Shown here one piece after another: positions 1 through 59,802 of a stretch of DNA of 59,802 nt. Each line of letters begins with the position of its first letter. Position 1 is the stretch's first letter. The position numbers were made by a program, and so were the translations under genes. The notes below the pieces were generated by a model. That model worked only from the letters and a program-made list of their open reading frames with translations, ran no database searches and had not been told where the DNA came from. The DNA lies in the IMG/VR virus record IMGVR_UViG_3300034167_000343, positions 1 through 59,802 of that record; one strand, written 5' to 3'. The stretch comes from a virus.

Positions 1-10
1 CTCCACCCCC

Positions 11-57
11 GACTGTTAATCCGTAGGTCCCTGGTTCGAGCCCAGGTCGGGGAGCCA
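11..57 (+). other. attP-type core: 3' part of tRNA-Asn
   Basis: The stretch holds an anticodon loop with GTT, the 3' strand of the anticodon stem, a complete T arm, the 3' acceptor strand TCGGGGA, discriminator G and CCA: the 3' part of a tRNA-Asn gene. The five bases before the loop (CCCGA) do not pair properly with TCCGT, so identity to a tRNA stops around position 11 and no functional tRNA is present. The integrase gene ends 38 bp to the right. Phages commonly integrate in tRNA 3' ends; here the core flanked by non-tRNA sequence fits the attP (non-integrated) form. No second copy is seen elsewhere in the window. Confidence 0.8.
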
Positions 58-65
58 AGAAATAC

Positions 66-87
66 GGGCACTTTGTCGATAGTGCCC
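66..87 (-). terminator. hairpin downstream of integrase
   Basis: Perfect 7-bp inverted repeat GGGCACT / AGTGCCC with an 8-base loop, lying between the integrase stop codon and the tRNA-like core. On the minus strand it is followed only by a weak T-rich stretch (GTATTTCTT), so it may be a weak terminator or part of the attachment-site architecture. Confidence 0.4.
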
Positions 88-94
88 ACTAACC

Positions 95-1126
95 TCAAGC
101 CGTCTCTGTGCTTATTTTGTGCAGGACGGCTTTTTTCTTGCCCAGCACACCGTCCAGCGCAGCAGCCTTCGGACTGAGGTGATCGACGTCCAGGTGCGCA
201 TACCGCTGCACCATGGCCCTCGACTCCCAGCCCCCCAGCTCCTGGAGATCATCCAGCCCCACACCGGCCTGACGCATCAGGCTGGCCCAGGTGTGACGAA
301 GGTCGTGCCAGCGCACATCCTCCAGCCCCGCCAGCCCCAGCGCCTTGGCCCACATCCGCGACGGCACGTCATGGATCAGGTTCTCGCTGAACACGTACTC
401 CTGGTGACGGCCCAGCCACGTACGCAACACCGACACCGCCGTCTCGTTGAGTGGAATGGAGAACGGCAGATCGTTCTTCATCACATCCTGCGGGAACGTC
501 GCCTTGCGCCGCTGCAAATCCACTTGCGCCCAGCGCAAACTCAGCACGTTGCTCTGTCGCAGCCCCGTGGCCACCGAGAACAGCGCCATGTCGGCATACG
601 GCCGAGGCAGCACCTCCACCAGCCGCGTCACCTCCTCGGTCGTGAGAAAGCGACGCCTCACCACTTCACCCGCCACCAGCCTGAACTTCGGTGACTGCTC
701 CAGCCACATCCACTCCCGGTGCGCCGTCAGAATCACCGATCGAAGGAACGCGAGCTTGCGGTTGACCGTCGCCGGCTTCACGCGCTTGAGTTCCTCATCA
801 CGGATGTCCCTCACGACGTCCGGGGTCACCTCCTCCAGGAGGCGAACCTGAGCACTTGAGAACTGCTCCTTCCACCACTGACCGGAGCGTTCGTCGTCCT
901 TGTAGCTGCGCTTGTAGCTGCGCTCTTTCAAGAACCGATCGATCGCCTCGACCAAGGTTCGCTTTTGCAGATCCTTGACGACCCGGCCGCGCCAGATCTC
1001 GGCACGGATGCGGTCGTGGTACTCGCTGGCTTGCGGCTTGTCTTCCGTCTTGCACGACCCACGGAAGACCTTGCCCTTGACCGTGATGGTGTACCACCAC
1101 GTTTTGTTCCTCAGGAAAATGCTCAT
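95..1126 (-). CDS. int: tyrosine-recombinase integrase
   Basis: Site-specific recombinase that integrates and excises the phage, presumably at the tRNA-Asn core 38 bp from its stop codon. The 343 residues are normal for phage integrases: an N-terminal arm-binding region, a core-binding domain (about 55-145) and a C-terminal catalytic domain. Visible catalytic residues are Arg190 (TGLRQSN), His274 and Arg277 (HDLRHTW), Trp300 in the usual His/Trp position and nucleophile Tyr309 (RYAHL). The ATG start has a GGAGG ribosome site. It is the last gene of the leftward transcription unit; the excisionase-like protein lies upstream in the same direction. Confidence 0.96.
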   Translation of the reverse strand: MSIFLRNKTWWYTITVKGKVFRGSCKTEDKPQASEYHDRIRAEIWRGRVVKDLQKRTLVEAIDRFLKERSYKRSYKDDERSGQWWKEQFSSAQVRLLEEVTPDVVRDIRDEELKRVKPATVNRKLAFLRSVILTAHREWMWLEQSPKFRLVAGEVVRRRFLTTEEVTRLVEVLPRPYADMALFSVATGLRQSNVLSLRWAQVDLQRRKATFPQDVMKNDLPFSIPLNETAVSVLRTWLGRHQEYVFSENLIHDVPSRMWAKALGLAGLEDVRWHDLRHTWASLMRQAGVGLDDLQELGGWESRAMVQRYAHLDVDHLSPKAAALDGVLGKKKAVLHKISTETA

Positions 1127-1146
1127 CTTTGTCCTCCAAAGAAAAG

Positions 1147-1192
1147 CCCCGCTGAAGACCGCAGTACCAAGATACCACAGCCCGCAGCGGGG
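1147..1192 (-). terminator. possible terminator upstream of int
   Basis: Inverted repeat CCCCGCT (1147-1153) / AGCGGGG (1186-1192) separated by 32 bases. On the minus strand the second arm is followed by CTTTTCTTT, which resembles an intrinsic terminator after the 76-residue gene upstream. The long loop makes this tentative; it could equally be part of the int leader. Confidence 0.3.
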
Positions 1193-1205
1193 ACTTTGAG
1201 GGGGC

Positions 1206-1436
1206 TCAGGCGGCCTGGGCGATGGGCGTCACGTTGGAGGCGGCATCCTCCTGGGCGACGCTTTGCTCGAGCTTCACGCCCGCACTCATCAGCCTGGCCA
1301 CGGCATGCGAGTTGGCGGTCTTGACTTCAAAGAGGTCGTTGGCCACATGGCGCATCGCCTGAGCAGGGCTCTGGGCGAGAACGAGGCGACCGGTGCCGCT
1401 GGCTTTGGTGGTAACTGCGTAGATGCGCTGTTGCAT
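1206..1436 (-). CDS. small phage/plasmid-type hypothetical protein
   Basis: A 76-residue protein starting MQQRIYAVTT, with an AGAGGAAA ribosome site. It has the look of a small protein often carried by phages and integrative elements of beta- and gammaproteobacteria (a short N-terminal strand, a central helix near 'AQAMRHVAND', then a strand-helix pair), but I know no function for the group. No membrane segment or metal site is seen. It lies between int and the early genes, in the same direction, with 112 bp of apparently non-coding sequence upstream. Confidence 0.7.
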   Translation of the reverse strand: MQQRIYAVTTKASGTGRLVLAQSPAQAMRHVANDLFEVKTANSHAVARLMSAGVKLEQSVAQEDAASNVTPIAQAA

Positions 1437-1548
1437 ATTAGGTTTTCCTCTGTGTTGCTGAATTGCCGGTGACGATATTCCGGCGCTGGTGCCGCCCGAT
1501 TACTCCGGGCCTTCCCCGTCCTTCAACGGAGCCAGCCGATCGAGCCAC

Positions 1549-1785
1549 TCACTTCTGCGCGGCCCTTTGGGTAGCCATACCCGTCAGGGAAGGCATGGCG
1601 CCCATCAGCTCCGCCGATGTCACGCCCGGTTTCTTGATCAGCTTGAGCGCCTGCTCGCGCGCCTTCAGCCATTTCCTGGTGGTTTGAACAGAGCCGCCCA
1701 TGACCTCTTGCGGGACCTTGTTCGTCAGCCTGCGGATGTCCTCCTTCATGCGGTCCAGGGCATCCCGCTCGTATTCATTTGCCAT
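1549..1785 (-). CDS. small basic helical protein, unknown
   Basis: A 78-residue protein starting MANEYERDAL. I chose the ATG at 1785 over a longer frame because upstream residues read like out-of-frame sequence and this start overlaps the end of the preceding gene by 11 bp, as in the rest of the operon. It is basic and mostly helical by eye, with a central KWLKAREQALKLIKK stretch. No family recognised. The ribosome site (GGGGGAA) is moderate. Confidence 0.7.
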   Translation of the reverse strand: MANEYERDALDRMKEDIRRLTNKVPQEVMGGSVQTTRKWLKAREQALKLIKKPGVTSAELMGAMPSLTGMATQRAAQK

Positions 1786-2053
1786 GGTGTTCCCCCAGCA
1801 TCTTCTCGATGGGCTCGATACGGACCCGGCCCGCAATGCAAGCCTCCGAGTACAGGGCATAAGACCTTGCGAGGTCGTCGCCGTGGTCCATGCGCCACCC
1901 CTGGTACATCTCCCTGCGCCTTGTCGGCGAGGAGGTGCTCATGGCCTGCCTCACATGAGCCACCAAGTTCTTCCTGCACTCGAGGAGCTGCTTCGCCCAA
2001 AAGGCTTCCAGGGCCACCGACTCCTCGTCGGTCATACCTGGACGCCACTTCAC
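1775..2053 (-). CDS. small hypothetical phage protein
   Basis: Up to 92 residues. Two starts are possible: GTG at 2053, whose GTGA overlaps the stop of the upstream gene as is usual in this operon, or ATG at 2035 (86 residues, starting MTDEESVALE). Neither has a strong ribosome site, so the overlap decides for GTG. The protein has a Cys-Arg-Lys helix followed by 'RRREMYQGWRMDHGD', a layout seen in small phage proteins of unknown function. No catalytic motif is visible. Confidence 0.65.
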   Translation of the reverse strand: MKWRPGMTDEESVALEAFWAKQLLECRKNLVAHVRQAMSTSSPTRRREMYQGWRMDHGDDLARSYALYSEACIAGRVRIEPIEKMLGEHHGK

Positions 2054-2547
2054 ACGAAGCTCGACAGGTCGGGGGCCTTCCACCCGGGCGGCTTGCCGAT
2101 CTTCCCGCCATCCAGGATCACGGGCCTGCCGTCGACCAGCTTGGCTTCGTTGGAGGCCAGGACCGCCTGATCTGCGCCGTCCTTGTCGAGGCCCGCGAGG
2201 TAGGCCACGCCATTGCCGGTGACCTCCAGATCGCACAGGGCATCGAGGGCGTACTCCCGGCTGAACGGCGGGATGATGGCCATCTCGGCCCCGCTCTTCA
2301 GCCCGAAGGCGATCTTTTGCAGGAGGTCGGACGCCACCGCCAAGCGGTGAACCGACATGCTGTGAGGGTCATCGACCTCAAGCTGGTCCAGGAACTCGAT
2401 GAATTCCTCGATGTGGCAGCCGATCTGGACCGACAGGTTCTGGTCCGTCGGCTTCTTGCCGCAGGCATGCAGCCACGCGGCGGCGCGCTGGAAGTTGTTC
2501 ATCTTTTTCGCGGCGGGTTGTGTCAGATTGGAAAAGTCGAGCTTCAT
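2050..2547 (-). CDS. MazG-like / PRA-PH-like NTP pyrophosphohydrolase
   Basis: 165 residues resembling phage proteins with an all-alpha NTP pyrophosphohydrolase (MazG / phosphoribosyl-ATP pyrophosphohydrolase) core. Acidic metal-site candidates are the EEFIE helix (Glu47, Glu48, Glu51) and a second helix with EYALDALCDLE (Glu98, Asp102, Asp106). The C-terminal 'KIGKPPGWKAPDLS' tail is typical of the phage branch of this group. Such enzymes hydrolyse nucleoside triphosphates or alarmone-like nucleotides; the substrate here is unknown. It overlaps both neighbours by 4 bp, so it is translationally coupled. Confidence 0.75.
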   Translation of the reverse strand: MKLDFSNLTQPAAKKMNNFQRAAAWLHACGKKPTDQNLSVQIGCHIEEFIEFLDQLEVDDPHSMSVHRLAVASDLLQKIAFGLKSGAEMAIIPPFSREYALDALCDLEVTGNGVAYLAGLDKDGADQAVLASNEAKLVDGRPVILDGGKIGKPPGWKAPDLSSFV

Positions 2548-2885
2548 TTGCTGCTCCGTTTCCAGAGCGTTTTGGGCGACCCGTGACAGCTCGCGCTGGA
2601 CTGCTTTTGATAGCCGCAGGCCACCACGTAACCATCTTTGTGGGCGCGCCTCGCGACAAGCCCCCAGGCGCGGTTGTCCGGTGGCGGCGTGAAGCCGAGC
2701 TTCTCCGCCCAGGCACGCACCTCCTCGGTCATGAAACCGTCGGGCTTCTGGATGGCGTACAACCTGAACAGGCCCAGGGCGTCATCGCTCCAGCCCTCAT
2801 TGACCCGATCCGCATGGGCGGCGGCCAGAGTCATGCTGGCGTCTGCCCCCAGGCCCGCCAACTCCTTGTCGAGCACCGTGGTCAT
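2544..2885 (-). CDS. conserved phage protein, winged-helix-like
   Basis: 113 residues from the ATG at 2885, whose ATGA overlaps the upstream stop. The pattern (a helix 'AAAHADRVNEGW', then 'GFMTEEVRAWAEKLG', 'PPPDNRAWGLVARRAHKDG', and a C-terminal 'CHGSPKTLWKR') matches a common phage family of unknown function with a probable winged-helix fold. It may bind DNA. It sits among recombination genes, but no catalytic residues are evident. Confidence 0.75.
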   Translation of the reverse strand: MTTVLDKELAGLGADASMTLAAAHADRVNEGWSDDALGLFRLYAIQKPDGFMTEEVRAWAEKLGFTPPPDNRAWGLVARRAHKDGYVVACGYQKQSSASCHGSPKTLWKRSSK

Positions 2886-3160
2886 CGGATCACCCCCTGG
2901 AGTCGGTCGGCCACCAGCTTGGCGTAGCCGGCGATGTCCACCCAGGAGTCGACGTAGTCCGGGTCGCCATTCACGATCCGGCCGATCTTGTGGCAGATCA
3001 TCTCCAGCGCTTCGAGCTGGTCGGCGTCGCACTCCACCTTGCTGACGTTGTCCATGTGCCGGTACAGGGTCCTCTTCAACTCCTGGGTGACCGCCGCATG
3101 GTTCTTGAAGGCCCCGTAGCGGGACCCACGCTCTTCGAGCGTGACCGTGATGTCATCCAT
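2882..3160 (-). CDS. DUF6378-like phage protein
   Basis: 92 residues starting MDDITVTLEERGSRYG. The sequence order 'ERGSRYGAFKNHA', 'LEALEMICHKIGRIVNGDP', 'DSWVDIAGYAKLVADRL' is that of the small phage domain DUF6378. Function unknown; it is usually found near nucleotide metabolism and MazG-like genes, as here. The ATG at 3160 has a GAGGAAA ribosome site; the longer frame upstream is non-coding in this frame. It overlaps the small HTH gene by 8 bp. Confidence 0.8.
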   Translation of the reverse strand: MDDITVTLEERGSRYGAFKNHAAVTQELKRTLYRHMDNVSKVECDADQLEALEMICHKIGRIVNGDPDYVDSWVDIAGYAKLVADRLQGVIR

Positions 3161-3320
3161 TGTTTTCCTCGTACTGGTTCTTGAGGAAGCCGTCCAGGTC
3201 TTCCTTCCGAAATCGCCACTGCCGCCCGATCTTCCCGGACGGTATCTTTCGTTCTCGCGCCATCTTCCGCAAAGAGAATGGGCTGATGCCAAGGTACTTG
3301 GCTGCGTCAAAAATCGACAT
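3153..3320 (-). CDS. excisionase-like helix-turn-helix protein
   Basis: A 55-residue protein read directly from the sequence: MSIFDAAKYLGISPFSLRKM, then a basic turn and 'GKIGRQWRFRKEDLDGFLKN'. This is the MerR/AlpA-type winged helix (helix-turn-helix residues about 5-22, wing about 28-38) of phage excisionases and transcription factors. It probably assists excision or controls the leftward unit. The second of two adjacent ATGs (3320) has better spacing from AAGGA. It overlaps both neighbours. It is not next to int, unlike many xis genes, so an AlpA-like regulator is also possible. Confidence 0.8.
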   Translation of the reverse strand: MSIFDAAKYLGISPFSLRKMARERKIPSGKIGRQWRFRKEDLDGFLKNQYEENNG

Positions 3321-4161
3321 CATTTCCTTGTTGTCCTTCTTCTTTTTGTAGTCGTTGGTACTGAGGACAGAAAGGTGCGACTTCGCAGTAGTTTTCGCAG
3401 CGCCTGTTCACTCCGGGCCTCTCAACAATTTCCATCCCTGGCCCTGGGTCACCAAGCTCTTCGCGATTAGGGCTGACCCTAACTGCGCGTTTGCCGCCTG
3501 CTTTCATGAGCGCATAGGTGGTTCCTGAATACCACCGCTCGTCGGCGCTGCATTCAGACATCATGCCGTCATCTGCATTTTTGTGTAAGGCTATTCTTAT
3601 TTTTATGTAGGACAAAACTTCCTCATAAGGCCAAACTCTAATAGATATTTTCTTGATGGCCTGCTCCGGATAATCATGTTTCCTGAGCGCTTCTGATTTC
3701 TTCCAGTCCCTGAAGATGGCCACCACCTCCAGGTGGTCGATCTCAATCCCGTTCTCGCGGGCCAGCCAGCGCAGCACATTGAGTTGACGCTCCCACCCCT
3801 CGTCGCCGCCGGCCTTGTAGGTGGAGCAGACCTTCCAGTCCTGGAGCACCCGGTCTGCGATATGGGCCCGGTCAAATTGGCCGCTGAGCGTGACGCCGTC
3901 GACCTTGGCGTACAGCCGCTGCTCCACCACCGCCGAGGTCTCGGCCCGCTCCAGCACCGTATGCACCGCCTGACCCATCAGGGACCAGATGCGCTCGCTG
4001 ACGTCCTCGACCACCACATCGCGGTACTGCTTGGCCAACACACGCTTCTGCGCGCTGTCGATCAGCTTGGTCACTGAGATGTCGCCCCCTCCCGTGTAGG
4101 GGTCGTTCCGCACCGCAGCGACCAACGCATCCGGGAGCCCGTACAGGTTGGTCAGGTTCAT
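3307..4161 (-). CDS. Cas4/RecB-like PD-(D/E)XK nuclease
   Basis: 284 residues from the ATG at 4161. The core motif 'SGQFDRAH' followed by 'VLQDWKVCS' gives the Asp and Asp-x-Lys of a PD-(D/E)XK nuclease, and the C-terminus holds a Cys cluster 'RRCENYCEVAPFC' like that of Cas4-type Fe-S exonucleases. Next to an ERF annealing protein it is probably the resecting exonuclease of the phage recombination system. The protein ends in NDVDF, resembling an SSB acidic tip. The 3' third (about 3560-3660) is noticeably AT-rich compared with flanks. Confidence 0.82.
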   Translation of the reverse strand: MNLTNLYGLPDALVAAVRNDPYTGGGDISVTKLIDSAQKRVLAKQYRDVVVEDVSERIWSLMGQAVHTVLERAETSAVVEQRLYAKVDGVTLSGQFDRAHIADRVLQDWKVCSTYKAGGDEGWERQLNVLRWLARENGIEIDHLEVVAIFRDWKKSEALRKHDYPEQAIKKISIRVWPYEEVLSYIKIRIALHKNADDGMMSECSADERWYSGTTYALMKAGGKRAVRVSPNREELGDPGPGMEIVERPGVNRRCENYCEVAPFCPQYQRLQKEEGQQGNDVDF

Positions 4162-4430
4162 CAGAAGTCGACCTCGACTTCGTTGTTGGTGCGCTTCGGG
4201 GCACTGCGCTGAGGTGCGCTGCCCTGCTCGCGGGGCGCGTACTTCGGATCCGGCAGGCGCAGGACGCCGGACTTGAACGGGTTTCCGGCCTTGGACACGC
4301 GGTTCCAGATGGCGACTTCGTACTTGGTGCCGTCCGGGAACTCGACGGTGCCGGTCTCGTGTGGCGCCTTCTCGTTCGTGCGGCGGTTGTTCTCGAAGAT
4401 CGTGATCTCGATTTGGTTGTTGTAGGTCAT
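4161..4430 (-). CDS. small ssDNA-binding-like protein
   Basis: 89 residues: an N-terminal strand 'NQIEITIFENNRR', a beta-rich middle 'GTVEFPDGTKYEVAIWNRVS', and a flexible C-tail ending NEVEVDF. The layout (FENNRR, 'SKAGNPFKS') recalls the small DUF736/OB-like phage proteins that serve as single-strand binding factors, and the acidic-aromatic tip resembles that of SSB. Position between ERF and the nuclease supports a recombination role. The assignment is by pattern only. The ribosome site AAGGAG lies inside the ERF gene. Confidence 0.6.
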   Translation of the reverse strand: MTYNNQIEITIFENNRRTNEKAPHETGTVEFPDGTKYEVAIWNRVSKAGNPFKSGVLRLPDPKYAPREQGSAPQRSAPKRTNNEVEVDF

Positions 4431-4432
4431 GT

Positions 4433-5020
4433 TCAGGACTCCTTGGTTTGGGCGGCCTTCTTTTGAAGGCGGGCGATGACCTCCTGGACCTTGGCCAGGG
4501 GCAGTTGGTTGATGGAGCTGATGCTGTAGGCGCCAGCGATCGCCTCCAGGGGCATCTGCACCGAGGCGGCAAGGCTGGTGATGGCCGCCAGTTCGTTCGG
4601 TCCGGCCAGCGCTTCCTGGCGCTTCTGAGGGGGCGCGTTGCGCACCGCCGCCGTCGCCGCATTTGCATCGTCGTCTTCGGGCGCGATCCCGCAGGCCGCC
4701 ATGAGCGAGTACCTGCGCGCATAGGTCAGTGCTGACCCGTATCCCTGAGGGTCGTGCTTTGCGGCGGGCACGTACAGGCGACCGGCGCTGAAGACCTCGC
4801 CGGATTCATGCACGAAGGTGGTCTCCACGACCACGCCCGTGTCGGACTCGTGGGTCTGCTGGATGAGCGCGATGCCGCTGTCGTTGAGCGCGTCGATGAC
4901 GGCCTCAACACAGGCCGCCAGATCGGCGTAGCGGCTCTTGAAGTGCGGGTTCGAGCTGGTCTTGAGTGCCGGGCCAAAAGCCTTCTGCGCACGGACCAGG
5001 GCCGCCGAGATCTCTTTCAT
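4433..5020 (-). CDS. erf: ERF-family single-strand annealing protein
   Basis: 195 residues from the ATG at 5020, which has an AGGAGG ribosome site. The ERF signature is clear: 'NPHFKSRYADLAACVEAV' near the N-terminus and 'DPQGYGSALTYARRYSLMA' around residues 90-110, followed by 'GIAPEDDDAN'. ERF proteins form rings that anneal complementary single strands and recombine or circularise phage DNA. It is the first gene of the leftward unit, so its promoter should lie in 5021-5349. Confidence 0.93.
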   Translation of the reverse strand: MKEISAALVRAQKAFGPALKTSSNPHFKSRYADLAACVEAVIDALNDSGIALIQQTHESDTGVVVETTFVHESGEVFSAGRLYVPAAKHDPQGYGSALTYARRYSLMAACGIAPEDDDANAATAAVRNAPPQKRQEALAGPNELAAITSLAASVQMPLEAIAGAYSISSINQLPLAKVQEVIARLQKKAAQTKES

Positions 5021-5069
5021 CAGTCCTCCTAGTTGTAACAGGGTTCGGTGTTGCGATAGCAACCAGCTA

Positions 5070-5272
5070 TTGTCCACAGGATGTGCGCAACGTGTCTGAT
5101 TGTAGGTGTAGGAGTTCTCCTATCGATCTAGGTGTTTCCACCAGTTGTGTGTACAACTTGTGGATAAATAATCCTCAACATTGTTTCTTAAGGCTTTACA
5201 GCGTTTTCTTACTGTGGACAACCTTGATCTTAGGTGCTCTTTAAGGCTCCTGTAGCAACAAAGTTATCCACA
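5070..5272. other. candidate replication origin with DnaA-box cluster
   Basis: Four DnaA-box-like 9-mers lie in about 200 bp of AT-rich DNA: TTGTCCACA at 5070-5078 (+), TTATCCACA at 5159-5167 (-), TTGTCCACA at 5213-5221 (-) and TTATCCACA at 5264-5272 (+). Two match the consensus exactly. The stretch separates the divergent ERF and primase-helicase genes. DnaA boxes recruit host DnaA; the inference is that replication starts here and loads the phage helicase. The surrounding 5021-5349 has no convincing gene. Confidence 0.7.
5109..5158. promoter_or_regulatory. operator-like inverted repeats between divergent early units
   Basis: TAGGAG-TT-CTCCTA (5109-5122) and AGTTGT-GTGT-ACAACT (5143-5158) are perfect 6-bp inverted repeats; GTTGC-GATA-GCAAC at 5050-5063 is a third. 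They lie between the start of the ERF unit and the primase-helicase gene, where early promoters are expected. Regulator unknown. No convincing -35/-10 pair could be fixed by eye. Confidence 0.45.
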
Positions 5273-5349
5273 GGCCAACAATAGACAGCACCTTGTTACA
5301 TAGGCTGTCTCTATTGCACACACGAACACTTACATCAACACAGAACAAC

Positions 5350-7056
5350 ATGAAGTCATTCGCCGACTACGGCATCGACCTCCAGGGGAAGTCCGGAGAA
5401 GAGGTCAAGGTCACCTGCCCTCAGTGCTCAAGCACCCGTAAGAAAAAGAGCTACCCGTGCCTCAACGTCAACACCTCGAAGGGCACCTGGCACTGCTGGC
5501 ACTGCGGCTGGTCGGGCGGAATTCCTACAGGCGTGGTCAACCGATCTGCCCCTCCCTCCCGGCGCGTCTACCCGAAGCCTGAGTTCCGTCCTGCGGCTTT
5601 GTCTGACGGGGCCTTCAAGTTCTTCGAGAAGCGCGGCATCACGATCGATGTGCTGATCCGCAACCGCGTTTCGATGGAACGGGTGTGGATGCCCCAGATC
5701 GAGGACGAGGTGACCGCCATTGCCTTCCCGTACTACCGAGGCGGAGAGGTCGTGAACATCAAGTACCGCGACGGCGCCAAGAACTTCCGTCAGGTCGCCG
5801 GGGCCCAGAAGGTCCTCTACAAGTACGACGACATTGCCGAGGTCACCCTCATCACTGAGGGTGAGCTGGACGCCCTGGCCCTGGAGGTGGCGGGCTTTCA
5901 GAACGCGATCTCGGTGCCTGATGGCGCACCCGACCCCTCAGCCAAGAACTTCGACACCAAGTTCGAGTACCTGGACGACGATCGTCTGGATCAGGTCAAG
6001 CAGTTCATCCTGGCGGTCGACGCCGATGAGCCTGGGCACCGCCTGGAAGATGAGCTGGCCCGCCGCCTGGGCCGTGACAAGTGCCTGCGCGTGACATGGC
6101 CCGAGGGCTGTAAGGATGCCAATGAGGTCCTGGTGACGCATGGCGCCCAGGTCTTGCGCGAGTGCATTGAGGACGCGAAGGCGTTCCCCCTGGAGGGCAT
6201 CTTCTCGATGGGCGACATCGAGGCCGACCTGGACAACATGCTGGAGTTCGGCCTCATCCAGGGCGAGCCCACCGGGTGGGATTCGGTGAACTCGCTCTAC
6301 ACGCCCGCCCCCGGTCAGTGGACCTTGGTCACCGGCATCCCGAGCATGGGCAAGAGCGAGTGGCTTGATGCTTTGGCGGTGAACCTTGCGGAGAACGCAG
6401 GCTGGACCTTTGGTGTGTGCAGCCCCGAGAACCAGCCCATCTCCTGGCATGCCGCCAAGCTCATCGAGAAGCGCATGGGTGAGCGGCTGGTGGCGGGCCG
6501 CGTCAACGCCTCGTTGTTCCAGGGCGCGAAGGAGTGGATGTCCCAGCACTTCCACTTCATCATGCCCGAGGATCCCACGCTGGAGTCGGTGCTGGCCAAG
6601 GCCAAGGCGCTGGTCAGGCGGCACGGGATGAAGGGTCTGATCATCGATCCTTACAACGAGCTGGACCACACGAAGCGCAGAGACAACGTGGCAGAGACGG
6701 AGTACGTCTCGCTCTTCCTGACGCAGCTCCGCAAGTTCGCGCGCGAAAACTCGATCCACATCTGGCTGGTGGCACACCCCGCCAAGCTGATGAAGGACAA
6801 CAAGGGCATCTACCCGGTGCCTGATGGCTACACGGTCTCAGGCTCGGCGCACTTCTACAACAAGGCCGACAACATCGTGGCGGTCCACCGCGACCTCACG
6901 AACCCGCAGGCGGCCACCGAGGTTCACGTTCAGAAGGTGCGCAGCCGCTGGCTGGGCAAGCGTGGCGTGGCCTACCTCCAGTGGAAGTCTGAATCGGGGC
7001 GCTTCAGGGAGTTTGCGGGCGCCTACAGCCCTCCAGGAACGGAGGTGTACGAGTGA
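5350..7056 (+). CDS. bifunctional primase-helicase
   Basis: 568 residues from the ATG at 5350. Domains in order: N-terminal zinc ribbon with CPQC and CWHC pairs (about 20-55), TOPRIM primase core with TEGELDAL and the AVDADEP metal site, then a DnaB/RecA-type helicase with Walker A GIPSMGKSE and Walker B GLIIDPYNE plus WLVAHPAK. This is the T7 gp4/Twinkle arrangement: it unwinds the fork and makes primers. No phage polymerase is encoded, so host Pol III is presumably used. There is no clear ribosome site before this start, which is unusual for this genome; it is the first gene of the rightward early unit. Confidence 0.93.
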   Translation: MKSFADYGIDLQGKSGEEVKVTCPQCSSTRKKKSYPCLNVNTSKGTWHCWHCGWSGGIPTGVVNRSAPPSRRVYPKPEFRPAALSDGAFKFFEKRGITIDVLIRNRVSMERVWMPQIEDEVTAIAFPYYRGGEVVNIKYRDGAKNFRQVAGAQKVLYKYDDIAEVTLITEGELDALALEVAGFQNAISVPDGAPDPSAKNFDTKFEYLDDDRLDQVKQFILAVDADEPGHRLEDELARRLGRDKCLRVTWPEGCKDANEVLVTHGAQVLRECIEDAKAFPLEGIFSMGDIEADLDNMLEFGLIQGEPTGWDSVNSLYTPAPGQWTLVTGIPSMGKSEWLDALAVNLAENAGWTFGVCSPENQPISWHAAKLIEKRMGERLVAGRVNASLFQGAKEWMSQHFHFIMPEDPTLESVLAKAKALVRRHGMKGLIIDPYNELDHTKRRDNVAETEYVSLFLTQLRKFARENSIHIWLVAHPAKLMKDNKGIYPVPDGYTVSGSAHFYNKADNIVAVHRDLTNPQAATEVHVQKVRSRWLGKRGVAYLQWKSESGRFREFAGAYSPPGTEVYE

Positions 7057-7346
7057 CCCACCGCAACCCACGTTTGCTTTCCCTGGCGCGTGACCAAGCC
7101 TGCGTCGCGTGCGGCGTCAACGACGGAACCGTCGTGGCGGCTCACTCCAACCTGGGCGAGCACGGCAAAGGCATGGGCCTGAAAGCTCATGACGGCATGA
7201 GCGCATGGCTCTGCCACCAGTGCCACCACCAGCTCGACCAGGGCGCCCGCATGAGCAAGGCCGAGCGGCGCTTATTCACCCTGGAATCCATCTGCCTGAC
7301 CTACATGCAGCTTTGGAGCCAGGGACTCATTGAGGTGAAGACATGA
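7053..7346 (+). CDS. DUF1364/YbcO-like HNH-type nuclease
   Basis: 97 residues, GTG start whose GTGA overlaps the primase-helicase stop, with GGAGG nearby. Pattern 'CVACGVNDGTVVAAHSN', 'KGMGLKAHDGMSAWLC', 'CHQCHHQLDQG' matches the YbcO/DUF1364 phage nuclease family, with Cys pairs and His residues for a zinc-supported HNH site. These proteins are thought to act in recombination or DNA processing. Confidence 0.8.
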   Translation: MTHRNPRLLSLARDQACVACGVNDGTVVAAHSNLGEHGKGMGLKAHDGMSAWLCHQCHHQLDQGARMSKAERRLFTLESICLTYMQLWSQGLIEVKT

Positions 7347-7726
7347 ACGAGAAGATTTTTGAACACGTCAACGAAGTGCGCGACGAAGCCAACGTGATGC
7401 TGGAAAACCTGAGCACGGTGCGCGGCGAACGGCATGCGCGTCTGGTGCGCAGCCTGCTCCAGTGCTCCAACGTGATGGAGATCTATTCCGCCTGTGTGCA
7501 GATGGGTGACCTCCCTGATGAGGCTCGGGAGGTTTTCGGCGCGGCGATGTGCCGGGCTGTTTACGGAGTCATTACGAACATGGCGGTGTCAGCCAACTTC
7601 ACGCCAGAAGAACTTGAGGAAGCGACCAAGGACGCGGCCGCGATGGACTGGTCCATCTCAGGGCTGATGCGCGACGCAGTGCGGGCCGGCGCCGATGGGA
7701 CTGCCTTTGGGGGCACCAAGGCATGA
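7343..7726 (+). CDS. hypothetical helical protein
   Basis: 127 residues, ATGA overlap with the previous gene. Mostly helical and acidic by eye, with no motif, signal or membrane segment I recognise. It is part of the coupled early chain between the YbcO-like nuclease and two small zinc-ribbon proteins. Confidence 0.75.
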   Translation: MNEKIFEHVNEVRDEANVMLENLSTVRGERHARLVRSLLQCSNVMEIYSACVQMGDLPDEAREVFGAAMCRAVYGVITNMAVSANFTPEELEEATKDAAAMDWSISGLMRDAVRAGADGTAFGGTKA

Positions 7727-7896
7727 CCCAGCACAACGTCAAAGACAAACCGTACCCGTTCTCGGGATCAGGTCACTCGATGAGCTGGCGCTGCATCCGG
7801 TGCGACAAGGTGCGGCCCATTCTGGGATCGCAGCAGCGCCGCTATGCCGGGCAGATGCGCAAAGTCTGCGCTGAATGCGTTAAGGAAATGCCGTGA
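7723..7896 (+). CDS. 57-residue zinc-ribbon-like protein
   Basis: Read directly from the sequence; ATGA overlap with the upstream stop. It starts MTQHNVKDKPYPFSGSGHSM and holds two Cys pairs, 'CIRC' and 'CAEC', spaced 27 residues apart, with an Arg-rich segment between (QQRRYAGQMRK). A small zinc ribbon that may bind nucleic acid; function unknown. Confidence 0.7.
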   Translation: MTQHNVKDKPYPFSGSGHSMSWRCIRCDKVRPILGSQQRRYAGQMRKVCAECVKEMP

Positions 7897-8084
7897 ATGA
7901 GCTGGCTCTTCCGGGTTCTTATGACCCGTCAATCAAAACATCCAAGTGCTCGAAGTGCGGTCAAGACAAGAGCCGATCGGGTGGCGTCGAGACCAAGCCC
8001 GGGCGGTTTCTTTGTCGGGGCTGCTGGCGTTTCAACACGCTGGTCAGATCAAGGAGCCTGAGTGATCACAGACAAGATCGTTAA
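7893..8084 (+). CDS. 63-residue zinc-ribbon-like protein
   Basis: GTG start with a GTGA overlap to the upstream stop. Two Cys pairs, 'CSKCGQDKS' and 'CRGC', separated by about 20 residues, suggest a zinc ribbon related in design to the preceding protein. The gene runs 23 bp into the next one. Role unknown, perhaps a small DNA-binding or host-takeover factor. Confidence 0.65.
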   Translation: MNELALPGSYDPSIKTSKCSKCGQDKSRSGGVETKPGRFLCRGCWRFNTLVRSRSLSDHRQDR

Positions 8085-8460
8085 GGGCGCTGGGTCGCAT
8101 CGGATCCTGATGTCGTTGAGGGAGCGTCCGCGCACATCGAAAGACCTCAAGCGGGTGGTCGGGGCCATCAACAGTGTTCGCCGCTTCGATGACGAGTACA
8201 TGGGTCGCCTTCTCGCCAACGGCTACGTGTGTTTTGACGGCGTCACATGGCTGATCACGATCAAGGGCGCACAAAAGTGCGCCGACTTGGGTGACCCCGA
8301 GAAGCCGAACAGTCCAGTGCGCCGTCTGTCCAAGTTCCAGACCGCAGTCGCGGAGCACCCGCCTGTGTTGAGGCGAGACGCCATGGACTTCGCGCAGTGG
8401 CCCAGCCGCAGAGGCAACCTTCTTTTTTACCGCGACGGTCGAGTCGAGAAAGTTGAGTGA
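8062..8460 (+). CDS. winged-helix-like hypothetical protein
   Basis: 132 residues from a GTG start with an AAGGAG ribosome site 5 bases upstream. N-terminal region 'RILMSLRERPRTSKDLKRVV' followed by 'DDEYMGRLLANGYVCFDG' and 'WLITIKGAQKCADLG' reads like a winged-helix DNA-binding domain (residues about 10-75). The C-terminal 55 residues are basic and unrecognised. Possibly a regulator, but not a classical repressor. Confidence 0.7.
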   Translation: MITDKIVKGAGSHRILMSLRERPRTSKDLKRVVGAINSVRRFDDEYMGRLLANGYVCFDGVTWLITIKGAQKCADLGDPEKPNSPVRRLSKFQTAVAEHPPVLRRDAMDFAQWPSRRGNLLFYRDGRVEKVE

Positions 8461-8792
8461 TGGACATCGAACACCTGATTCAGCAGTACCGCGACATCGC
8501 GGAGCAGTACGCGCCGGCCCGTGCCAAGCGCGAGTACATCGAGGAATACAAGAAGAGCCTGCTCTCCATCCTCATGAAGGACGCGGAGCGCAATGGCGCC
8601 ACCAGCAACGCAGCGCAGGAGCGCGATGCGCGAGCCCGCGCCGAGTACCTGGAGCTGCTCGATGGCTTACAGGCCGCTGTCTTTGCGGAGGAGAAGCTGC
8701 GCTACCACATGAAGGCAACAGAGATCGAGATCGAGATCTGGCGCACCCGCGAGGCATCTGCGCGGGCGGAGCGAAGGATGTACGGGGCATGA
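8460..8792 (+). CDS. coiled-coil phage protein
   Basis: 110 residues from the ATG at 8460 (TGATG overlap); a GTG one codon earlier is the alternative. Long charged helices with 'ARAKREYIEEYKKS', 'NGATSNAAQERDARARAEYL' and 'IEIEIWRTREASARAERR' match a common early phage protein family of unknown function. Likely a helical hairpin or dimeric coiled coil. Confidence 0.75.
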   Translation: MDIEHLIQQYRDIAEQYAPARAKREYIEEYKKSLLSILMKDAERNGATSNAAQERDARARAEYLELLDGLQAAVFAEEKLRYHMKATEIEIEIWRTREASARAERRMYGA

Positions 8793-8995
8793 GCGTTTCG
8801 ATCAGCACCGACAAGTCTTCTGTCGTTGACAGCGGCTACTTCTGGAGGCCGATGCAAACGTGTCCGCTGTCCAGAAAGGTTCAGCTCTTGGGCCTTGGCG
8901 GTGTGGCGGTCTACGGGCAGTGGAATGGCAGCGACACGTTCTGGCGGGGCTGGGCTCCGCTACCGAAGATCCCAAAGGAGATGAGAGATGAGTAG
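8789..8995 (+). CDS. small conserved phage protein
   Basis: 68 residues, ATGA overlap. The core 'GYFWRPMQTCP', 'KVQLLGLGGVAVYGQWNG' and 'WRGWAPLPKIP' resembles the compact DUF551-like domain frequent in phage early operons. Function unknown. Confidence 0.7.
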   Translation: MSVSISTDKSSVVDSGYFWRPMQTCPLSRKVQLLGLGGVAVYGQWNGSDTFWRGWAPLPKIPKEMRDE

Positions 8996-9143
8996 CCCAT
9001 GTCGAGGTGACTGCAACCAGGGTCGTAGCTGCTACTGCGGTGAAAGCTCAGACGACACCGCTGATTTCGGGCTGGTCGTGGTCGTTTTCATTTGCGCTTC
9101 CGCTTCTGCCTTTTTGCTGCTGGTCGACTTGGTGACCAGATGA
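8988..9143 (+). CDS. Cys-rich single-pass membrane microprotein
   Basis: 51 residues read directly from the sequence, overlapping the previous gene by 8 bp. N-terminal Cys-rich segment 'CRGDCNQGRSCYC', then an acidic linker and one hydrophobic segment of about 22 residues (residues 28-46). The Cys motif plus one membrane helix is a known small phage type without assigned function. Probably an inner-membrane protein. Confidence 0.65.
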   Translation: MSSPCRGDCNQGRSCYCGESSDDTADFGLVVVVFICASASAFLLLVDLVTR

Positions 9144-9382
9144 AGGGCCGCGCCAGAACAGACATCACGGAGATCCGCCTCGGCGTGATCTCTTCAATCG
9201 AGAGGATCCGGCCGACTCTTGACCTGTCAGACGCCGACATTGAGATGGCCTGGGCGGAGATCGAGAGCTTCTGCGCCATTGCTCTGCGCGTGATGGCCAA
9301 GACCAACCCCAGCAAGATCAGGTCAGAGGCCATGACGGTCGAGATCAGCGCCCGGATGGATGGAAAGGAGTGCCTGGAATGA
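9140..9382 (+). CDS. small helical hypothetical protein
   Basis: 80 residues from the ATG at 9140 (ATGA overlap); the longer frame upstream overlaps the membrane microprotein and is unlikely. Helical, with 'IRPTLDLSDADIEMAWAEIE' in the middle. No family recognised. Confidence 0.65.
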   Translation: MKGRARTDITEIRLGVISSIERIRPTLDLSDADIEMAWAEIESFCAIALRVMAKTNPSKIRSEAMTVEISARMDGKECLE

Positions 9383-9531
9383 GCCCTACGCAAGTAGCCG
9401 CAATGCGGTCGGCGCCGGCAGAAGAAACGAGAAGACCCCGCCTTTCACCTGTGCCAGCAGGCCGCTCTGAGGAGCCTGTTTTTTCGGTGGAGACGGGGTC
9501 AAACATCAGCATATCTGAGGATAAGAAATGA
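9379..9531 (+). CDS. possible 50-residue ORF over an RNA hairpin
   Basis: An open frame that begins with an ATGA overlap to the upstream stop and ends exactly at the ATG of the next gene, so it tiles the gap like a real coupled gene. Its content is low in structure (Arg/Pro/Ser/Glu), and it spans a strong nested stem with a T-run. It may be a leader peptide, a coupling ORF, or chance. Confidence 0.3.
   Translation: MSPTQVAAMRSAPAEETRRPRLSPVPAGRSEEPVFSVETGSNISISEDKK
9434..9500 (+). terminator. nested stem with T-run inside the early operon
   Basis: Three nested arms: GACCCCG (9434-9440) / CGGGGTC (9494-9500), CACC (9446-9449) / GGTG (9486-9489), and inner CAGGC (9458-9462) / GCCTG (9474-9478) followed directly by TTTTTT (9479-9484). 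The inner hairpin with its T-run is an intrinsic-terminator shape; the outer arms would compete with it, so a conditional terminator or attenuator is possible. Confidence 0.5.
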
Positions 9532-9905
9532 CCACCTTAAGAGAAGCCGCCCAGCAGGCGCTGGAGGCGCTGGCTGCATGGGATGCGCTTATTGAGCATC
9601 AGTACTCCGGCACTCGCGCCGGGATGTCAGACCTGACGTGGGCGGCGCAAGCAACGCCTCCGGTAATGGAAGCCCTCCGCGCCGCGCTGGCAGAGCCGGA
9701 GCAGGAGCCGGCCGCCCTGTTGACGACCTGGGTGACTGAGACGGAGGCTGTGACGGAGCCCCTGTACAAGGCTGCGCCTCCGCTTCGGACGCTTACCGAC
9801 GCAGAGATCGGCGAGATCTGGTTCAGCGCCAGCATCCCGAACCTCAACGAGACAGCCGCCAGAAGGCTTATCCGGGCCGTAGAGGCTCGATTGGGAGGTC
9901 GGTGA
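9528..9905 (+). CDS. phage protein of the LTDxEI type
   Basis: 125 residues. N-terminal helices 'LREAAQQALEALAAWDALIE' and 'VMEALRAALAEPEQEP', a linker, then 'PLRTLTDAEIGEIWF' and 'RRLIRAVEARLGG'. This modular pattern is widespread in phage early regions and has no known function. Start ATG with GAGGATAAG upstream; the stop overlaps the next start (TGATG). Confidence 0.75.
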   Translation: MTTLREAAQQALEALAAWDALIEHQYSGTRAGMSDLTWAAQATPPVMEALRAALAEPEQEPAALLTTWVTETEAVTEPLYKAAPPLRTLTDAEIGEIWFSASIPNLNETAARRLIRAVEARLGGR

Positions 9906-10306
9906 TGGCGAGGCCCTGGGGCGAGAACGCGGCGGTTATACGGGCCGTCCTGAAAGACCTTGGTCCGATGACATGCTCGGAGGTTCAGAAAGAGGCTGGC
10001 CTGACCAGAAACTCTGTGACGGCGGTGGTGTCTCGGATCCACCGATCGGGCGAGGCGCACATCACGGACTACGCATATGACGACGAGGGCGCGAGGCGGT
10101 ACCCCAGGGCGGTGTACGCCTGGGGCGCAGGCAAGGACGCGAAGAAGCCGAAATCAAACCTCTCATTGGATCGGAGCAACAACGAGAGGTTGGCGAACAA
10201 CAGGATCAAGACGGCGAGTGTGTTCAACCTTGGCATGACGCGGGCGCAGTGTCGCCAGATCAGGCGTGTAGCGATTGGGGGCGCTGGTGAACAAAATCAA
10301 CAGTAG
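9905..10306 (+). CDS. winged-helix DNA-binding protein
   Basis: 133 residues from the ATG at 9905 (a GTG one codon upstream is possible; GGGAGG serves either). Residues 8-55 form a clear winged helix: 'AVIRAVLKDLGPMTCSEVQK', 'LTRNSVTAVVSRIHRSG' and a wing 'HITDYAYDDEGARRYPRAVY'. The basic C-terminal part is unstructured by eye. It could be an early regulator. It does not look like CI, Cro or a LexA-type repressor. Confidence 0.75.
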   Translation: MARPWGENAAVIRAVLKDLGPMTCSEVQKEAGLTRNSVTAVVSRIHRSGEAHITDYAYDDEGARRYPRAVYAWGAGKDAKKPKSNLSLDRSNNERLANNRIKTASVFNLGMTRAQCRQIRRVAIGGAGEQNQQ

Positions 10307-10760
10307 ACAGAAAGGCGCCGCTGCGGAGCGGGAGCTGATCAAGGAGCTGCAAGACCACCTGGGCGACGAGATCGCCGGTCGAATGAAGCGCAACCTGGAG
10401 CAGTTCCGCAAGGGCGGTCATGACATCACCGGCCTGCCGGGGTGGGCCATCGAGGTGAAGCGCTACAAGCGGCTTTCTGATGCCGACCTGAACCGGTTTT
10501 GGGAGCGACAGGTGGTGGATCAGGCGCTGAGGGTCAAGTGCAGGCCGGTCCTGGCGTACAAGGGTGATTACAAACCATGGCGCGTTCGAATCCCTATCTG
10601 CCTGCTCCGCGATATTGGGTCAGCATGGGTCGATGAATGGGGCTGTCGATTTAACTGGACCGCCGATATCGGGATCGAGGCATTTGCATCAATGCTTCGT
10701 GAGGCTCACAGTGCATCCGTGTTGCTCGACGCTCCGAGCTTCAATACAATGCCGGCTTAG
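10287..10760 (+). CDS. PD-(D/E)XK nuclease, resolvase-like
   Basis: 157 residues from GTG 10287 (GGGGG upstream); a TTG four codons earlier is less likely. 'NSRQKGAAAERELIKEL', then Asp46 in 'GGHDITGLPGW' and Glu56-Val-Lys58 in 'AIEVKRYK' give the metal-binding triad of a PD-(D/E)XK fold of the Holliday-junction-resolvase type. Likely resolves recombination or replication junctions. It is the last gene of the rightward early unit and is followed by a strong terminator. Confidence 0.82.
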   Translation: MNKINSRQKGAAAERELIKELQDHLGDEIAGRMKRNLEQFRKGGHDITGLPGWAIEVKRYKRLSDADLNRFWERQVVDQALRVKCRPVLAYKGDYKPWRVRIPICLLRDIGSAWVDEWGCRFNWTADIGIEAFASMLREAHSASVLLDAPSFNTMPA

Positions 10761-10800
10761 CGACAGCCATGAGGCTGCACCCAGATGTGGTGAGCTGAAG

Positions 10801-10823
10801 CCCCGGCATGTCCGGGGTTTTTT
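10801..10823 (+). terminator. intrinsic terminator of the rightward early unit
   Basis: Stem CCCCGG (10801-10806) / CCGGGG (10812-10817), 5-base loop, then TTTTTT (10818-10823) and a further T-rich stretch. It lies 40 bp after the nuclease stop, at the convergent point with the leftward island. Confidence 0.88.
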
Positions 10824-10911
10824 GTTTTCTTTGCGTGTAGATATTAAATCGCCGTTGAGCATTTCGAAGAAGACGCCCCGCACCCCCCGTTGGGGGATGC
10901 AGGGATCGTCA

Positions 10912-11280
10912 TCAACCGCCGAACAGCTTGCTTGTCAGCCGCTGCCACCAGCTCTTGCGCTTGCGCGGCTTGCGCTTGATTGGCTTTGGCGCCACCTCAA
11001 CAGGGGACGGCTGCTCTGCAACAAGGTACATGTCTCGCATATCAGGCGACCATTCCAACTGTTCCAGCCGCTTTTCGGCTTCCTTTTGCCGCTCCCAGCG
11101 CTTTTTCATCGTCGCTGATGCCGAGACAGAAGAGCGGGGCCGGTGCCTCTCTACGCCGAAACGGTCCAGTGTGTGGAAGATGGTGCAGAAATGGACGCCG
11201 TAAATCTTGGCGATCTCCGCTGCCGTGCCGGCTTTCTCCTTGTAAAGGCGCACGGCCTCACGTTGCTCTTTCATGGTCAT
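10912..11280 (-). CDS. small HTH protein with basic C-terminus
   Basis: 122 residues from the ATG at 11280. A longer frame begins at 11397, but it would overlap the HicA-like gene by 140 bp and has no ribosome site, so the internal start is preferred. Residues 1-45 hold a helix-turn-helix: 'EQREAVRLYKEKAGTAAEIA' then 'YGVHFCTIFHTLDRFGV'. The C-terminus is strongly basic (KPIKRKPRKRKSWWQRL). A DNA-binding regulator of the homeodomain/resolvase-HTH type is likely; it is a candidate for the missing phage repressor or an island regulator. Confidence 0.65.
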   Translation of the reverse strand: MTMKEQREAVRLYKEKAGTAAEIAKIYGVHFCTIFHTLDRFGVERHRPRSSVSASATMKKRWERQKEAEKRLEQLEWSPDMRDMYLVAEQPSPVEVAPKPIKRKPRKRKSWWQRLTSKLFGG

Positions 11281-11509
11281 TTTGAAGTGGCCACCTTGTC
11301 TCTTCTTGGAAGATCCTTTTGATCTCTGAGAGCTTGTTTCGCCGCCATCGGTGGTCGGATGGGCTTGCTGGGAGGAAGATGATTCGTTGTATTCCATGGT
11401 TGTTGATTACGATTGCTTTGTAGTGACCACCCCCGGATCGAGCCAGATACTCAACCCGGAGGTGCGCTTTCTCCAAAAACTGTCGCAAACTTAGTGCGAC
11501 GCGGTCCAT
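11258..11509 (-). CDS. HicA-like small dsRBD-fold protein
   Basis: 83 residues, ATG at 11509 with AGAGGAAAGG. 'LRQFLEKAHLRVEYLARSGG' followed by 'GGHYKAIVINNHG' and 'LPASPSDHRWRRNKLSEIKR' is the HicA-type layout, with the Gly-Gly-His site of the mRNA interferases and the SxxSDHRWRRN helix seen in phage relatives. No HicB-like antitoxin is recognised beside it. It may be a stand-alone RNA-binding or host-acting protein. Confidence 0.65.
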   Translation of the reverse strand: MDRVALSLRQFLEKAHLRVEYLARSGGGHYKAIVINNHGIQRIIFLPASPSDHRWRRNKLSEIKRIFQEETRWPLQNDHERAT

Positions 11510-12021
11510 ACCTTTCCTCTCTTGATTTTCACTTCAGTGGGTGGCGCCCCCTCTGGGTATGTGATGAATCCGAAGTCATTGATTTTTGACTCGGGGTGAA
11601 CTTCATATGCGCCCCTGATTGCGGCACTGCTGATACGCCGCAGCCTTTGCCTTGCCTGCTCGACCGTGTCTCCTCTCTCTGTCGATCCATCACGCGCAAT
11701 GAGCAGGTACTCCCGTATGGCGATGTCAATACCTTCGACAGGCTTGTTGTCGGCCATTGCTGCCGTGATCAGTCCATCAGTTGCGATGCCAATAAAGTTA
11801 CCCCTTCGGTATGCGTCCTGCTCTCCGTCACAAATAGAGGCGCCAAATATCTTCCCGGGACTGCCATCGTTGCATCCGAACCCTCCTATTGCTTTGACGA
11901 GTTGAAACCTGGGCATCTGGAACCGGCGCCCCAGAAGCCCCCAGTTGAGGACCAGGATCTGGCCCTTGATATCCCCGACAAGAGGCCGAAGCCTCTCGTC
12001 GGTGCTCTCGATGAGATTCAC
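11491..12021 (-). CDS. hypothetical protein, 'ALLGRRFQMPRFQLV' type
   Basis: 176 residues, GTG start with GGAGG 7 bases upstream. N-terminal part 'RPLVGDIKGQILVLNWGLLG' then 'RRFQMPRFQLVKAIGGFGC' and a C-terminal half with 'YRRGNFIGIATDG'. I have the impression of a protein found in phages and plasmids of Burkholderiales, without known function. No catalytic motif is visible. Confidence 0.7.
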   Translation of the reverse strand: MNLIESTDERLRPLVGDIKGQILVLNWGLLGRRFQMPRFQLVKAIGGFGCNDGSPGKIFGASICDGEQDAYRRGNFIGIATDGLITAAMADNKPVEGIDIAIREYLLIARDGSTERGDTVEQARQRLRRISSAAIRGAYEVHPESKINDFGFITYPEGAPPTEVKIKRGKVWTASH

Positions 12022-12195
12022 CTACAGCCCTCCGATGTCGTAGAAGTGGAGCCAGACTTTGTTGCTGACGTCCTCCGGCATGAGGTCGCGCTGCCACATC
12101 AGCATGAGCGCCTCCTGGATCTCCTGAAGCCGCTCTGTGTAGCCATGCGCCTCACTGATCTCTAGCAAGACGTGCTGCTCCCAGCCGTCCTTCAT
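12022..12195 (-). CDS. 57-residue hypothetical protein
   Basis: Read from the sequence: starts MKDGWEQHVLLEISEAHGYT, helical throughout, with 'QEALMLMWQRDLMPEDVS'. The ATG overlaps the stop of the amidotransferase gene (ATGA), and its own stop directly abuts the next start. Translational coupling suggests it works with, or is controlled like, the amidotransferase. Confidence 0.65.
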   Translation of the reverse strand: MKDGWEQHVLLEISEAHGYTERLQEIQEALMLMWQRDLMPEDVSNKVWLHFYDIGGL

Positions 12196-13163
12196 GCCAG
12201 CCAGCTCGGTGTGATGGAGTCGCTGGTGAAGAGGTCATCGATCCACTCCGCAGCCTCCACGTAGTCCTTGCGCACCAGATCAGAGAGGTCGCCCTCATCG
12301 AGGTCCTCGTACCAGTGCGACAGGACCTTGGCGGCCTTCTCGGGCGCGTCAAACACCCACTGCTCGATGCCGGCAACGCCGTGGCGGGACCACTGGTTGT
12401 AGGCCGCCTTCACGTACTTCTTGATCTGGCGGTCGCTCGACGGACGGACGTCGAAATCTTCGTCGGCCTCGTCAGGGAAGAGGTCTTGCGACTGAGGCTT
12501 GCTCGTGGTGGCGATGCGGCTTTGGAAGCCTTTTTCCCAGGAGCCGTCCCAGCCACCGTAGTGCCCGCCTTGCCACTGGACTTGCGCTTGCGGGGTACGA
12601 AACCCAAAGCGCGACGGCGTCCAGGCGTAGGTGTTGGACAGCCAGGAGTCGCAGAACTCGACGCCCGACTTCTTGTTGATGATGCAGCTCGAGCCGTCGG
12701 CATGGAGCAGGCCGAACTTGTTGCTGCTGCCGATGATGCTGCCCATGAACCTGATCCAGTGCGGATCATTCATGAGGCCCGGGTCGGCGGTCAGGGCAGG
12801 CGTCAGCACGTTCTTGATGAAGTGCCACGTATCGGACTTGGTGTGGTCCGCGTCGTTGCCCATCGAGAGCACGCCGTTGTGGGCGAGCCAGATGTCGTCG
12901 GTCACCCGGTACGGGTGGCAGTTCTCCATGTCCGTGTCGCCGTGCGTACGCATACGGGCGTGCCAGATGCAGTCACGCTTGTCGGCGTAGGTTCGGTAGA
13001 AGTCGATGAAGTCCTGAGAGGTGGCGGGCAGGCACTTGTAGATGTGCAGCTTGCCGCCCTCGGCGTACATGACGCCCAGGCCGTCGGAGTTCTTGTTGTA
13101 GACGTCGGTCAGGAAGTCGTCGGTGAAGCTGACGGAGCTGGGCTGTTGGGTCAAGAGGCACAT
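12192..13163 (-). CDS. class II glutamine amidotransferase-like protein
   Basis: 323 residues beginning MCLLTQ, so Cys2 becomes the N-terminal nucleophile after Met removal. Further Ntn-hydrolase residues are Arg and His in 'WHARMRTHGDTD', 'CHPYRV', and the oxyanion motif Asn-Gly in 'WLAHNGVLS'. Class II amidotransferases release ammonia from glutamine for a partner enzyme. The partner is likely the amidoligase encoded just upstream (9 bp gap). The C-terminal 120 residues form an unrecognised, acidic, helical extension. ATG with AAGGAAA ribosome site. Confidence 0.82.
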   Translation of the reverse strand: MCLLTQQPSSVSFTDDFLTDVYNKNSDGLGVMYAEGGKLHIYKCLPATSQDFIDFYRTYADKRDCIWHARMRTHGDTDMENCHPYRVTDDIWLAHNGVLSMGNDADHTKSDTWHFIKNVLTPALTADPGLMNDPHWIRFMGSIIGSSNKFGLLHADGSSCIINKKSGVEFCDSWLSNTYAWTPSRFGFRTPQAQVQWQGGHYGGWDGSWEKGFQSRIATTSKPQSQDLFPDEADEDFDVRPSSDRQIKKYVKAAYNQWSRHGVAGIEQWVFDAPEKAAKVLSHWYEDLDEGDLSDLVRKDYVEAAEWIDDLFTSDSITPSWLA

Positions 13164-13172
13164 GGTGTTTCC

Positions 13173-14606
13173 TTAAGCGGTTTCGAGGCGGTTGAGAACG
13201 TAGGAGCGCAGGGTCTTGGTCTCCGATGGGAGCTTCTGTTCTGCGAACTTGAGGAAGGACTCGTAGCCGAGGTTGGCGGCGGAGCAGTCACCGCAGGACG
13301 CGGTGTATTCACACAGGGCGTGGACGAACTCGATGGCGGCGACCAGCGACTCGTACTTCAGCGTGCCCCGGAAGATCCGGAACTCGATGGTCTTCTTGGG
13401 CGTCACGTTGACCGCCTCGTACCTGTCGCTGGACTGAAGGGCCTTGCCGACCTTGGCCTTCTCGTCCTTGATCCGGCAGAAGCCGGTCATGGCCTCGCCG
13501 TACCGGCGGGCCAGGGCGCTGATGAAGTCCCTGTTGTCCGGGCTGTTGACGAACGCCACGATCTTGGCGATCTGGAGCTTGGACAGCCTGTCGCGGTTGA
13601 CGTGGATGTGCAGGCCACAGTTCGAGCGGCCCCTGTCCCTGCCCTTGTGCGAGATCAGGCCCTTGGTCAGGCTTTTGTTCTCAAGCCACTTCCACAGCTC
13701 CCTGTGCGCCGGCAGGCTCATCGGGTTGGTGACGATCTCGAAGCCGTTGCTGAGGCTGCCGTCACGCTCGAAGAAGACTTGTGAGCCGACGCTGCCGCCG
13801 TTGATGGCGTCGTTCAGTTGGTGGGCCTTTGGCTCAAGATCCAGGTACCTGTCCATCGTCTCCACCTCCAGCTCCACGCCCAGGAAACGGCCGTGCTTGC
13901 TGGTCCAGCTGTCATGCTTGAAGCTGATCTGGTTCTTGCTGCTGTGGTAGCCCGCAATGACCGACGGGGTGGGCGGGTCGTAGTCGACGTGAACCCGCAT
14001 GCCCTGCTCGTCTCTGAAGATGAAGTCCTCGTCGTATTCGTGGACGCTGACGCGGTGGCCGTTTTCGTTGATGGCGGGGACTACGTCTGAGCTGTTGACG
14101 TAGCAGTCGTACCGATCGATGTACGTGAAGGCGTCGCCCTGACAGTCGCGGCAGATCGATGTTTCGGTGTACGTGCTGCACAGCCTGCCGTCGAACTCCC
14201 ACTCTTCGCAGTGGTCGCACCGGGTGATGCCGACGTGCTCCTGGATGTAGTCGTGACAGTCGTACTCGTCGTCTGCATCATCAAGCCTCGCCATCATGCG
14301 GTGCAGCGTGCTCTGGGAGCCCCCGAAATAACCCATCTCGACCTGTGCCACGACCATGGGCATGGCGTAGTGGGTCTGACCGTTTGCAAGCCTGTCAATG
14401 GTCGAAAAGATGAGGTCGCTGGCCCTTTGATTGATCGCCTCGCTGTAGGCCCAACCACCCTCTGTGGTGCGCAGCTTGCAGATCTTGTGGATCAGCTCAG
14501 AGGCGTGCTCAATGCGCTCTGCGGTGTCTAGCTTGTGGAACAGCCCCAGGAAGCGTTCCCTGTCCTTGATGAGTGCCTGAAAGTACGGAAGCTCGTACAT
14601 CTTCAT
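13173..14606 (-). CDS. amidoligase-like (COOH-NH2 ligase) protein
   Basis: 477 residues. The C-terminal two-thirds fit the Amidoligase_2 family, a glutamine-synthetase-fold ATP-dependent ligase: 'GVELEVETMD', 'FERDGSLSNGFEIVTNPMS', 'CGLHIHVNRDRLSK', 'RYEAVNVTPKKTIEFRIFRG' supply the acidic metal/ATP residues and the His-x-His motif. The N-terminal part has a zinc-knuckle-like region, 'CDHC' ... 'CRDC'. Such enzymes join amines or ammonia to carboxylates; target unknown. Start ATG with GGAG, directly after a terminator hairpin, so expression may depend on read-through or a local promoter. Confidence 0.82.
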   Translation of the reverse strand: MKMYELPYFQALIKDRERFLGLFHKLDTAERIEHASELIHKICKLRTTEGGWAYSEAINQRASDLIFSTIDRLANGQTHYAMPMVVAQVEMGYFGGSQSTLHRMMARLDDADDEYDCHDYIQEHVGITRCDHCEEWEFDGRLCSTYTETSICRDCQGDAFTYIDRYDCYVNSSDVVPAINENGHRVSVHEYDEDFIFRDEQGMRVHVDYDPPTPSVIAGYHSSKNQISFKHDSWTSKHGRFLGVELEVETMDRYLDLEPKAHQLNDAINGGSVGSQVFFERDGSLSNGFEIVTNPMSLPAHRELWKWLENKSLTKGLISHKGRDRGRSNCGLHIHVNRDRLSKLQIAKIVAFVNSPDNRDFISALARRYGEAMTGFCRIKDEKAKVGKALQSSDRYEAVNVTPKKTIEFRIFRGTLKYESLVAAIEFVHALCEYTASCGDCSAANLGYESFLKFAEQKLPSETKTLRSYVLNRLETA

Positions 14607-14624
14607 GATTGGTCTCCAGAAATG

Positions 14625-14645
14625 AAAAAGCCCGCGTCAGCGGGC
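14625..14645 (-). terminator. island terminator 1, upstream of the amidoligase
   Basis: Minus-strand stem GCCCGC-TGAC-GCGGGC followed by TTTTT. The T-run continues into CATTTCTGGAG, which contains the amidoligase ribosome site. Terminator and ribosome site are therefore fused; the same arrangement recurs upstream of 19772. Confidence 0.8.
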
Positions 14646-14666
14646 CGGGAAGAAGGAAGCGGAGAA

Positions 14667-14687
14667 CCCGCCCCCCGTAGGGGCGGG
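14667..14687 (-). promoter_or_regulatory. GC-rich hairpin, copy 1
   Basis: Perfect 8-bp arms CCCGCCCC / GGGGCGGG with a 5-base loop, just downstream of the 64-residue membrane gene. Identical arms occur at 19367-19387, again directly after a small membrane-protein gene region. No T-run. Possibly an mRNA-end stabiliser or a site for a regulator. Confidence 0.5.
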
Positions 14688-14697
14688 GACGAAGCGG

Positions 14698-14892
14698 TCA
14701 CCGAAGAAGCACCACGATCGAGATGAACCCGATGACGGCGTAGATCACGGTTGCTGCGAACGACAGGCCATCCCTGCGTTCGATCAGTGCGGTTTGGAGC
14801 TGCTCCATGTCAAGGCTCGCTTCGTACCGCCTGGGCGGTTCGTAGTGAGACCCGATGAGCACCTTGCCGGTGTTGAATGGCGGCGTTTTCAT
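14698..14892 (-). CDS. small tail-anchored membrane protein
   Basis: 64 residues from the ATG at 14892 with an ideal AGGAGG site; ATGA overlap with the upstream gene. A soluble N-terminal part 'KVLIGSHYEPPRRYEA' and helix precede one hydrophobic C-terminal segment 'FAATVIYAVIGFISIVVLL'. Probably inserted in the inner membrane by its C-terminus. Function unknown. Confidence 0.75.
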   Translation of the reverse strand: MKTPPFNTGKVLIGSHYEPPRRYEASLDMEQLQTALIERRDGLSFAATVIYAVIGFISIVVLLR

Positions 14893-15086
14893 GGCAGTAC
14901 CTCCTCTTCTGAATCTGACGATTCGCAAATCTCAAGAATATCTTGAGAGTAATGCTCATCAACCCCAGGTTCGTTATTCACGTTGAAGCATTCATTCGCA
15001 GCATCCGCCGCTGAATTCATATCTTCCGCCTCAATGGCGTACGTCTTGCGGATCACAGCCTGTATGGTTATTTTGTATGTTTTCAC
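14889..15086 (-). CDS. DpnD/PcfM-like small protein
   Basis: 65 residues, GTG start with GGAGGAG. 'MKTYKITIQAVIRKTYAIEA' then an Asp/Glu-Ala helix and 'HYSQDILEI' match the tiny alpha-beta proteins of the DpnD/PcfM group found in phages and conjugative elements. Function unknown. Coupled on both sides. Confidence 0.7.
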   Translation of the reverse strand: MKTYKITIQAVIRKTYAIEAEDMNSAADAANECFNVNNEPGVDEHYSQDILEICESSDSEEEVLP

Positions 15087-15385
15087 AACAACTCCTCCGG
15101 GATATCAATCTCATCCCCCAGTTGGCAAGCAACGTATCCGCGCATGACGGCGACCAACGGTGTTGGCCCTTCGCAATAAGTCGACGATCCGCGACCTATG
15201 CAGGTTGCCACCCAAACACCATGAGCGCCCTGCAAGGACACGCACTCACGCTCGATGATTGGCCCACCTTGGTCCCATAGTTGGGACGGCACATAAAAAT
15301 CGAGGCCGGCGTAATCTTCGCCCTCGCACTTCGCTACCGCCCAGTCAAGGGCAGGGCCAGTCAGGTCAGATGTTTTGATCTTCAT
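15083..15385 (-). CDS. DUF2591-family phage protein
   Basis: 100 residues. 'TSDLTGPALDWAVAKCEG', 'QGGPIIERECVSLQ', 'WVATCIG', 'GPTPLVAVMRGYVACQLGDE' and 'IDIPEEL' are the family landmarks. It is common in phage accessory regions; function unknown. ATG with AAAGGAAA. Confidence 0.88.
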   Translation of the reverse strand: MKIKTSDLTGPALDWAVAKCEGEDYAGLDFYVPSQLWDQGGPIIERECVSLQGAHGVWVATCIGRGSSTYCEGPTPLVAVMRGYVACQLGDEIDIPEELL

Positions 15386-15394
15386 GGTTTCCTT

Positions 15395-16060
15395 TCATGG
15401 TCTGCCGTCGGAGCCAACCCAGCCCATGCCGACGTAGTCATTGGGGTCCTCGTAGGCCGGCGGGTTTTCGCGCCAGGGCTTGATCTTCCAGTCGCCAATC
15501 ACCAAGGAGTTCTCTTCAGCGTTGCCGTACGCCCACTTCTGCGCCCAAAGCTCAAACGGAGCCACAGCAGGGAGAGGGATGTCTGGGTCGGGTATGCCGG
15601 CCTCGTCTTTTTCGTCGTACTGCCATCCCCACCAGCGGTAGTTGTCCCCCGGCGGCAAATCGTGAGAACCATCGCTGATCAGATAGCACTCGACCCAGGA
15701 CCCCTTGCGCAGGACGCTGAACCCGATGTAAGGCTCGTTGTCCTCCTGGTCGTGATCTGCGAGGTCCCAGGCTTTGTAGATTGCGGCAGATACGGCCTCA
15801 GGCGTCCAATCGCTGATGCTGGCGTAACCCAGTCCCCCGGTGTCTAAGTCGTCGGAGACAGACACTTCGATCTTGAGCTTGATGCCGTCTTCAGAGCGGA
15901 TCCGGGCTGACGCGATCTCCTTCTTGGAGCCGTACCAACCAGTGTCGAAAGGCTTGTGTTTCGCCAGGGCGGCGGCCAGGGCTTTCTCTTTTTCTGGATA
16001 CCAGTCGGCCAGACCGCAGTGGGAGCCGTCCCCGTGACTGAATTCTTCAATGATCTTCAT
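15395..16060 (-). CDS. hypothetical acidic protein
   Basis: 221 residues, ATG with AAGGAG. Trp- and Asp-rich, mixed alpha-beta by eye; includes 'HGDGSHCGLADWYPEKEKAL', 'DTGGLGYASISDWTPEAV' and 'YRWWGWQYDEKDEAG'. No family, signal peptide or membrane segment recognised. Confidence 0.7.
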   Translation of the reverse strand: MKIIEEFSHGDGSHCGLADWYPEKEKALAAALAKHKPFDTGWYGSKKEIASARIRSEDGIKLKIEVSVSDDLDTGGLGYASISDWTPEAVSAAIYKAWDLADHDQEDNEPYIGFSVLRKGSWVECYLISDGSHDLPPGDNYRWWGWQYDEKDEAGIPDPDIPLPAVAPFELWAQKWAYGNAEENSLVIGDWKIKPWRENPPAYEDPNDYVGMGWVGSDGRP

Positions 16061-16101
16061 GTGATCACTCCTTATTTAAGTTTTGTGCGTCTGTTTTAAT
16101 T

Positions 16102-16416
16102 TCAGTCATCCTTATTTTTGGATGGCTTATCACCAAGCTCCAGGTACCACGCATTGACGGCAAGGCGGCGCGTATACAGGGATTGCTTGCGCACATGCCT
16201 TACGTGGCAGTTGAATGCCTTGACCATCGGGGCATCCGTCGACCCGGTTACGGTTTGTCTGTCTTGGCTCGAATCCGTCCGCAAGATAGTCCAACCGTCG
16301 TTGCCGACCATGCGCTCATACAGGGCGTCATAGTCGGGGGTCAGTTTCATTGGAAACTCCTGAGGATCCCCGAGCCTTTCGTGAAGCAGCCCACTCAGTT
16401 TGAGCATTCGCTTCAT
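16102..16416 (-). CDS. hypothetical protein
   Basis: 104 residues from the ATG at 16416 (GGAG site, ATGA overlap with the upstream gene); the longer frame upstream overlaps a real gene in another frame. Basic C-terminal half 'CHVRHVRKQSLYTRRLAVNA' ending KPSKNKDD. Unrecognised. Confidence 0.65.
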   Translation of the reverse strand: MKRMLKLSGLLHERLGDPQEFPMKLTPDYDALYERMVGNDGWTILRTDSSQDRQTVTGSTDAPMVKAFNCHVRHVRKQSLYTRRLAVNAWYLELGDKPSKNKDD

Positions 16417-16745
16417 TCCACGGTCTCCTTGCCGGCGTGGCTCATAACGGCCTGGAGAGCAAGGTGGGAGGCCCTGGCGTTGTGGCCGCCAACGTGCCAT
16501 TCGGTGATCTCCTCCGGACGCAAACCGTCGGGGCCGCAGTAGTTCTTGCCGTTCTTCCAGTTGTAGATGGTGACGATCTCCCCGTCGTCGAAACGCAGGC
16601 CCCACTCGGCGTCCACTTTGTAGCCGTCTGCCTCCGTCGGCTGGCCAAAGGCGGCGACCAGCTGTTCGTACTTCAGGTGGACGTAACCCTGGAGGTGGGT
16701 ACCGTTGATGTCGATGTCGATTTCGTTGTGAGTCTTGAAGTCCAT
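16413..16745 (-). CDS. small conserved viral-type protein
   Basis: 110 residues, ATG with AGGAG. 'YVHLKYEQLVAAFGQPTEAD', 'GYKVDAEWGLRFDDGEIVTI', 'YNWKNGKNYCG' and 'ITEWHVGG' form a compact alpha-beta domain that I believe recurs in many phages and other dsDNA viruses; no function is known to me. Confidence 0.75.
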   Translation of the reverse strand: MDFKTHNEIDIDINGTHLQGYVHLKYEQLVAAFGQPTEADGYKVDAEWGLRFDDGEIVTIYNWKNGKNYCGPDGLRPEEITEWHVGGHNARASHLALQAVMSHAGKETVE

Positions 16746-16759
16746 GAAGAAACTCCTGG

Positions 16760-17158
16760 TTAATTCAGATCGAGGCTGACCGAAGCGTTGCGCAGAACAC
16801 TCCTGACCTCCGACTCCATGCTGTCGCTGGTTACAAAGTCGTCGGTGTTGAGGTCTTCGAAATCAGAAGCGACGGTGTCGTAGCGGTCATGGTCATAAGT
16901 GCTGTTGTGGTCTTCCAGCGCTTTGTCGACGGCTTCGCCGACAAGCTCCTCAAGTTTTTCCTTATTGACGCTTTCGACGGGGAGCCTGAGTTCCAGGGCG
17001 GCAACCCTGTGTTTGAGGGCATCGATATCGATGTCGGTGACGAATTGGCCGATGGCGTTGTTGTACTGCTGCATAACCGCAGTCATACGCGCGTCCAGTG
17101 CGCTATTGATGGCGCGATCAAAAGCCTCGCTCAGGATTTGAATCAGGGTGTCACTCAT
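16760..17158 (-). CDS. hypothetical helical protein
   Basis: 132 residues from ATG 17158 (GAGGAG). Long amphipathic helices 'QILSEAFDRAINSALDARMT' and 'DIDALKHRVAALELRLP', the second a likely coiled coil, then an acidic tail with many Asp residues. May oligomerise. ATGA overlap with the upstream gene. Confidence 0.7.
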   Translation of the reverse strand: MSDTLIQILSEAFDRAINSALDARMTAVMQQYNNAIGQFVTDIDIDALKHRVAALELRLPVESVNKEKLEELVGEAVDKALEDHNSTYDHDRYDTVASDFEDLNTDDFVTSDSMESEVRSVLRNASVSLDLN

Positions 17159-17493
17159 GCTGCGTACTCCTCGCGCACTTGGAAAATGTTTCGGAAGCTG
17201 ACCTTGGCCCGGACTTCTTCGACGGTGGTCTTGCAAGAAACGGCTTCACCCTGATCGTCGCAACCCAGGATCAGGCCCTTGCCCGCCAGAGGGCTGTGGT
17301 ACTCCGAGTGAAGGAAGAAGTGGGTCGGGTTCTTGAGGAGCCCATCGTCATCGATGAAGATCCCGTCCCCCTCAGAAATGCGGGCGCAGCCAAAGCATCC
17401 GGCGTCGATCAGGTCGTAGATATGCATGAAGTCGCCGTCGTAGTCGACCTCTGTGATGGTTTTGTCAAACGGATTGATCAAGATTGCTTTCAT
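17155..17493 (-). CDS. DUF3846-like phage protein
   Basis: 112 residues from ATG 17493 (AAGG site). 'MKAILINPFDKTITEVDYDG', 'IYDLIDAGCFGCARI', 'GIFIDDDGLLKNPTHFFL', 'PLAGKGLILGCDDQGEAV' follow the plan of a common phage protein with a beta-alpha fold, close in style to DUF3846. Function unknown. It lies directly downstream of an internal terminator. Confidence 0.75.
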   Translation of the reverse strand: MKAILINPFDKTITEVDYDGDFMHIYDLIDAGCFGCARISEGDGIFIDDDGLLKNPTHFFLHSEYHSPLAGKGLILGCDDQGEAVSCKTTVEEVRAKVSFRNIFQVREEYAA

Positions 17494-17535
17494 GAGATAC
17501 CTTCGTGTATAGGTTGGGTCGTGATGACTTTGTAA

Positions 17536-17561
17536 ATGAAAAAGGGCACCTTGCGGTGCCC
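17536..17561 (-). terminator. island terminator 2
   Basis: Minus-strand stem GGGCACC-GCAA-GGTGCCC with a GNRA-type loop, then TTTTTCATTT. It separates the 62-residue gene from the DUF3846-like gene and is the second of three terminators whose T-run continues as CATTT. Confidence 0.8.
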
Positions 17562-17581
17562 CTCTTGCCTGCTGCTGCCAC

Positions 17582-17770
17582 CTAATCCTTCGGTGGATCA
17601 TCCATGTCGATCTCCTCGAAAACCCGCCGGAAATAAACGCGGGCGTACCGCTGATCGGGCTTTTCGTGGGGAAACATTTCCTTCGCATACATCTCCGCCA
17701 ACATCTTGTTGAAGAACAACTCAGGAACAGTCGCCCCAGGGTCGGCGCCCAATACATACCAAACAACCAT
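17582..17770 (-). CDS. hypothetical protein
   Basis: 62 residues, ATG with GAGGAGGG. 'VPELFFNKMLAEMYAKEMFP' then 'YARVYFRRVFEEIDMDDPP'. Helical, amphipathic; unrecognised. Followed by a terminator. Confidence 0.65.
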   Translation of the reverse strand: MVVWYVLGADPGATVPELFFNKMLAEMYAKEMFPHEKPDQRYARVYFRRVFEEIDMDDPPKD

Positions 17771-17782
17771 GGTTCCCTCCTC

Positions 17783-18094
17783 TCAGTAAAAGATTTCGGT
17801 GCGGATGGAATCCGATTCCATCAGGTCACCCCAGCACCCGACGCGCAAGCGCGGCCCGACGAACAGGACCGTGGTGGCGTAGGTGTCGCCTGCGTTGCAG
17901 TAATAGACATGCTTACCGCTGCGCTTGTGGACACCCAGATACTCCACCCCGGACGTACGCAGGATGGCGTCGATGTCCTCCCTTGCGCGCCGGGTAACAA
18001 GGTCGTTCTTCCAGATATTGCGGATCGCCTTGGCGTCCTCCTCGGTAACGTCCTTGATTTCCATCAGGGACTTAACGGTCGCTGCTGTCCTCAT
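17783..18094 (-). CDS. hypothetical protein
   Basis: 103 residues, ATG with GGAGG. N-terminal helices, then 'GVEYLGVHKRSGKHVYYCNA' and 'GDTYATTVLFVGPRLRVG', a beta-rich half seen in other small phage proteins of unknown function. Overlaps the preceding gene by 23 bp. Confidence 0.7.
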   Translation of the reverse strand: MRTAATVKSLMEIKDVTEEDAKAIRNIWKNDLVTRRAREDIDAILRTSGVEYLGVHKRSGKHVYYCNAGDTYATTVLFVGPRLRVGCWGDLMESDSIRTEIFY

Positions 18095-18242
18095 AAAGCC
18101 TCCTCTCGGCGGAGCGCAACATGAGGCAGGCCGCCAGCAGGGCGTCGCGTTGCGACGGGTACAACTCGTTGATTGAGTTGCTCATGTACTCCAGCGTCTC
18201 AGCGACGCGCAGGAAGTGCTCCGGTTGGTATTCAAAAGTCAT
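18072..18242 (-). CDS. 56-residue hypothetical protein
   Basis: Starts at ATG 18242 (AAAGGA site) inside the end of the upstream gene. Helical: 'PEHFLRVAETLEYMSNSINE' and 'QRDALLAACLMLRSAERRL'. Unrecognised. Confidence 0.65.
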   Translation of the reverse strand: MTFEYQPEHFLRVAETLEYMSNSINELYPSQRDALLAACLMLRSAERRLYEDSSDR

Positions 18243-18543
18243 GCTCGTCCTTTCTTGAGGCCAGGGTCGGCGCCCGGTCCCTGCTTCTCTCAAGAACCCA
18301 GGACGACACGATCCTGCGCGTCGAGAGAACTGAGAAGCCGCCATCAGCTGCTTGCTTAATTCTTTCTGGCTCAACCAGATCCATCGGGGTTGAGTAGTAC
18401 TCCGAATTTTCGTCCCCGAATCTTGCGATTACAGATGGGTCGAAACCATTGCACACGTACCAGTCCTCAACAACGCCAGTGATTGCGACGATGGACGCCA
18501 CAAAATTGCAGCTCTTGCAGTAATGCCTGTACCTGGGTTTCAT
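18232..18543 (-). CDS. hypothetical protein with Cys pair
   Basis: 103 residues, ATG with GGAGG. 'YCKSC' close to the N-terminus could hold a metal with His7 or Cys31. The rest is mixed and unrecognised. Coupled to the upstream gene by ATGA. Confidence 0.65.
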   Translation of the reverse strand: MKPRYRHYCKSCNFVASIVAITGVVEDWYVCNGFDPSVIARFGDENSEYYSTPMDLVEPERIKQAADGGFSVLSTRRIVSSWVLERSRDRAPTLASRKDEHDF

Positions 18544-18800
18544 GATCCCTCCAGAACCGGGTTGATGTAGGAGCCGCCGTAAAGCAGGGACTCCGGCGTG
18601 GCGTTGGATTCACCCTCGGCGTACGCGCGGGCGTAACGCTCCTCGGCGTACCTGGACTCAATCTCCAGGAGGCACTCAATCTCACCGAGGCAGTTCTCAA
18701 ACACGCTGACCCAGCCGTGATTGCTCTCGATGGGAACGGTTTGAACGCCCAGCTTGATGGCGAGGCGGGCGATATAGATTTGCAATGCTGTTTCAGACAT
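18540..18800 (-). CDS. hypothetical helical protein
   Basis: 86 residues, ATG with AAGG. 'LQIYIARLAIKLGV' then 'GEIECLLEIESRYAEERYAR' helix. Unrecognised. Confidence 0.65.
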   Translation of the reverse strand: MSETALQIYIARLAIKLGVQTVPIESNHGWVSVFENCLGEIECLLEIESRYAEERYARAYAEGESNATPESLLYGGSYINPVLEGS

Positions 18801-18849
18801 CGATAACCTTCATGTAGAGATTGAAACGTGAGGACCCTCTAGCTCAAAC

Positions 18850-18877
18850 GGAGGCCGAGGCTTTCGCCCCGACCTCC
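18850..18877 (-). promoter_or_regulatory. tetraloop-capped hairpin after 18883 gene
   Basis: Minus-strand 12-bp stem with two mismatches capped by GAAA, starting 5 bases after the stop of the 145-residue gene. No T-run, so it is more likely an mRNA-end or processing structure than a terminator. Confidence 0.4.
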
Positions 18878-18882
18878 TTCGC

Positions 18883-19320
18883 TCAGAACGGCGCCGCTTC
18901 CTCCACGGGAGCCGTGCGCACCGCATCCGTGCGACCCCTCTGCCGCATGTCAGCGCCTAAGACGCCGCGCGTGAGATGGCGACGGATCTCAGCGATCAGC
19001 GCTTCCTGAGCAACCCGACGAGCTGGTCCTTCAGCCATGTCCATGGCGTCGAGGCGCAGGCAGACGTCGATCTGCATGCTCTTGAACACCTGCGGGCACC
19101 CCGAGTAGTCGCGGGGAATCCAGCCGAGCTGGGCGCCGAGAGACTGCGCCTTTGCGTGAGAAGCGTCGGATGCGTACTTCGTCCAGCGCTCGGCATCGAG
19201 GGAGCGGATCGCCTCGAAGGCGACGTCGAAGCTCGCGTGAGCCTCGGCATGGGTGTCGGTGGTGATGCCAGCTTTGATGAGTCGGCTGACCATGGAAGGG
19301 GTAGGTACGCGAACGGACAT
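18883..19320 (-). CDS. hypothetical protein
   Basis: 145 residues from ATG 19320 (AGGAG). Alpha-helical with 'MVSRLIKAGITTDTHAEAHA', 'SHAKAQSLGAQLGWIPRDYS' and a Cys-containing 'FKSMQIDVCLRLDAMD'. Unrecognised; cytoplasmic by composition. Confidence 0.7.
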   Translation of the reverse strand: MSVRVPTPSMVSRLIKAGITTDTHAEAHASFDVAFEAIRSLDAERWTKYASDASHAKAQSLGAQLGWIPRDYSGCPQVFKSMQIDVCLRLDAMDMAEGPARRVAQEALIAEIRRHLTRGVLGADMRQRGRTDAVRTAPVEEAAPF

Positions 19321-19366
19321 GGTGTCTCTCCTGAATGGGTAGAAGGGAAAAAGGGAAAGCGGACGT

Positions 19367-19387
19367 CCCGCCCCCCAACGGGGCGGG
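19367..19387 (-). promoter_or_regulatory. GC-rich hairpin, copy 2
   Basis: Arms CCCGCCCC / GGGGCGGG, the same as at 14667-14687, with a different 5-base loop. Flanking bases are similar as well (GGAAAGCGGA before the stem here, GGAAGCGGAG there). On the minus strand it lies between the 50-residue membrane gene and the 145-residue gene. Confidence 0.5.
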
Positions 19388-19408
19388 AAAGGACGCGGAG
19401 ATAAGCGC

Positions 19409-19561
19409 TCAGTCGACGGCAAAGAAGGCAGCCGTCACTCCACAGAGGAGCATCGACAAGCCCGCATCAAAGGGCTCAATGAGATTCAGACCAGCGCCCA
19501 GGGCTGTGATGGCAAAACCCAAAACAGATACAGCGACAACGAACCAAGATGCGATTTGCAT
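19409..19561 (-). CDS. 50-residue two-segment membrane protein
   Basis: ATG at 19561 with AAGGAAA. Hydrophobic segments 'WFVVAVSVLGFAITALGAG' and 'AGLSMLLCGVTAAFFA' separated by a short polar turn, so a small hairpin membrane protein. Function unknown; small membrane proteins of this kind sometimes act in superinfection exclusion, which is only a guess. Confidence 0.65.
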   Translation of the reverse strand: MQIASWFVVAVSVLGFAITALGAGLNLIEPFDAGLSMLLCGVTAAFFAVD

Positions 19562-19571
19562 GAGATTTCCT

Positions 19572-19772
19572 TCAGCGGGCGTAATTGCGGTAGTAACTCT
19601 GGCAGCGCTTGTAGTCGGAGTAGTTCTGAACTCCGCTACCAAGGCAGGTAAAGCACTTGCCCGAGAACCCTTTGAATACTCCGTTCTCTACGGTGCCTCG
19701 ACCGTAGAAAACCCCTTTTCCGTCGCACTTCGGGCATTTGACGGATTGACCTTTCTTTACTTCTGCGTACAT
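19572..19772 (-). CDS. DnaJ-type zinc-finger microprotein
   Basis: 66 residues, ATG with GGAG. Two CxxCxGxG-like repeats, 'CPKCDGKG' and 'CFTCLGSG', as in the Cys-rich domain of DnaJ, with no J domain. Likely one zinc site; it may bind unfolded protein or RNA. It follows directly on a terminator fused to its ribosome site. Confidence 0.75.
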   Translation of the reverse strand: MYAEVKKGQSVKCPKCDGKGVFYGRGTVENGVFKGFSGKCFTCLGSGVQNYSDYKRCQSYYRNYAR

Positions 19773-19787
19773 AGGAACTCCAGAAAT

Positions 19788-19810
19788 GAAAAAACCCGCC
19801 GAAGCGGGTT
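19788..19810 (-). terminator. island terminator 3
   Basis: Minus-strand stem AACCCGC-TTCG-GCGGGTT with a UUCG tetraloop and TTTTTT, followed by CATTTCTGGAG. The sequence from the T-run to GGAG is the same as before the amidoligase gene. It lies after the first gene of the island. Confidence 0.85.
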
Positions 19811-19828
19811 GGTTTGGGGCAGCGAGCT

Positions 19829-20131
19829 TCAGAAGAACTCGTAGTCGTCCAGGTCGGACAGCGACCCGGGCTCAGGTGATGCAGGCGGCGTCTCGCCCCG
19901 CCCAAGGCTCTCGGCGATCAGGTACTCGGTGAGGCACTGGCTGAGGTAGGCGATCTCCTCCTCTTCTGTGAAGAACACGGCTTCCTCAGGGTGAGGCTGC
20001 GGCGGTCCAGCGTAGAAGGGGTTGCGCATCCAGACGTCGCGAGGATCGAGGATCCAGGCGGAATCAGAACGCTCTCGGCCTGCGTTGAAGGCGTACTCAC
20101 GCATGGCGTCAGAGTGGGTGGCGAAAGGCAT
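19829..20131 (-). CDS. hypothetical protein, first gene of the leftward island
   Basis: 100 residues from ATG 20131 (GGAGA site). 'MREYAFNAGRERSDSAWILD' then an acidic helix 'EEEEIAYLSQCLTEYL' and an acidic tail. Unrecognised. Its promoter should lie in the palindrome-bearing intergenic region to the right. Confidence 0.65.
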   Translation of the reverse strand: MPFATHSDAMREYAFNAGRERSDSAWILDPRDVWMRNPFYAGPPQPHPEEAVFFTEEEEIAYLSQCLTEYLIAESLGRGETPPASPEPGSLSDLDDYEFF

Positions 20132-20478
20132 GGTCAGTCTCCAGGTTGCGTTATGAATCAAGGGTTTAGGGTTTCGGTATCGAACAGGGGGTCAGCGATA
20201 CCTAAAACGAACCCGCATCGAAGGGTGGTTACCCCTCTCGTAGGGAGGGGTAAACAACCGATCCAACCATCACAACCGATTGATAGTCCGTCGGAAAGTG
20301 AGCAAATACGGGCCTTCCAGCCGTTCTTGTGCTTTGGATGTGACGAGATTGACCGCCAAACCCCTGGATGCCGGCGAAGCTGACGGCGGTGATCGACCAC
20401 CGGGCGGTGGGGGTGGGTGGGGGGTGGCACCTGGACTCAGTACACAGGTGGTGGGGGTATGAGGACTCCACTGCTATC

Positions 20479-20526
20479 CCCACCTCAAGCACGTGGCTTA
20501 CCCACCTCAAGCACGCACCTCAGGCA
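20479..20526 (+). repeat. direct repeats, 22-bp period
   Basis: CCCACCTCAAGCACG occurs exactly at 20479-20493 and 20501-20515; a third, degenerate unit (CACCTCAGGCA) follows at 20516-20526. Iteron-like, but only two perfect units are present. Confidence 0.6.
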
Positions 20527-20662
20527 ATCCAATCCCCTACCCACAGATGCCGCCAGAAGCCACGCAATGGGCCCAAGGCGGCGAGATCGTGGGCGGGTGG
20601 CTACCCTACCCCCATGTGGACCATCTGAAGCCGCCACGGGGGTGTTCTGGGACCCCCTGACT

Positions 20663-20707
20663 TTCTGTATCTTTACCTACAGAACGACTGTCTACCTTAG
20701 TAGACAG
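20663..20707. promoter_or_regulatory. two inverted repeats at the left of the palindrome field
   Basis: TTCTGTA / TACAGAA (20663-20669 and 20678-20684) and CTGTCTAC / GTAGACAG (20688-20695 and 20700-20707), both perfect. The second could form a strong 8-bp hairpin with a 4-base loop. Confidence 0.5.
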
Positions 20708-20745
20708 GAGTTCTCATGTCTCTTCTCTTAAAGAACAGATCATTT

Positions 20746-20763
20746 ACTACGGTATACCGTAGT
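20746..20763. promoter_or_regulatory. 18-bp palindromic operator, site 1
   Basis: ACTACGGTATACCGTAGT is a perfect 18-bp palindrome. It is bracketed by further arms: TCTCTTA (20724-20730) / TAAGAGA (20764-20770) and AAAGAAC (20730-20736) / GTTCTTT (20773-20779). Its core CGGTATACCG recurs at 20893-20902. Confidence 0.7.
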
Positions 20764-20791
20764 TAAGAGATAGTTCTTTGTTCTTTTATAC

Positions 20792-20862
20792 GGAATATCT
20801 GTATTCCTTAGAAGAGAACCATCTGTAGAAAAGATTCTTTTGTATTCTTGTACAAGGAATAC
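20792..20862. promoter_or_regulatory. two GAATA/TATTC inverted repeats
   Basis: GGAATA-TCTG-TATTCC (20792-20807) and GTATTC / GAATAC (20842-20847 and 20857-20862) around the palindrome TTGTACAA. They share half-sites, so they may be two binding sites for one protein. Confidence 0.5.
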
Positions 20863-20873
20863 CGGTTTTCTTT

Positions 20874-20903
20874 ACTACGGTTAACCGTAGTACGGTATAC
20901 CGA
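20874..20903. promoter_or_regulatory. 18-bp palindromic operator, site 2, with half-copy site 3
   Basis: ACTACGGTTAACCGTAGT (20874-20891) is a perfect palindrome differing from site 1 only in the central TA/AT step. It runs straight into CGGTATACCG (20893-20902), the core of site 1 again. Three copies of CGGTWWACCG within 160 bp is a typical repressor-operator layout. Confidence 0.7.
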
Positions 20904-21219
20904 TGGTAGAGAAAACAGAGAGAAAGAGAAAGAAAGAGAGCAAGATGTGTGCCAGCTCTCTCATCCCTAAGGGGTGAACCCCCTGGACCTATACCCCTGG
21001 ACCATTCGGAAACCCGCGCCAATGCTGGGTTTCAGGGGGCAGGACATAGATCCCACCGACACTGCGTTTGCAGTTGCTCTGTCCCAGCGGTTGGTGGGCT
21101 AAAACCTCCGCAGCGCGGGCTGCAAAGTCTCCTCCTGGTGGTGACCGCGCCGGCTGACCCACGTCACGGGTCACTTCGACCCCCGGCTACATTCGCCAGC
21201 CATAAGGAGTCACACCATC

Positions 21220-21456
21220 ATGGCCGCTCGCATTCGTAAGATTCGGCACGACGACGACACCAGGGCAAAGATCCAGGCGGCGTATTACATCAACCGCCTG
21301 CACGGGCATATCGAGGGCAAGGTCACCTTGGCGCCGTCGCAAATCACGGCGATCAAGATCCTGCTGGATAAGTCGCTGCCAAACCTGTCTGACGTCAAAC
21401 TCGACACAGGTGCTCAAGGCATCACGTTCAACCTGAACGCGAATCTGCCCAAGTGA
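21220..21456 (+). CDS. terS: terminase small subunit-like protein
   Basis: 78 residues directly before and overlapping (GTGA) the large terminase gene. 'RIRKIRHDDDTRAKIQAAYY', 'NRLHGHIEGKVTLAPSQITA', 'KILLDKSLPNLSDVK' is a short helical DNA-recognition module seen in small terminases of podoviruses. It is shorter than many TerS proteins but complete for this group. AAGGAG lies 12 bases before the ATG, a long spacing. Confidence 0.75.
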   Translation: MAARIRKIRHDDDTRAKIQAAYYINRLHGHIEGKVTLAPSQITAIKILLDKSLPNLSDVKLDTGAQGITFNLNANLPK

Positions 21457-22904
21457 GCGCAGTCGCCGACGACTCGCTCGTCACCTATCACCCGCCGGGT
21501 TCTGTGGCGGCCACGTTCCATTCGGACAACTCATTCATTCGCGGGTTGATGGGTCCTGTGGGTTCCGGGAAGTCCAGCTCCTGCTGCGTCGAGATCGTGA
21601 TGCGGGCGCTGCGCCAGGAACCCTGGTACGACGGCGTCAGGCGGTCCCGCTGGGCGGTGATACGGAATACTTATCCTGAACTCAAGTCGACCACGATCAA
21701 GACCTGGGAGACCTGGTTCCCGTCCAACGTGGCGCCGATCCGGTGGGACACGCCGATCACTTCGCACATGCGGATCGATGACATCGGCGACGGCACCTCG
21801 ATGGACCTGGAGGTTGTCTTCCTGGCCCTGGACTCTGAGACTGACACCGGCAAGCTGAGGTCGCTGGAACTCACTGGCGTCTGGATCAATGAAGCCTCTG
21901 AGATTGCCCGGGGCGTCTTCGACATGACCACCCAGCGGGTTGGGCGGTATCCGTCCAAGCTCAAGGGCGGCCCGTCCTGGACCGGCGTGATCCTGGACAC
22001 CAACCCACCGGACGACGATCACTGGTATTACCACTTCGCTGAGACCGAGACCCCCAAGGGCTGGAAGTTCTTCCGCCAGCCCGGTGGCCTGTACTTCGAC
22101 CAGGAGTCCGGTGAGAACGTCCCCAACCCGGACGCAGAAAACATCGACAACCTGCCCAACGGGCATGGGTATTACCTGCAACAGCTTGGCGGCAAGCTCG
22201 ACACCTGGATTAATGTCTTCCTGCGCGGTAACTACGGCACCACCTCAGATGGCAAGCCAGTATTCCCGGAGTGGAATGACCGTGTCCATGTGGCGCCTGA
22301 GCCTCTGAAGCCAGTCCGTGGGTTGCCCATCATCATGGGTTGGGACTTCGGCCTGACGCCAGCCTGCATCATTGGCCAGATGATGCCCAACGGGCGGCTG
22401 CATATCCTGGAAGAGTTGGTCGCCGAGGACATGGGTATCCGTCAGTTCACCTCTGACGTGGTGCGCCCAGTATTGACCACCAAGTACAACGGTTTTGCCC
22501 GCTTCTCAGCCGGCGACCCGGCGGGTCAGATTCGCGCCCAGACCGATGAGCGCACATGCCTGCAAGAGTTGGCTGAGCTTGGAATACCCACAGAGCCAGC
22601 ACCGACCAATGACTGGATTCCCCGCCGAGAATCTGTTGCGTACTTCCTGACACGCATGATCGATGGCGGCCCAGGGTTCCTGCTGGACCCAAGCTGCTCG
22701 AACCTGCGCAAGGGGATGAACGGCCGCTACCGCTACGAACGCCTGAAGACTTCTGGCTCTGCGCGATACAGGGACCGTCCGGTTAAGGACCAGTTCTCTC
22801 ACCCGCATGACGCGCTTCAGTACCTGTGTATGCGAGTCCGCAATGGACTCAGCCCGGTGCGCGCCAGGGCGGTGGTGAACGCATCTAACAAGGGTTGGAC
22901 CTGA
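21453..22904 (+). CDS. terL: terminase large subunit
   Basis: 483 residues, GTG start. ATPase domain: Walker A GPVGSGKSS near residue 34, Walker B-type strand 'LTGVWINEASEI'. Nuclease domain: first Asp in 'IIMGWDFGLTP', and the late 'FSHPHDALQYL'. The motor that cuts and pumps DNA into the prohead through the portal. Standard length for headful or cos podoviral terminases; the packaging type cannot be told from sequence by eye. Confidence 0.95.
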   Translation: MSAVADDSLVTYHPPGSVAATFHSDNSFIRGLMGPVGSGKSSSCCVEIVMRALRQEPWYDGVRRSRWAVIRNTYPELKSTTIKTWETWFPSNVAPIRWDTPITSHMRIDDIGDGTSMDLEVVFLALDSETDTGKLRSLELTGVWINEASEIARGVFDMTTQRVGRYPSKLKGGPSWTGVILDTNPPDDDHWYYHFAETETPKGWKFFRQPGGLYFDQESGENVPNPDAENIDNLPNGHGYYLQQLGGKLDTWINVFLRGNYGTTSDGKPVFPEWNDRVHVAPEPLKPVRGLPIIMGWDFGLTPACIIGQMMPNGRLHILEELVAEDMGIRQFTSDVVRPVLTTKYNGFARFSAGDPAGQIRAQTDERTCLQELAELGIPTEPAPTNDWIPRRESVAYFLTRMIDGGPGFLLDPSCSNLRKGMNGRYRYERLKTSGSARYRDRPVKDQFSHPHDALQYLCMRVRNGLSPVRARAVVNASNKGWT

Positions 22905-22905
22905 A

Positions 22906-24921
22906 ATGAACGCCATCGCCATGCCGCAGTCCCCGCTCCAGGTGGACATCGATGTCAAGCAAGCCCCGTCAACTGAGTACGAGCTGCTTCACACCGATCT
23001 CTCGCACCACATCAGCGACTGCTGGGAGCGCGCCAAGTTCGCCAAGACCGAGATCGTCGATCGCCTGCTGCGCTGTGAGCGCCAGCGCCGGGGTGTCTAC
23101 GACCCGGAGAAGGAGATGGACATCGCCAAGACCGGCGGCTCCGACATCTACATGCGCCTGACCGACATCAAGTGCCGGGCGGCCGAGAGCTGGATACGCG
23201 ACGTCATGATGTCCGCAGGGCGCCGTGTCTTCGACCTGGACACCGCTGAGGAGCCTGAGGTGCCACCCGAGGTGTCGGCGGGCATCGTCGAGCTGGTGAC
23301 GATGGAGATGCAGGAGTTCGTCCAGGCCGGCGGCGCTGTTCACCCTGAGGCATTCCGCGCCCGGATGGATGAGGTGCATGACCAGATCATGGACAAGCTG
23401 CGCGAGCAGGCGAAGGAAGCCGCCAAGCGCATGGGCGACAAGATCGAAGACCAGATGAATCTCGGCAAGTTCGATGCTTCATTCCAGGACTTCATCAATG
23501 ACTTCGTCACCTACCCCACGGCGGTCTTCAAGGGCCCTGTCATCCGGCGCAAGAAGAAGCTCACCTGGGGCCCTGGGTTCCAGGCGGTGATCCTGCGGGA
23601 CTATGCGAAGAACTTTGAGCGGGTCTCGCCCTACGACGCCTACCCGTCGCCCAACGCGAATTGCCCTCACGAGGGCTTCTTCATCCAGCGCCATCGCCTC
23701 TCCCGCGCCGCGCTCCAGGACCTTCGTGGTGTGCCTGGGTACAACGACGAGGCCATTGACCAAGTGCTTGAGCGCTTCGGCGACAGCGGCTTCCGGCAGT
23801 GGCTGATGGGCGACCAGGAGCGTGACCGACTGGAGGGCAAGCCGCATGCGCGACTGTTCACCCGCGAGGTGATCGAGGCACTGGAGTTCTGGGGCTCCAT
23901 CTCCGGGAAGATGCTCCTGGACTGGGGCCTGAAGTCAACCAAGAAGATGCCCATCGAGTGGAACCAGGAGTACGAGGTCACGGCGTGGCAGATCGGCCCG
24001 TTCTGCATCAAGGTCTCGGTGAACCCGGATCCCCTGGGGCGGCGTCCGTACGAGATCGCTCAGTGGAACGAGGTGCCCGGCTCCTTCTGGGGAACCGCCC
24101 TGCCTGAGCAGATGCGTGACGTGCAGAGCATGTGCAACGCGGCGGCCCGCTCCCTGGCCAACAACATGAGTGTTGCTTCCGGCCCTCAGGTTGAGATCCA
24201 GGTCGACCGCCTGCCTGATGGTGAGGACGTGACCTCGATGTTCCCGTGGAAGATCTGGCAGACGACCTCTGACCGCACTGGCGGTGGCCAGCCGGCGGTT
24301 CGTTTCTTCCAGCCAGGGATGAACGCGAGCGAGCTGCTCAACGTCTACCAGTACTTCATGAAGCTGGCCGACGAAGTCACGGGCATCCCGGCCTACCTCT
24401 ACTCAGGCCAAACGGGTGGCGGCGCAGGACGCACGGCCTCCGGCCTGTCCATGCTCATGGACAACGCAGCCAAGGGCATCAAGACGGCGATCGCCTGCCT
24501 GGACGTTGTGGTCTCCGCGATGGTCGATCGGCTCTACGTCCACAACATGATGTACGACCCCGACCCGGCGATCAAGGGCGACTTCAAGGTCATCGCGCGT
24601 GGCGCCATGGGCATGGTCCTGAAGGAGCAGCTCCAGCAGCGCCGCATGGAGTTCCTCCAGTCCACCGCCAACCCCGTGGACATGCAGATCGTCGGACTGC
24701 CGGGGCGCGCCTATCTGCTGCATGAGGTGGCGGACTCGCTCCAGATGGACACCAGCCGCATCGTGCCCAGCCCCGACAAGATCCAGTTCGACCAGCAGAA
24801 GCAGGCGCAGTTCCAGATGGCGACCCAGCAGATGGCCGGCGGTCAGCAGCAGCAAGCTTCTCCGGCATCCCCCGGTGATGCACCCATGCCCGAGGACCCG
24901 GGCGTTCTTCCACCCCTGTGA
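22906..24921 (+). CDS. portal protein (head-tail connector)
   Basis: 671 residues, long for a portal and of the P22-like podoviral type. Landmarks: 'PYEIAQWNEVPGSFWGTALP', 'EQMRDVQSMCNAAARSLANN', 'TGIPAYLYSGQTGG' and an Ala/Gln-rich C-terminal barrel-like tail ending VLPPL. It forms the dodecameric ring at the DNA-packaging vertex. One base separates it from terL. Confidence 0.9.
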   Translation: MNAIAMPQSPLQVDIDVKQAPSTEYELLHTDLSHHISDCWERAKFAKTEIVDRLLRCERQRRGVYDPEKEMDIAKTGGSDIYMRLTDIKCRAAESWIRDVMMSAGRRVFDLDTAEEPEVPPEVSAGIVELVTMEMQEFVQAGGAVHPEAFRARMDEVHDQIMDKLREQAKEAAKRMGDKIEDQMNLGKFDASFQDFINDFVTYPTAVFKGPVIRRKKKLTWGPGFQAVILRDYAKNFERVSPYDAYPSPNANCPHEGFFIQRHRLSRAALQDLRGVPGYNDEAIDQVLERFGDSGFRQWLMGDQERDRLEGKPHARLFTREVIEALEFWGSISGKMLLDWGLKSTKKMPIEWNQEYEVTAWQIGPFCIKVSVNPDPLGRRPYEIAQWNEVPGSFWGTALPEQMRDVQSMCNAAARSLANNMSVASGPQVEIQVDRLPDGEDVTSMFPWKIWQTTSDRTGGGQPAVRFFQPGMNASELLNVYQYFMKLADEVTGIPAYLYSGQTGGGAGRTASGLSMLMDNAAKGIKTAIACLDVVVSAMVDRLYVHNMMYDPDPAIKGDFKVIARGAMGMVLKEQLQQRRMEFLQSTANPVDMQIVGLPGRAYLLHEVADSLQMDTSRIVPSPDKIQFDQQKQAQFQMATQQMAGGQQQQASPASPGDAPMPEDPGVLPPL

Positions 24922-24929
24922 GGCAAACG

Positions 24930-25151
24930 ATGGCAACCAAGGCATTCGGCGGTAAGCAGACGCCGGCAGAAGAGCGCAAGGAGGCCCGTCTGGTGCGCTC
25001 CGGAAAAGTATCTCCTGCGGAGTACGCGCGCCGCGAAAAGGCTGAGGGGGATAAGAAGTCCCCGGCCATTCTCAAAGGTACCGGTCAAAAACTTGCCAGC
25101 GGGAAAATGTCCGCGTCTCAGTACGCCTCCAAACCCATGAAGAAGGACTGA
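24930..25151 (+). CDS. small basic phage protein
   Basis: 73 residues from ATG 24930, which has GAGG at good spacing; GTG 24918, overlapping the portal stop, is the alternative. Lys/Arg-rich with 'VRSGKVSPAEYARREKAEGD' and 'KLASGKMSASQYASKP', an internal duplication of an 'SGK(V/M)S..(E/Q)YA' motif. Located in the head gene cluster, so possibly a minor head or assembly protein. Confidence 0.7.
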   Translation: MATKAFGGKQTPAEERKEARLVRSGKVSPAEYARREKAEGDKKSPAILKGTGQKLASGKMSASQYASKPMKKD

Positions 25152-25153
25152 TC

Positions 25154-25372
25154 ATGATGAAGATGACGATGGAGCGGGGTTATCGGGTGCCGCGTCGGGC
25201 CCCTGCCGCAGCGCCTATGCCGGCCGCCTCTCAACCGGCCGCAAAACCGCCTGGGCGCCCGATGCCCCGGGCCTGGATGGCGGATGGCGGTTATGTCGGC
25301 GATGCGGTTGGCTGCACCGGAATGTCTGGCGGCTCTGGCGGTACGCGCAGCAACCAAGACTACCGGAAGTAA
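25154..25372 (+). CDS. small Pro/Ala/Gly-rich phage protein
   Basis: 72 residues, ATG with AAGGA. Low complexity: 'RAPAAAPMPAASQPAAKPPG' and a C-terminal 'ADGGYVGDAVGCTG'. The 'MADGG' tag recurs in virion-associated proteins. Function unknown. Confidence 0.65.
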   Translation: MMKMTMERGYRVPRRAPAAAPMPAASQPAAKPPGRPMPRAWMADGGYVGDAVGCTGMSGGSGGTRSNQDYRK

Positions 25373-25608
25373 TGCTCAAGCAATCCCCAGATAGAGTTAC
25401 TTCGGCAATGTCCTCTTTGGAGGGCCATGCGGAGTTTGAGGTGGTCGTGGATTGGCTTGAGGAATCTCTTGCTGATATACGCACTGCCAGCATGCATACC
25501 AAGGATGAGGTTCTTCTGAGGTGGCAGCAGGGAGCGAGTCAGACGTTGGACGACCTGGTTCGAAAGATCAGGACATCTCGCCAGACTCAGTACTCCAGAA
25601 AGAAATAG
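25372..25608 (+). CDS. hypothetical helical protein
   Basis: 78 residues, TAATG overlap with the upstream stop. 'HAEFEVVVDWLEESLADIRT' and 'VLLRWQQGASQTLDDLVRKI' form two helices, a plan seen in small podoviral head-region proteins. No function known. A 113-bp gap follows before the scaffold gene. Confidence 0.7.
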   Translation: MLKQSPDRVTSAMSSLEGHAEFEVVVDWLEESLADIRTASMHTKDEVLLRWQQGASQTLDDLVRKIRTSRQTQYSRKK

Positions 25609-25721
25609 CCCGGTTGGGCAGACGTTTTATCGGTGGCGTTTCACCGGTCCCGAGAACACCGGAACTTGACGGCGCGGATACAAAAGCCCGCGACAGACAG
25701 TGAAGGCTCAAGGAGTTGGAA

Positions 25722-26600
25722 TTGGATCTTCCACGAGCCGTCCTAGAGGCGGAGCGAAAGGCAGAAGAGGCATTCACCCGTCTCAAGTCACCACCGCAAC
25801 CTACGGCCGAAGAGCCGGCGCCGCCTGCAACGCAGGACCCGCCTCCTCCACCGCCGCCACAGCCCGCCCCGACCCCGGGAGACGAGCCATGGGAAGCCCG
25901 GTACCGATCCCTGCATGGCAAGTACAACGCAGAGATCCCCAGGCTGAACGCTGCGCTGAAAGAGCGAGACGCTGATCTGTCAACGCTGCGGGAAGAAGTC
26001 GATGCCCTGAAGAGAGCAAAGGACAGGCAGTCACTCGTCAAGCCAGAAGAAATTCAGGAGTTCGGTGAGCCCTTGGTGGACCTGATCCGACGCGCAGCGC
26101 GCGAAGAGGTTGGGTCCAAAGACCACGAGATCTCCGAGCTGAAGTCGCAACTGAAGTCGATCAAGTCAACGTCTGAGCAAAGCACGGAGACCACCTTCTA
26201 CGAGAAGCTGGCCTCCGTGATCCCGGACTGGATGGCGATCAACGACGACCCTGAGTTCCACACATGGCTTGCCGAACACGATGAGCTGACCGGCTACCAG
26301 AGGCAAGAACTTCTTTCGCAGGCGGAGAAACGCAAGGACTCGAATCGGGTTGCGCGGTTCTTCGATGCCTTCAAAAAGACCCAGTCCAAGACCCAGGTTG
26401 CAGCAGTTGATTCACTGGAGTCGCAAGTCCCGCCCGTAACGTCGAGAGCCGACGCCCCTCCGCCCGGAAAGAAGATCTGGACGCGCGGAGAGATCGCCGA
26501 CTTCTACGCTCGTGACAAGCGCGGCGAGTACTCCGCTGAGCGATCTGCTGTGATTGAAAAGGACATCCAGGAAGCAGTACGCGACCGAAGGGTCCGATAA
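25722..26600 (+). CDS. scaffold-like capsid assembly protein
   Basis: 292 residues. TTG at 25722 is chosen because AAGGAG (25710-25715) lies 6 bases upstream; a TTG two codons earlier would touch it. Pro-rich linker, long coiled coil ('LKERDADLSTLREEVDALKR'), then a helical C-terminus. Position just before the capsid gene and the charged coiled-coil make-up indicate the scaffolding protein that guides prohead assembly. Confidence 0.75.
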   Translation: MDLPRAVLEAERKAEEAFTRLKSPPQPTAEEPAPPATQDPPPPPPPQPAPTPGDEPWEARYRSLHGKYNAEIPRLNAALKERDADLSTLREEVDALKRAKDRQSLVKPEEIQEFGEPLVDLIRRAAREEVGSKDHEISELKSQLKSIKSTSEQSTETTFYEKLASVIPDWMAINDDPEFHTWLAEHDELTGYQRQELLSQAEKRKDSNRVARFFDAFKKTQSKTQVAAVDSLESQVPPVTSRADAPPPGKKIWTRGEIADFYARDKRGEYSAERSAVIEKDIQEAVRDRRVR

Positions 26601-26631
26601 GCCCCCTGGCTTCAACTCATAGAGGTTTCAT

Positions 26632-27615
26632 ATGTCTATCGCAGTCTCTGGAAACTACTACGGCGCCGGCAGCGGCACCGACTCCTACTCTGGCGCCTCT
26701 GGGTTCATCCCGGAGATCTGGTCTGGCAAGCTCCAGGTCAAGTTCTACAGGTCCACCGTTCTCGGTGAGATCACGAACAACGACTGGGAAGGCGAGATCA
26801 AGGGCTTCGGCGACAAGGTCAACATCCGGACCATCCCGACCATCACCGTCAACAACTACCAGAAGGGCATGAACCTGACCAATCAGGTTCCTGTCAGCAC
26901 CCCTCTGGAGCTGAACATCGACAAGGGCAAGTACTTTGCCGTTGTGCTGGACGACGTGGACAAGGTGCAGGCCGATGTCCAGTTGATGGACATGTTCACT
27001 GATGACGCCAGCCAGCAGATGAAGATCGCCATCGACGGTGACGTGCTGAGCGCCGCCTTCGCCGATGCGGCTGCCGCCAACAAGGGCGTCAACGCTGGTG
27101 CTTCGTCCGGCGGCATCAACCTCGGGGCCACGGGCGCCCCCCGCCAGATCACCAGCTCCACCGTTCTGGACATGATCCTGGACATGGGCCTGTGCCTGGA
27201 CGAGCAGAACGTGCCTGAGACCGGCCGTTGGGTGGTGATCCCGGCCTGGATGTCGTCGCTCATCAAGCGTTCGGACCTGAAGCAGGCGTACCTGACTGGC
27301 GACAGCGTCACGCCGCTGCGCAACGGCAAGCTGGGCATGATCGACCGGTTCATGGTGTACGTGTCGAACAACCTCGCAACGAGCGCCGACCTGGGCGCTG
27401 ATGCGGCCTCCGGCGGCACTGCTGCCAACGCCGACAGCACCGCCTGGAACATCATGGCCGGTACCCGGGACGCCATCTCGTTCGCTTCGCAGATCACCAA
27501 CGTGGAAAGCCTCCGTGCTCAGTCCACGTTCGGCAACATCATGCGCGGCCTGAACGTGTACGGCTACAAGGTCACCAAGCCTGAAGCCCTGGTCCACGGC
27601 TACATCAAGAAGTAA
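26632..27615 (+). CDS. major capsid protein
   Basis: 327 residues of balanced, beta-rich composition, ATG with AGAGG. 'FIPEIWSGKLQVKFYRSTVL' near the N-terminus and 'NVYGYKVTKPEALVHGYIKK' at the C-terminus are like podoviral HK97-fold coat proteins (P22/N4gp56-like groups). The high-expression context fits: it is followed at once by a strong terminator. Confidence 0.88.
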   Translation: MSIAVSGNYYGAGSGTDSYSGASGFIPEIWSGKLQVKFYRSTVLGEITNNDWEGEIKGFGDKVNIRTIPTITVNNYQKGMNLTNQVPVSTPLELNIDKGKYFAVVLDDVDKVQADVQLMDMFTDDASQQMKIAIDGDVLSAAFADAAAANKGVNAGASSGGINLGATGAPRQITSSTVLDMILDMGLCLDEQNVPETGRWVVIPAWMSSLIKRSDLKQAYLTGDSVTPLRNGKLGMIDRFMVYVSNNLATSADLGADAASGGTAANADSTAWNIMAGTRDAISFASQITNVESLRAQSTFGNIMRGLNVYGYKVTKPEALVHGYIKK

Positions 27616-27632
27616 GCCGCTCAGGCTTAACG

Positions 27633-27663
27633 AAGGGGAGTCAGGAAACTGGCTCCCCTTTTT
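27633..27663 (+). terminator. terminator after the capsid gene
   Basis: Long stem: AAGGGGAG / CTCCCCTT with an inner TCAG / CTGG extension and a GAAA loop, then TTT (five T in all). It lies 18 bp after the capsid stop and would raise capsid over downstream products by partial termination. Confidence 0.85.
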
Positions 27664-27666
27664 CAC

Positions 27667-27921
27667 ATGACCAGATTTTTGAAGCAGAAATGGTCTGGCC
27701 ACATATTCCCGTGGTCGGAGGCGCTGGCCGCGCGTGAGGATATGGAGCCATATGAGCCTCCAAAGCCCGTCCCGCCCGCATTACCTCCTGAAGCGCCTCC
27801 CGCGCCAAAGACTCCCACCCAAAATTCAAGGCCAGCGCCAGCGTTTCCTCCGCTGGATGCCGCCATCGAAACATTCCGCAGGGAGGCCAAGAGGCCCATC
27901 CGGAGAAAAGGTGAAGCATGA
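27667..27921 (+). CDS. Pro-rich phage protein
   Basis: 84 residues. 'FLKQKWSGHIFPWSEALAAR' then a Pro/Ala-rich linker and a basic helix. This N-terminal plan is found in small head-region proteins. The ATG comes 3 bases after the terminator T-run, with no ribosome site, so it would be poorly translated unless coupled. Confidence 0.6.
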   Translation: MTRFLKQKWSGHIFPWSEALAAREDMEPYEPPKPVPPALPPEAPPAPKTPTQNSRPAPAFPPLDAAIETFRREAKRPIRRKGEA

Positions 27922-28628
27922 AGGTCTCTGACATCATTACTCGCGCCAGGATTCTCCTGAATGACCAGGACGGAACCCGCTGGCTTGACACTGAGCTGGT
28001 GAGCTGGATCAACGACGCTCAGAAGCTGATTTCCATGACCCGGCCAGATGCCAGCGTTGCAAACCAAGCGCTGACCCTGGTGGCTGGCACCAAGCAAGCC
28101 ATCCCCGCCTCAGGCTTCCGCCTCCTGGATGTTGTCAGGAATATTGGCGTCGACGGCGTGACCGGGGGTCGCTCTATCCGGATCGTTGACCGCGTGGTGA
28201 TGGATACCCAAGACCGGATGTGGCACACCTCCACGGCATCCGGGACGATCATTCACTTCATCTACGACAACCGCGACCCCAAAAACTTCTACGTTTACCC
28301 GCCGGCTGTGGCGGGGACGAAGATTGAGGTCATGTACTCCGTATCGCCGACGGAGATCGTCTACAACGTAGTAACCCCGGCAACCACGTTGAACACCGAC
28401 CTCACGGTATCTGATATCTACCTTGAGTCGGTTTTGAACTACGTGATGAGTCGCTGCTACTCGAAGGACGCTGAGTTCTCTCAGAACCCGCAGCTTGCGG
28501 GCGGGTATCTCCAGACGGTTTACTCGATGCTCGGCATCAAGACCCAGAAGGACGTCGCCTTCTCTCCTGACCTCAACAGCAAGGGCTCGATGCCCAGCGC
28601 TGCCGCCATCCAGGCGGGCGGTGTCTGA
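27918..28628 (+). CDS. DUF6682-like head-tail adaptor
   Basis: 236 residues, ATGA overlap, AAGGTG site. 'ITRARILLNDQDGTRWLDTE', 'LVSWINDAQKLISMTRPDAS' and a 'NFYVYPP' strand region match the adaptor proteins (DUF6682/gp4-like) that extend the portal in podoviruses. Confidence 0.8.
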   Translation: MKVSDIITRARILLNDQDGTRWLDTELVSWINDAQKLISMTRPDASVANQALTLVAGTKQAIPASGFRLLDVVRNIGVDGVTGGRSIRIVDRVVMDTQDRMWHTSTASGTIIHFIYDNRDPKNFYVYPPAVAGTKIEVMYSVSPTEIVYNVVTPATTLNTDLTVSDIYLESVLNYVMSRCYSKDAEFSQNPQLAGGYLQTVYSMLGIKTQKDVAFSPDLNSKGSMPSAAAIQAGGV

Positions 28629-29281
28629 TGGCTCTGTACGAGGACTTTCTCTCCAGGGTCCTTGTGGAGGTCCCTGGCTGCGCTGATATCTCAGCGATCC
28701 TCGCCGTCAAAGATACCTGCATCGAGTTCTGCGAGAAGAGCCTCATCCTCACGCGCGACCACGACCCGATCACGATCTATCAGAACCAGGTCGACTACGA
28801 CCTTGAGGGTCCTGAGACTGGCACCGTGGTCATCAAGGTCATGCGGGCCTGGATTGAGAACACCCCCATCGAGCCGATGTTTCCGGACATCGTCACCGAT
28901 GCGTCGGTCTACAACCGGCTCTACGGCTCCTTCGAGGCGGCGCCCTCAATGCCGCAGCGGTATCTGCAAAAGTCAGAGCGCACGATCTCTGTCTGGCCGC
29001 TCCCTGACAAGACCTATGCGAATGGTCTGACCTTGCGCGTTGCGCTCAAGCCCGCCCGCAACTCTACTTCTGTTGACGACGTGATCTACGAAGACTACGT
29101 CGACGTCATTGCGGCGGGAGCCATGTCAAAACTCATGCGCTCCAGCGGCAAGCCTTACTCAGATCTTCGGCTGGCCGAGGGGCGCAGGGGAGAGTTCATG
29201 GCCGGCTTGAACGTCGCGCGTCAGCGCGCTGGTCACGGACACACACGCTCCAACCTTCGCGTGCGGCTGGCCAGGATTTAA
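28628..29281 (+). CDS. tail-connector-type structural protein
   Basis: 217 residues, TGATG overlap. 'VKDTCIEFCEKSLILTRDHD', 'RYLQKSERTISVWPLPDKT' and 'RGEFMAGLNVARQRAGHGHT' are landmarks of a virion protein encoded after the adaptor in many podoviruses. Probably part of the neck or short tail. Confidence 0.72.
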   Translation: MALYEDFLSRVLVEVPGCADISAILAVKDTCIEFCEKSLILTRDHDPITIYQNQVDYDLEGPETGTVVIKVMRAWIENTPIEPMFPDIVTDASVYNRLYGSFEAAPSMPQRYLQKSERTISVWPLPDKTYANGLTLRVALKPARNSTSVDDVIYEDYVDVIAAGAMSKLMRSSGKPYSDLRLAEGRRGEFMAGLNVARQRAGHGHTRSNLRVRLARI

Positions 29282-29337
29282 GGCCCGAAACGGCAAATTC
29301 ACTGTTCGAAGAACCTAAAGGTAAAAAGGGGTAAATC

Positions 29338-29808
29338 ATGGCTGCAATGTCCGACTTTCTCGAAAACAAGATCGTTGACTTCATCTTCCGGGGGCAGGCC
29401 CTCGGTATCACGGGTGCATCCGCCACAGCGGGCTCTGGACCGACCAACCTCTATGTGGGCTTGTACACAGTGAACCCGTCAGATACCGGCGGTGGCACGG
29501 AGGTTTCTGGCGCTGGCTACACCCGCGTGACCATCTCCAGCTCGCTGGCGAACTGGGCAGGCACTCAGGCTGCGGCATCGACCGTCGCGTCTTCTGGCAA
29601 TACCGGCACCACCAGCAATAACGGCGCGATCACGTTCGGCACCCCGGGCGCTAACTGGGGCTCGATCACCGGGTTCGGTATTTTTGATGCTGTCACCGCC
29701 GGCAACCTGCTGATCTGGGGCGCGCTCACGACGCCAAAAACCGTTAACAACGGCGACGCCGCGCCAGCATTCAGCCCCGCCGCGTTGTCCATCCAGATCG
29801 ACAACTAA
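29338..29808 (+). CDS. Gp80-like / tail-fibre-associated protein
   Basis: 156 residues, AAGGGG site. 'MSDFLENKIVDFIFRGQAL', 'PTNLYVGLYTVNPSDTGGG' and 'EVSGAGYTRVTI' are typical of a common phage structural family around tail fibres. The protein is Gly/Thr/Ser-rich and likely all beta. Confidence 0.75.
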   Translation: MAAMSDFLENKIVDFIFRGQALGITGASATAGSGPTNLYVGLYTVNPSDTGGGTEVSGAGYTRVTISSSLANWAGTQAAASTVASSGNTGTTSNNGAITFGTPGANWGSITGFGIFDAVTAGNLLIWGALTTPKTVNNGDAAPAFSPAALSIQIDN

Positions 29809-29822
29809 GCGGGCTGAACGAG

Positions 29823-30662
29823 GTGCTGTTCGTACCCGGCAACAGCTGGAACTTCGCGCTCTCCAACGTGAGCGCGACGCGGCCAGCGGCCGGCCGGGGC
29901 ACGGTCATCACCCCGGGCACGGCCCCCACCAAGGGCGCTTGGGCGCAGGCGCTGACCGGCGCCAACAAGTCCGCCGAGACCTTCGGCGTCCTGATCCACA
30001 TCAACAACGGAGCGACGGCGGCGGCCACCCGCAACCTGCATGTCGATGTCGGCATCGATGCGGCGGGCGGCACCAGCTACACGGTGGTCATTCCCGACCT
30101 GTTGGGGGGTCATGCCGCGCCGGCCACTATCGGTGGCATCTTCTACTACTTCCCGCTTTACATCCCCGCAGGTGCCTCGGTGGCAGTGCGAGCCGCGGGC
30201 AACGTGACCACGGCCTTCAACGTCAGCGTCACGGTGTTTGGCAAGCCGCGTCGGCCGGACTCGGTCATGGCGGGCCAGAAGGTGGTGGCGTTCGGCGCCA
30301 CAGCAGCGACTGCAACGGGAACCACTGTGACGGCGGGTACCACTGCCGAGGGTGCCTATGTCCAGCTTGGTACGGCCACCACGTTCCCGATCTGGTGGTG
30401 GCAGTGCGGCCTGACCTGTGTGGACACGACGATGACGGCCAACGCGCACGCCATTGACATTGCCACGGGCGACGCCACGACCAAGGATCTCGTCATTCAG
30501 GATGTGCTGTCGGTCTGGACCGCCAGTGAGCAGATCACAGCGCTGCCGGCGGTGGTCCCAGCTTTTGACCGTACCAACGCGGGTGCTTTGGTCTACGGGC
30601 GGGTGCAGTGTTCCGGCACGGCGGATACCGCGCTGTCCATGATGGCCTACGGGCTGGGGTAA
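29823..30662 (+). CDS. virion structural protein
   Basis: 279 residues, GTG start with a weak site (GAACGAG). Ala/Thr/Gly-rich, beta-sandwich-like; includes 'TFGVLIHINNGATAAATRNL' and 'GIFYYFPLYIPAGASVAVRA'. No catalytic motif. Probably a tail or decoration protein; cannot be named more exactly. Confidence 0.7.
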   Translation: MLFVPGNSWNFALSNVSATRPAAGRGTVITPGTAPTKGAWAQALTGANKSAETFGVLIHINNGATAAATRNLHVDVGIDAAGGTSYTVVIPDLLGGHAAPATIGGIFYYFPLYIPAGASVAVRAAGNVTTAFNVSVTVFGKPRRPDSVMAGQKVVAFGATAATATGTTVTAGTTAEGAYVQLGTATTFPIWWWQCGLTCVDTTMTANAHAIDIATGDATTKDLVIQDVLSVWTASEQITALPAVVPAFDRTNAGALVYGRVQCSGTADTALSMMAYGLG

Positions 30663-30666
30663 TCGA

Positions 30667-31014
30667 ATGGCTATTGCAGAACTCCACAGCGGCACCGCGA
30701 CCATCAGCACAGCGGAATACTCGCTGGTCACCAACAGCACCGTGCTGGGGTCCAGTACGGTGGACGGCATCTATCAGGTCTTTATTGATTTGGCGGCCAT
30801 GACGGCCACCGAAGAGTACGAGATCACCGTCAAAGAAAAAGCCATCGCCAGCAGCACCCAGCGCGTCGTGTTCCGGTCCACGGTGGCCGGCGTGCAGGGA
30901 TCGCCCATCTGGGTGTCTCCGAGCCTGATCCTGCACCACGGGTGGGATGTCACGGTGGACAAGATCGCCGGGACTGATCGCAGCATCGTCTGGTCGATTC
31001 GTCAGGTGGCGTGA
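30667..31014 (+). CDS. virion structural protein
   Basis: 115 residues. 'GIYQVFIDLAAMTATEEYEI' and 'PIWVSPSLILHHGWDVTVDK' are features of a small all-beta protein common among phage fibre genes. Starts 4 bp after the previous stop. Confidence 0.7.
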   Translation: MAIAELHSGTATISTAEYSLVTNSTVLGSSTVDGIYQVFIDLAAMTATEEYEITVKEKAIASSTQRVVFRSTVAGVQGSPIWVSPSLILHHGWDVTVDKIAGTDRSIVWSIRQVA

Positions 31015-31181
31015 TGGACTACCTCTGCCCGCAAGCCCACCTTCTATCGGTCACCGAGCACGCCGCCGCGCTGGATATCGTGATCGAGGCGCTGACGCTG
31101 GCGGCCGGTCAGTACCACGTCAGCACCGACCGGCCGTTCCCCCCGGAGCAGCTGGAGCACCTCGCCCTGACCGAGGTCTAA
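31014..31181 (+). CDS. 55-residue hypothetical protein
   Basis: Read directly from the sequence; TGATG overlap with the upstream stop and a 1-bp gap before the next start. It starts MDYLCPQAHLLSVTEHAAAL and is helical. Too short to class; perhaps an assembly chaperone for the neighbouring fibres. Confidence 0.55.
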   Translation: MDYLCPQAHLLSVTEHAAALDIVIEALTLAAGQYHVSTDRPFPPEQLEHLALTEV

Positions 31182-31182
31182 G

Positions 31183-32643
31183 ATGAGCTGGGGCTTTACC
31201 CCCCTGCTGCCGGGCGGGGCCCAGCAACTGGCAGGCATAGGTATAGCCGCGTCTGCGGCCTCAGCAACAACGGCCACCGCCGCCCTTACCACTTTGGTGG
31301 TCGGCGCAGAGCTTATTGACACTGCGGTTGGCACAAACACCGTTACCTTCGATCCCTGGGTACAGGCGGGCGACGTAGCAATCTGTATGGCGTTCCGGGA
31401 TGGCAGCGCGGTGCCGCCATCAGAACCTGCGGGACAGTTCGGGACTGCTATTACGGTCAACCTGCCGTCTAGCCAAAACTGGAATACAGTTGCCTACGGG
31501 AACAATAAGTTCGTAGCAGTAACTTTCCCTTCTATTTCCGCCGCCAGCCCTGACGGTGTAACTTGGACTCAGGGCACCCTGCCGACAAACCAGTCGGCCG
31601 CTGTCGGCTACGGCAACGGTTTATTCATATCACTTTGCTCAGGCAGCACTTCAGCTACTAGCACTGACGGTATAACGTGGACTCCGCGCACCATGCCGTC
31701 GGATTCACCTTGGGCGGAATTTGCCTACGGCAATGGCGTATTCGTAGCGATATGCTTTGGAACCGCCGAAGCCGCCACCAGCCTTGACGGCATAACGTGG
31801 AGCCCCCGCACCATGCCGTCTTCCCAAAACTGGGTTGACATTAAGTACGGTAACGGCGTGTTTTTGGCAATAGCCCTTGCCTCCAACGTAGCCGCCACCA
31901 GCCTCGACGGCATAACGTGGACTCCGCGCACCCTTCCGGCCACGCGAGACTGGACTTCACTCAGCTACGGCAACGGCGTTTTTGTGGCGATGGCCGGTGG
32001 CGCAAGTTCCGGTGCTGCCAGTAGCCCCGACGGTGCTGCTTGGACTACACGCACATTGCCGTCGAGCGGCGATTGGACTGGCCTTGCTTACGGCGGGGGC
32101 AGCTTCTTAGCAACATGCTTCAACAGCACCGCAGCCGCCACCAGCCCTGACGGTTTCACTTGGACCGCATTTACGCTGCCGGCCACCCAGTTTTGGAACG
32201 AAATCGCCTACGGCGATGGTGCTTTTGTGGTGGTATCTGGTAGCGCCATCACAGGGCTGAAAATTCCAATAGCCTCTGTCACAACCCTTGACGCCAGCGG
32301 GTCGGGCACGAGTTCCTCGCGACTGGTCTACCAAAAGCTCACGGTAGGCGGCGCTCAATCTATCGGCCCCTTCACCAACGCCACCTCAGTCGCGGCGGCG
32401 GTCTACCGGGGGCTCGATCCTGTCAACCCTGTACCGGGTTTTTCATTGGTTTCGGGGACGGGGACTATTGTCACTTTGCCTGCTGACACAACCGGGGCCA
32501 CTTCGTCGGTTGTCAGCTTTGCGGGGCACCAGAGCACCAACGTGACTTTCCCGGCGAGCCAAGCTGGTGTAGTCCGCCGCGCCCAGCAGATTGACGCTGT
32601 AGACGCCATCGTGGTCTATGACTCGGCGGGCGTGGCCGTATGA
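31183..32643 (+). CDS. tail fibre with seven propeller-like repeats
   Basis: 486 residues. Seven units of about 40 residues (residues about 93-360) follow the plan LP.. W ..VAYGNGVFVA ... AATS.DGITWTPRT, which predicts a seven-bladed beta-propeller with 'SxDGxxW' as an Asp-box-like turn. The N-terminus carries one copy of the 20-residue A-L-T-T motif that fills the next protein, and the C-terminal 120 residues are all beta. Likely a receptor-binding or sugar-binding fibre. 4-bp overlap with the following gene. Confidence 0.75.
   Translation: MSWGFTPLLPGGAQQLAGIGIAASAASATTATAALTTLVVGAELIDTAVGTNTVTFDPWVQAGDVAICMAFRDGSAVPPSEPAGQFGTAITVNLPSSQNWNTVAYGNNKFVAVTFPSISAASPDGVTWTQGTLPTNQSAAVGYGNGLFISLCSGSTSATSTDGITWTPRTMPSDSPWAEFAYGNGVFVAICFGTAEAATSLDGITWSPRTMPSSQNWVDIKYGNGVFLAIALASNVAATSLDGITWTPRTLPATRDWTSLSYGNGVFVAMAGGASSGAASSPDGAAWTTRTLPSSGDWTGLAYGGGSFLATCFNSTAAATSPDGFTWTAFTLPATQFWNEIAYGDGAFVVVSGSAITGLKIPIASVTTLDASGSGTSSSRLVYQKLTVGGAQSIGPFTNATSVAAAVYRGLDPVNPVPGFSLVSGTGTIVTLPADTTGATSSVVSFAGHQSTNVTFPASQAGVVRRAQQIDAVDAIVVYDSAGVAV
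31460..32260 (+). repeat. seven in-frame repeats of about 120 bp
   Basis: Coding repeats for YGNGVF ... SLDGITWTPRT units, diverged at DNA level but kept in frame. Units 3 and 4 are most alike. Confidence 0.7.
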
Positions 32644-35051
32644 GCTTTACAGCGGTCAACCTCAACGTAGGCGGTACCTCGGCGGAGTGGCGCGCCTATT
32701 CGGTTGAACTGGTGCCCTTGTCGAGCGGCATCGCAGGTTCTGCCGTCAGCGTCACCACGGTAACGGCTACGCTGACCTCGACGGCAACTCCGGCGCAACT
32801 GGCCTCATCCGTCTCGGCATCGACGGCCACGACAGCCGCGCTCACCGCCTCGATCCGGTTCGCCGCCACCGCAACGGCCGCATCCACGACCACGGCTGCG
32901 CTCACCACCTCGATCCGCTTCACGGCCAGCATCAGCGCCCTGAGCAGCGCCTTGAGCGCCGCGCTGACGACGCAGATCAAGCTCGCTGCCAACGTCGTGG
33001 GTGTGGTGGCGACCGGCGCCGACCTCGCAACCCAGATCAGGGTCCAGACCTCGGTCGCTGCGCAGACCACGACCACCGCTGGGCTGACGACCACCATCAG
33101 GCTGGCGGCGTCGGCCACGGCGCAGACGAATCGATTACTGGCATCGCTGAACACGGGCATCCCGCTCACTGCTTCAGTCGGTGCCAGCGCCGTTTCTACA
33201 GCGGCATTGCAGACCGGCCAGCGGTTTGCCAGCGCGGTTGCGGCATCAGTACAGACCACGGCGGGGCTATCGACCGCTATTCAGCTTGCCGGTTCAGTAT
33301 CGGCTGCGGCAACGGCCACTGCGGCTATTGCCACCTCGGCGGCGCTTGCTGGCTCAGCGGCGGCAGTAACGACATCGACCGCCAGCCTCACGACTGACAT
33401 CCTGCTGTCCGGCTCAGTCGCTGCCGTCACATCGACGACCGCTGGGCTGAACACAGCCATTCAACTGGCCAGCCCTGTTGCGTCTGTCACGACCACGTCT
33501 GCCGGTCTGACGGCCTCGATTCTTCTCGCGGGCTCGGTTGCTGCTGCTACATCGACGACCGCCGGGTTGTCCACGGTAATCACGCTTGCCAGCGCGGGGG
33601 CAGCGGTCACGACGACAACGGCCAGCCTGACGACGGCGATTCGTTTGATCGGCTCGGCGGCCAGCGTATCCACCGCTGACGCTTCCCTGGCCACCGCTAT
33701 TCGGTTGGCAAGCTCCGTCGTGGCCGAGGCGGCAGCGGCTGCCGAGATAAATGTAGCGGCGCGCTTTACCGCTCAAGCTCAGTCGCAGACCTCGACCGAT
33801 GCAGCCGTCACGACGGCCATCCGCCTCAACGCCACCACCACATTCCTGGCCAGCGTTACGGAGGCGACGCTCTCCGCCCAGACGCGATTCGCAGCCACAG
33901 TCACTGGCGCGGCGTCAGCGGCAGCAGACCTACAGACCGCGATCACCCTGGTCGCGGCAACGTCGGCCCAGACCAACACGGTTTTGGCGTCGCTGAACAC
34001 AGGCATTCCGCTTGTTGCGTCAGCTGAGGCCAGTGCGACTTCTGCGGCTGACCTACAGACCTCGATCACTCCGGCTGCGACTGCTTCGGCTCAGGTCACC
34101 GCCACTGCGGCCCTACAGACCTCGATCACCCTGGCGGCGTCGGCTTTGGTTCAGGCCACTGCCGCCGCAGACCTACAGACCGCGATTGCCCTGGCTGCGG
34201 GCGCTGCTGCACAGACCACTGCTGCCGCAGGCCTACAGACCGATATCACTCTGGCTGCGTCGGTCGAGGCCGCTGCAAATTCTGCCGCCAGCCTACAGAC
34301 CTCGATCACTCTGGCTGCGGATGTTTCGGTCCAGACCATCGCGGCTGCGGATCTAGACACCGCCATCACCCTGGTCGCGGATGTTTCGGCGCAGACGAAT
34401 AATGTCCTTGCCTCGCTGAACACGGGCATCCCGTTACTCGCCAGTGTTTCGGGCCAGACCACCGCTGCGGCTGACCTAGAGACAGCGATAACCCTGGCGG
34501 CGGCTGCTTCGGCGCAAACCGTCAGCGCGGCGGACCTAAGCGCAGCCCAGAGGTTCGTCAGTTCGTCGAGCGCCGTCACGAATGCGTCGGCGGATCTTCT
34601 GGCGGTTATCCGGCTGGCGGGATCCGTGTCGGCGAACAGCGCTGCCGAAGCTGTACTGCTGGTAAGCCCGAGGGTATCTAGCGCTGTCTCTGCGGTCGCA
34701 TCGGCGTCGGCGGATCTTTCTACGAGTCAGAGGCTCTTTGGCGCGGGGCTCTGCGGGGCCTCGACCTCTGCCGGTCTTCTGACTTCGATACGGGTGGGCG
34801 GCTTTGCTGCGGCGGTTGCGTCGGCTGCGGCGACCTTGAGCGTCTATCGCTTCACGGTCGGTGCCTCTTCCGATACCTCCTTCACCGGGGTCAGCCTCCG
34901 GTACATGCTCGCGCCTGCCGATTCGCTGTATTTAAGCGTCCAGGCCGAAGTCTTGGGGTTAACGGTGCCACCGGATACTCTATCGACTCGCCTGCCAGCC
35001 AGTACAAACAGTCTTAGCGTCCCGCCCGAAAACTTAGAGGTATCTGTATGA
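32640..35051 (+). CDS. 803-residue Ala/Thr/Ser repeat fibre
   Basis: Nearly the whole protein (residues about 60-735) is built of roughly 33 units of 20 residues with the pattern A-x-L-x-T-x-I-x-L-A-x-x-V-x-A-x-T. Three units carry the variant ASLNTGIPL. The C-terminal 70 residues are non-repetitive. The regular spacing of Leu/Ile and small residues suggests a long solenoid or trimeric shaft. Its place between fibre genes supports a tail-fibre shaft; no known family recognised. Repeats of this sort change length easily by recombination. Confidence 0.75.
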   Translation: MSFTAVNLNVGGTSAEWRAYSVELVPLSSGIAGSAVSVTTVTATLTSTATPAQLASSVSASTATTAALTASIRFAATATAASTTTAALTTSIRFTASISALSSALSAALTTQIKLAANVVGVVATGADLATQIRVQTSVAAQTTTTAGLTTTIRLAASATAQTNRLLASLNTGIPLTASVGASAVSTAALQTGQRFASAVAASVQTTAGLSTAIQLAGSVSAAATATAAIATSAALAGSAAAVTTSTASLTTDILLSGSVAAVTSTTAGLNTAIQLASPVASVTTTSAGLTASILLAGSVAAATSTTAGLSTVITLASAGAAVTTTTASLTTAIRLIGSAASVSTADASLATAIRLASSVVAEAAAAAEINVAARFTAQAQSQTSTDAAVTTAIRLNATTTFLASVTEATLSAQTRFAATVTGAASAAADLQTAITLVAATSAQTNTVLASLNTGIPLVASAEASATSAADLQTSITPAATASAQVTATAALQTSITLAASALVQATAAADLQTAIALAAGAAAQTTAAAGLQTDITLAASVEAAANSAASLQTSITLAADVSVQTIAAADLDTAITLVADVSAQTNNVLASLNTGIPLLASVSGQTTAAADLETAITLAAAASAQTVSAADLSAAQRFVSSSSAVTNASADLLAVIRLAGSVSANSAAEAVLLVSPRVSSAVSAVASASADLSTSQRLFGAGLCGASTSAGLLTSIRVGGFAAAVASAAATLSVYRFTVGASSDTSFTGVSLRYMLAPADSLYLSVQAEVLGLTVPPDTLSTRLPASTNSLSVPPENLEVSV
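32830..34850 (+). repeat. tandem 60-bp coding repeats (20-residue units)
   Basis: About 33 consecutive units counted by eye, in frame and diverged from one another. The ASLNTGIPL variant falls at units 6, 20 and 27, multiples of seven units apart, hinting at block duplication. Confidence 0.8.
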
Positions 35052-35332
35052 CCACTGTCCTTGGCAAATTCGTCAAGCAACCCGCCGAGATTCTTGATTA
35101 CGACGTGGATTTCACGGACTGGTTTGCGGGGCGGACGGACACCCCTGCGTCTTTCGTGGTCGTTGCTGAGCCCGGCATCACGGTGATCGGCTCAAGCCGA
35201 ACGGGTAATGTCGTCAAAACCATCCTGTCGGGGGGCACCAGCGGCAACAAGTACAAGATATCGGTCTTGCTGACTACGTCCGCCAGTCTGGTCAAAGAGG
35301 CGGATTACGTTGTCGCCGTTAAGGAGGCTTAG
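35048..35332 (+). CDS. fibre-tail adaptor-like protein
   Basis: 94 residues, overlap with the repeat fibre. 'KQPAEILDYDVDFTDWFAGR' then 'FVVVAEPGITVIGSSRTGNV' and 'YKISVLLTTSASLVKEADYV' are landmarks of a small all-beta protein of the phage fibre-tail adaptor type. Confidence 0.75.
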   Translation: MTTVLGKFVKQPAEILDYDVDFTDWFAGRTDTPASFVVVAEPGITVIGSSRTGNVVKTILSGGTSGNKYKISVLLTTSASLVKEADYVVAVKEA

Positions 35333-35416
35333 GTGGCGTTCAAGAATGCGACATCCCCAGTTATCTTTCTGGCTTACCGGGCGCTGCGGCGCCTACCGCC
35401 GCAACAAATAAACTGA
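35333..35416 (+). CDS. possible 27-residue ORF
   Basis: GTG start directly after the upstream stop, with AAGGAG 6 bases before it. Sequence starts MAFKNATSPVIFLAYRAL and ends in a basic turn. The good ribosome site argues for translation; nothing else does. Confidence 0.4.
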   Translation: MAFKNATSPVIFLAYRALRRLPPQQIN

Positions 35417-35427
35417 GGCCCAAGGCC

Positions 35428-35673
35428 ATGGATGATCTGGCTCTTGAGGAGATGATCGAGCGCGCTGCAAAACGCGGCGCCAGAGAAGCCCTGGAATCCA
35501 TTGGCCTCCACGACAACAGCGCAGGCCATGACGTACGCGAGCTGCGCGGGCTCCTGGATGCCTGGAGGGGCGCCAAAAAGACGGTCTGGAGGACCATTAC
35601 CCAGGCGATCACGATGGCCGTTCTTGGGGCCTTGGCTGCCGGCTTGTTCATCCAGATCAAGGGCGGCAAATGA
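35428..35673 (+). CDS. holin-like protein (DUF6127-type)
   Basis: 81 residues: an N-terminal acidic-basic helix 'LEEMIERAAKRGAREALESI', 'DVRELRGLLDAWRGAKKTVW', then one membrane segment 'ITMAVLGALAAGLFI'. First gene of the lysis cassette. One transmembrane segment with a cytoplasmic N-terminus is compatible with a class III holin or an accessory membrane protein. Confidence 0.7.
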   Translation: MDDLALEEMIERAAKRGAREALESIGLHDNSAGHDVRELRGLLDAWRGAKKTVWRTITQAITMAVLGALAAGLFIQIKGGK

Positions 35674-36137
35674 TTGAGGCGCTTTTCTCCTTCCTCGGGG
35701 GCTCTGTCTTCAGGATGGTCTGGGGAGAGATGAGCGCCTGGTTCAGCAAGAAGCAAGACCACTCCTTCGAGATCGAGCGCCTGCGCCTTCAAACAGAGAT
35801 TGACGACCGCGCTCACCAGCGGATGCAGGATGCGCTTCGCCTGCAAAGCGAGCTTGGGATCAAGACCGTCGAGGCCCAGGCTGTCGCGGATGTCGCCGTC
35901 ACCGAAGCCGCTGCGTTCAGCAAGCTGATGGATTCAGCCTTCAAGCCAACCGGGTGGGCCGTTGTCGATGTCTGGAACGGGGTCATCAGGCCCTCTGCCG
36001 CGACGATCGCGCTGGTCCTGTGGGTCCTCAAGCTCGCCCACCAGGGCTGGAAGATGGACGACTGGGACGTCACGCTGGTCGGCACCGTCCTGGGCTTCTT
36101 CTTCGCTGATCGCTCTCTGGGCAAGAGGGGCAAGTGA
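35670..36137 (+). CDS. 3TM-holin-like protein
   Basis: 155 residues, ATGA overlap. A charged coiled-coil middle lies between an N-terminal amphipathic segment 'SFLGGSVFRMVWGEMSAWF' and C-terminal hydrophobic segments 'ATIALVLWVLKLAH' and 'LVGTVLGFFFADRSLGK'. The plan fits the GTA_holin_3TM family. With the preceding gene it probably forms the lysis membrane pore. Confidence 0.75.
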   Translation: MIEALFSFLGGSVFRMVWGEMSAWFSKKQDHSFEIERLRLQTEIDDRAHQRMQDALRLQSELGIKTVEAQAVADVAVTEAAAFSKLMDSAFKPTGWAVVDVWNGVIRPSAATIALVLWVLKLAHQGWKMDDWDVTLVGTVLGFFFADRSLGKRGK

Positions 36138-36580
36138 GGTCAATCCAGGTCGCCCGCGACCTGTGCCTCGTCTTTGAGGGCATGTACCTCAAACCCTACC
36201 TCTGCCCGGCCAACGTGCCCACCATCGGGGTCGGCTCCACCTTCTACGAGAGCGGCATCCGGGTCTCCCTGGCTGATCCCCCGATCACCAAAGATCGAGC
36301 CATGCAGCTCCTGGAGCATGAGTTGCAGAAGTGCCTTCCGGCGGTTCAGAAGCTCTGCCCTGGGCTGGCTCCGTGGGGTGATGAGGCAACCGGAGCAATC
36401 CTGGACTTCGCATTCAACTGCGGTACTGGGGCACTTTCTGCAAGCACGCTCAGGCGTCGCATCAACAGCGATGATTCCCCGGGCGCACGGGTCGAGCTTT
36501 CAAAATGGGTCCGAGGCGGCGGGCGGGTATTGCCGGGTTTGGTGAGGCGGCGAGCTGCTGAGGCCGCCATCCTGCCGTAG
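36134..36580 (+). CDS. endolysin, T4-type lysozyme (GH24)
   Basis: 148 residues, GTG start overlapping the holin stop. Catalytic triad in E-8-C-5-T spacing: Glu15, Cys24 and Thr30 in 'FEGMYLKPYLCPANVPTIGV'. Then 'ILDFAFNCGTGALSASTLRR' and 'GLVRRRAAEAAI'. Cleaves the glycan strands of peptidoglycan. No signal or SAR segment is visible, so it should need the holin. Cys in place of Asp is a known variant, as in the P1 lysozyme. Confidence 0.92.
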   Translation: MRSIQVARDLCLVFEGMYLKPYLCPANVPTIGVGSTFYESGIRVSLADPPITKDRAMQLLEHELQKCLPAVQKLCPGLAPWGDEATGAILDFAFNCGTGALSASTLRRRINSDDSPGARVELSKWVRGGGRVLPGLVRRRAAEAAILP

Positions 36581-36632
36581 ATGCATTCTCTGGCCCGGAC
36601 TCCCACCTATCCTTGGGAGATTCGGAGCCGCT

Positions 36633-38255
36633 ATGCCCGCAATTAATCTCAAAGCCTTCGCGGGCCTCAAGCCAATTCTTGACCCTCTTCTGCTTGAGCA
36701 GACGGATGCGGTCCTGGCTGAGAACACTCGTCTGGTTTCTGGGGCGCTCTCGGCGCTCAAGTCATCGACGACTCTCAGGGCTCTGACGAAGACTGCGCCG
36801 CAGACCATATTTCGTTACGGAAACTCTTCCGTCGAGACGGAGTACTGGCTTGAGTTCCTGGCGGACACCGACGTTATCCGCTCACCCATTGCCGCCGACA
36901 CTTATGGTCGCGCCTACTGGACTGACGGCGGTACGCCGAAGTACGGGCCCAACAGCGCGGTGATCTCCGGCTCCTCATACCCGGGCGCCTCTTACGACCT
37001 GGGCATCCCGGCTCCGGCTGCCGCGCCGACGATCTCATCGTTCACGCCATCCACCGCCTCCTCCTCTGAGACCAGGACCTACGTTTACACGTACGTCTCA
37101 GCCTATGGCGAAGAAGGCCCGCCGAGCGCGGCCTCGGCAACGGCCTCCCTGGACCCCGCCCAGTCTGTCGGAATCAGCGGGATGTCTGCCGGGCCCTCTG
37201 GCGCCTACAACATCGTCACCAAGCGCGTTTATCGCTCCTCGACTGTTGGGGCGTCAGCTCAGTTCCAGTTCGTTGTTGAGATCCCGGTCGCCAACACGAC
37301 GTACACGGACACCAAGGCGCAGTCGAGCCTGGGCGAGATTCTTCCGTCCACGGAGTGGGTTGCCCCGCCCTCCGGATTGAAGGGCCTCAAGGCGCTTTCG
37401 AATGGCGCCGCCATCGGCTTCAAGGACAACACCGCCTATCTCTCAGAGCCCAACCTTCCGCATGCTTGGCCTCACGAGTATTCGATTGAGGACACCATCG
37501 TTGGCATCGGCGTCTTCCGCCAATCAGCCGTACTCCTGACCGCCGGGCGCCCGTACCTGATGTCTGGTGCGGACCCTGCGGCGATGAGCACTGAGCGCCT
37601 TGAGCTGGCCCAGGCGTGCGTCTCGAAAAGATCCATCGTCGAGACCGGGGACGGCGTGCTCTACGCAAGCCCTGACGGGATCGTGAGCATCAGCTCCGGC
37701 GGCATGGACGTTCTTACCAAGGGGATCCTCACCAGGGCGCAATGGCAGGCTTACAACCCGTCAAGCATGCAGGCGGCGGTCCATGAAAGCCGGTATCACG
37801 TCCTCTACCAAATTGACGGTGGTTCTCGCGGCTGGCTGATCTTTGACTTCTCTGGTCAGGGGGCAACCTTCTCCACCTCCAACCTGAACGCCTCCACGGC
37901 CGTAACGGCCTTGTACTCAGACAACCGAACCGACACCCTCTACATGGCTCAAGGGACGAACATCGTCCGCTTTGATGCTGGATCCCCTCTCACGTACACG
38001 TGGCGCTCGAAGACCTTCCGCGCGCCCTTCGTCATGAACTTTGGCAAGGCCCAAGTTGTCTCCTCGGCGTACCCGGTCACGTTCAAGCTGTACGGTGACG
38101 GGGCGCTGAGGTTCACGAAGTCGGTATCGGACGGGAACCTGTTTCACCTTCCATCCGGTTACCGGGCGCTCGACTACCAAATCGAGCTGGCCGGCACATC
38201 CGACATCACTCAAGTGTCCGTCGCAACATCCGCTGTGGAGCTGCGGGGCCTATGA
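36633..38255 (+). CDS. tail-hub / nozzle-like virion protein
   Basis: 540 residues, GGAG site. 'INLKAFAGLKPILDPLLLEQ' then an FN3/Ig-like module (about 140-215) and a C-terminal beta-propeller-like region with 'FRQSAVLLTAGRPYLMSGAD' and 'DGVLYASPDGIVSISSGG'. This plan is that of podoviral proteins at the distal tail, functionally like P22 gp10. It probably seals packaged DNA and binds fibres. Confidence 0.72.
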   Translation: MPAINLKAFAGLKPILDPLLLEQTDAVLAENTRLVSGALSALKSSTTLRALTKTAPQTIFRYGNSSVETEYWLEFLADTDVIRSPIAADTYGRAYWTDGGTPKYGPNSAVISGSSYPGASYDLGIPAPAAAPTISSFTPSTASSSETRTYVYTYVSAYGEEGPPSAASATASLDPAQSVGISGMSAGPSGAYNIVTKRVYRSSTVGASAQFQFVVEIPVANTTYTDTKAQSSLGEILPSTEWVAPPSGLKGLKALSNGAAIGFKDNTAYLSEPNLPHAWPHEYSIEDTIVGIGVFRQSAVLLTAGRPYLMSGADPAAMSTERLELAQACVSKRSIVETGDGVLYASPDGIVSISSGGMDVLTKGILTRAQWQAYNPSSMQAAVHESRYHVLYQIDGGSRGWLIFDFSGQGATFSTSNLNASTAVTALYSDNRTDTLYMAQGTNIVRFDAGSPLTYTWRSKTFRAPFVMNFGKAQVVSSAYPVTFKLYGDGALRFTKSVSDGNLFHLPSGYRALDYQIELAGTSDITQVSVATSAVELRGL

Positions 38256-39658
38256 GCGAAACAAAGGTTCCTGCAATCCCTGCGCCGACAGATTCAAACC
38301 TCCGGGATGTTGCGCGGGCGGTGAAGGGGGTTCTTGACGTTCGGGAGGGTTTGGTTGGTGACCCTCTGGACAGCAACGTCACCTTCAGGGACCTTGTTGA
38401 CGGCGGGCTTGTCACGCCCGTTGTTGTCGGCAGAGGCGGAGGCTCATCCTCCATTTCGGTACTTCCTGCCCCAGGCCTTTCGTCTGGCTCATCGACAGAG
38501 CCTGACTTCACGCCGCCTCCCGCGCCGACCGGCTTCACTGTGACAGCCGGGCTCGCAGTAATCCTCCTTGGGTGGGACTCGCCGACGTACGGCAATCATG
38601 CCTACACAGAGATCTGGCGCGCCGAGACCAATGTCATCGGCAGTGCCATTCGCATCGCCACGGTGCAGCCGTTTCTGTACACGGACAACGTGGGGTCCAC
38701 GGGCATCACAAGGTACTACTGGATCAGGCACGTTTCAACCGCCGACATTGCCGGCCCCTACAACGCAACCGGCGGCACTTCCGCCACGACCGGGAAGATC
38801 GGCAATGTCGACCTCGGGCCCCTCATCGTCGAGGCTGGCAATCTGGCCAGCGGCGCAGTCAGTGCTTCCAAGCTGGCCTCTGATGCCGTTTCTGCCGGTG
38901 TGTTCGCGGCAGGCTACGAGCCGCTGTCGATCGCCACGTCTGTGCCCGCCACAAAGACCACCAGCACGGTGTTCAACAGCACGGACGGCAAGCTCTACCG
39001 CTGGGACGGAAGCGCCTATGTGGCGAGCGTCCCCTCCCTTGACATCAGCGGACTGATAGCGGCCTCGCAGATCGACGAGAAGGGGCTGGACATCCTCGAC
39101 CTGTACGGCAACTCGGTGTTCTCCCACACGGGCGCCGTCAGCACCAGCGCCTACGTCACGGTCGGGGGTGACAACGTCACCTTGTCGTCAGTCGCGGCCA
39201 ACGCACTGGTCCCATCGCTCAACTACGTCGGCACCTACACGACCGCGCCGACATCGGCCACGCTCGGGGCCAACTGGAAGCAGAACTCGGTCTACAAGAA
39301 TTCGACCGACGGCAACTCTTACGTCCTCACCGGGACCCCCCTTGGGTGGGTGGTGTATCTGGCTGATGGTCTGGCTTTCCTCCTGACCGTTGAGTCGACC
39401 AACGGCACCACTTTCCGTGTCGGTAGCAGCACCAACACGACGCTCAAGGGGCGCCTGTTCAAGAACGGCGCGGAGGTCACCGACGTGACGCCGGCCGGGT
39501 GGTTTCGCTGGCGGCGGGTGTCTGCAATACCGCAAGCCTCACCCAACGACGACACCACATGGAACAACCTGTATGTGACGGGCTACAAGCAGGTCTCGAT
39601 CAACGTCGATGACGTGTACGCCCGTGCCACGTTCTTCTGCGACATCGTCAGTACATAG
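38252..39658 (+). CDS. tail fibre/tip protein with FN3-like domain
   Basis: 468 residues, ATGA overlap. N-terminal virion-anchor region with 'GLVGDPLDSNVTFRDLVDGG', FN3-like domain 'APTGFTVTAGLAVILLGWDS', then beta-rich C-terminal part. Related in style to the central part of host-specificity protein J of siphophages. Likely part of the host-adhesion complex. Confidence 0.72.
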   Translation: MSETKVPAIPAPTDSNLRDVARAVKGVLDVREGLVGDPLDSNVTFRDLVDGGLVTPVVVGRGGGSSSISVLPAPGLSSGSSTEPDFTPPPAPTGFTVTAGLAVILLGWDSPTYGNHAYTEIWRAETNVIGSAIRIATVQPFLYTDNVGSTGITRYYWIRHVSTADIAGPYNATGGTSATTGKIGNVDLGPLIVEAGNLASGAVSASKLASDAVSAGVFAAGYEPLSIATSVPATKTTSTVFNSTDGKLYRWDGSAYVASVPSLDISGLIAASQIDEKGLDILDLYGNSVFSHTGAVSTSAYVTVGGDNVTLSSVAANALVPSLNYVGTYTTAPTSATLGANWKQNSVYKNSTDGNSYVLTGTPLGWVVYLADGLAFLLTVESTNGTTFRVGSSTNTTLKGRLFKNGAEVTDVTPAGWFRWRRVSAIPQASPNDDTTWNNLYVTGYKQVSINVDDVYARATFFCDIVST

Positions 39659-39669
39659 GGAGCTAGACC

Positions 39670-41175
39670 ATGCCAATCGTCTCAACTGGCCAAATCACCA
39701 TCGTCGACACCAACGATGCGAGGACCATCACCGCAGCGCTCGTCGCATCATCTGGCACCCAACAGGTGTACACGAAGGATGAGTCGACCCTCAGTTACAC
39801 GCCGAGTTGGATCACCTCCCCGCTCACGCTGACGCCGCAAATCTCGGTGGGCGGGTTGACGTCCGCGCTGGCTTGGGGTGCGTTGACCAACAAGACGTTT
39901 GCGCTGACCGCTGGCGGCACTGCACTGACCACGGCGTCGACCTCAACCAGCTTCGTCAACAACGCGGACGTGGCGGTCAGCACGCCCTTTACCGTGACCC
40001 ATGCCGCCAACGGGTCGGCCACTGCGTCTACGTTTGTCCTTACGGGCAACCTTAAAGACACGGTCGCCACGTTTACGCTGTTCTTCGACGCCGACTTCAC
40101 CGACCCGGCGACGCTGCTGGTGACCCACATCACCTGTCAGATCACGCTCAATTCGATGAAGACGGGCACCAATGCGGTGTTCATCACCATCCGTGGCCAG
40201 ACCAACATCGAAGAAGCCACGGGTGCGACCAAAAACAACATCGCTGTAGCGGCGGACTTGGTCCGGTCGGGCGGCGTCGACACAACGGGCCTCACCTACA
40301 AGTGGTACGAGGCGGGGGGCAGCACGCAGATCACGACCTCCCTGCCGAGTGTTGCAACCGAGTACGGCCTGAAGACCACGACGGCTGGCACCGTTCCGAC
40401 CGGGGCCCCGGGTGAGTTGAACGTCAACATCCCGACGGCGGCTGGCAACGCCTTCAACACCCTCGTCATCAACGAAAGCGCGGTGGCCGACATCGGCATC
40501 TACAAGGTCGAGATCACGGACGCCGACGCCAAGACCTACACCCAGTACTTCACCATCTACGACATCAGCGATCCCTACGATGTGAACGTCTTGTCGTCGA
40601 CCGGGGACAAGCTCCAGAACGGGCAAGGCAGCACAACACTCACGCCCGAGGTGTACTACGGCGCCACCAAGGTCACCCCCCTGACCGGCTGGTCATTCAG
40701 CTACTACCTGTACGACAAGAACGGCAAGCGCGCTGGCTTCGTCGACACCAGCAAGGTCAGTGTGGCGGGCGGTGCCCCGATCACATCCCACACAACCGGG
40801 GCCAGCGCGACGTTCACGTTCAGCGGAGCGGCCGTCATCTTCCCGCTCGACTCCCTCATCAAGTGCGTCAAGCCCAACGGGGACGCCTTCTACTACGAGG
40901 TGGTTGGCAACGGCACGACCGCCGTGAACACGGTGGCCATCAAGACGCCGACCGTCACGACGTGGCTCAACTTCACGGACTTCCCGTCGCCATCCGCCAG
41001 CACCGACTTCGTCGGCGGAAAGCTTTACGGCTGCACGGGCGGCTCGGGGGCCACTGCCGGGACGCTGGCGACCAACGGGCTCAGGACGGTGTCCGTCACG
41101 CCTTGGCAGATCACAGTCACGGGTGATGAGATCGACGTCAAGGGCCGCATCCTCGTTGAAGCCAACCGTCCGTAA
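39670..41175 (+). CDS. tail fibre protein
   Basis: 501 residues. It starts MPIVSTGQITIVDTNDA, the same virion-attachment motif as the next protein, followed by Ig-like beta domains ('GLTYKWYEAGGSTQI', 'IGIYKVEITDADAKTYTQYF'). Likely an elongated fibre attached by the shared N-terminus. Confidence 0.75.
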   Translation: MPIVSTGQITIVDTNDARTITAALVASSGTQQVYTKDESTLSYTPSWITSPLTLTPQISVGGLTSALAWGALTNKTFALTAGGTALTTASTSTSFVNNADVAVSTPFTVTHAANGSATASTFVLTGNLKDTVATFTLFFDADFTDPATLLVTHITCQITLNSMKTGTNAVFITIRGQTNIEEATGATKNNIAVAADLVRSGGVDTTGLTYKWYEAGGSTQITTSLPSVATEYGLKTTTAGTVPTGAPGELNVNIPTAAGNAFNTLVINESAVADIGIYKVEITDADAKTYTQYFTIYDISDPYDVNVLSSTGDKLQNGQGSTTLTPEVYYGATKVTPLTGWSFSYYLYDKNGKRAGFVDTSKVSVAGGAPITSHTTGASATFTFSGAAVIFPLDSLIKCVKPNGDAFYYEVVGNGTTAVNTVAIKTPTVTTWLNFTDFPSPSASTDFVGGKLYGCTGGSGATAGTLATNGLRTVSVTPWQITVTGDEIDVKGRILVEANRP

Positions 41176-41187
41176 GGAGCGACGCCT

Positions 41188-44100
41188 GTGCCGACCCTTG
41201 TCTCGACTGGCCAGATCACCATCGTTGATGTCAACGATGGCTCCAACGCCTACCTGACGAACAACAGCGCCGTGCTCCCTGCCGATGCGGCGGGCACGGT
41301 GTCGTCCTATACCGGCGCGGAGACCTTCTTCAAGGTCGTTGAGGCCAATGTCGACACCACCACCAACTGGTCGTTCTACGTCTCGGCGACGGGTGGTGGG
41401 GTGGCGTACCGGGACAGTGACGATGCGGCGGACAGGACGGGGACGGGGGCATCCGGGTACCTTGGCGGCACGAACCTCGTCTCGTACAGCGACTACAACG
41501 CCGCGACTTGGGTCAACAACTTCCCGGCCGGGGCTTCCATCACAACGGGCATCGCCGACCCATTTGGTGGCACGGCAGCCGTCCGTCTAACATGCAACGG
41601 CACGACCAACGCCCTGCTGCGGATCACGATCCCGTCGTTCACGCCGAACGGCACAACCGCCTATACCCTCAGCTTCTACTGCCGTCGCGTCAGTGGCACT
41701 GGGACGGCGAGTTGCGATCTTAACGATGGAGCCCCGTCGACTAGCAACTACGCAACGCAATTGGTGACCGGCAGCTACGTCCGAGTTCAGATTACTGGGA
41801 CGCCCACCGCCACCGCCAAGGCGCTCGTTGATCTGTTCGGGGACAACACGACAACACAGGTGCTGGACTTTGCTGGCGTTCAGCTTGAGCCAACGACGAC
41901 GGCTTCTGAGTTGACCCGGACAATCGGCACCGCCGCCAGCGGCACCCGTGGCTACCTGAAGATCACCTCGCTGACTCAGGACCTGTCCTATCTGGACATC
42001 ACGGCCTCGAAGATCGGCGGGCAGTCGTTCACGCAGCGGTACAGCGTGGCACGGGCCAAGACGGGCGTCACCGGCACCCGGGGCACCATCACCACCTCGG
42101 CAGCCACAGCAGGCGTTGTGTGGTCCGACGCTGAAGCCAACACGGCCATCTCCACAGCAGGCGGTGGTTCTCCCTTGGCGGGAGACGTGGTCACCCTGTA
42201 CAACAGCGCCGCATCCTTCTCGCAGACGCGGGTGCGGACGAGCGGTGGCTTGTGGGCAGCGCTGGCGGCGTTCTTCGGCGGGGATGTGCTGGTGGATGGC
42301 ACGCTGGGTGCGGTGAAGCTCGCAGCCAACTCGGTCACGGCCGGCAAGATCGCGGCGGGGGCAATCACGACCTCCAAGCTGCTGGTTGCACCGGCTTCTT
42401 TGTGCCCGTCGCCATATTTTGAAGACACGGCATGGTGGACCGCCACCCTCTACGACGCAACGGGCTGGTACTTTGAGTCTGGAACTTCCTTCACGGGCAC
42501 TTCGACGCAGGCCGCCCTGTGGAGCGCCCACCCCACAAACATCCCCGGGACTGCGCGGAAGCACCTATGGAGCGGCAATGTCGCGGCCCCTGCGGTTGGG
42601 ACCGTCGTTCGATTGCGCGCAAGGGTTCGCAACGACAGTAATCAGGTCATTTACGTTGCCGCTCGGTTCTACACCGCAGCCGGTGCGAACATCTCTGACT
42701 TGAACTTGGTTAGCGCTGCGAGTTCGGGGCAGCAAGACCTAACCGCCCAACTCGTTGTCCCAAGTAATTCCGCGTTCATCAGATTTATTGTTTACAACGA
42801 AGGCGTCACGACCTACTCCGGCGCCGCTGCTGTATCTGCGGTCATGTTGAACACCGCCGCTGGCGCTGACCTCATCGTCGACGGCGCCATCACCGCAGCC
42901 AAGATTGCCGCCAACACCATCACGGCAGGGCAGATCGCGGCGAACACCATCACCGCGTCCAAGCTCCTGCTGGCGGACCTGTCCAACATAGCCCCGGACG
43001 CCGACATGGCGGACAGCAATGCTTGGTCTGCGCCGACAGCATGGGAGACGCCGCCGAGCGCGTCGTGGAGAGGTTCCCGTGTGGCCCGCCTTGACGCGGC
43101 CGCGAGCGCCTATAAAGTGCTTGAAGGTAAGGTCTTCCCGGTGGAGGCGGGGGCCGCGCTTCACTTCAGCTTTCAAGGTCAGGTGCTCGCTGGAGCCGGG
43201 ACTTTTGTCGGACGGCTCCAGTTGTCGGCAGCGACTGACATGAGCACGCCAACCTACCTAGGGTCCACCAGCAGCGTCTCGACGACTCTTGTGACATCCG
43301 CCGGGAACTTCACCGTTCCTGCGGGCATGAAGTACGCCCGTGTCCAGCTTTTCAAGAACAACGATGCCGCCACTTCTGTGCGTGTGGGTGGTGTTGTGGT
43401 TAGGCGAGCCGCCAATGCCGAAATGATCGTCGACGGTTCCATCAGTGCCGCCAAGATTTCAGCAGGGGCCATCACCACGGACAAGCTGCTGGTCACCGGG
43501 CGCGGCAAGGCCCTCAACGACGACCCGACGTTTCAGGATGCGGCGGCGTGGAGTCAGGGCGGCGGGTCCGGGTCTTTCGCGCTGGTTACGGAGCCAACTT
43601 CGCCTGTCGGTACCAAGGTTCTCCGCGCTACGAACGAAGTTCAGTTCAGAGCTCGCAGTTTCCCCATCACAGCCGGTACCCGCTACAAGGTCACGATGTG
43701 GGCGCAGCAGACCTCTGGCACTGGAACGATGTATCTGAGGTTGTATTGCTACAACGCAGCGGGCACTCTCATCAACTACGTAGCGACCACGGTCTCTCCG
43801 GGCTCCGGCACGCTTGAGGGCATTGACGTACCTGCAACGTGGACCAAATACATCGGCTACGTAGACGCGGGCGCGGCAACGGTCACTGGGCAACTCATCG
43901 TCCATGTCAACTGGGGCGGGGGTGGTGGCGTCACCGACGTTGCTGACTGCCGTGTCGAGGAGTACATCGGTGCAGACCTGATCGTTGACGGCGCCATCAC
44001 GGCGGGCAAGCTCGCGGCGGGCTCCATCGCTGTCGGTACTGCTGCCATCACCGACGGCGCCATCGTGAACGCGATGATTGGCGACTTGACCGCCGACAAG

Positions 44101-45420
44101 ATCACGTCCAGCTATACGACCTCGGTCGATTTAGAGGCGGCGACGTTCTTCGGGTCAGAGTTCTATATCGGCGGAACAGCAACCTATGAGTACAACTTTG
44201 CTGGCCGACCTACGGTCAAGAGCGGTATCGCCAGCATAGCCAGCCCGAACATCGCGCTCAAGTCCACGGGCGCCGAGTTCAACGTCGGGTACTTCAAGAT
44301 CAAGAACGGGGCGGGCGCCACTGCCGTCGATGTATTTGAAGTCTCCGGTGGCAACGTCCGCATCAAGCAAGGCTACTTTCAGGGTCTCGCAGTCACTGAT
44401 GCCATCGGCAACATCATCCTGGCCTCGGGCTCTCCGCTTGCGTCGTCGAACATCACAGCGGCAGCAGGATGGTTGAACAGCAACATTTCGGTTGACGCAA
44501 CTGGCAACCTCGTCGGCGTAGGCGGTAACTACACAAGGCTCGGCAAGAACCTCCTCGATGCTGGCAAGTGGGTGTTTGGCTCATCTGGTGCGCAGACTGG
44601 ATTTAGCCCGAATACAGTCAGCTCCGGCGGCTCTAATTCGATTATTTACGAGGTGCTGCCCGACGGGTCTCGCGGTATTTTGTGGCGGGCCATAAGCGGA
44701 TCAGCAACCACTGCCAACGGTGAAGGCGGCTGGAACACCACGACGATTTACATCGACCACACCAAGATGTATCGCTTTTCGGTGTGGATCAGGTGCTCAG
44801 CAGGAGCCACCGGAAACAACTACCTTGGCCCCGGTGAAAGCACGGTCAACGATATTGGGGGCACGGTCAACAGCAACCCGTACTTCCACAGCGGGACCAG
44901 AGCCGGCCAGACTCAAGGCGTGTGGCACTTGTTCGTAGGCTTTGTACTGCCGTCAACTTACAGCGGCGCCCAGCAAAGCATGAGCGGCATCTACAGCGCC
45001 CTCAGTGGGCAGCTCGTAGGCTCCGGCGCAGACTTCCGCTGGGTCAGTGGCCAGACCACGACATGGCACCGCGCCTATCAGTACTACACGACGGCTGCGG
45101 GGACGACGCAAGACTTCTTTGACCCGCGTGTGGAACTGTGCGACGGCACAGAGCCTTCGCTTGGCGCCTTGCTGGCTATGGGATCGCCGAGTGCCCGCAA
45201 CCCCATCACATCCTCCAACGTCTCCACCTATATTGCCAGTGCGGCGATTGGTAGCGCGCAGATCGGGAGCTTGGCTGCCGCCAATATATCCGTGGGAACT
45301 TTAAGTAATGTCATTAACAACAGCGCAACTTCGGGCGAGCGCGTGGTCATTAACAGCAATCAGATATTGGTTTATGACGCGGCCGGGAACATTAGGGTGA
45401 AGTTAGGAAACTTGGCGTAA
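41188..45420 (+). CDS. large tail fibre, host-specificity type
   Basis: 1410 residues, GTG start. N-terminal 'LVSTGQITIVDVNDG' anchor; several carbohydrate-binding-like beta domains; repeated linkers 'DLIVDGAITAAKI' and 'NTITAGQIAANTITASKL', the coiled linkers typical of J-type fibres; C-terminus 'VVINSNQILVYDAAGNIRVK'. Probably the main receptor-binding fibre. The last codons overlap the following ATG. Confidence 0.82.
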   Translation: MPTLVSTGQITIVDVNDGSNAYLTNNSAVLPADAAGTVSSYTGAETFFKVVEANVDTTTNWSFYVSATGGGVAYRDSDDAADRTGTGASGYLGGTNLVSYSDYNAATWVNNFPAGASITTGIADPFGGTAAVRLTCNGTTNALLRITIPSFTPNGTTAYTLSFYCRRVSGTGTASCDLNDGAPSTSNYATQLVTGSYVRVQITGTPTATAKALVDLFGDNTTTQVLDFAGVQLEPTTTASELTRTIGTAASGTRGYLKITSLTQDLSYLDITASKIGGQSFTQRYSVARAKTGVTGTRGTITTSAATAGVVWSDAEANTAISTAGGGSPLAGDVVTLYNSAASFSQTRVRTSGGLWAALAAFFGGDVLVDGTLGAVKLAANSVTAGKIAAGAITTSKLLVAPASLCPSPYFEDTAWWTATLYDATGWYFESGTSFTGTSTQAALWSAHPTNIPGTARKHLWSGNVAAPAVGTVVRLRARVRNDSNQVIYVAARFYTAAGANISDLNLVSAASSGQQDLTAQLVVPSNSAFIRFIVYNEGVTTYSGAAAVSAVMLNTAAGADLIVDGAITAAKIAANTITAGQIAANTITASKLLLADLSNIAPDADMADSNAWSAPTAWETPPSASWRGSRVARLDAAASAYKVLEGKVFPVEAGAALHFSFQGQVLAGAGTFVGRLQLSAATDMSTPTYLGSTSSVSTTLVTSAGNFTVPAGMKYARVQLFKNNDAATSVRVGGVVVRRAANAEMIVDGSISAAKISAGAITTDKLLVTGRGKALNDDPTFQDAAAWSQGGGSGSFALVTEPTSPVGTKVLRATNEVQFRARSFPITAGTRYKVTMWAQQTSGTGTMYLRLYCYNAAGTLINYVATTVSPGSGTLEGIDVPATWTKYIGYVDAGAATVTGQLIVHVNWGGGGGVTDVADCRVEEYIGADLIVDGAITAGKLAAGSIAVGTAAITDGAIVNAMIGDLTADKITSSYTTSVDLEAATFFGSEFYIGGTATYEYNFAGRPTVKSGIASIASPNIALKSTGAEFNVGYFKIKNGAGATAVDVFEVSGGNVRIKQGYFQGLAVTDAIGNIILASGSPLASSNITAAAGWLNSNISVDATGNLVGVGGNYTRLGKNLLDAGKWVFGSSGAQTGFSPNTVSSGGSNSIIYEVLPDGSRGILWRAISGSATTANGEGGWNTTTIYIDHTKMYRFSVWIRCSAGATGNNYLGPGESTVNDIGGTVNSNPYFHSGTRAGQTQGVWHLFVGFVLPSTYSGAQQSMSGIYSALSGQLVGSGADFRWVSGQTTTWHRAYQYYTTAAGTTQDFFDPRVELCDGTEPSLGALLAMGSPSARNPITSSNVSTYIASAAIGSAQIGSLAAANISVGTLSNVINNSATSGERVVINSNQILVYDAAGNIRVKLGNLA

Positions 45421-45740
45421 TGGCTTTCGGGATCGACGTATTTGATAGCTCCGGCAACCGTACGCTGGAGGGGCTGGATAGGTTGTACAGATTATATTCT
45501 GTATATTCCTACACCTTCGCTTCGGACGCCTCAGCCTTCCAAACCTTGACTATTTCATGCCCACCGTTAAGCACCGACGGCAAGTGGAAGGCTTATCTTG
45601 GGGCAAGCAACCACGATGTAGAAATATTCAATGGGTATTTTATAGTAAAACTAATGGCGGTAAGGTACATTTACACGACAACCCCAACAAGTTTAGATCC
45701 CACATCATTCCCCGGCGATGCTTATATATTTCAAATCTAA
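45420..45740 (+). CDS. fibre-tip protein, AT-rich gene
   Basis: 106 residues. N-terminus 'MAFGIDVFDSSGNRTLEGLD' is of the DUF6453-like type found at tail-fibre tips; the rest is beta-rich with many Tyr. Codon use is clearly more AT-rich than in flanking genes, which suggests recent exchange. Confidence 0.65.
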   Translation: MAFGIDVFDSSGNRTLEGLDRLYRLYSVYSYTFASDASAFQTLTISCPPLSTDGKWKAYLGASNHDVEIFNGYFIVKLMAVRYIYTTTPTSLDPTSFPGDAYIFQI

Positions 45741-45749
45741 GGGGCGAAG

Positions 45750-46463
45750 ATGGCTGTAGGGTTTAGAGCGGTTAATGCGGACAATATTGTTCAAATTGAT
45801 GAAACATACAAAAATTTGACCATCATTGCTGAAGGCACAGGCACGACCGGCACCACCATAACTTTCCCGGCGCAAACATTTATACCGCTGGTGGCTATAG
45901 GTGTGACTGGGGTTGGCAGTAGGTGGTCTTTGTCTTCAGTAACGACATCAAATTTTAGTTTGTTTGACCGTTCAGGTTCATTTTCACCTACTTCTTTTAC
46001 GTTCCCGTACAAAGTATTCGGCCTCAATCCAAACGCGCTAACCGGAAATCCTTACGGTCTGGAAATTCGGGACGCCAGCAACGCCCTGATATTTAATAGT
46101 AACTACAAATACTTCAAGACACGTTACGTACAAGACGTGCAGTTTTCTAATTTTACCAATGCCAGCACCAGTTTCCCGATTGTTCCCATGTACAGTCAAA
46201 CTATTAGCGGATTAACGGGATCGCCGTATGTTATCGCCAATGGTTTGGGTGGTATCCCTGTTTATAAATACTGGGGCACTACGGCCAACTGGGGCAACAA
46301 TTACGAGCCTAACGGGCCCTATGGAAGTTATTCCTCTTCATTTATGTCAGTTGGTCTAGAGTCGGCCTCCATGATAAGGTTTTATCCATACTTCCAGTTT
46401 TGGGGCGGCGTGCAAAATAAGAGCAGGTTTCAACCATCTTTTAAGCTCATATTGGGGTACTAA
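45750..46463 (+). CDS. DUF6453-like fibre-tip protein, AT-rich gene
   Basis: 237 residues. 'MAVGFRAVNADNIVQIDETY' then an aromatic, Ser/Gly-rich beta body with many Tyr and Phe ('FYPYFQFWGGVQNKSRFQPS'). Likely a receptor-binding tip. AT-rich like the gene before it; the shift back to GC-rich sequence comes in the next gene. Confidence 0.7.
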   Translation: MAVGFRAVNADNIVQIDETYKNLTIIAEGTGTTGTTITFPAQTFIPLVAIGVTGVGSRWSLSSVTTSNFSLFDRSGSFSPTSFTFPYKVFGLNPNALTGNPYGLEIRDASNALIFNSNYKYFKTRYVQDVQFSNFTNASTSFPIVPMYSQTISGLTGSPYVIANGLGGIPVYKYWGTTANWGNNYEPNGPYGSYSSSFMSVGLESASMIRFYPYFQFWGGVQNKSRFQPSFKLILGY

Positions 46464-47071
46464 TGAAAAGAGCCGCCGTAAACCAAGCAGGTAGACCGCT
46501 TTATGTGGCATGGCTTGCCGTTCTTGAGGATGTGCCCCTCAATACCACCGACAATGTTTTTATTGAGCCGCCCGCAGACTGGGACGACGTCAAGACTTTG
46601 GCAAGCTGGTACGTCGATGGCGGGTGGCTGGAGCGCCCGGATACCGTGCCCTCCTCGTGGATCTACGACGCCGAAGCCCAGCAGTGGGTAGACCCGCTGA
46701 CTGTTCAGGACTACCGAAACATACGCTGGACCGCCGTCAAGCAGGCCCGCGACACCGCCATCAACGCGCCCCTGCCCACCCCCTACGGCAGCTTCGACGC
46801 GGACCCGCGCAGCCAGAAGAACATCACCGACGCCATCGCGCTGCTGCAAGCACTGGAAGCCTCGGGCACGCCGCAGACCATCGACTTCACGTTGTCGGAC
46901 AACTCGGTGGCGGTGCTGACAACGGTGCAGATGGTGCAGGTTGGGCTGCTGCTCGGCGCCCGGACACAGGAGGCCTATGCCACCGCCCGGCAACTCCGCA
47001 CTGACATCGAGGCTGCCGGTACGCAGGAAGAGGTTGAGGCGGTGGTATGGCCGGTGGACACCCCCTCCTAG
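46463..47071 (+). CDS. tail-fibre assembly protein (DUF4376-like)
   Basis: 202 residues, TAATG overlap. The C-terminal half, 'RDTAINAPLPTPYGSFDADP', 'SQKNITDAIALLQALEAS', 'FTLSDNSVAVLTTVQMVQVG', is the DUF4376 domain of fibre chaperones and fibre-tip proteins. It should help trimerise or attach the preceding fibre. Confidence 0.82.
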   Translation: MKRAAVNQAGRPLYVAWLAVLEDVPLNTTDNVFIEPPADWDDVKTLASWYVDGGWLERPDTVPSSWIYDAEAQQWVDPLTVQDYRNIRWTAVKQARDTAINAPLPTPYGSFDADPRSQKNITDAIALLQALEASGTPQTIDFTLSDNSVAVLTTVQMVQVGLLLGARTQEAYATARQLRTDIEAAGTQEEVEAVVWPVDTPS

Positions 47072-47098
47072 AATCAGACAACTCATCGAGAGATGTCA

Positions 47099-47692
47099 AT
47101 GCCGGGGTTCTTAAAGGTCATCGAGGGCGTGAACATGGAGCCTCTCCAGCGGGCCTTGGAGACGCATCGGCACCTGTTTGGCCGTATTCCGCTTCGAGCT
47201 GCTCCGCCGGGTTCCCCGCACCGGGACATGACGGACATCTGGGTCCGCTACAACGACATCAAGAACTACGACCCGAACCCTGACAGTTTCTGCACCAGCG
47301 AGTCAGATTTCAACGCAGAACATGATTCGACCTGGTATCCGTCTTATTACGCGCTGCCCGAGCTGAAGCCGATCCTGTTCGGCATGATGGGCGCCCTGGA
47401 TGGTGAGCGCCTGGGCGGGATCCTCATCACGAAGCTGCCGCCCGGCAAGGAGATCCTCCCGCACGTCGACGGCGGCTGGCACGCGGCCTATTACGAGAAG
47501 TTCTACGTTGCGGTAAAGACGCCGCCCGAGAGCTTCTTCGGCTTTGACGACGGCGAGATCCACGCCAATGACGGCGACATCTACTGGTTTGACAACAGCG
47601 TACCGCACTGGGTCAAGAACCAGACCGAGGAGGATCGGATCTCCATGATCGTCTGCATCAAGACGGACAAGTTCAAGGGGTGCCGAGGATGA
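47099..47692 (+). CDS. Asp/Asn beta-hydroxylase-like dioxygenase
   Basis: 197 residues. ATG 47099 has GAGAG at 6 bases; ATG 47093 is the alternative. Double-stranded beta-helix with the iron ligands in 'LPPGKEILPHVDGGWH' (His-x-Asp) and distal His in 'FDNSVPHWVKN', and Arg in 'EEDRISMIV' for 2-oxoglutarate. The family hydroxylates Asp/Asn in proteins. Its place after the fibre cluster suggests that a fibre or virion protein is the target. Confidence 0.82.
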   Translation: MPGFLKVIEGVNMEPLQRALETHRHLFGRIPLRAAPPGSPHRDMTDIWVRYNDIKNYDPNPDSFCTSESDFNAEHDSTWYPSYYALPELKPILFGMMGALDGERLGGILITKLPPGKEILPHVDGGWHAAYYEKFYVAVKTPPESFFGFDDGEIHANDGDIYWFDNSVPHWVKNQTEEDRISMIVCIKTDKFKGCRG

Positions 47693-48036
47693 CTATCGCG
47701 GAAACCTTTGCAGAGAACCTTGGCCGGTTCGACGTTGACCTTGGTATCCAGCACCACTTTTCCTCCGGGGTGTACGCGAAAGAGATTCACATTCCGGCGG
47801 GATGCGTAATTGGCAGTCACTCTCACAGGTTCGATCACCTGAGCCTGCTCGCATCCGGTGAAGTTGTTGTCAGAACCGAAAGCAAAAGCAGCCGCTACAC
47901 GGCGCCATCCTGCGTGGCCATCGAGGCCGGCGCCCATCACGAAATCACAGCCATAACCGACACCGTCTGGTACTGTATTCACGCCACCAGCGTGACAGAC
48001 CCTGCGCTTGTCGATGAAGAATTGATTGGAGTTTGA
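47689..48036 (+). CDS. cupin-like small protein
   Basis: 115 residues from ATG 47689 (ATGA overlap, AAGGGG). 'EIHIPAGCVIGSHSHRFDHL' gives the cupin His-x-His(x3)Asp-His motif, with a later 'EAGAHHEITA' His. A metal-binding cupin fold; enzyme or sensor unknown. Coupled translation with the dioxygenase suggests a joint role. Confidence 0.75.
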   Translation: MTIAETFAENLGRFDVDLGIQHHFSSGVYAKEIHIPAGCVIGSHSHRFDHLSLLASGEVVVRTESKSSRYTAPSCVAIEAGAHHEITAITDTVWYCIHATSVTDPALVDEELIGV

Positions 48037-48037
48037 T

Positions 48038-49312
48038 ATGCCGGTTGGTTTTGCAATCGCAGGATCCGCAGTCCTTGGCTACTCAGCCTCACGTAAGGCA
48101 ACCAAGGCCGCATCAGAGGCGGCTCGTGAGAGCAATGATGCCGCCCTGCGCTCAGCGCAGCTTCAGTACGACCTTGGCAAGGAGTCCCTGGACTTCAGCA
48201 AGAAGTACTACGAAGACACGGTCAAGCCGGCGGCGGACTTTGACCTCAGCACCAAGAAGGAGCTGACCCCTCTCCTTGTTCAGGACTACAAGGATCAGTC
48301 TGCGTTTGCGAAGGACCAGCGCGAGTACTACACCGACACCTTCCAGCCGCTTGAGCGGCAGATGGTCGCTGACGCCAATGAGTACGACTCTGACGCAAAC
48401 GTCAGTCGGCGCATGGGCATTGCCGCCGCGAACGTCAACCAGCAGTACTCAAACGCGGCCGGTCAGCAGGCGCGACAACTGACCCGCTACGGCGTCAACC
48501 CGAACTCCTCCGCCTTCGCCAGGGCAAACGCCAACCTGACCAACCAGCAGGCCCTGGCGGCCGCAGGCATGCAGACGGGCGCGGCCTTCGACACGCAGGA
48601 CAAGGCCCTTGCGCTCCGTGCTGGCGCAGCCAACTTCGGCCGCAACATGCCGAACACGTCAGCCCAGTTCGGCCAGATCGGCAACCAGACCTCGGGCAAC
48701 GCATCCGGCATGACGGGGGCCGGCGTCAACACGGCGGTCAATGCCGGCGGCTTCATGAACCAGGGCTACGACATGGCGGGGAACTTGAACGCCTCCGCTG
48801 GCAGCATCGCAAACAACAGCTTCCGAAACAACGTCGCCCTCGGCCAGATGCAGAGCCAGGGCGTCGGCCAGCTCTTCTCCGGCATCGGCCAAGGGATCGG
48901 CATGTGGGGGCAGGCCGGCTTCAAGATGCCGAGCTTCTTCGGGGGTGGCGGCGGGGGCATGGACGGCATGCTGTACGACGGCGCCAGCCAAGTCGCTGGA
49001 CCTGTCTTTGCGGCGGACGGTGGTCGTGTCGGGGACCTTGCCGATCGTCAGTACATGCCGCGCCCGACAGGCGCCCTGACGCTCCCCCCGGCACAGAGGT
49101 TTGCAAACGGCGGTCAGCCGGTGCCTGATGAAGGAGGGGTTGTCCGAGGCCCTGGCGGCCCCAGAGACGACTCAGTGCCTGCAATGCTGTCCCGCAACGA
49201 GTTCGTTCTCAACGAGGGAGCGGTCAAGCACTTCGGGCTGGACAAGCTCAACAAGATGAATGCGGTGGGGCTTGATAACCAAGCCCGTCGCGGACTGATA
49301 AGGGGCGCATGA
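48038..49312 (+). CDS. internal virion protein
   Basis: 424 residues from ATG 48038 (TTGGAG). N-terminal helical, Ala/Gln/Asn-rich region; C-terminal 'FADGG'-like turns and 'GGPRDDSVPAMLSRNEFVLN', a motif common in podoviral internal proteins. Probably packed in the head and ejected with DNA, making the trans-envelope channel. Confidence 0.78.
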   Translation: MPVGFAIAGSAVLGYSASRKATKAASEAARESNDAALRSAQLQYDLGKESLDFSKKYYEDTVKPAADFDLSTKKELTPLLVQDYKDQSAFAKDQREYYTDTFQPLERQMVADANEYDSDANVSRRMGIAAANVNQQYSNAAGQQARQLTRYGVNPNSSAFARANANLTNQQALAAAGMQTGAAFDTQDKALALRAGAANFGRNMPNTSAQFGQIGNQTSGNASGMTGAGVNTAVNAGGFMNQGYDMAGNLNASAGSIANNSFRNNVALGQMQSQGVGQLFSGIGQGIGMWGQAGFKMPSFFGGGGGGMDGMLYDGASQVAGPVFAADGGRVGDLADRQYMPRPTGALTLPPAQRFANGGQPVPDEGGVVRGPGGPRDDSVPAMLSRNEFVLNEGAVKHFGLDKLNKMNAVGLDNQARRGLIRGA

Positions 49313-51057
49313 TGTTTGGTCTGATGGGTGCTGGTGCTGCCGTTGGTGGTCTTGTCGACGGCTATCAAAAGGGGCGCAAGTTCGCTCAGGACGAAGAGCG
49401 CTTCGAGCTGGAGAAGGAAGAGGCCGCAGGCCGCAAGCGATTGCGCGCTGAGCAGATCAAGGGCGCCGGCCTTGGGAACAAGAAGACAGAGAGCGAGATC
49501 GCTGACGCCGAGGAGGATCGTGAAATCGGGCGTCAGACCGCCTCGATATGGCAGAACGCTGAGGCTGAGATCCTTTCTCAGCGTACGCGACCCGCAGGCA
49601 TCGCCGCTCCTGATGGCACCATGCCGACGACCCCGGTTCAGGTCTCCCCTGCTGCTCCAATTCGCCAGGGCGGAATCGGCATCCCCGGCAAGGCTGGTAG
49701 CCAGAGCGGCGTCACCCTTGAGCCCGGTGACGCGCCCCAGGCAGAAGCAGCTCCAGCGCCCAGGTCCATCTTCCAGATTCGGCAGGACGCCTACAACAAG
49801 GCCCTTGAGCTTCAAGCCGGCCGCAAGGGGGCCAATGTTCCGGAGCTTATGAAGCAGGCGCTCAGCGGAGCAAAGCTATTCAATGATGCCGAGACAAGGG
49901 AGCGCGTCAGTCTTCTCCAGGCGTTCCGCGATGGGTCTATGACAGAGGCTCAGGTTTTCGACGAGATGAGGAGCAGGGGCATGCAAACGATGCCCGGAGC
50001 CTCTCTCAAGGTCGTCCAGAAGCCTTTTTTCGAAGGCTCGAAGATCCTCTACCCGGATGTCGAGATCTCGTTCCAGGATGGGCGCAAGCCGGTCAGCCTA
50101 GACCAGATGGCGGAAAAGCTTTATGACTCCGACAAGCTGATGGACTACAAAACCAAGATGGGCAGCCTGATGCTCACGTCGTCTCACCATGGGGCAATGG
50201 AACAACTCGCCAGGGAAGAGGCTGCCAACAGAAGGACCCAGTCCGCCCAGAATCATTCAGAGACGATGGCGCGCATCAATCAGCAGTTCGTGCAGAACGC
50301 TGAGATGTACAAGCTGAACTACTCGAAGTTCCAGTGGGATAAGTTCACGCAGGATCAGGCCAGGGTTCAGGGTCAACTTGAGCGAGCGTTCGGCTACGTG
50401 CCTTTGACGGAGGATGTCCGCCTCAAGCTGGAGAGGGATGGGGATGCTGGCGACCCGAAGACTGGCAGGAAATCGAGCCTGGAGCTGGCAGAAGCCCGAC
50501 TTAGTTCCGCCTCTAAATCCGTTTCTGGCGCAATGATGATTTACGGCATGAACATCGACCCGGAAACCCTGAAGCCCAATGCCACGCCGGCTGAAATTCA
50601 GCAAGCAATCGGCACTCTTATCAAATCGGAGAGGGATAATAATCCTGACCTGATCAAGCGCGATGAGCAGCAGCGCGCGTATGTCGTGGTTGGCAGCAAC
50701 AAGGTCCTGGTTCCAGCCCCGCCAGCGCCAGCGCCGGCTGACGCCCCGGCACCCCCTCCCGGTGCAGTTGCCGACCCCGCTGCCTCGACAAAGCCTGGAA
50801 TTGCAGCCCCAACAAAGAATCCGTATGTCGACACCACGGGCAGGCCAACTGGTGTTCGAGTTCCCGGCGACGGCGGCAGTGTTATGACGGATACCGTGGC
50901 GCCGGTAGTTGGAAGAGCTACGGCGGCGGCAACCGCTGCGGCGTCTCAATACATGAGCGACGCGCCAAAGCAATATCTCCAGGGGAAGATCTCTCGGGGT
51001 GAGAAGCTGAGCGACGTCGAGACGGCCCGTGCAAAGCGGCTCGGACTGATAAAGTAA
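49309..51057 (+). CDS. internal virion protein, coiled-coil
   Basis: 582 residues, ATGA overlap. N-terminal Gly-rich turn then long coiled coils ('FELEKEEAAGRKRLRAEQIK'), a Pro-rich C-terminal linker and a final helical tail. Composition and position match the second ejection protein of podoviruses. Start could be ATG 49309 or 49312. Confidence 0.75.
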   Translation: MMFGLMGAGAAVGGLVDGYQKGRKFAQDEERFELEKEEAAGRKRLRAEQIKGAGLGNKKTESEIADAEEDREIGRQTASIWQNAEAEILSQRTRPAGIAAPDGTMPTTPVQVSPAAPIRQGGIGIPGKAGSQSGVTLEPGDAPQAEAAPAPRSIFQIRQDAYNKALELQAGRKGANVPELMKQALSGAKLFNDAETRERVSLLQAFRDGSMTEAQVFDEMRSRGMQTMPGASLKVVQKPFFEGSKILYPDVEISFQDGRKPVSLDQMAEKLYDSDKLMDYKTKMGSLMLTSSHHGAMEQLAREEAANRRTQSAQNHSETMARINQQFVQNAEMYKLNYSKFQWDKFTQDQARVQGQLERAFGYVPLTEDVRLKLERDGDAGDPKTGRKSSLELAEARLSSASKSVSGAMMIYGMNIDPETLKPNATPAEIQQAIGTLIKSERDNNPDLIKRDEQQRAYVVVGSNKVLVPAPPAPAPADAPAPPPGAVADPAASTKPGIAAPTKNPYVDTTGRPTGVRVPGDGGSVMTDTVAPVVGRATAAATAAASQYMSDAPKQYLQGKISRGEKLSDVETARAKRLGLIK

Positions 51058-51108
51058 TCCGCCTCCCGCTGATACTCATGCCAGGGCTCAACCCGGGCAA
51101 GAGGCAGC

Positions 51109-54100
51109 ATGTCCTTCGTAGAAGACTTCTTTGGCACGCCGAGCCAGCCGCAAGGCATCACGGCACCCTACAAAACCTTTGATGAGGCGCGCAAGGATGT
51201 TGCCGCAGCGGCCCCAAAAGCCGGCTCATCTTGGGTTAGTGAGATGTTTGGCGAGGCGCCTGCGGCGACTCCGAATATCCCTCCGACTCCTGCGGCCCCC
51301 GATCAGGGAAACTTCGGGCGTGGCTTTGACGTCTCCGGCAAGCAGTTAAAGCAGACGGCCTACGGCACCGCCGCCCTCATCGGCGACACCTTCGGCTCCG
51401 ACGACCTCAAGAAGTGGGGCTTGCAGGGATACAGGGACGCCGAGAAAGAGATCCAGGCCATCAGCAAGGAGTCTGACTCCTTCACCAGCGCCGTCCAGGC
51501 TGGTGATATCGGAAGTTGGCTGACCTACTCCGCTGGCTACCTCACCGGCCAGTTCGCTGATTTGGCTGTGGCGTCTGCTGCCGGGGCTCTTGTTGGTGGT
51601 GCCGCGTCTGGCCCTGCCGCCCCTGCTGGCGCTGCGGCTGGCGCCCTTACCGGGGCCATCAACAGATCTGCCGTGCAGACGGGTCTGCGGGGTGCTGTAG
51701 GCAAGATGATCGACAAGGAGGCTGCGGCCCTGACCGCCACCTACATCGAGCGCGGCATGGTCAAGGCGGTTGCTGAGAAGGCCGCCGCTGAGGCCGCCGT
51801 CAAGTCGGTCTACCGCACCATTGGCGCCACCACTGCCAACACCTTCCTGAACGCCACAGGCGAGCTGGGCTCCATCTACGGCGAAGCGGTTGAGCAGGCG
51901 GCCAAGACCGGCGAGGAGTACAGCCTGGGCAAGATCTGGCTGTCCGGTATCGCGGCCACGGCCGTTGACACCTGGGCAGACTCCAGGGCGGTCAAGGGCT
52001 TGACCGACGCCTTCAAGGGCAAGAACCGCGTCAGCAGCATCGCCATGGAAGCCCTCAAGGGCGGCATGCGCGAAGGACTGACCGAAGGCGCCCAGACCGT
52101 CATCGAGCGCTTTGGTGCCGACAAGGACCTTGCGAGCAAGGAAGCCTTCAAGGAGTACATCGACTCAGCCGCCATTGGCGTGCTGGGCGGCACGGCTGTG
52201 GGCGGCGCATCTGGTGCGGTATCAAAGATCCAGGCCAACACGGCGACCACTGAGACGGACCAAACCCAACCCAACTTCACCAAGCTGCCCGACTCTCAGT
52301 CTGGTCGCACCCGACCCCTGGATGATGCCGACACGCCGGGGATGTCTCGCGATGAGGTGCGGGACACCTTGAGCAACCCTGGCTTTGTGGCGGCCTTGTA
52401 CCAACAGTCCAGTGACATTGACAAGAAGATCCTGAGCAGCGCGGTCGAGCGAGCCGGCTTGCAGGATGTTTTTCAGAATGCCCTGAAGGACCCGGATCAG
52501 ATCGCCTACGGGGCGAAGATGATCCAGAACAACCAGGACTTTGCAGCCACCTTCATGAAGGGTGCGGAGGAGTTCGCCACTACGCAGTCGCCGGCCGGCG
52601 TGTTCAAGGTGGACCGCAGGGGGGCGACTCAGTCTTCTGAAGACAACTCGATTGACGAGCAATTCGCCCAGGAGGGGTACACGCTCAAGGAGCGCTCCAC
52701 CAGCACCCCGACGAATCGCACCGCAGAGCCCGCTGCCGACCTTACACCGCAGGCCACAGAGACGCGGGTCCTCAACGATCGGGAGGATCCGTCTCCTGCC
52801 ATTGAAAACCGCGATGGGCTGATCACCAAGTTCGGCGACATCGGCAATCAGATCTTTGAGGGCGACATGAGCGCCGCGAAAGAGGCCCGGTACGACTGGG
52901 CCACGAAGCAGCTCGTCGGCTCCGGCTTCAGCACTCAGGATGCGCGCTCGATCCTGATCGGCGAGATGACCGCACCGAACCTCAATGAGCAGGGTGCGCT
53001 TGAAGAAGCCGTCGAGGCGACTGCCCCGGGTGTCCAGGAAGTTGAAGCTCTGGATGACGAAGCGGGCCTGCCGAAGGACATCCGTGGCGTCAAGATGACG
53101 GAGAAGAGCCGTCCTATCTTGGATGCCTACTTCTCCGATGAGATCGCATCGCTCCAGGGCCAGAAGGATGGCAAGGGCAAGGCTAACCGCCTTGCTCAAC
53201 TGGAGCGTCAGGCTCTGCGCGTCGGGTTTCCTCAGGCTGATGTTGATCAGATGTTCGGTCGATCTACTCAGGTCACTGAGGCCCAAACCGTCGATGAGCC
53301 ATCCGACAAGGCGGAGGTGACAGAGTCGGGCGCAGCCCAACCTCAAACTGAGGCGCAGCAGGCCACGGGGCAGCTTAAGGACGCCCTGGCAAATCTTGGC
53401 GACGTCCTGGGTGACGCCTTCGGGGCCAAGCTGAACGCCACCGGCCAGCGGTACACGATGGCTGACCTACCTGACGCGCTCAGCAAGGTCATGTCGGCCC
53501 TGCTGAAGTCCGGCTACGTGCAGTTCAAGGACGCCGCATCAGAGCTGATGAGCCGGATGCGCGCCAACAAGGACTGGGCGCCTCTGGTCGGCAAAGTGGA
53601 TCAGGGCATGCTGCTGAAAGCCTGGAATCAGGCGGGCGGCAAGAACGTCGCGGCCCGCGCCGATGAGCAGGAAGGATTTGTCGGCCCACAGGAGCGTGAG
53701 GAATCAGTCAATCTGGGTGATCTGCGTAGAACCGCCACCGCAGAAGACGATGATGGAGTGACCCTCCAGAAAATCCAGAAGACCAAGGGCGAAAAGAAGC
53801 AGGCAAAGGCCCCCGCGCCCAAGGTCGCTGACAGGCCCACCCAGTTGCCTCTCGGCGTATCGATGCCGAAGCCGAAGGTCGTTGAGCCGGAGCCCATTCG
53901 TAGGCTGAAGTCGGCCATCGAGGGCCGCATCAAGCAGACCACCAACGCTTCTTTCTACGAGGACTCGATCCGCAGGCTCCAGGCTCAAATCACCGAGGTC
54001 GACGAGAAGCTGCGGTCCTTGGGCACGGTCGAGACCAAAGATGGTGAGCGGTTCAAGGCCCGGCAGGAGGGTGATGAGAACCCTGGGATGTGGGGTAATC

Positions 54101-57100
54101 AGGACGAGAACGCCTACGACAGGTTCGACGGCGGGATGGTCTTCGACAAGGCGTCCCCGAAGAACGAGCTGCTGGACCGCCGACGCAAGCTGACCGACGA
54201 CCTGGAGAAAGCGCGCGATGGGTCTCAGCGTGGGCAGGCGCGTCTGTACCGCCTGGGCATGGACCGCCTGTCCGACTACATCATCCGCAAGAGCGAGGCT
54301 GTCATCAAGGGCGGCGCAGACCCCGAGATGGTTCGCGCCGCTGTCGGGCCGTACATCGACGGTATCGGGGCGCTTCGGCAGTCTCAGGTTCGGGACCAGG
54401 ACCAAGAGCAGTCGGTCGACCGGGATCTTGAGGAGGTCAACCGCAACTTGTCCCAGGCCGACTTCCTGGAGGGCGAGAAGGTGGCCATGGGCCTGCTGTC
54501 CGACTTCCGCTCCCGGCGCATTACTCAGCAGGAGCTTGAGAGTCTTGAGCAGCGCGGCCTGCGCGAGGGTGACTTCACCCTGAACGATTTGTTCAATGCC
54601 TACCGCGCCATGGGCGTGAGCCCGCAGCAGCGCCTGTATGCGGCCCTGAAGCACTTCTCTACCCGCATCAGGCTCAAGGACTACGTGGCTCAACAAGGCG
54701 GCGCCGCAAGTGCCGTCGATGCGTACTTCCTGGATATGCAGCAGGCCCGAGAACTCATGGGCAAGAAGGATTTCGAGAACCGGTATGCCCAGCGAGATCG
54801 AGACCTCCTGGACCTTTGGAATCGGGATCGCAAGGATGTCCTGGCGCGTCGCCACATCACCAAGACCATGCGCGACTCCGACGATCCGCGCAAGGCTTTC
54901 GACGGCTTCCTGTTCACCCGCATCACCTTGACCGAAGCCAGGAATCCGGACCTCATCCAGAGCCCCACCCTTCGGCAGACGTACAAGGGCCTGTTCGACA
55001 ACCTCGAAGAGGCGTGGTTCTCTGATGTTGCGGCTGCGCTGCGTCTCCGCCCTGATCTGGCCGGCGCGATGTTCGAGCCACAGTACCGCGCTAGTGACCG
55101 CGCGGCAGTTGCCTCTGAGCCCATCGTCTCGACGCAGGACCGCAGGGACTTTCAGTCCTGGGTTGATCGCCTAAAGGCCAGCATCCAGAAGCAGGCGGAG
55201 GTACTGGCCCGAGCCCCGTACTTCACGGCCCTGCGCAACGACCCCATGCTGGACGCAGTGACGACGGCTGAGGGCTTCCCGATGGTGGCCAGCACTCCAA
55301 GGGTCGACGTCCGCCAGACGGGCTTGAGTGCGGAACTGGATTCTCAGGATGGTCGTAGCGTCCGTCGCGCTGAGTACGAGGTGCTGTACACCAAGGTTGT
55401 GGCCGGAGAGCTTGACGCGGTACGCGAGGTGCTGGAGTTCGATGCGCGGCAGAAGGCCATGCAGGACCAATCATTTGACAGTGAGACCGGCGAGATTGAT
55501 CTTGCCTCGGACGCACTCGACAGCATTCTGATGAACGCGCAGATGACCGAGTCCGATCGCAGCAACTACGGCAGGCGCATCGATGGCGACAGCAAGGTCG
55601 TCCGCACTGTCGAGGAGGCAGCAGATCGCGATGCGCAGATCGGTGGTCAAGTTGGCAGCAACCTCGATGACCTGACGTCTGATGAGCAGATTCAGGAGGG
55701 CGTGATCTCCGAGTTCGACGCCGAGACTCAGGAGCTTGCTGACGAGGACTCCGAGGTCGAGGAAGGTCAGGGCGCAGACCAGGGGACGGCGGCGGATCGA
55801 GAGACAGAAAAGAAGAAGGGTGGGCGCGTCCCCGTCAGCCTTGTGCCCGGCCAGGAGTACCGCTTCCGACGCGGCAAGGCGTGGGATGTTTTCTCCATGA
55901 CCGCCGTTCAGGACATCGTCAGCCGCCTGACCACCGGATGGAAGAACGCGCCCAACGTCATCGTTCTGCCCAACGCTCAACATCTCCCTGAGCCGCTGCG
56001 CTCGCGCGTGATCGAGAAGCTGGCTGGCAACGGCGCCAAGGGCCTGTACCACGAGGGCAATGTCTACCTGTTCTCGCAGCACTTGGATGGCGAAGCGGAC
56101 ATCGAGTTCACGCTGTTCCACGAAGCCTACGGCCACCTGGGCATGCGGGCGGTTCTGGGTGAGAAGTTCGACCAGTTCCTGGAGACGGCATACCGCACCC
56201 GCCCCGAGGTCCGTAATGCAGTAGACGATCTCATTGCCGATGGCATGCCGAAGCTGGAGGCCATCGACGAAGTCCTGTCCGACATGGCGGCTGAGAACCG
56301 CGAGACCTCCATCGCCAAGCAGTGGGCCGGCAAGATCATCTCCGGGCTTCGTGAGATCGGCCTTGCACGGGTGGCGGATTGGTTTGCCACGATGACCGAT
56401 GCCGAGGTTGCCTCTACCCTGGCGTCCGCCCGGAACGCAGTGCGTAACGGCACCATGCCCACGATGAACGGCGCGCCCAGTGAGGTGCGTTTCAAGGAGG
56501 TCAAGCCGCCCTACGAGGTGTTCGCCACCAAGGACGGCAAGACCACGGGCTACGCACGCTACAACCCGGTCACCGACTCATGGGCGGTGTTCTCGGCAGA
56601 TGCCGCCGACATCCGTGACGGCTACACCACCACGACCACGCAGGACTTCGATGCGGTCGTGCAGGCCATGAAGCTCCGGGGCAAGGTCGAGTACCGCCTG
56701 AGATCCGGCTTGTACGTGGACGACAAGATCGTCCCCGACCTCGTCACGATCCCGAAGTTCAACGACACCAAGAAGTATTCGATCTGGGACTCGCGGCGCT
56801 GGGCTCAGTTTCGCCGCATGACGCAGCTCAAGTTCCAGAACGAGTACCTGCCCGTCTTCGAGGTGGTCGAGTACCTGGAGTCCAAAGGACGGATCACGCC
56901 GCAGACCGATGTCAAGACGGCGCTGATGCTGTACGAGCGTCGCGCCGGGTACTTGGTGGAGCAGTTCCGCAAGCAGTACGCGGAGCCCATCCAGCAGCTC
57001 GTGGCTCAAGCCGGCAAGCTGGGCGTGACCAAGAAGGACATTGACCGCTACCTGACGGCACGGCACGCCTTTGAACGCAATGCCGTGATCGCGTCGATTA

Positions 57101-59460
57101 ACCCCAAGATGCCCGACGGTGGTTCTGGTCTGACCAACAAGGACGCCGCAGAGATCCTCAGGTCCATAGACGCATCCCCTGCTGGTCAGGTCCTGGCGGA
57201 GATTGGCCGCCTGACCGACAAGATGGGTGATGCCAAGGTCAACTACCTTGAGAAGACCGGGATGGTCACGAAGACTCTGGCGAAAAAGCTGCGCCAGTAC
57301 ACGCACTACGTGAACCTGAGCGGAGAAGCCGGAGCAGAGTTGGACGCCGACGACCCCGGGCTCTTGGCGGGCGGATCGAAGTTCAACGTCAAGGGCAAGG
57401 AGCGCAGGGCACTGGGACGCGGGGCTGGCAACGAAGCCTCCGACGTCCTGTCGCGCACGATCCAGGCTTACGAGGCCGCGCTGATCCGGGGGCAGAAGAA
57501 CCTCGTAGCCCAGAAAGTCCTGGGCCTGATCGAGACCAACTACAGCCCCGAGTTCGCGATCGTGAACGCGCAGCCCCGCAAGATTCAGTTCAACCCCGAG
57601 ATCGGGGAGGTCGAAGAGGTCATCGACGAGAACTACATGGCGCGCAAGGACGTCATGGTCGCCAAGGTCGGCGGCATCCCCACGACCATCGAGTTCAAGG
57701 AGCGTGGCCTGGGATCATTCGCTGACGCGATCCACGGCATGGTGTCTCCAGCAGAGTCCGGGCCAATCATGGAGGGTGTCGGCAAGATGAGCCGGTTCCT
57801 CGGCTCGCTCATGACGACCTACAACCCGGCCTTCACCCTGGTCAACGGGTTTCGGGATGTACAGACCATGTACATGAACGCCGCCTCTGACGGGAAGATC
57901 ACCAAGAAGATGGCGCGGGACATGATCAGGGCGCTTCCGACCGCTCTGATGGCGGCGGTCCACGAGGCCAGCGGGGGACGGCTTGGGAAGGGCGCGAACC
58001 CGGAGACGCTGCGTGTCCTGCGCGAGATGCAGCGCGAGGGCGGCATCACCTACTTCGCCGACCGAAAGAACCTTGAGGATCAGGTCAAGAAGCTGGACGA
58101 TCTGCTGTCGGGCAAGAAGTACCCGATGCAGGAGACCTTCCAGAGGATCGGCAGCGTCATGGAGTTCCTGGCCGACGTCTCCGAAATAGCCCCCCGTCTG
58201 GCGGCCTACAAGGTGGTGAAGGAAAACGGCTTCAGCAATGAGCAGGCGGCTGTGTTCTCCGGAGACATCACCGTCAACTTCAACATGCGCGGCGCTAACA
58301 AGGATGTACGTCAGCTATACGTCTTCTTTAACCCGGCGGTCCAGGGCAGCTACAAGCTCTACAAGCTGGCGACCACCAAGCAAGGCCAGAAGCAGTTCGC
58401 CAAGGTTGCCCTCGGTCTTACGGCTTTTGGTTTCCTGACCAGCCTTCTGGGCCGCGCGATGTCCGGTGAGGACGACGACGGCATCGACAGGCTGGACAAG
58501 GTGCCGGTCTACAAGCGCGCCACCTCTGTTGTGTTGTCTGCCGACAGCTTATGGGGTGCCCCGCTCCCTATCCCGTACGGCTGGAACGCCTTCTTCGCCA
58601 CCGGGGTATTCATGGCGGACGCGGTGATGGGCAAGCAGCCAATCCGGGTGAGCGCCGAGCGCATCGTCAAGACCACGGCGGAGTCTTTCTCGCCCATTGG
58701 CATGGGGGCTTCGGACGCCAAGAGCTTTGAGACCTTCGTGGCCAAGTTCTTCTCGCCGACGGCCTTGCTTCCTGGGGTGGAATTCCTGGCCAACGAGAAC
58801 CGGTTTGGCGCTCCGATCCGCAAGGAGCAGAGCCCATTCGACGCCTCCAAGACCCCGGACGCGCAGCAGTACTTCCGTGGCGTGTCGCCGATCTCCAGGT
58901 CCATCACTGACGGCCTGACCGACCTGACCGATGGCAACAAGTACAAAGCCGGCGGAATCGACGTCAACCCGGCGACCATCGACTTCCTGATCCAGTCCTA
59001 CCTACCGGGCCTGCCCAGCGACGCCTACAAGGGCGCAGGCGTGGCCATCAAGGCTTCGCGCGGGGAAGATGTCAAGCGGGTGCCCTGGCCGATTGCAGAC
59101 CGCTTCTCGGCCCGTATACCGGCTGGTTACGACGCCGGGGCCTACCGCCGCGCATCCGAGATGGTCGAGACGGTGTACGAGGAGTACAACAAGACCCGCG
59201 ACCAGGGCCGCAGGCAGGAGATCCGGCAGGAGTACCCGCGCATCGGGTATGCCCATGCCGTGATCGCATCGACCACGCAGGAGCTGCGCAGTGTGCGTAA
59301 GCAGATCTCCGAGCTGGAGGATCGCCGGATGCCAGACGAAGTCAAGGTGGACCGCAGGAACCAGCTCATGAAGAGAGAAGAGGCGATCTTCAAGCGGGCG
59401 ACCGCGCGACTAATGCAGGCAGGGGACCCTGTCCGCGAAGCCATGATGGCCAACGAGTAA
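51109..59460 (+). CDS. giant polyvalent ejected protein with LPD38-like C-terminus
   Basis: 2783 residues, GAGG site. N-terminal: Ala/Gly-rich amphipathic stretches (about 140-200 and 350-375) that may enter membranes. Middle: long charged helical region. About 1600-1780: a domain with 'LFHEAYGHLG' (His1671, Glu1672, His1676), a protease-like signature common in polyvalent proteins. About 2080-2700: LPD38-like region with 'GRGAGNEASDVLSRTI', 'TAFGFLTSLLGRAMSG' and 'PIPYGWNAFF'. Such proteins are packed in the head and injected, carrying several activities. No lysozyme or helicase motif seen. Confidence 0.85.
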   Translation: MSFVEDFFGTPSQPQGITAPYKTFDEARKDVAAAAPKAGSSWVSEMFGEAPAATPNIPPTPAAPDQGNFGRGFDVSGKQLKQTAYGTAALIGDTFGSDDLKKWGLQGYRDAEKEIQAISKESDSFTSAVQAGDIGSWLTYSAGYLTGQFADLAVASAAGALVGGAASGPAAPAGAAAGALTGAINRSAVQTGLRGAVGKMIDKEAAALTATYIERGMVKAVAEKAAAEAAVKSVYRTIGATTANTFLNATGELGSIYGEAVEQAAKTGEEYSLGKIWLSGIAATAVDTWADSRAVKGLTDAFKGKNRVSSIAMEALKGGMREGLTEGAQTVIERFGADKDLASKEAFKEYIDSAAIGVLGGTAVGGASGAVSKIQANTATTETDQTQPNFTKLPDSQSGRTRPLDDADTPGMSRDEVRDTLSNPGFVAALYQQSSDIDKKILSSAVERAGLQDVFQNALKDPDQIAYGAKMIQNNQDFAATFMKGAEEFATTQSPAGVFKVDRRGATQSSEDNSIDEQFAQEGYTLKERSTSTPTNRTAEPAADLTPQATETRVLNDREDPSPAIENRDGLITKFGDIGNQIFEGDMSAAKEARYDWATKQLVGSGFSTQDARSILIGEMTAPNLNEQGALEEAVEATAPGVQEVEALDDEAGLPKDIRGVKMTEKSRPILDAYFSDEIASLQGQKDGKGKANRLAQLERQALRVGFPQADVDQMFGRSTQVTEAQTVDEPSDKAEVTESGAAQPQTEAQQATGQLKDALANLGDVLGDAFGAKLNATGQRYTMADLPDALSKVMSALLKSGYVQFKDAASELMSRMRANKDWAPLVGKVDQGMLLKAWNQAGGKNVAARADEQEGFVGPQEREESVNLGDLRRTATAEDDDGVTLQKIQKTKGEKKQAKAPAPKVADRPTQLPLGVSMPKPKVVEPEPIRRLKSAIEGRIKQTTNASFYEDSIRRLQAQITEVDEKLRSLGTVETKDGERFKARQEGDENPGMWGNQDENAYDRFDGGMVFDKASPKNELLDRRRKLTDDLEKARDGSQRGQARLYRLGMDRLSDYIIRKSEAVIKGGADPEMVRAAVGPYIDGIGALRQSQVRDQDQEQSVDRDLEEVNRNLSQADFLEGEKVAMGLLSDFRSRRITQQELESLEQRGLREGDFTLNDLFNAYRAMGVSPQQRLYAALKHFSTRIRLKDYVAQQGGAASAVDAYFLDMQQARELMGKKDFENRYAQRDRDLLDLWNRDRKDVLARRHITKTMRDSDDPRKAFDGFLFTRITLTEARNPDLIQSPTLRQTYKGLFDNLEEAWFSDVAAALRLRPDLAGAMFEPQYRASDRAAVASEPIVSTQDRRDFQSWVDRLKASIQKQAEVLARAPYFTALRNDPMLDAVTTAEGFPMVASTPRVDVRQTGLSAELDSQDGRSVRRAEYEVLYTKVVAGELDAVREVLEFDARQKAMQDQSFDSETGEIDLASDALDSILMNAQMTESDRSNYGRRIDGDSKVVRTVEEAADRDAQIGGQVGSNLDDLTSDEQIQEGVISEFDAETQELADEDSEVEEGQGADQGTAADRETEKKKGGRVPVSLVPGQEYRFRRGKAWDVFSMTAVQDIVSRLTTGWKNAPNVIVLPNAQHLPEPLRSRVIEKLAGNGAKGLYHEGNVYLFSQHLDGEADIEFTLFHEAYGHLGMRAVLGEKFDQFLETAYRTRPEVRNAVDDLIADGMPKLEAIDEVLSDMAAENRETSIAKQWAGKIISGLREIGLARVADWFATMTDAEVASTLASARNAVRNGTMPTMNGAPSEVRFKEVKPPYEVFATKDGKTTGYARYNPVTDSWAVFSADAADIRDGYTTTTTQDFDAVVQAMKLRGKVEYRLRSGLYVDDKIVPDLVTIPKFNDTKKYSIWDSRRWAQFRRMTQLKFQNEYLPVFEVVEYLESKGRITPQTDVKTALMLYERRAGYLVEQFRKQYAEPIQQLVAQAGKLGVTKKDIDRYLTARHAFERNAVIASINPKMPDGGSGLTNKDAAEILRSIDASPAGQVLAEIGRLTDKMGDAKVNYLEKTGMVTKTLAKKLRQYTHYVNLSGEAGAELDADDPGLLAGGSKFNVKGKERRALGRGAGNEASDVLSRTIQAYEAALIRGQKNLVAQKVLGLIETNYSPEFAIVNAQPRKIQFNPEIGEVEEVIDENYMARKDVMVAKVGGIPTTIEFKERGLGSFADAIHGMVSPAESGPIMEGVGKMSRFLGSLMTTYNPAFTLVNGFRDVQTMYMNAASDGKITKKMARDMIRALPTALMAAVHEASGGRLGKGANPETLRVLREMQREGGITYFADRKNLEDQVKKLDDLLSGKKYPMQETFQRIGSVMEFLADVSEIAPRLAAYKVVKENGFSNEQAAVFSGDITVNFNMRGANKDVRQLYVFFNPAVQGSYKLYKLATTKQGQKQFAKVALGLTAFGFLTSLLGRAMSGEDDDGIDRLDKVPVYKRATSVVLSADSLWGAPLPIPYGWNAFFATGVFMADAVMGKQPIRVSAERIVKTTAESFSPIGMGASDAKSFETFVAKFFSPTALLPGVEFLANENRFGAPIRKEQSPFDASKTPDAQQYFRGVSPISRSITDGLTDLTDGNKYKAGGIDVNPATIDFLIQSYLPGLPSDAYKGAGVAIKASRGEDVKRVPWPIADRFSARIPAGYDAGAYRRASEMVETVYEEYNKTRDQGRRQEIRQEYPRIGYAHAVIASTTQELRSVRKQISELEDRRMPDEVKVDRRNQLMKREEAIFKRATARLMQAGDPVREAMMANE

Positions 59461-59469
59461 GGAGCAGCC

Positions 59470-59706
59470 ATGGTCAAGAAAGTTCACCAGGACCCGAAGG
59501 GCGGCCTCAACGCGGCCGGCAGGGCTCACTTCAAGCGCGCGGAGGGGGCCAACCTGAAGCCCCCGGCGCCCAACCCCAAGAACGAGAAGGACGCCGGAAG
59601 GCGCAAGTCCTTCTGTGCCCGGATGGGCGGGGTGGATGGTCCTATGAAGGATGAGAAGGGAAGGCCGACCAGGAAGGCCCTGGCTCTAAAGGCTTGGAAC
59701 TGCTGA
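59470..59706 (+). CDS. DUF6321-like small basic protein
   Basis: 78 residues, AAGGAG site. 'GGLNAAGRAHFKRAEGANLK' and 'GRRKSFCARMGGVDGPMKDE' are landmarks of a small Lys/Arg-rich protein (DUF6321) found at the end of podoviral late operons. It may bind DNA or the virion. Its final codons overlap the terminator stem. Confidence 0.82.
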   Translation: MVKKVHQDPKGGLNAAGRAHFKRAEGANLKPPAPNPKNEKDAGRRKSFCARMGGVDGPMKDEKGRPTRKALALKAWNC

Positions 59707-59723
59707 AGCCTTGTGCTTTTTTT
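59689..59723 (+). terminator. late-operon terminator
   Basis: AAGGCTT (59689-59695) / AAGCCTT (59706-59712), 10-base loop, then GTGC and TTTTTTT (59717-59723). It closes the plus-strand late unit. The last 79 bp of the window hold nothing I recognise. Confidence 0.75.
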
Positions 59724-59802
59724 GTGACTGAAATGGCCTGTGTTGGGGTGTGTTGCTGGGTGAGTTAATCAGGCGGTCTTCGTTAGGGCTCAACGACTTA
59801 GG

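Follow-up and report, generated by a model that had tools for sequence, protein, structure and literature searches.

Adjacent amidoligase and glutamine amidotransferase (GATase) genes were predicted in phages by Iyer, Abhiman, Burroughs and Aravind in 2009 (as cited in PMC10580990), and for over ten years annotations of such pairs have come with a guessed role in modifying the surface. No product is named in the literature surveyed, and our search of it gave no biochemical evidence for this amidoligase branch and no experiment identifying what it makes. The pairs of this type in MEP401/402, Marvin and Ottawa consist of an Amidoligase_2 gene and a class II GATase gene, adjacent, co-oriented and with complete motifs, for which surface or peptide modification has been proposed (cited in PMC10580990). 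The window studied here, the whole stretch of 59,802 nt analysed, comes from a virus of bacteria and has the same kind of pair, but its operon adds genes for proteins of 57 and 176 aa, and the phage appears to be temperate, with a portal of the SU10/HMO-2011 type.

The same two enzyme families occur in the peptidoglycan-modification cassette of RIO-1, phiEco32 and LUZ24-like podoviruses (PMC5498523, PMC3890496). That cassette holds amidoligases, ATP-grasp, GATase and GGCT, whereas the window operon and the flanks that were searched are without ATP-grasp and GGCT, and the full peptide-tagging chemistry is therefore not available there. Four loci (L073, L074, L076 and L078) carry two amidoligase genes each, which is near to the RIO-1-type arrangement. 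In Staphylococcus aureus the ligase-glutaminase pair MurT/GatD amidates the glutamate of peptidoglycan (PMC3267633). It resembles the window pair in having two genes, separate ligase and glutaminase proteins and, as predicted here, glutamine-dependent amidation of a carboxylate; MurT is, however, a Mur-ligase homologue and GatD is CobB/CobQ-like (class I type), and the folds of the window pair are unrelated to them in both halves.

The pair and the cell-surface hypothesis are thus already known from phages, and the envelope or superinfection hypothesis for such cassettes has been published (PMC10580990, PMC5498523, PMC11318856). What is added here is a quantified obligate linkage, a four-gene operon, a zinc-finger-like module common to the whole family, a variable region proposed for recognition and the wide use that mobilisable elements make of the pair as cargo. 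For the last two no earlier statement was found in the papers surveyed, in which Iyer et al. 2009 is represented by citation.

The cassette genes all lie on the minus strand. The amidoligase gene (13173..14606, 477 aa), identified by its Amidoligase_2 profile and its fold model, is followed after a gap of 9 bp by the gene of the class II (Ntn) GATase (12192..13163, 323 aa), assigned by motifs and by alignment to GlmS. The reading frame of the 57-residue protein (12022..12195) begins at 12195, inside the end of the GATase gene, with which it shares 4 bp; it is kept in close phage relatives with a dN/dS of 0.15, and its product had no family match in the profile searches. These three reading frames and the 9-bp gap were as originally predicted, with the 57-residue protein as a coupled partner, but the unit does not end there: a fourth gene (11491..12021, 176 aa, GTG start) begins at the base after the stop codon of the 57-residue gene. 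Relatives that carry all four genes in identical order turned up in single-protein scans of IMG/VR. Purifying selection acts on all four overall, with dN/dS between relatives ranging from 0.07 to 0.63, and they are therefore real genes; the window lineage has a four-gene operon. Directly 5' of the amidoligase start is a leader (14604..14700, minus strand) with two GC-rich hairpins that end slightly more than 20 bases upstream of the start codon; the second looks like a terminator, a stem with TTTTT behind it. Both are conserved in five related loci (L005, L006, L007, L011 and L012; fold z -2.75), and a second terminator-like site that resembles the leader hairpin was seen at 19793-19810 on the same strand.

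The linkage of the two enzymes is close to absolute. Amidoligase-centred and GATase-centred profile scans gave 84 viral amidoligase lineages, defined as less than 92% identical, and a GATase was found in 82 of them with first-round profiles and in all 84 with iterated profiles, always within 3.5 kb and on the same strand. The amidoligase comes first in 81 lineages and the GATase in three. When the amidoligase scan is taken alone, 77 of 79 loci had a GATase match with the first-round profile, and 71 of the 72 GATase-centred loci had an amidoligase, the exception (L127) starting inside the GATase at a contig end. Bacterial genomes gave the pair in 77 of 80 loci; two of the three exceptions (L216 and L251) are contigs that end just after the amidoligase. 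The sequence distances of the two proteins also co-vary in a mirror-tree comparison (r=0.89 for viral and 0.93 for bacterial loci; 0 of 500 permutations). The linkage spans phage and bacterial loci that share only ~32% identity in the amidoligase and ~20% in the GATase. It had been expected that the genes would be linked in other phages, and they are. Many loci consist of the amidoligase and GATase alone. When neighbours outside the pair were clustered, most of what emerged was synteny across whole lineages and antisense noise. Linkage to a GATase is not universal for Amidoligase_2 proteins; the gene on the Clostridioides difficile plasmid pCd18_2 (L265) has no adjacent GATase. In that locus (3707-5895) a gene with a nucleotidyltransferase domain takes its place after the amidoligase, possibly a different partnership.

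The amidoligase matches Pfam Amidoligase_2 (PF12224) with E=1.3e-6 and 29 bits against a cut-off of 22, the best stretch being only aa 384-431, and the PHROG amidoligase profile with E=1.4e-13 over aa 268-445. Its AlphaFold2 model (pLDDT 90.9, pTM 0.70) was compared with the PDB by Foldseek, and the matches were glutamine synthetase, YbdK, gamma-glutamylmethylamide synthetase, PafA and Dop, with E between 1.6e-5 and 7e-4; those to glutamine synthetase and YbdK are at E 1e-5 to 1e-4. The catalytic domain (aa ~225-477) thus has the fold of the glutamine synthetase/GCS2 (YbdK)/PafA-Dop superfamily, but the identity is only 11-15%, and the window protein adds a helical hypervariable part (aa 1-125) and a CxxC...CxxC zinc-finger-like part with beta structure (aa 126-210). 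Nine residues of the catalytic domain (E245, E247, D282, S284, E290, H333, H335, E408 and R410) show no variation among 82-83 viral and 80 bacterial homologues, and G288, C330, G331 and R368 are likewise invariant or nearly so (83 viral, 76-80 bacterial). The motifs ExE, GxHxH and IExR suggest a correspondence to single residues of glutamine synthetase; profile alignment to E. coli GlnA and YbdK placed only GxHxH, with low probability. Amide formation would follow from the families of the two proteins.

In the GATase, the glutaminase domain covers aa 1-190 and aligns to the glutaminase domain and motif of GlmS. The protein falls just below the cut-off of Pfam GATase_4 (E=1.2e-4, 21.6 bits against 23), and a bacterial homologue (L253) passes that of GATase_6 with 43.7 against 27. 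The class II motifs are all present, that is a Cys immediately behind the initiator Met, Arg/ThrHisGly, AsnGly and Asp. Across 83 viral and 76-80 bacterial homologues, residues C2, R70, G75, N96, G97 and D111 vary hardly or not at all; at position 74, Gln replaces His in 71 of 77 bacterial homologues. Both active sites are thus complete and their catalytic residues near-invariant, which agrees with the original prediction. The same prediction offered an acidic tail of the GATase and an extra N-terminal Cys cluster of the amidoligase as possible means of target choice, and here the picture changes. The C-terminal region of the GATase (aa ~245-323) is common to only 55 of 83 viral lineages and is therefore not a general basis of target choice. 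The Cys cluster (C130/C133/C152/C155), which looks like a predicted zinc-finger module, is retained in ~95% of viral and bacterial homologues; it is therefore a regular part of this amidoligase branch and not an extra.

A likelier place of target choice than the tail is the hypervariable N-terminus of the amidoligase. Where catalytic domains are 70-80% identical, the median identity falls to 46% in the zinc/beta region and to 20% in the helical region (31 comparisons). Identity is lower in the helical region than in the catalytic domain in 605 of 607 comparisons; these comparisons are not independent of each other. The pair L011 and L012, with 97% identity in the catalytic domain, has 74% in the zinc/beta and 71% in the helical region. 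An N-terminal region that diverges so much faster than the catalytic domain fits target recognition, but the fast divergence can also reflect relaxed constraint. A dN/dS above 1 was seen in a single comparison (L006 against L007, 3.6), and this value rests on 1.5 synonymous changes. Synonymous divergence is also raised in this region, and recombination may therefore contribute.

Taken together, the intact active sites and the obligate linkage point to an amide-forming modification system, and this part of the original prediction stands; the Cys cluster, the tail and the restriction to phages do not stand as they were written. It is probable that amidoligase and GATase form one two-subunit, glutamine-dependent amidating enzyme that acts on a macromolecule or a peptide. 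In the mechanism we propose, the two proteins would meet in a physical complex, and the GATase would lose Met1 so that Cys2 can hydrolyse glutamine and free ammonia. The amidoligase would use ATP to turn a carboxylate into an acyl phosphate, which the ammonia, once transferred, would attack to give a primary amide. The amine could also be other than ammonia, and the two enzymes could act sequentially on different substrates. The variable helical and zinc-finger-like N-terminal part would recognise the target, which is presumably no small metabolite but a macromolecule or a peptide. The foremost candidate, put forward tentatively, is a peptidoglycan precursor or another envelope peptide, and amidation of the envelope might change the surface so that competing phages or elements are excluded (superinfection exclusion). 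A host or phage protein is the second candidate, only slightly less likely. The location of the cassette among DNA-metabolism genes gives no support to an envelope role. With these data, what was a guess of surface modification becomes a defined enzyme of two proteins, in which the predicted recognition region is open to test.

The preference for a large target has to be weighed against a small one, since the pair might make a small metabolite (an amidated amino acid, nucleotide or signal molecule) that the infected cell uses in its nitrogen or amino-acid metabolism, or that serves as a signal in conflict. Several of the nearest folds (glutamine synthetase, YbdK and gamma-glutamylmethylamide synthetase) do use small molecules, and Phage-ZRK32, which has an amidoligase, a GATase, a gamma-glutamylcyclotransferase and a glutathione synthase, has a role in nitrogen metabolism proposed for it by its authors (PMC10945688). 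We consider this unlikely, because a zinc-finger-like module and a hypervariable N-terminus would be unusual in a metabolite enzyme and a housekeeping nitrogen role leaves unexplained why the pair is cargo on tiny mobilisable elements. The linkage itself could come from shared descent or mobility only, with the GATase serving another synthetase and the amidoligase using another amine, e.g. an amino acid, like the peptide-tagging cassettes with ATP-grasp and GGCT. Extended ATP-grasp/amidoligase/GATase/GGCT cassettes are indeed found in StenR_269, phiM6 and UFV-P2 (PMC3890496), and the C. difficile plasmid amidoligase that lacks an adjacent GATase also agrees with separate functions. Yet genes that serve different partners would hardly be expected to stay together through such sequence divergence, to keep together when their order is reversed, as in three lineages, to co-diverge so tightly, or to make up the whole of many loci, and this explanation seems improbable.

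Class II GATases participate in some base-modification pathways, and this, with the position of the cassette among DNA-metabolism genes in several phages, speaks for a nucleic-acid target, in which the carboxylate amidated would belong to a hypermodified base that shields phage DNA. No gene for thymidine hypermodification or 7-deazaguanine was found among the window genes searched, which cover part of the small ORFs, and no base-modifying partner is conserved beside the pair. Hypermodification of DNA was rejected for want of base-modification genes among those searched, and we regard it as the least probable of the readings considered here.

The pair is present in phages of Proteobacteria and Actinobacteria, with an identical adjacent arrangement in MEP401/402, MW202733, Marvin and Arthrobacter phage Ottawa, and it was originally presented as a phage system. 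It is not specific to phages. It is also frequent in Oscillospiraceae, placed between the relaxase and the recombinase of mobilisable elements; the genes around it there are DUF960, a MobA-type relaxase and either a serine recombinase or a tyrosine integrase. In two Ruminococcus loci, L212 (6238-10635) and L197 (6189-10463), everything from the mob genes through the pair to the recombinase fits within ~4-5 kb, beside apparently unrelated genes. These and similar Ruminococcus loci contain an RHH/MobC-like gene, a relaxase, DUF960, amidoligase, GATase and a serine recombinase. Judged from gene content, they are apparently compact mobilisable elements with almost no cargo besides the pair, which is a main cargo of such elements in gut Ruminococcus. 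Three Polynucleobacter genomes also have the pair, one of them (L176) with a nearby gene that by eye resembles a tyrosine recombinase.

That both phages and relaxase-recombinase elements carry the pair as cargo is what a function in conflict or exclusion would lead one to expect. It is conceivable, but on present evidence rather unlikely in its entirety, that phages and mobilisable elements, in Gram-negative and Gram-positive hosts alike, have in this pair a common module for exclusion or defence, which amidates a cell component or a protein of a rival element chosen by the hypervariable N-terminus, in an arms race with the target. If true, mobile elements would have a new chemical means to mark host cells or rivals. 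A known anti-phage defence system was rejected, as PADLOC gave no system bar a HicA-like neighbour: the amidoligase, the GATase and the 57-residue protein had no match, and the fourth protein only a weak one (E=0.035). The HicA-like protein is small and encoded just 3' of the operon (11258-11509, minus strand; PADLOC E=0.001; phrog_2089), with equally placed relatives in ~14 viral lineages.

The fourth protein has two small domains (model pLDDT 90.2). Some relatives have the C-terminal one by itself, and the N-terminal one is also seen at the end of DUF3849 proteins from gut phages. No family was found for it in Pfam, NCBIfam or the PDB sequences, and its model had no significant fold match in the PDB, only a weak Tudor/SH3-like resemblance; the match in BFVD was one uncharacterised phage protein.

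The phage looks temperate from its gene content, which includes an integrase (95-1126), an ERF recombination protein (4433-5077) and NinX (15083-15385), all on the minus strand, and a PDDEXK_15 endonuclease (10275-10760) on the plus strand. A comparison by DNA found no close phages in INPHARED. The portal is SU10/HMO-2011-like, the nearest being that of Rhizobium phage RHph_TM3_14A with 36%. It was also possible to observe an ORF of 2783 residues at 51109-59460 on the plus strand, with a C-terminal LPD38 domain, which is a giant polyvalent phage protein.
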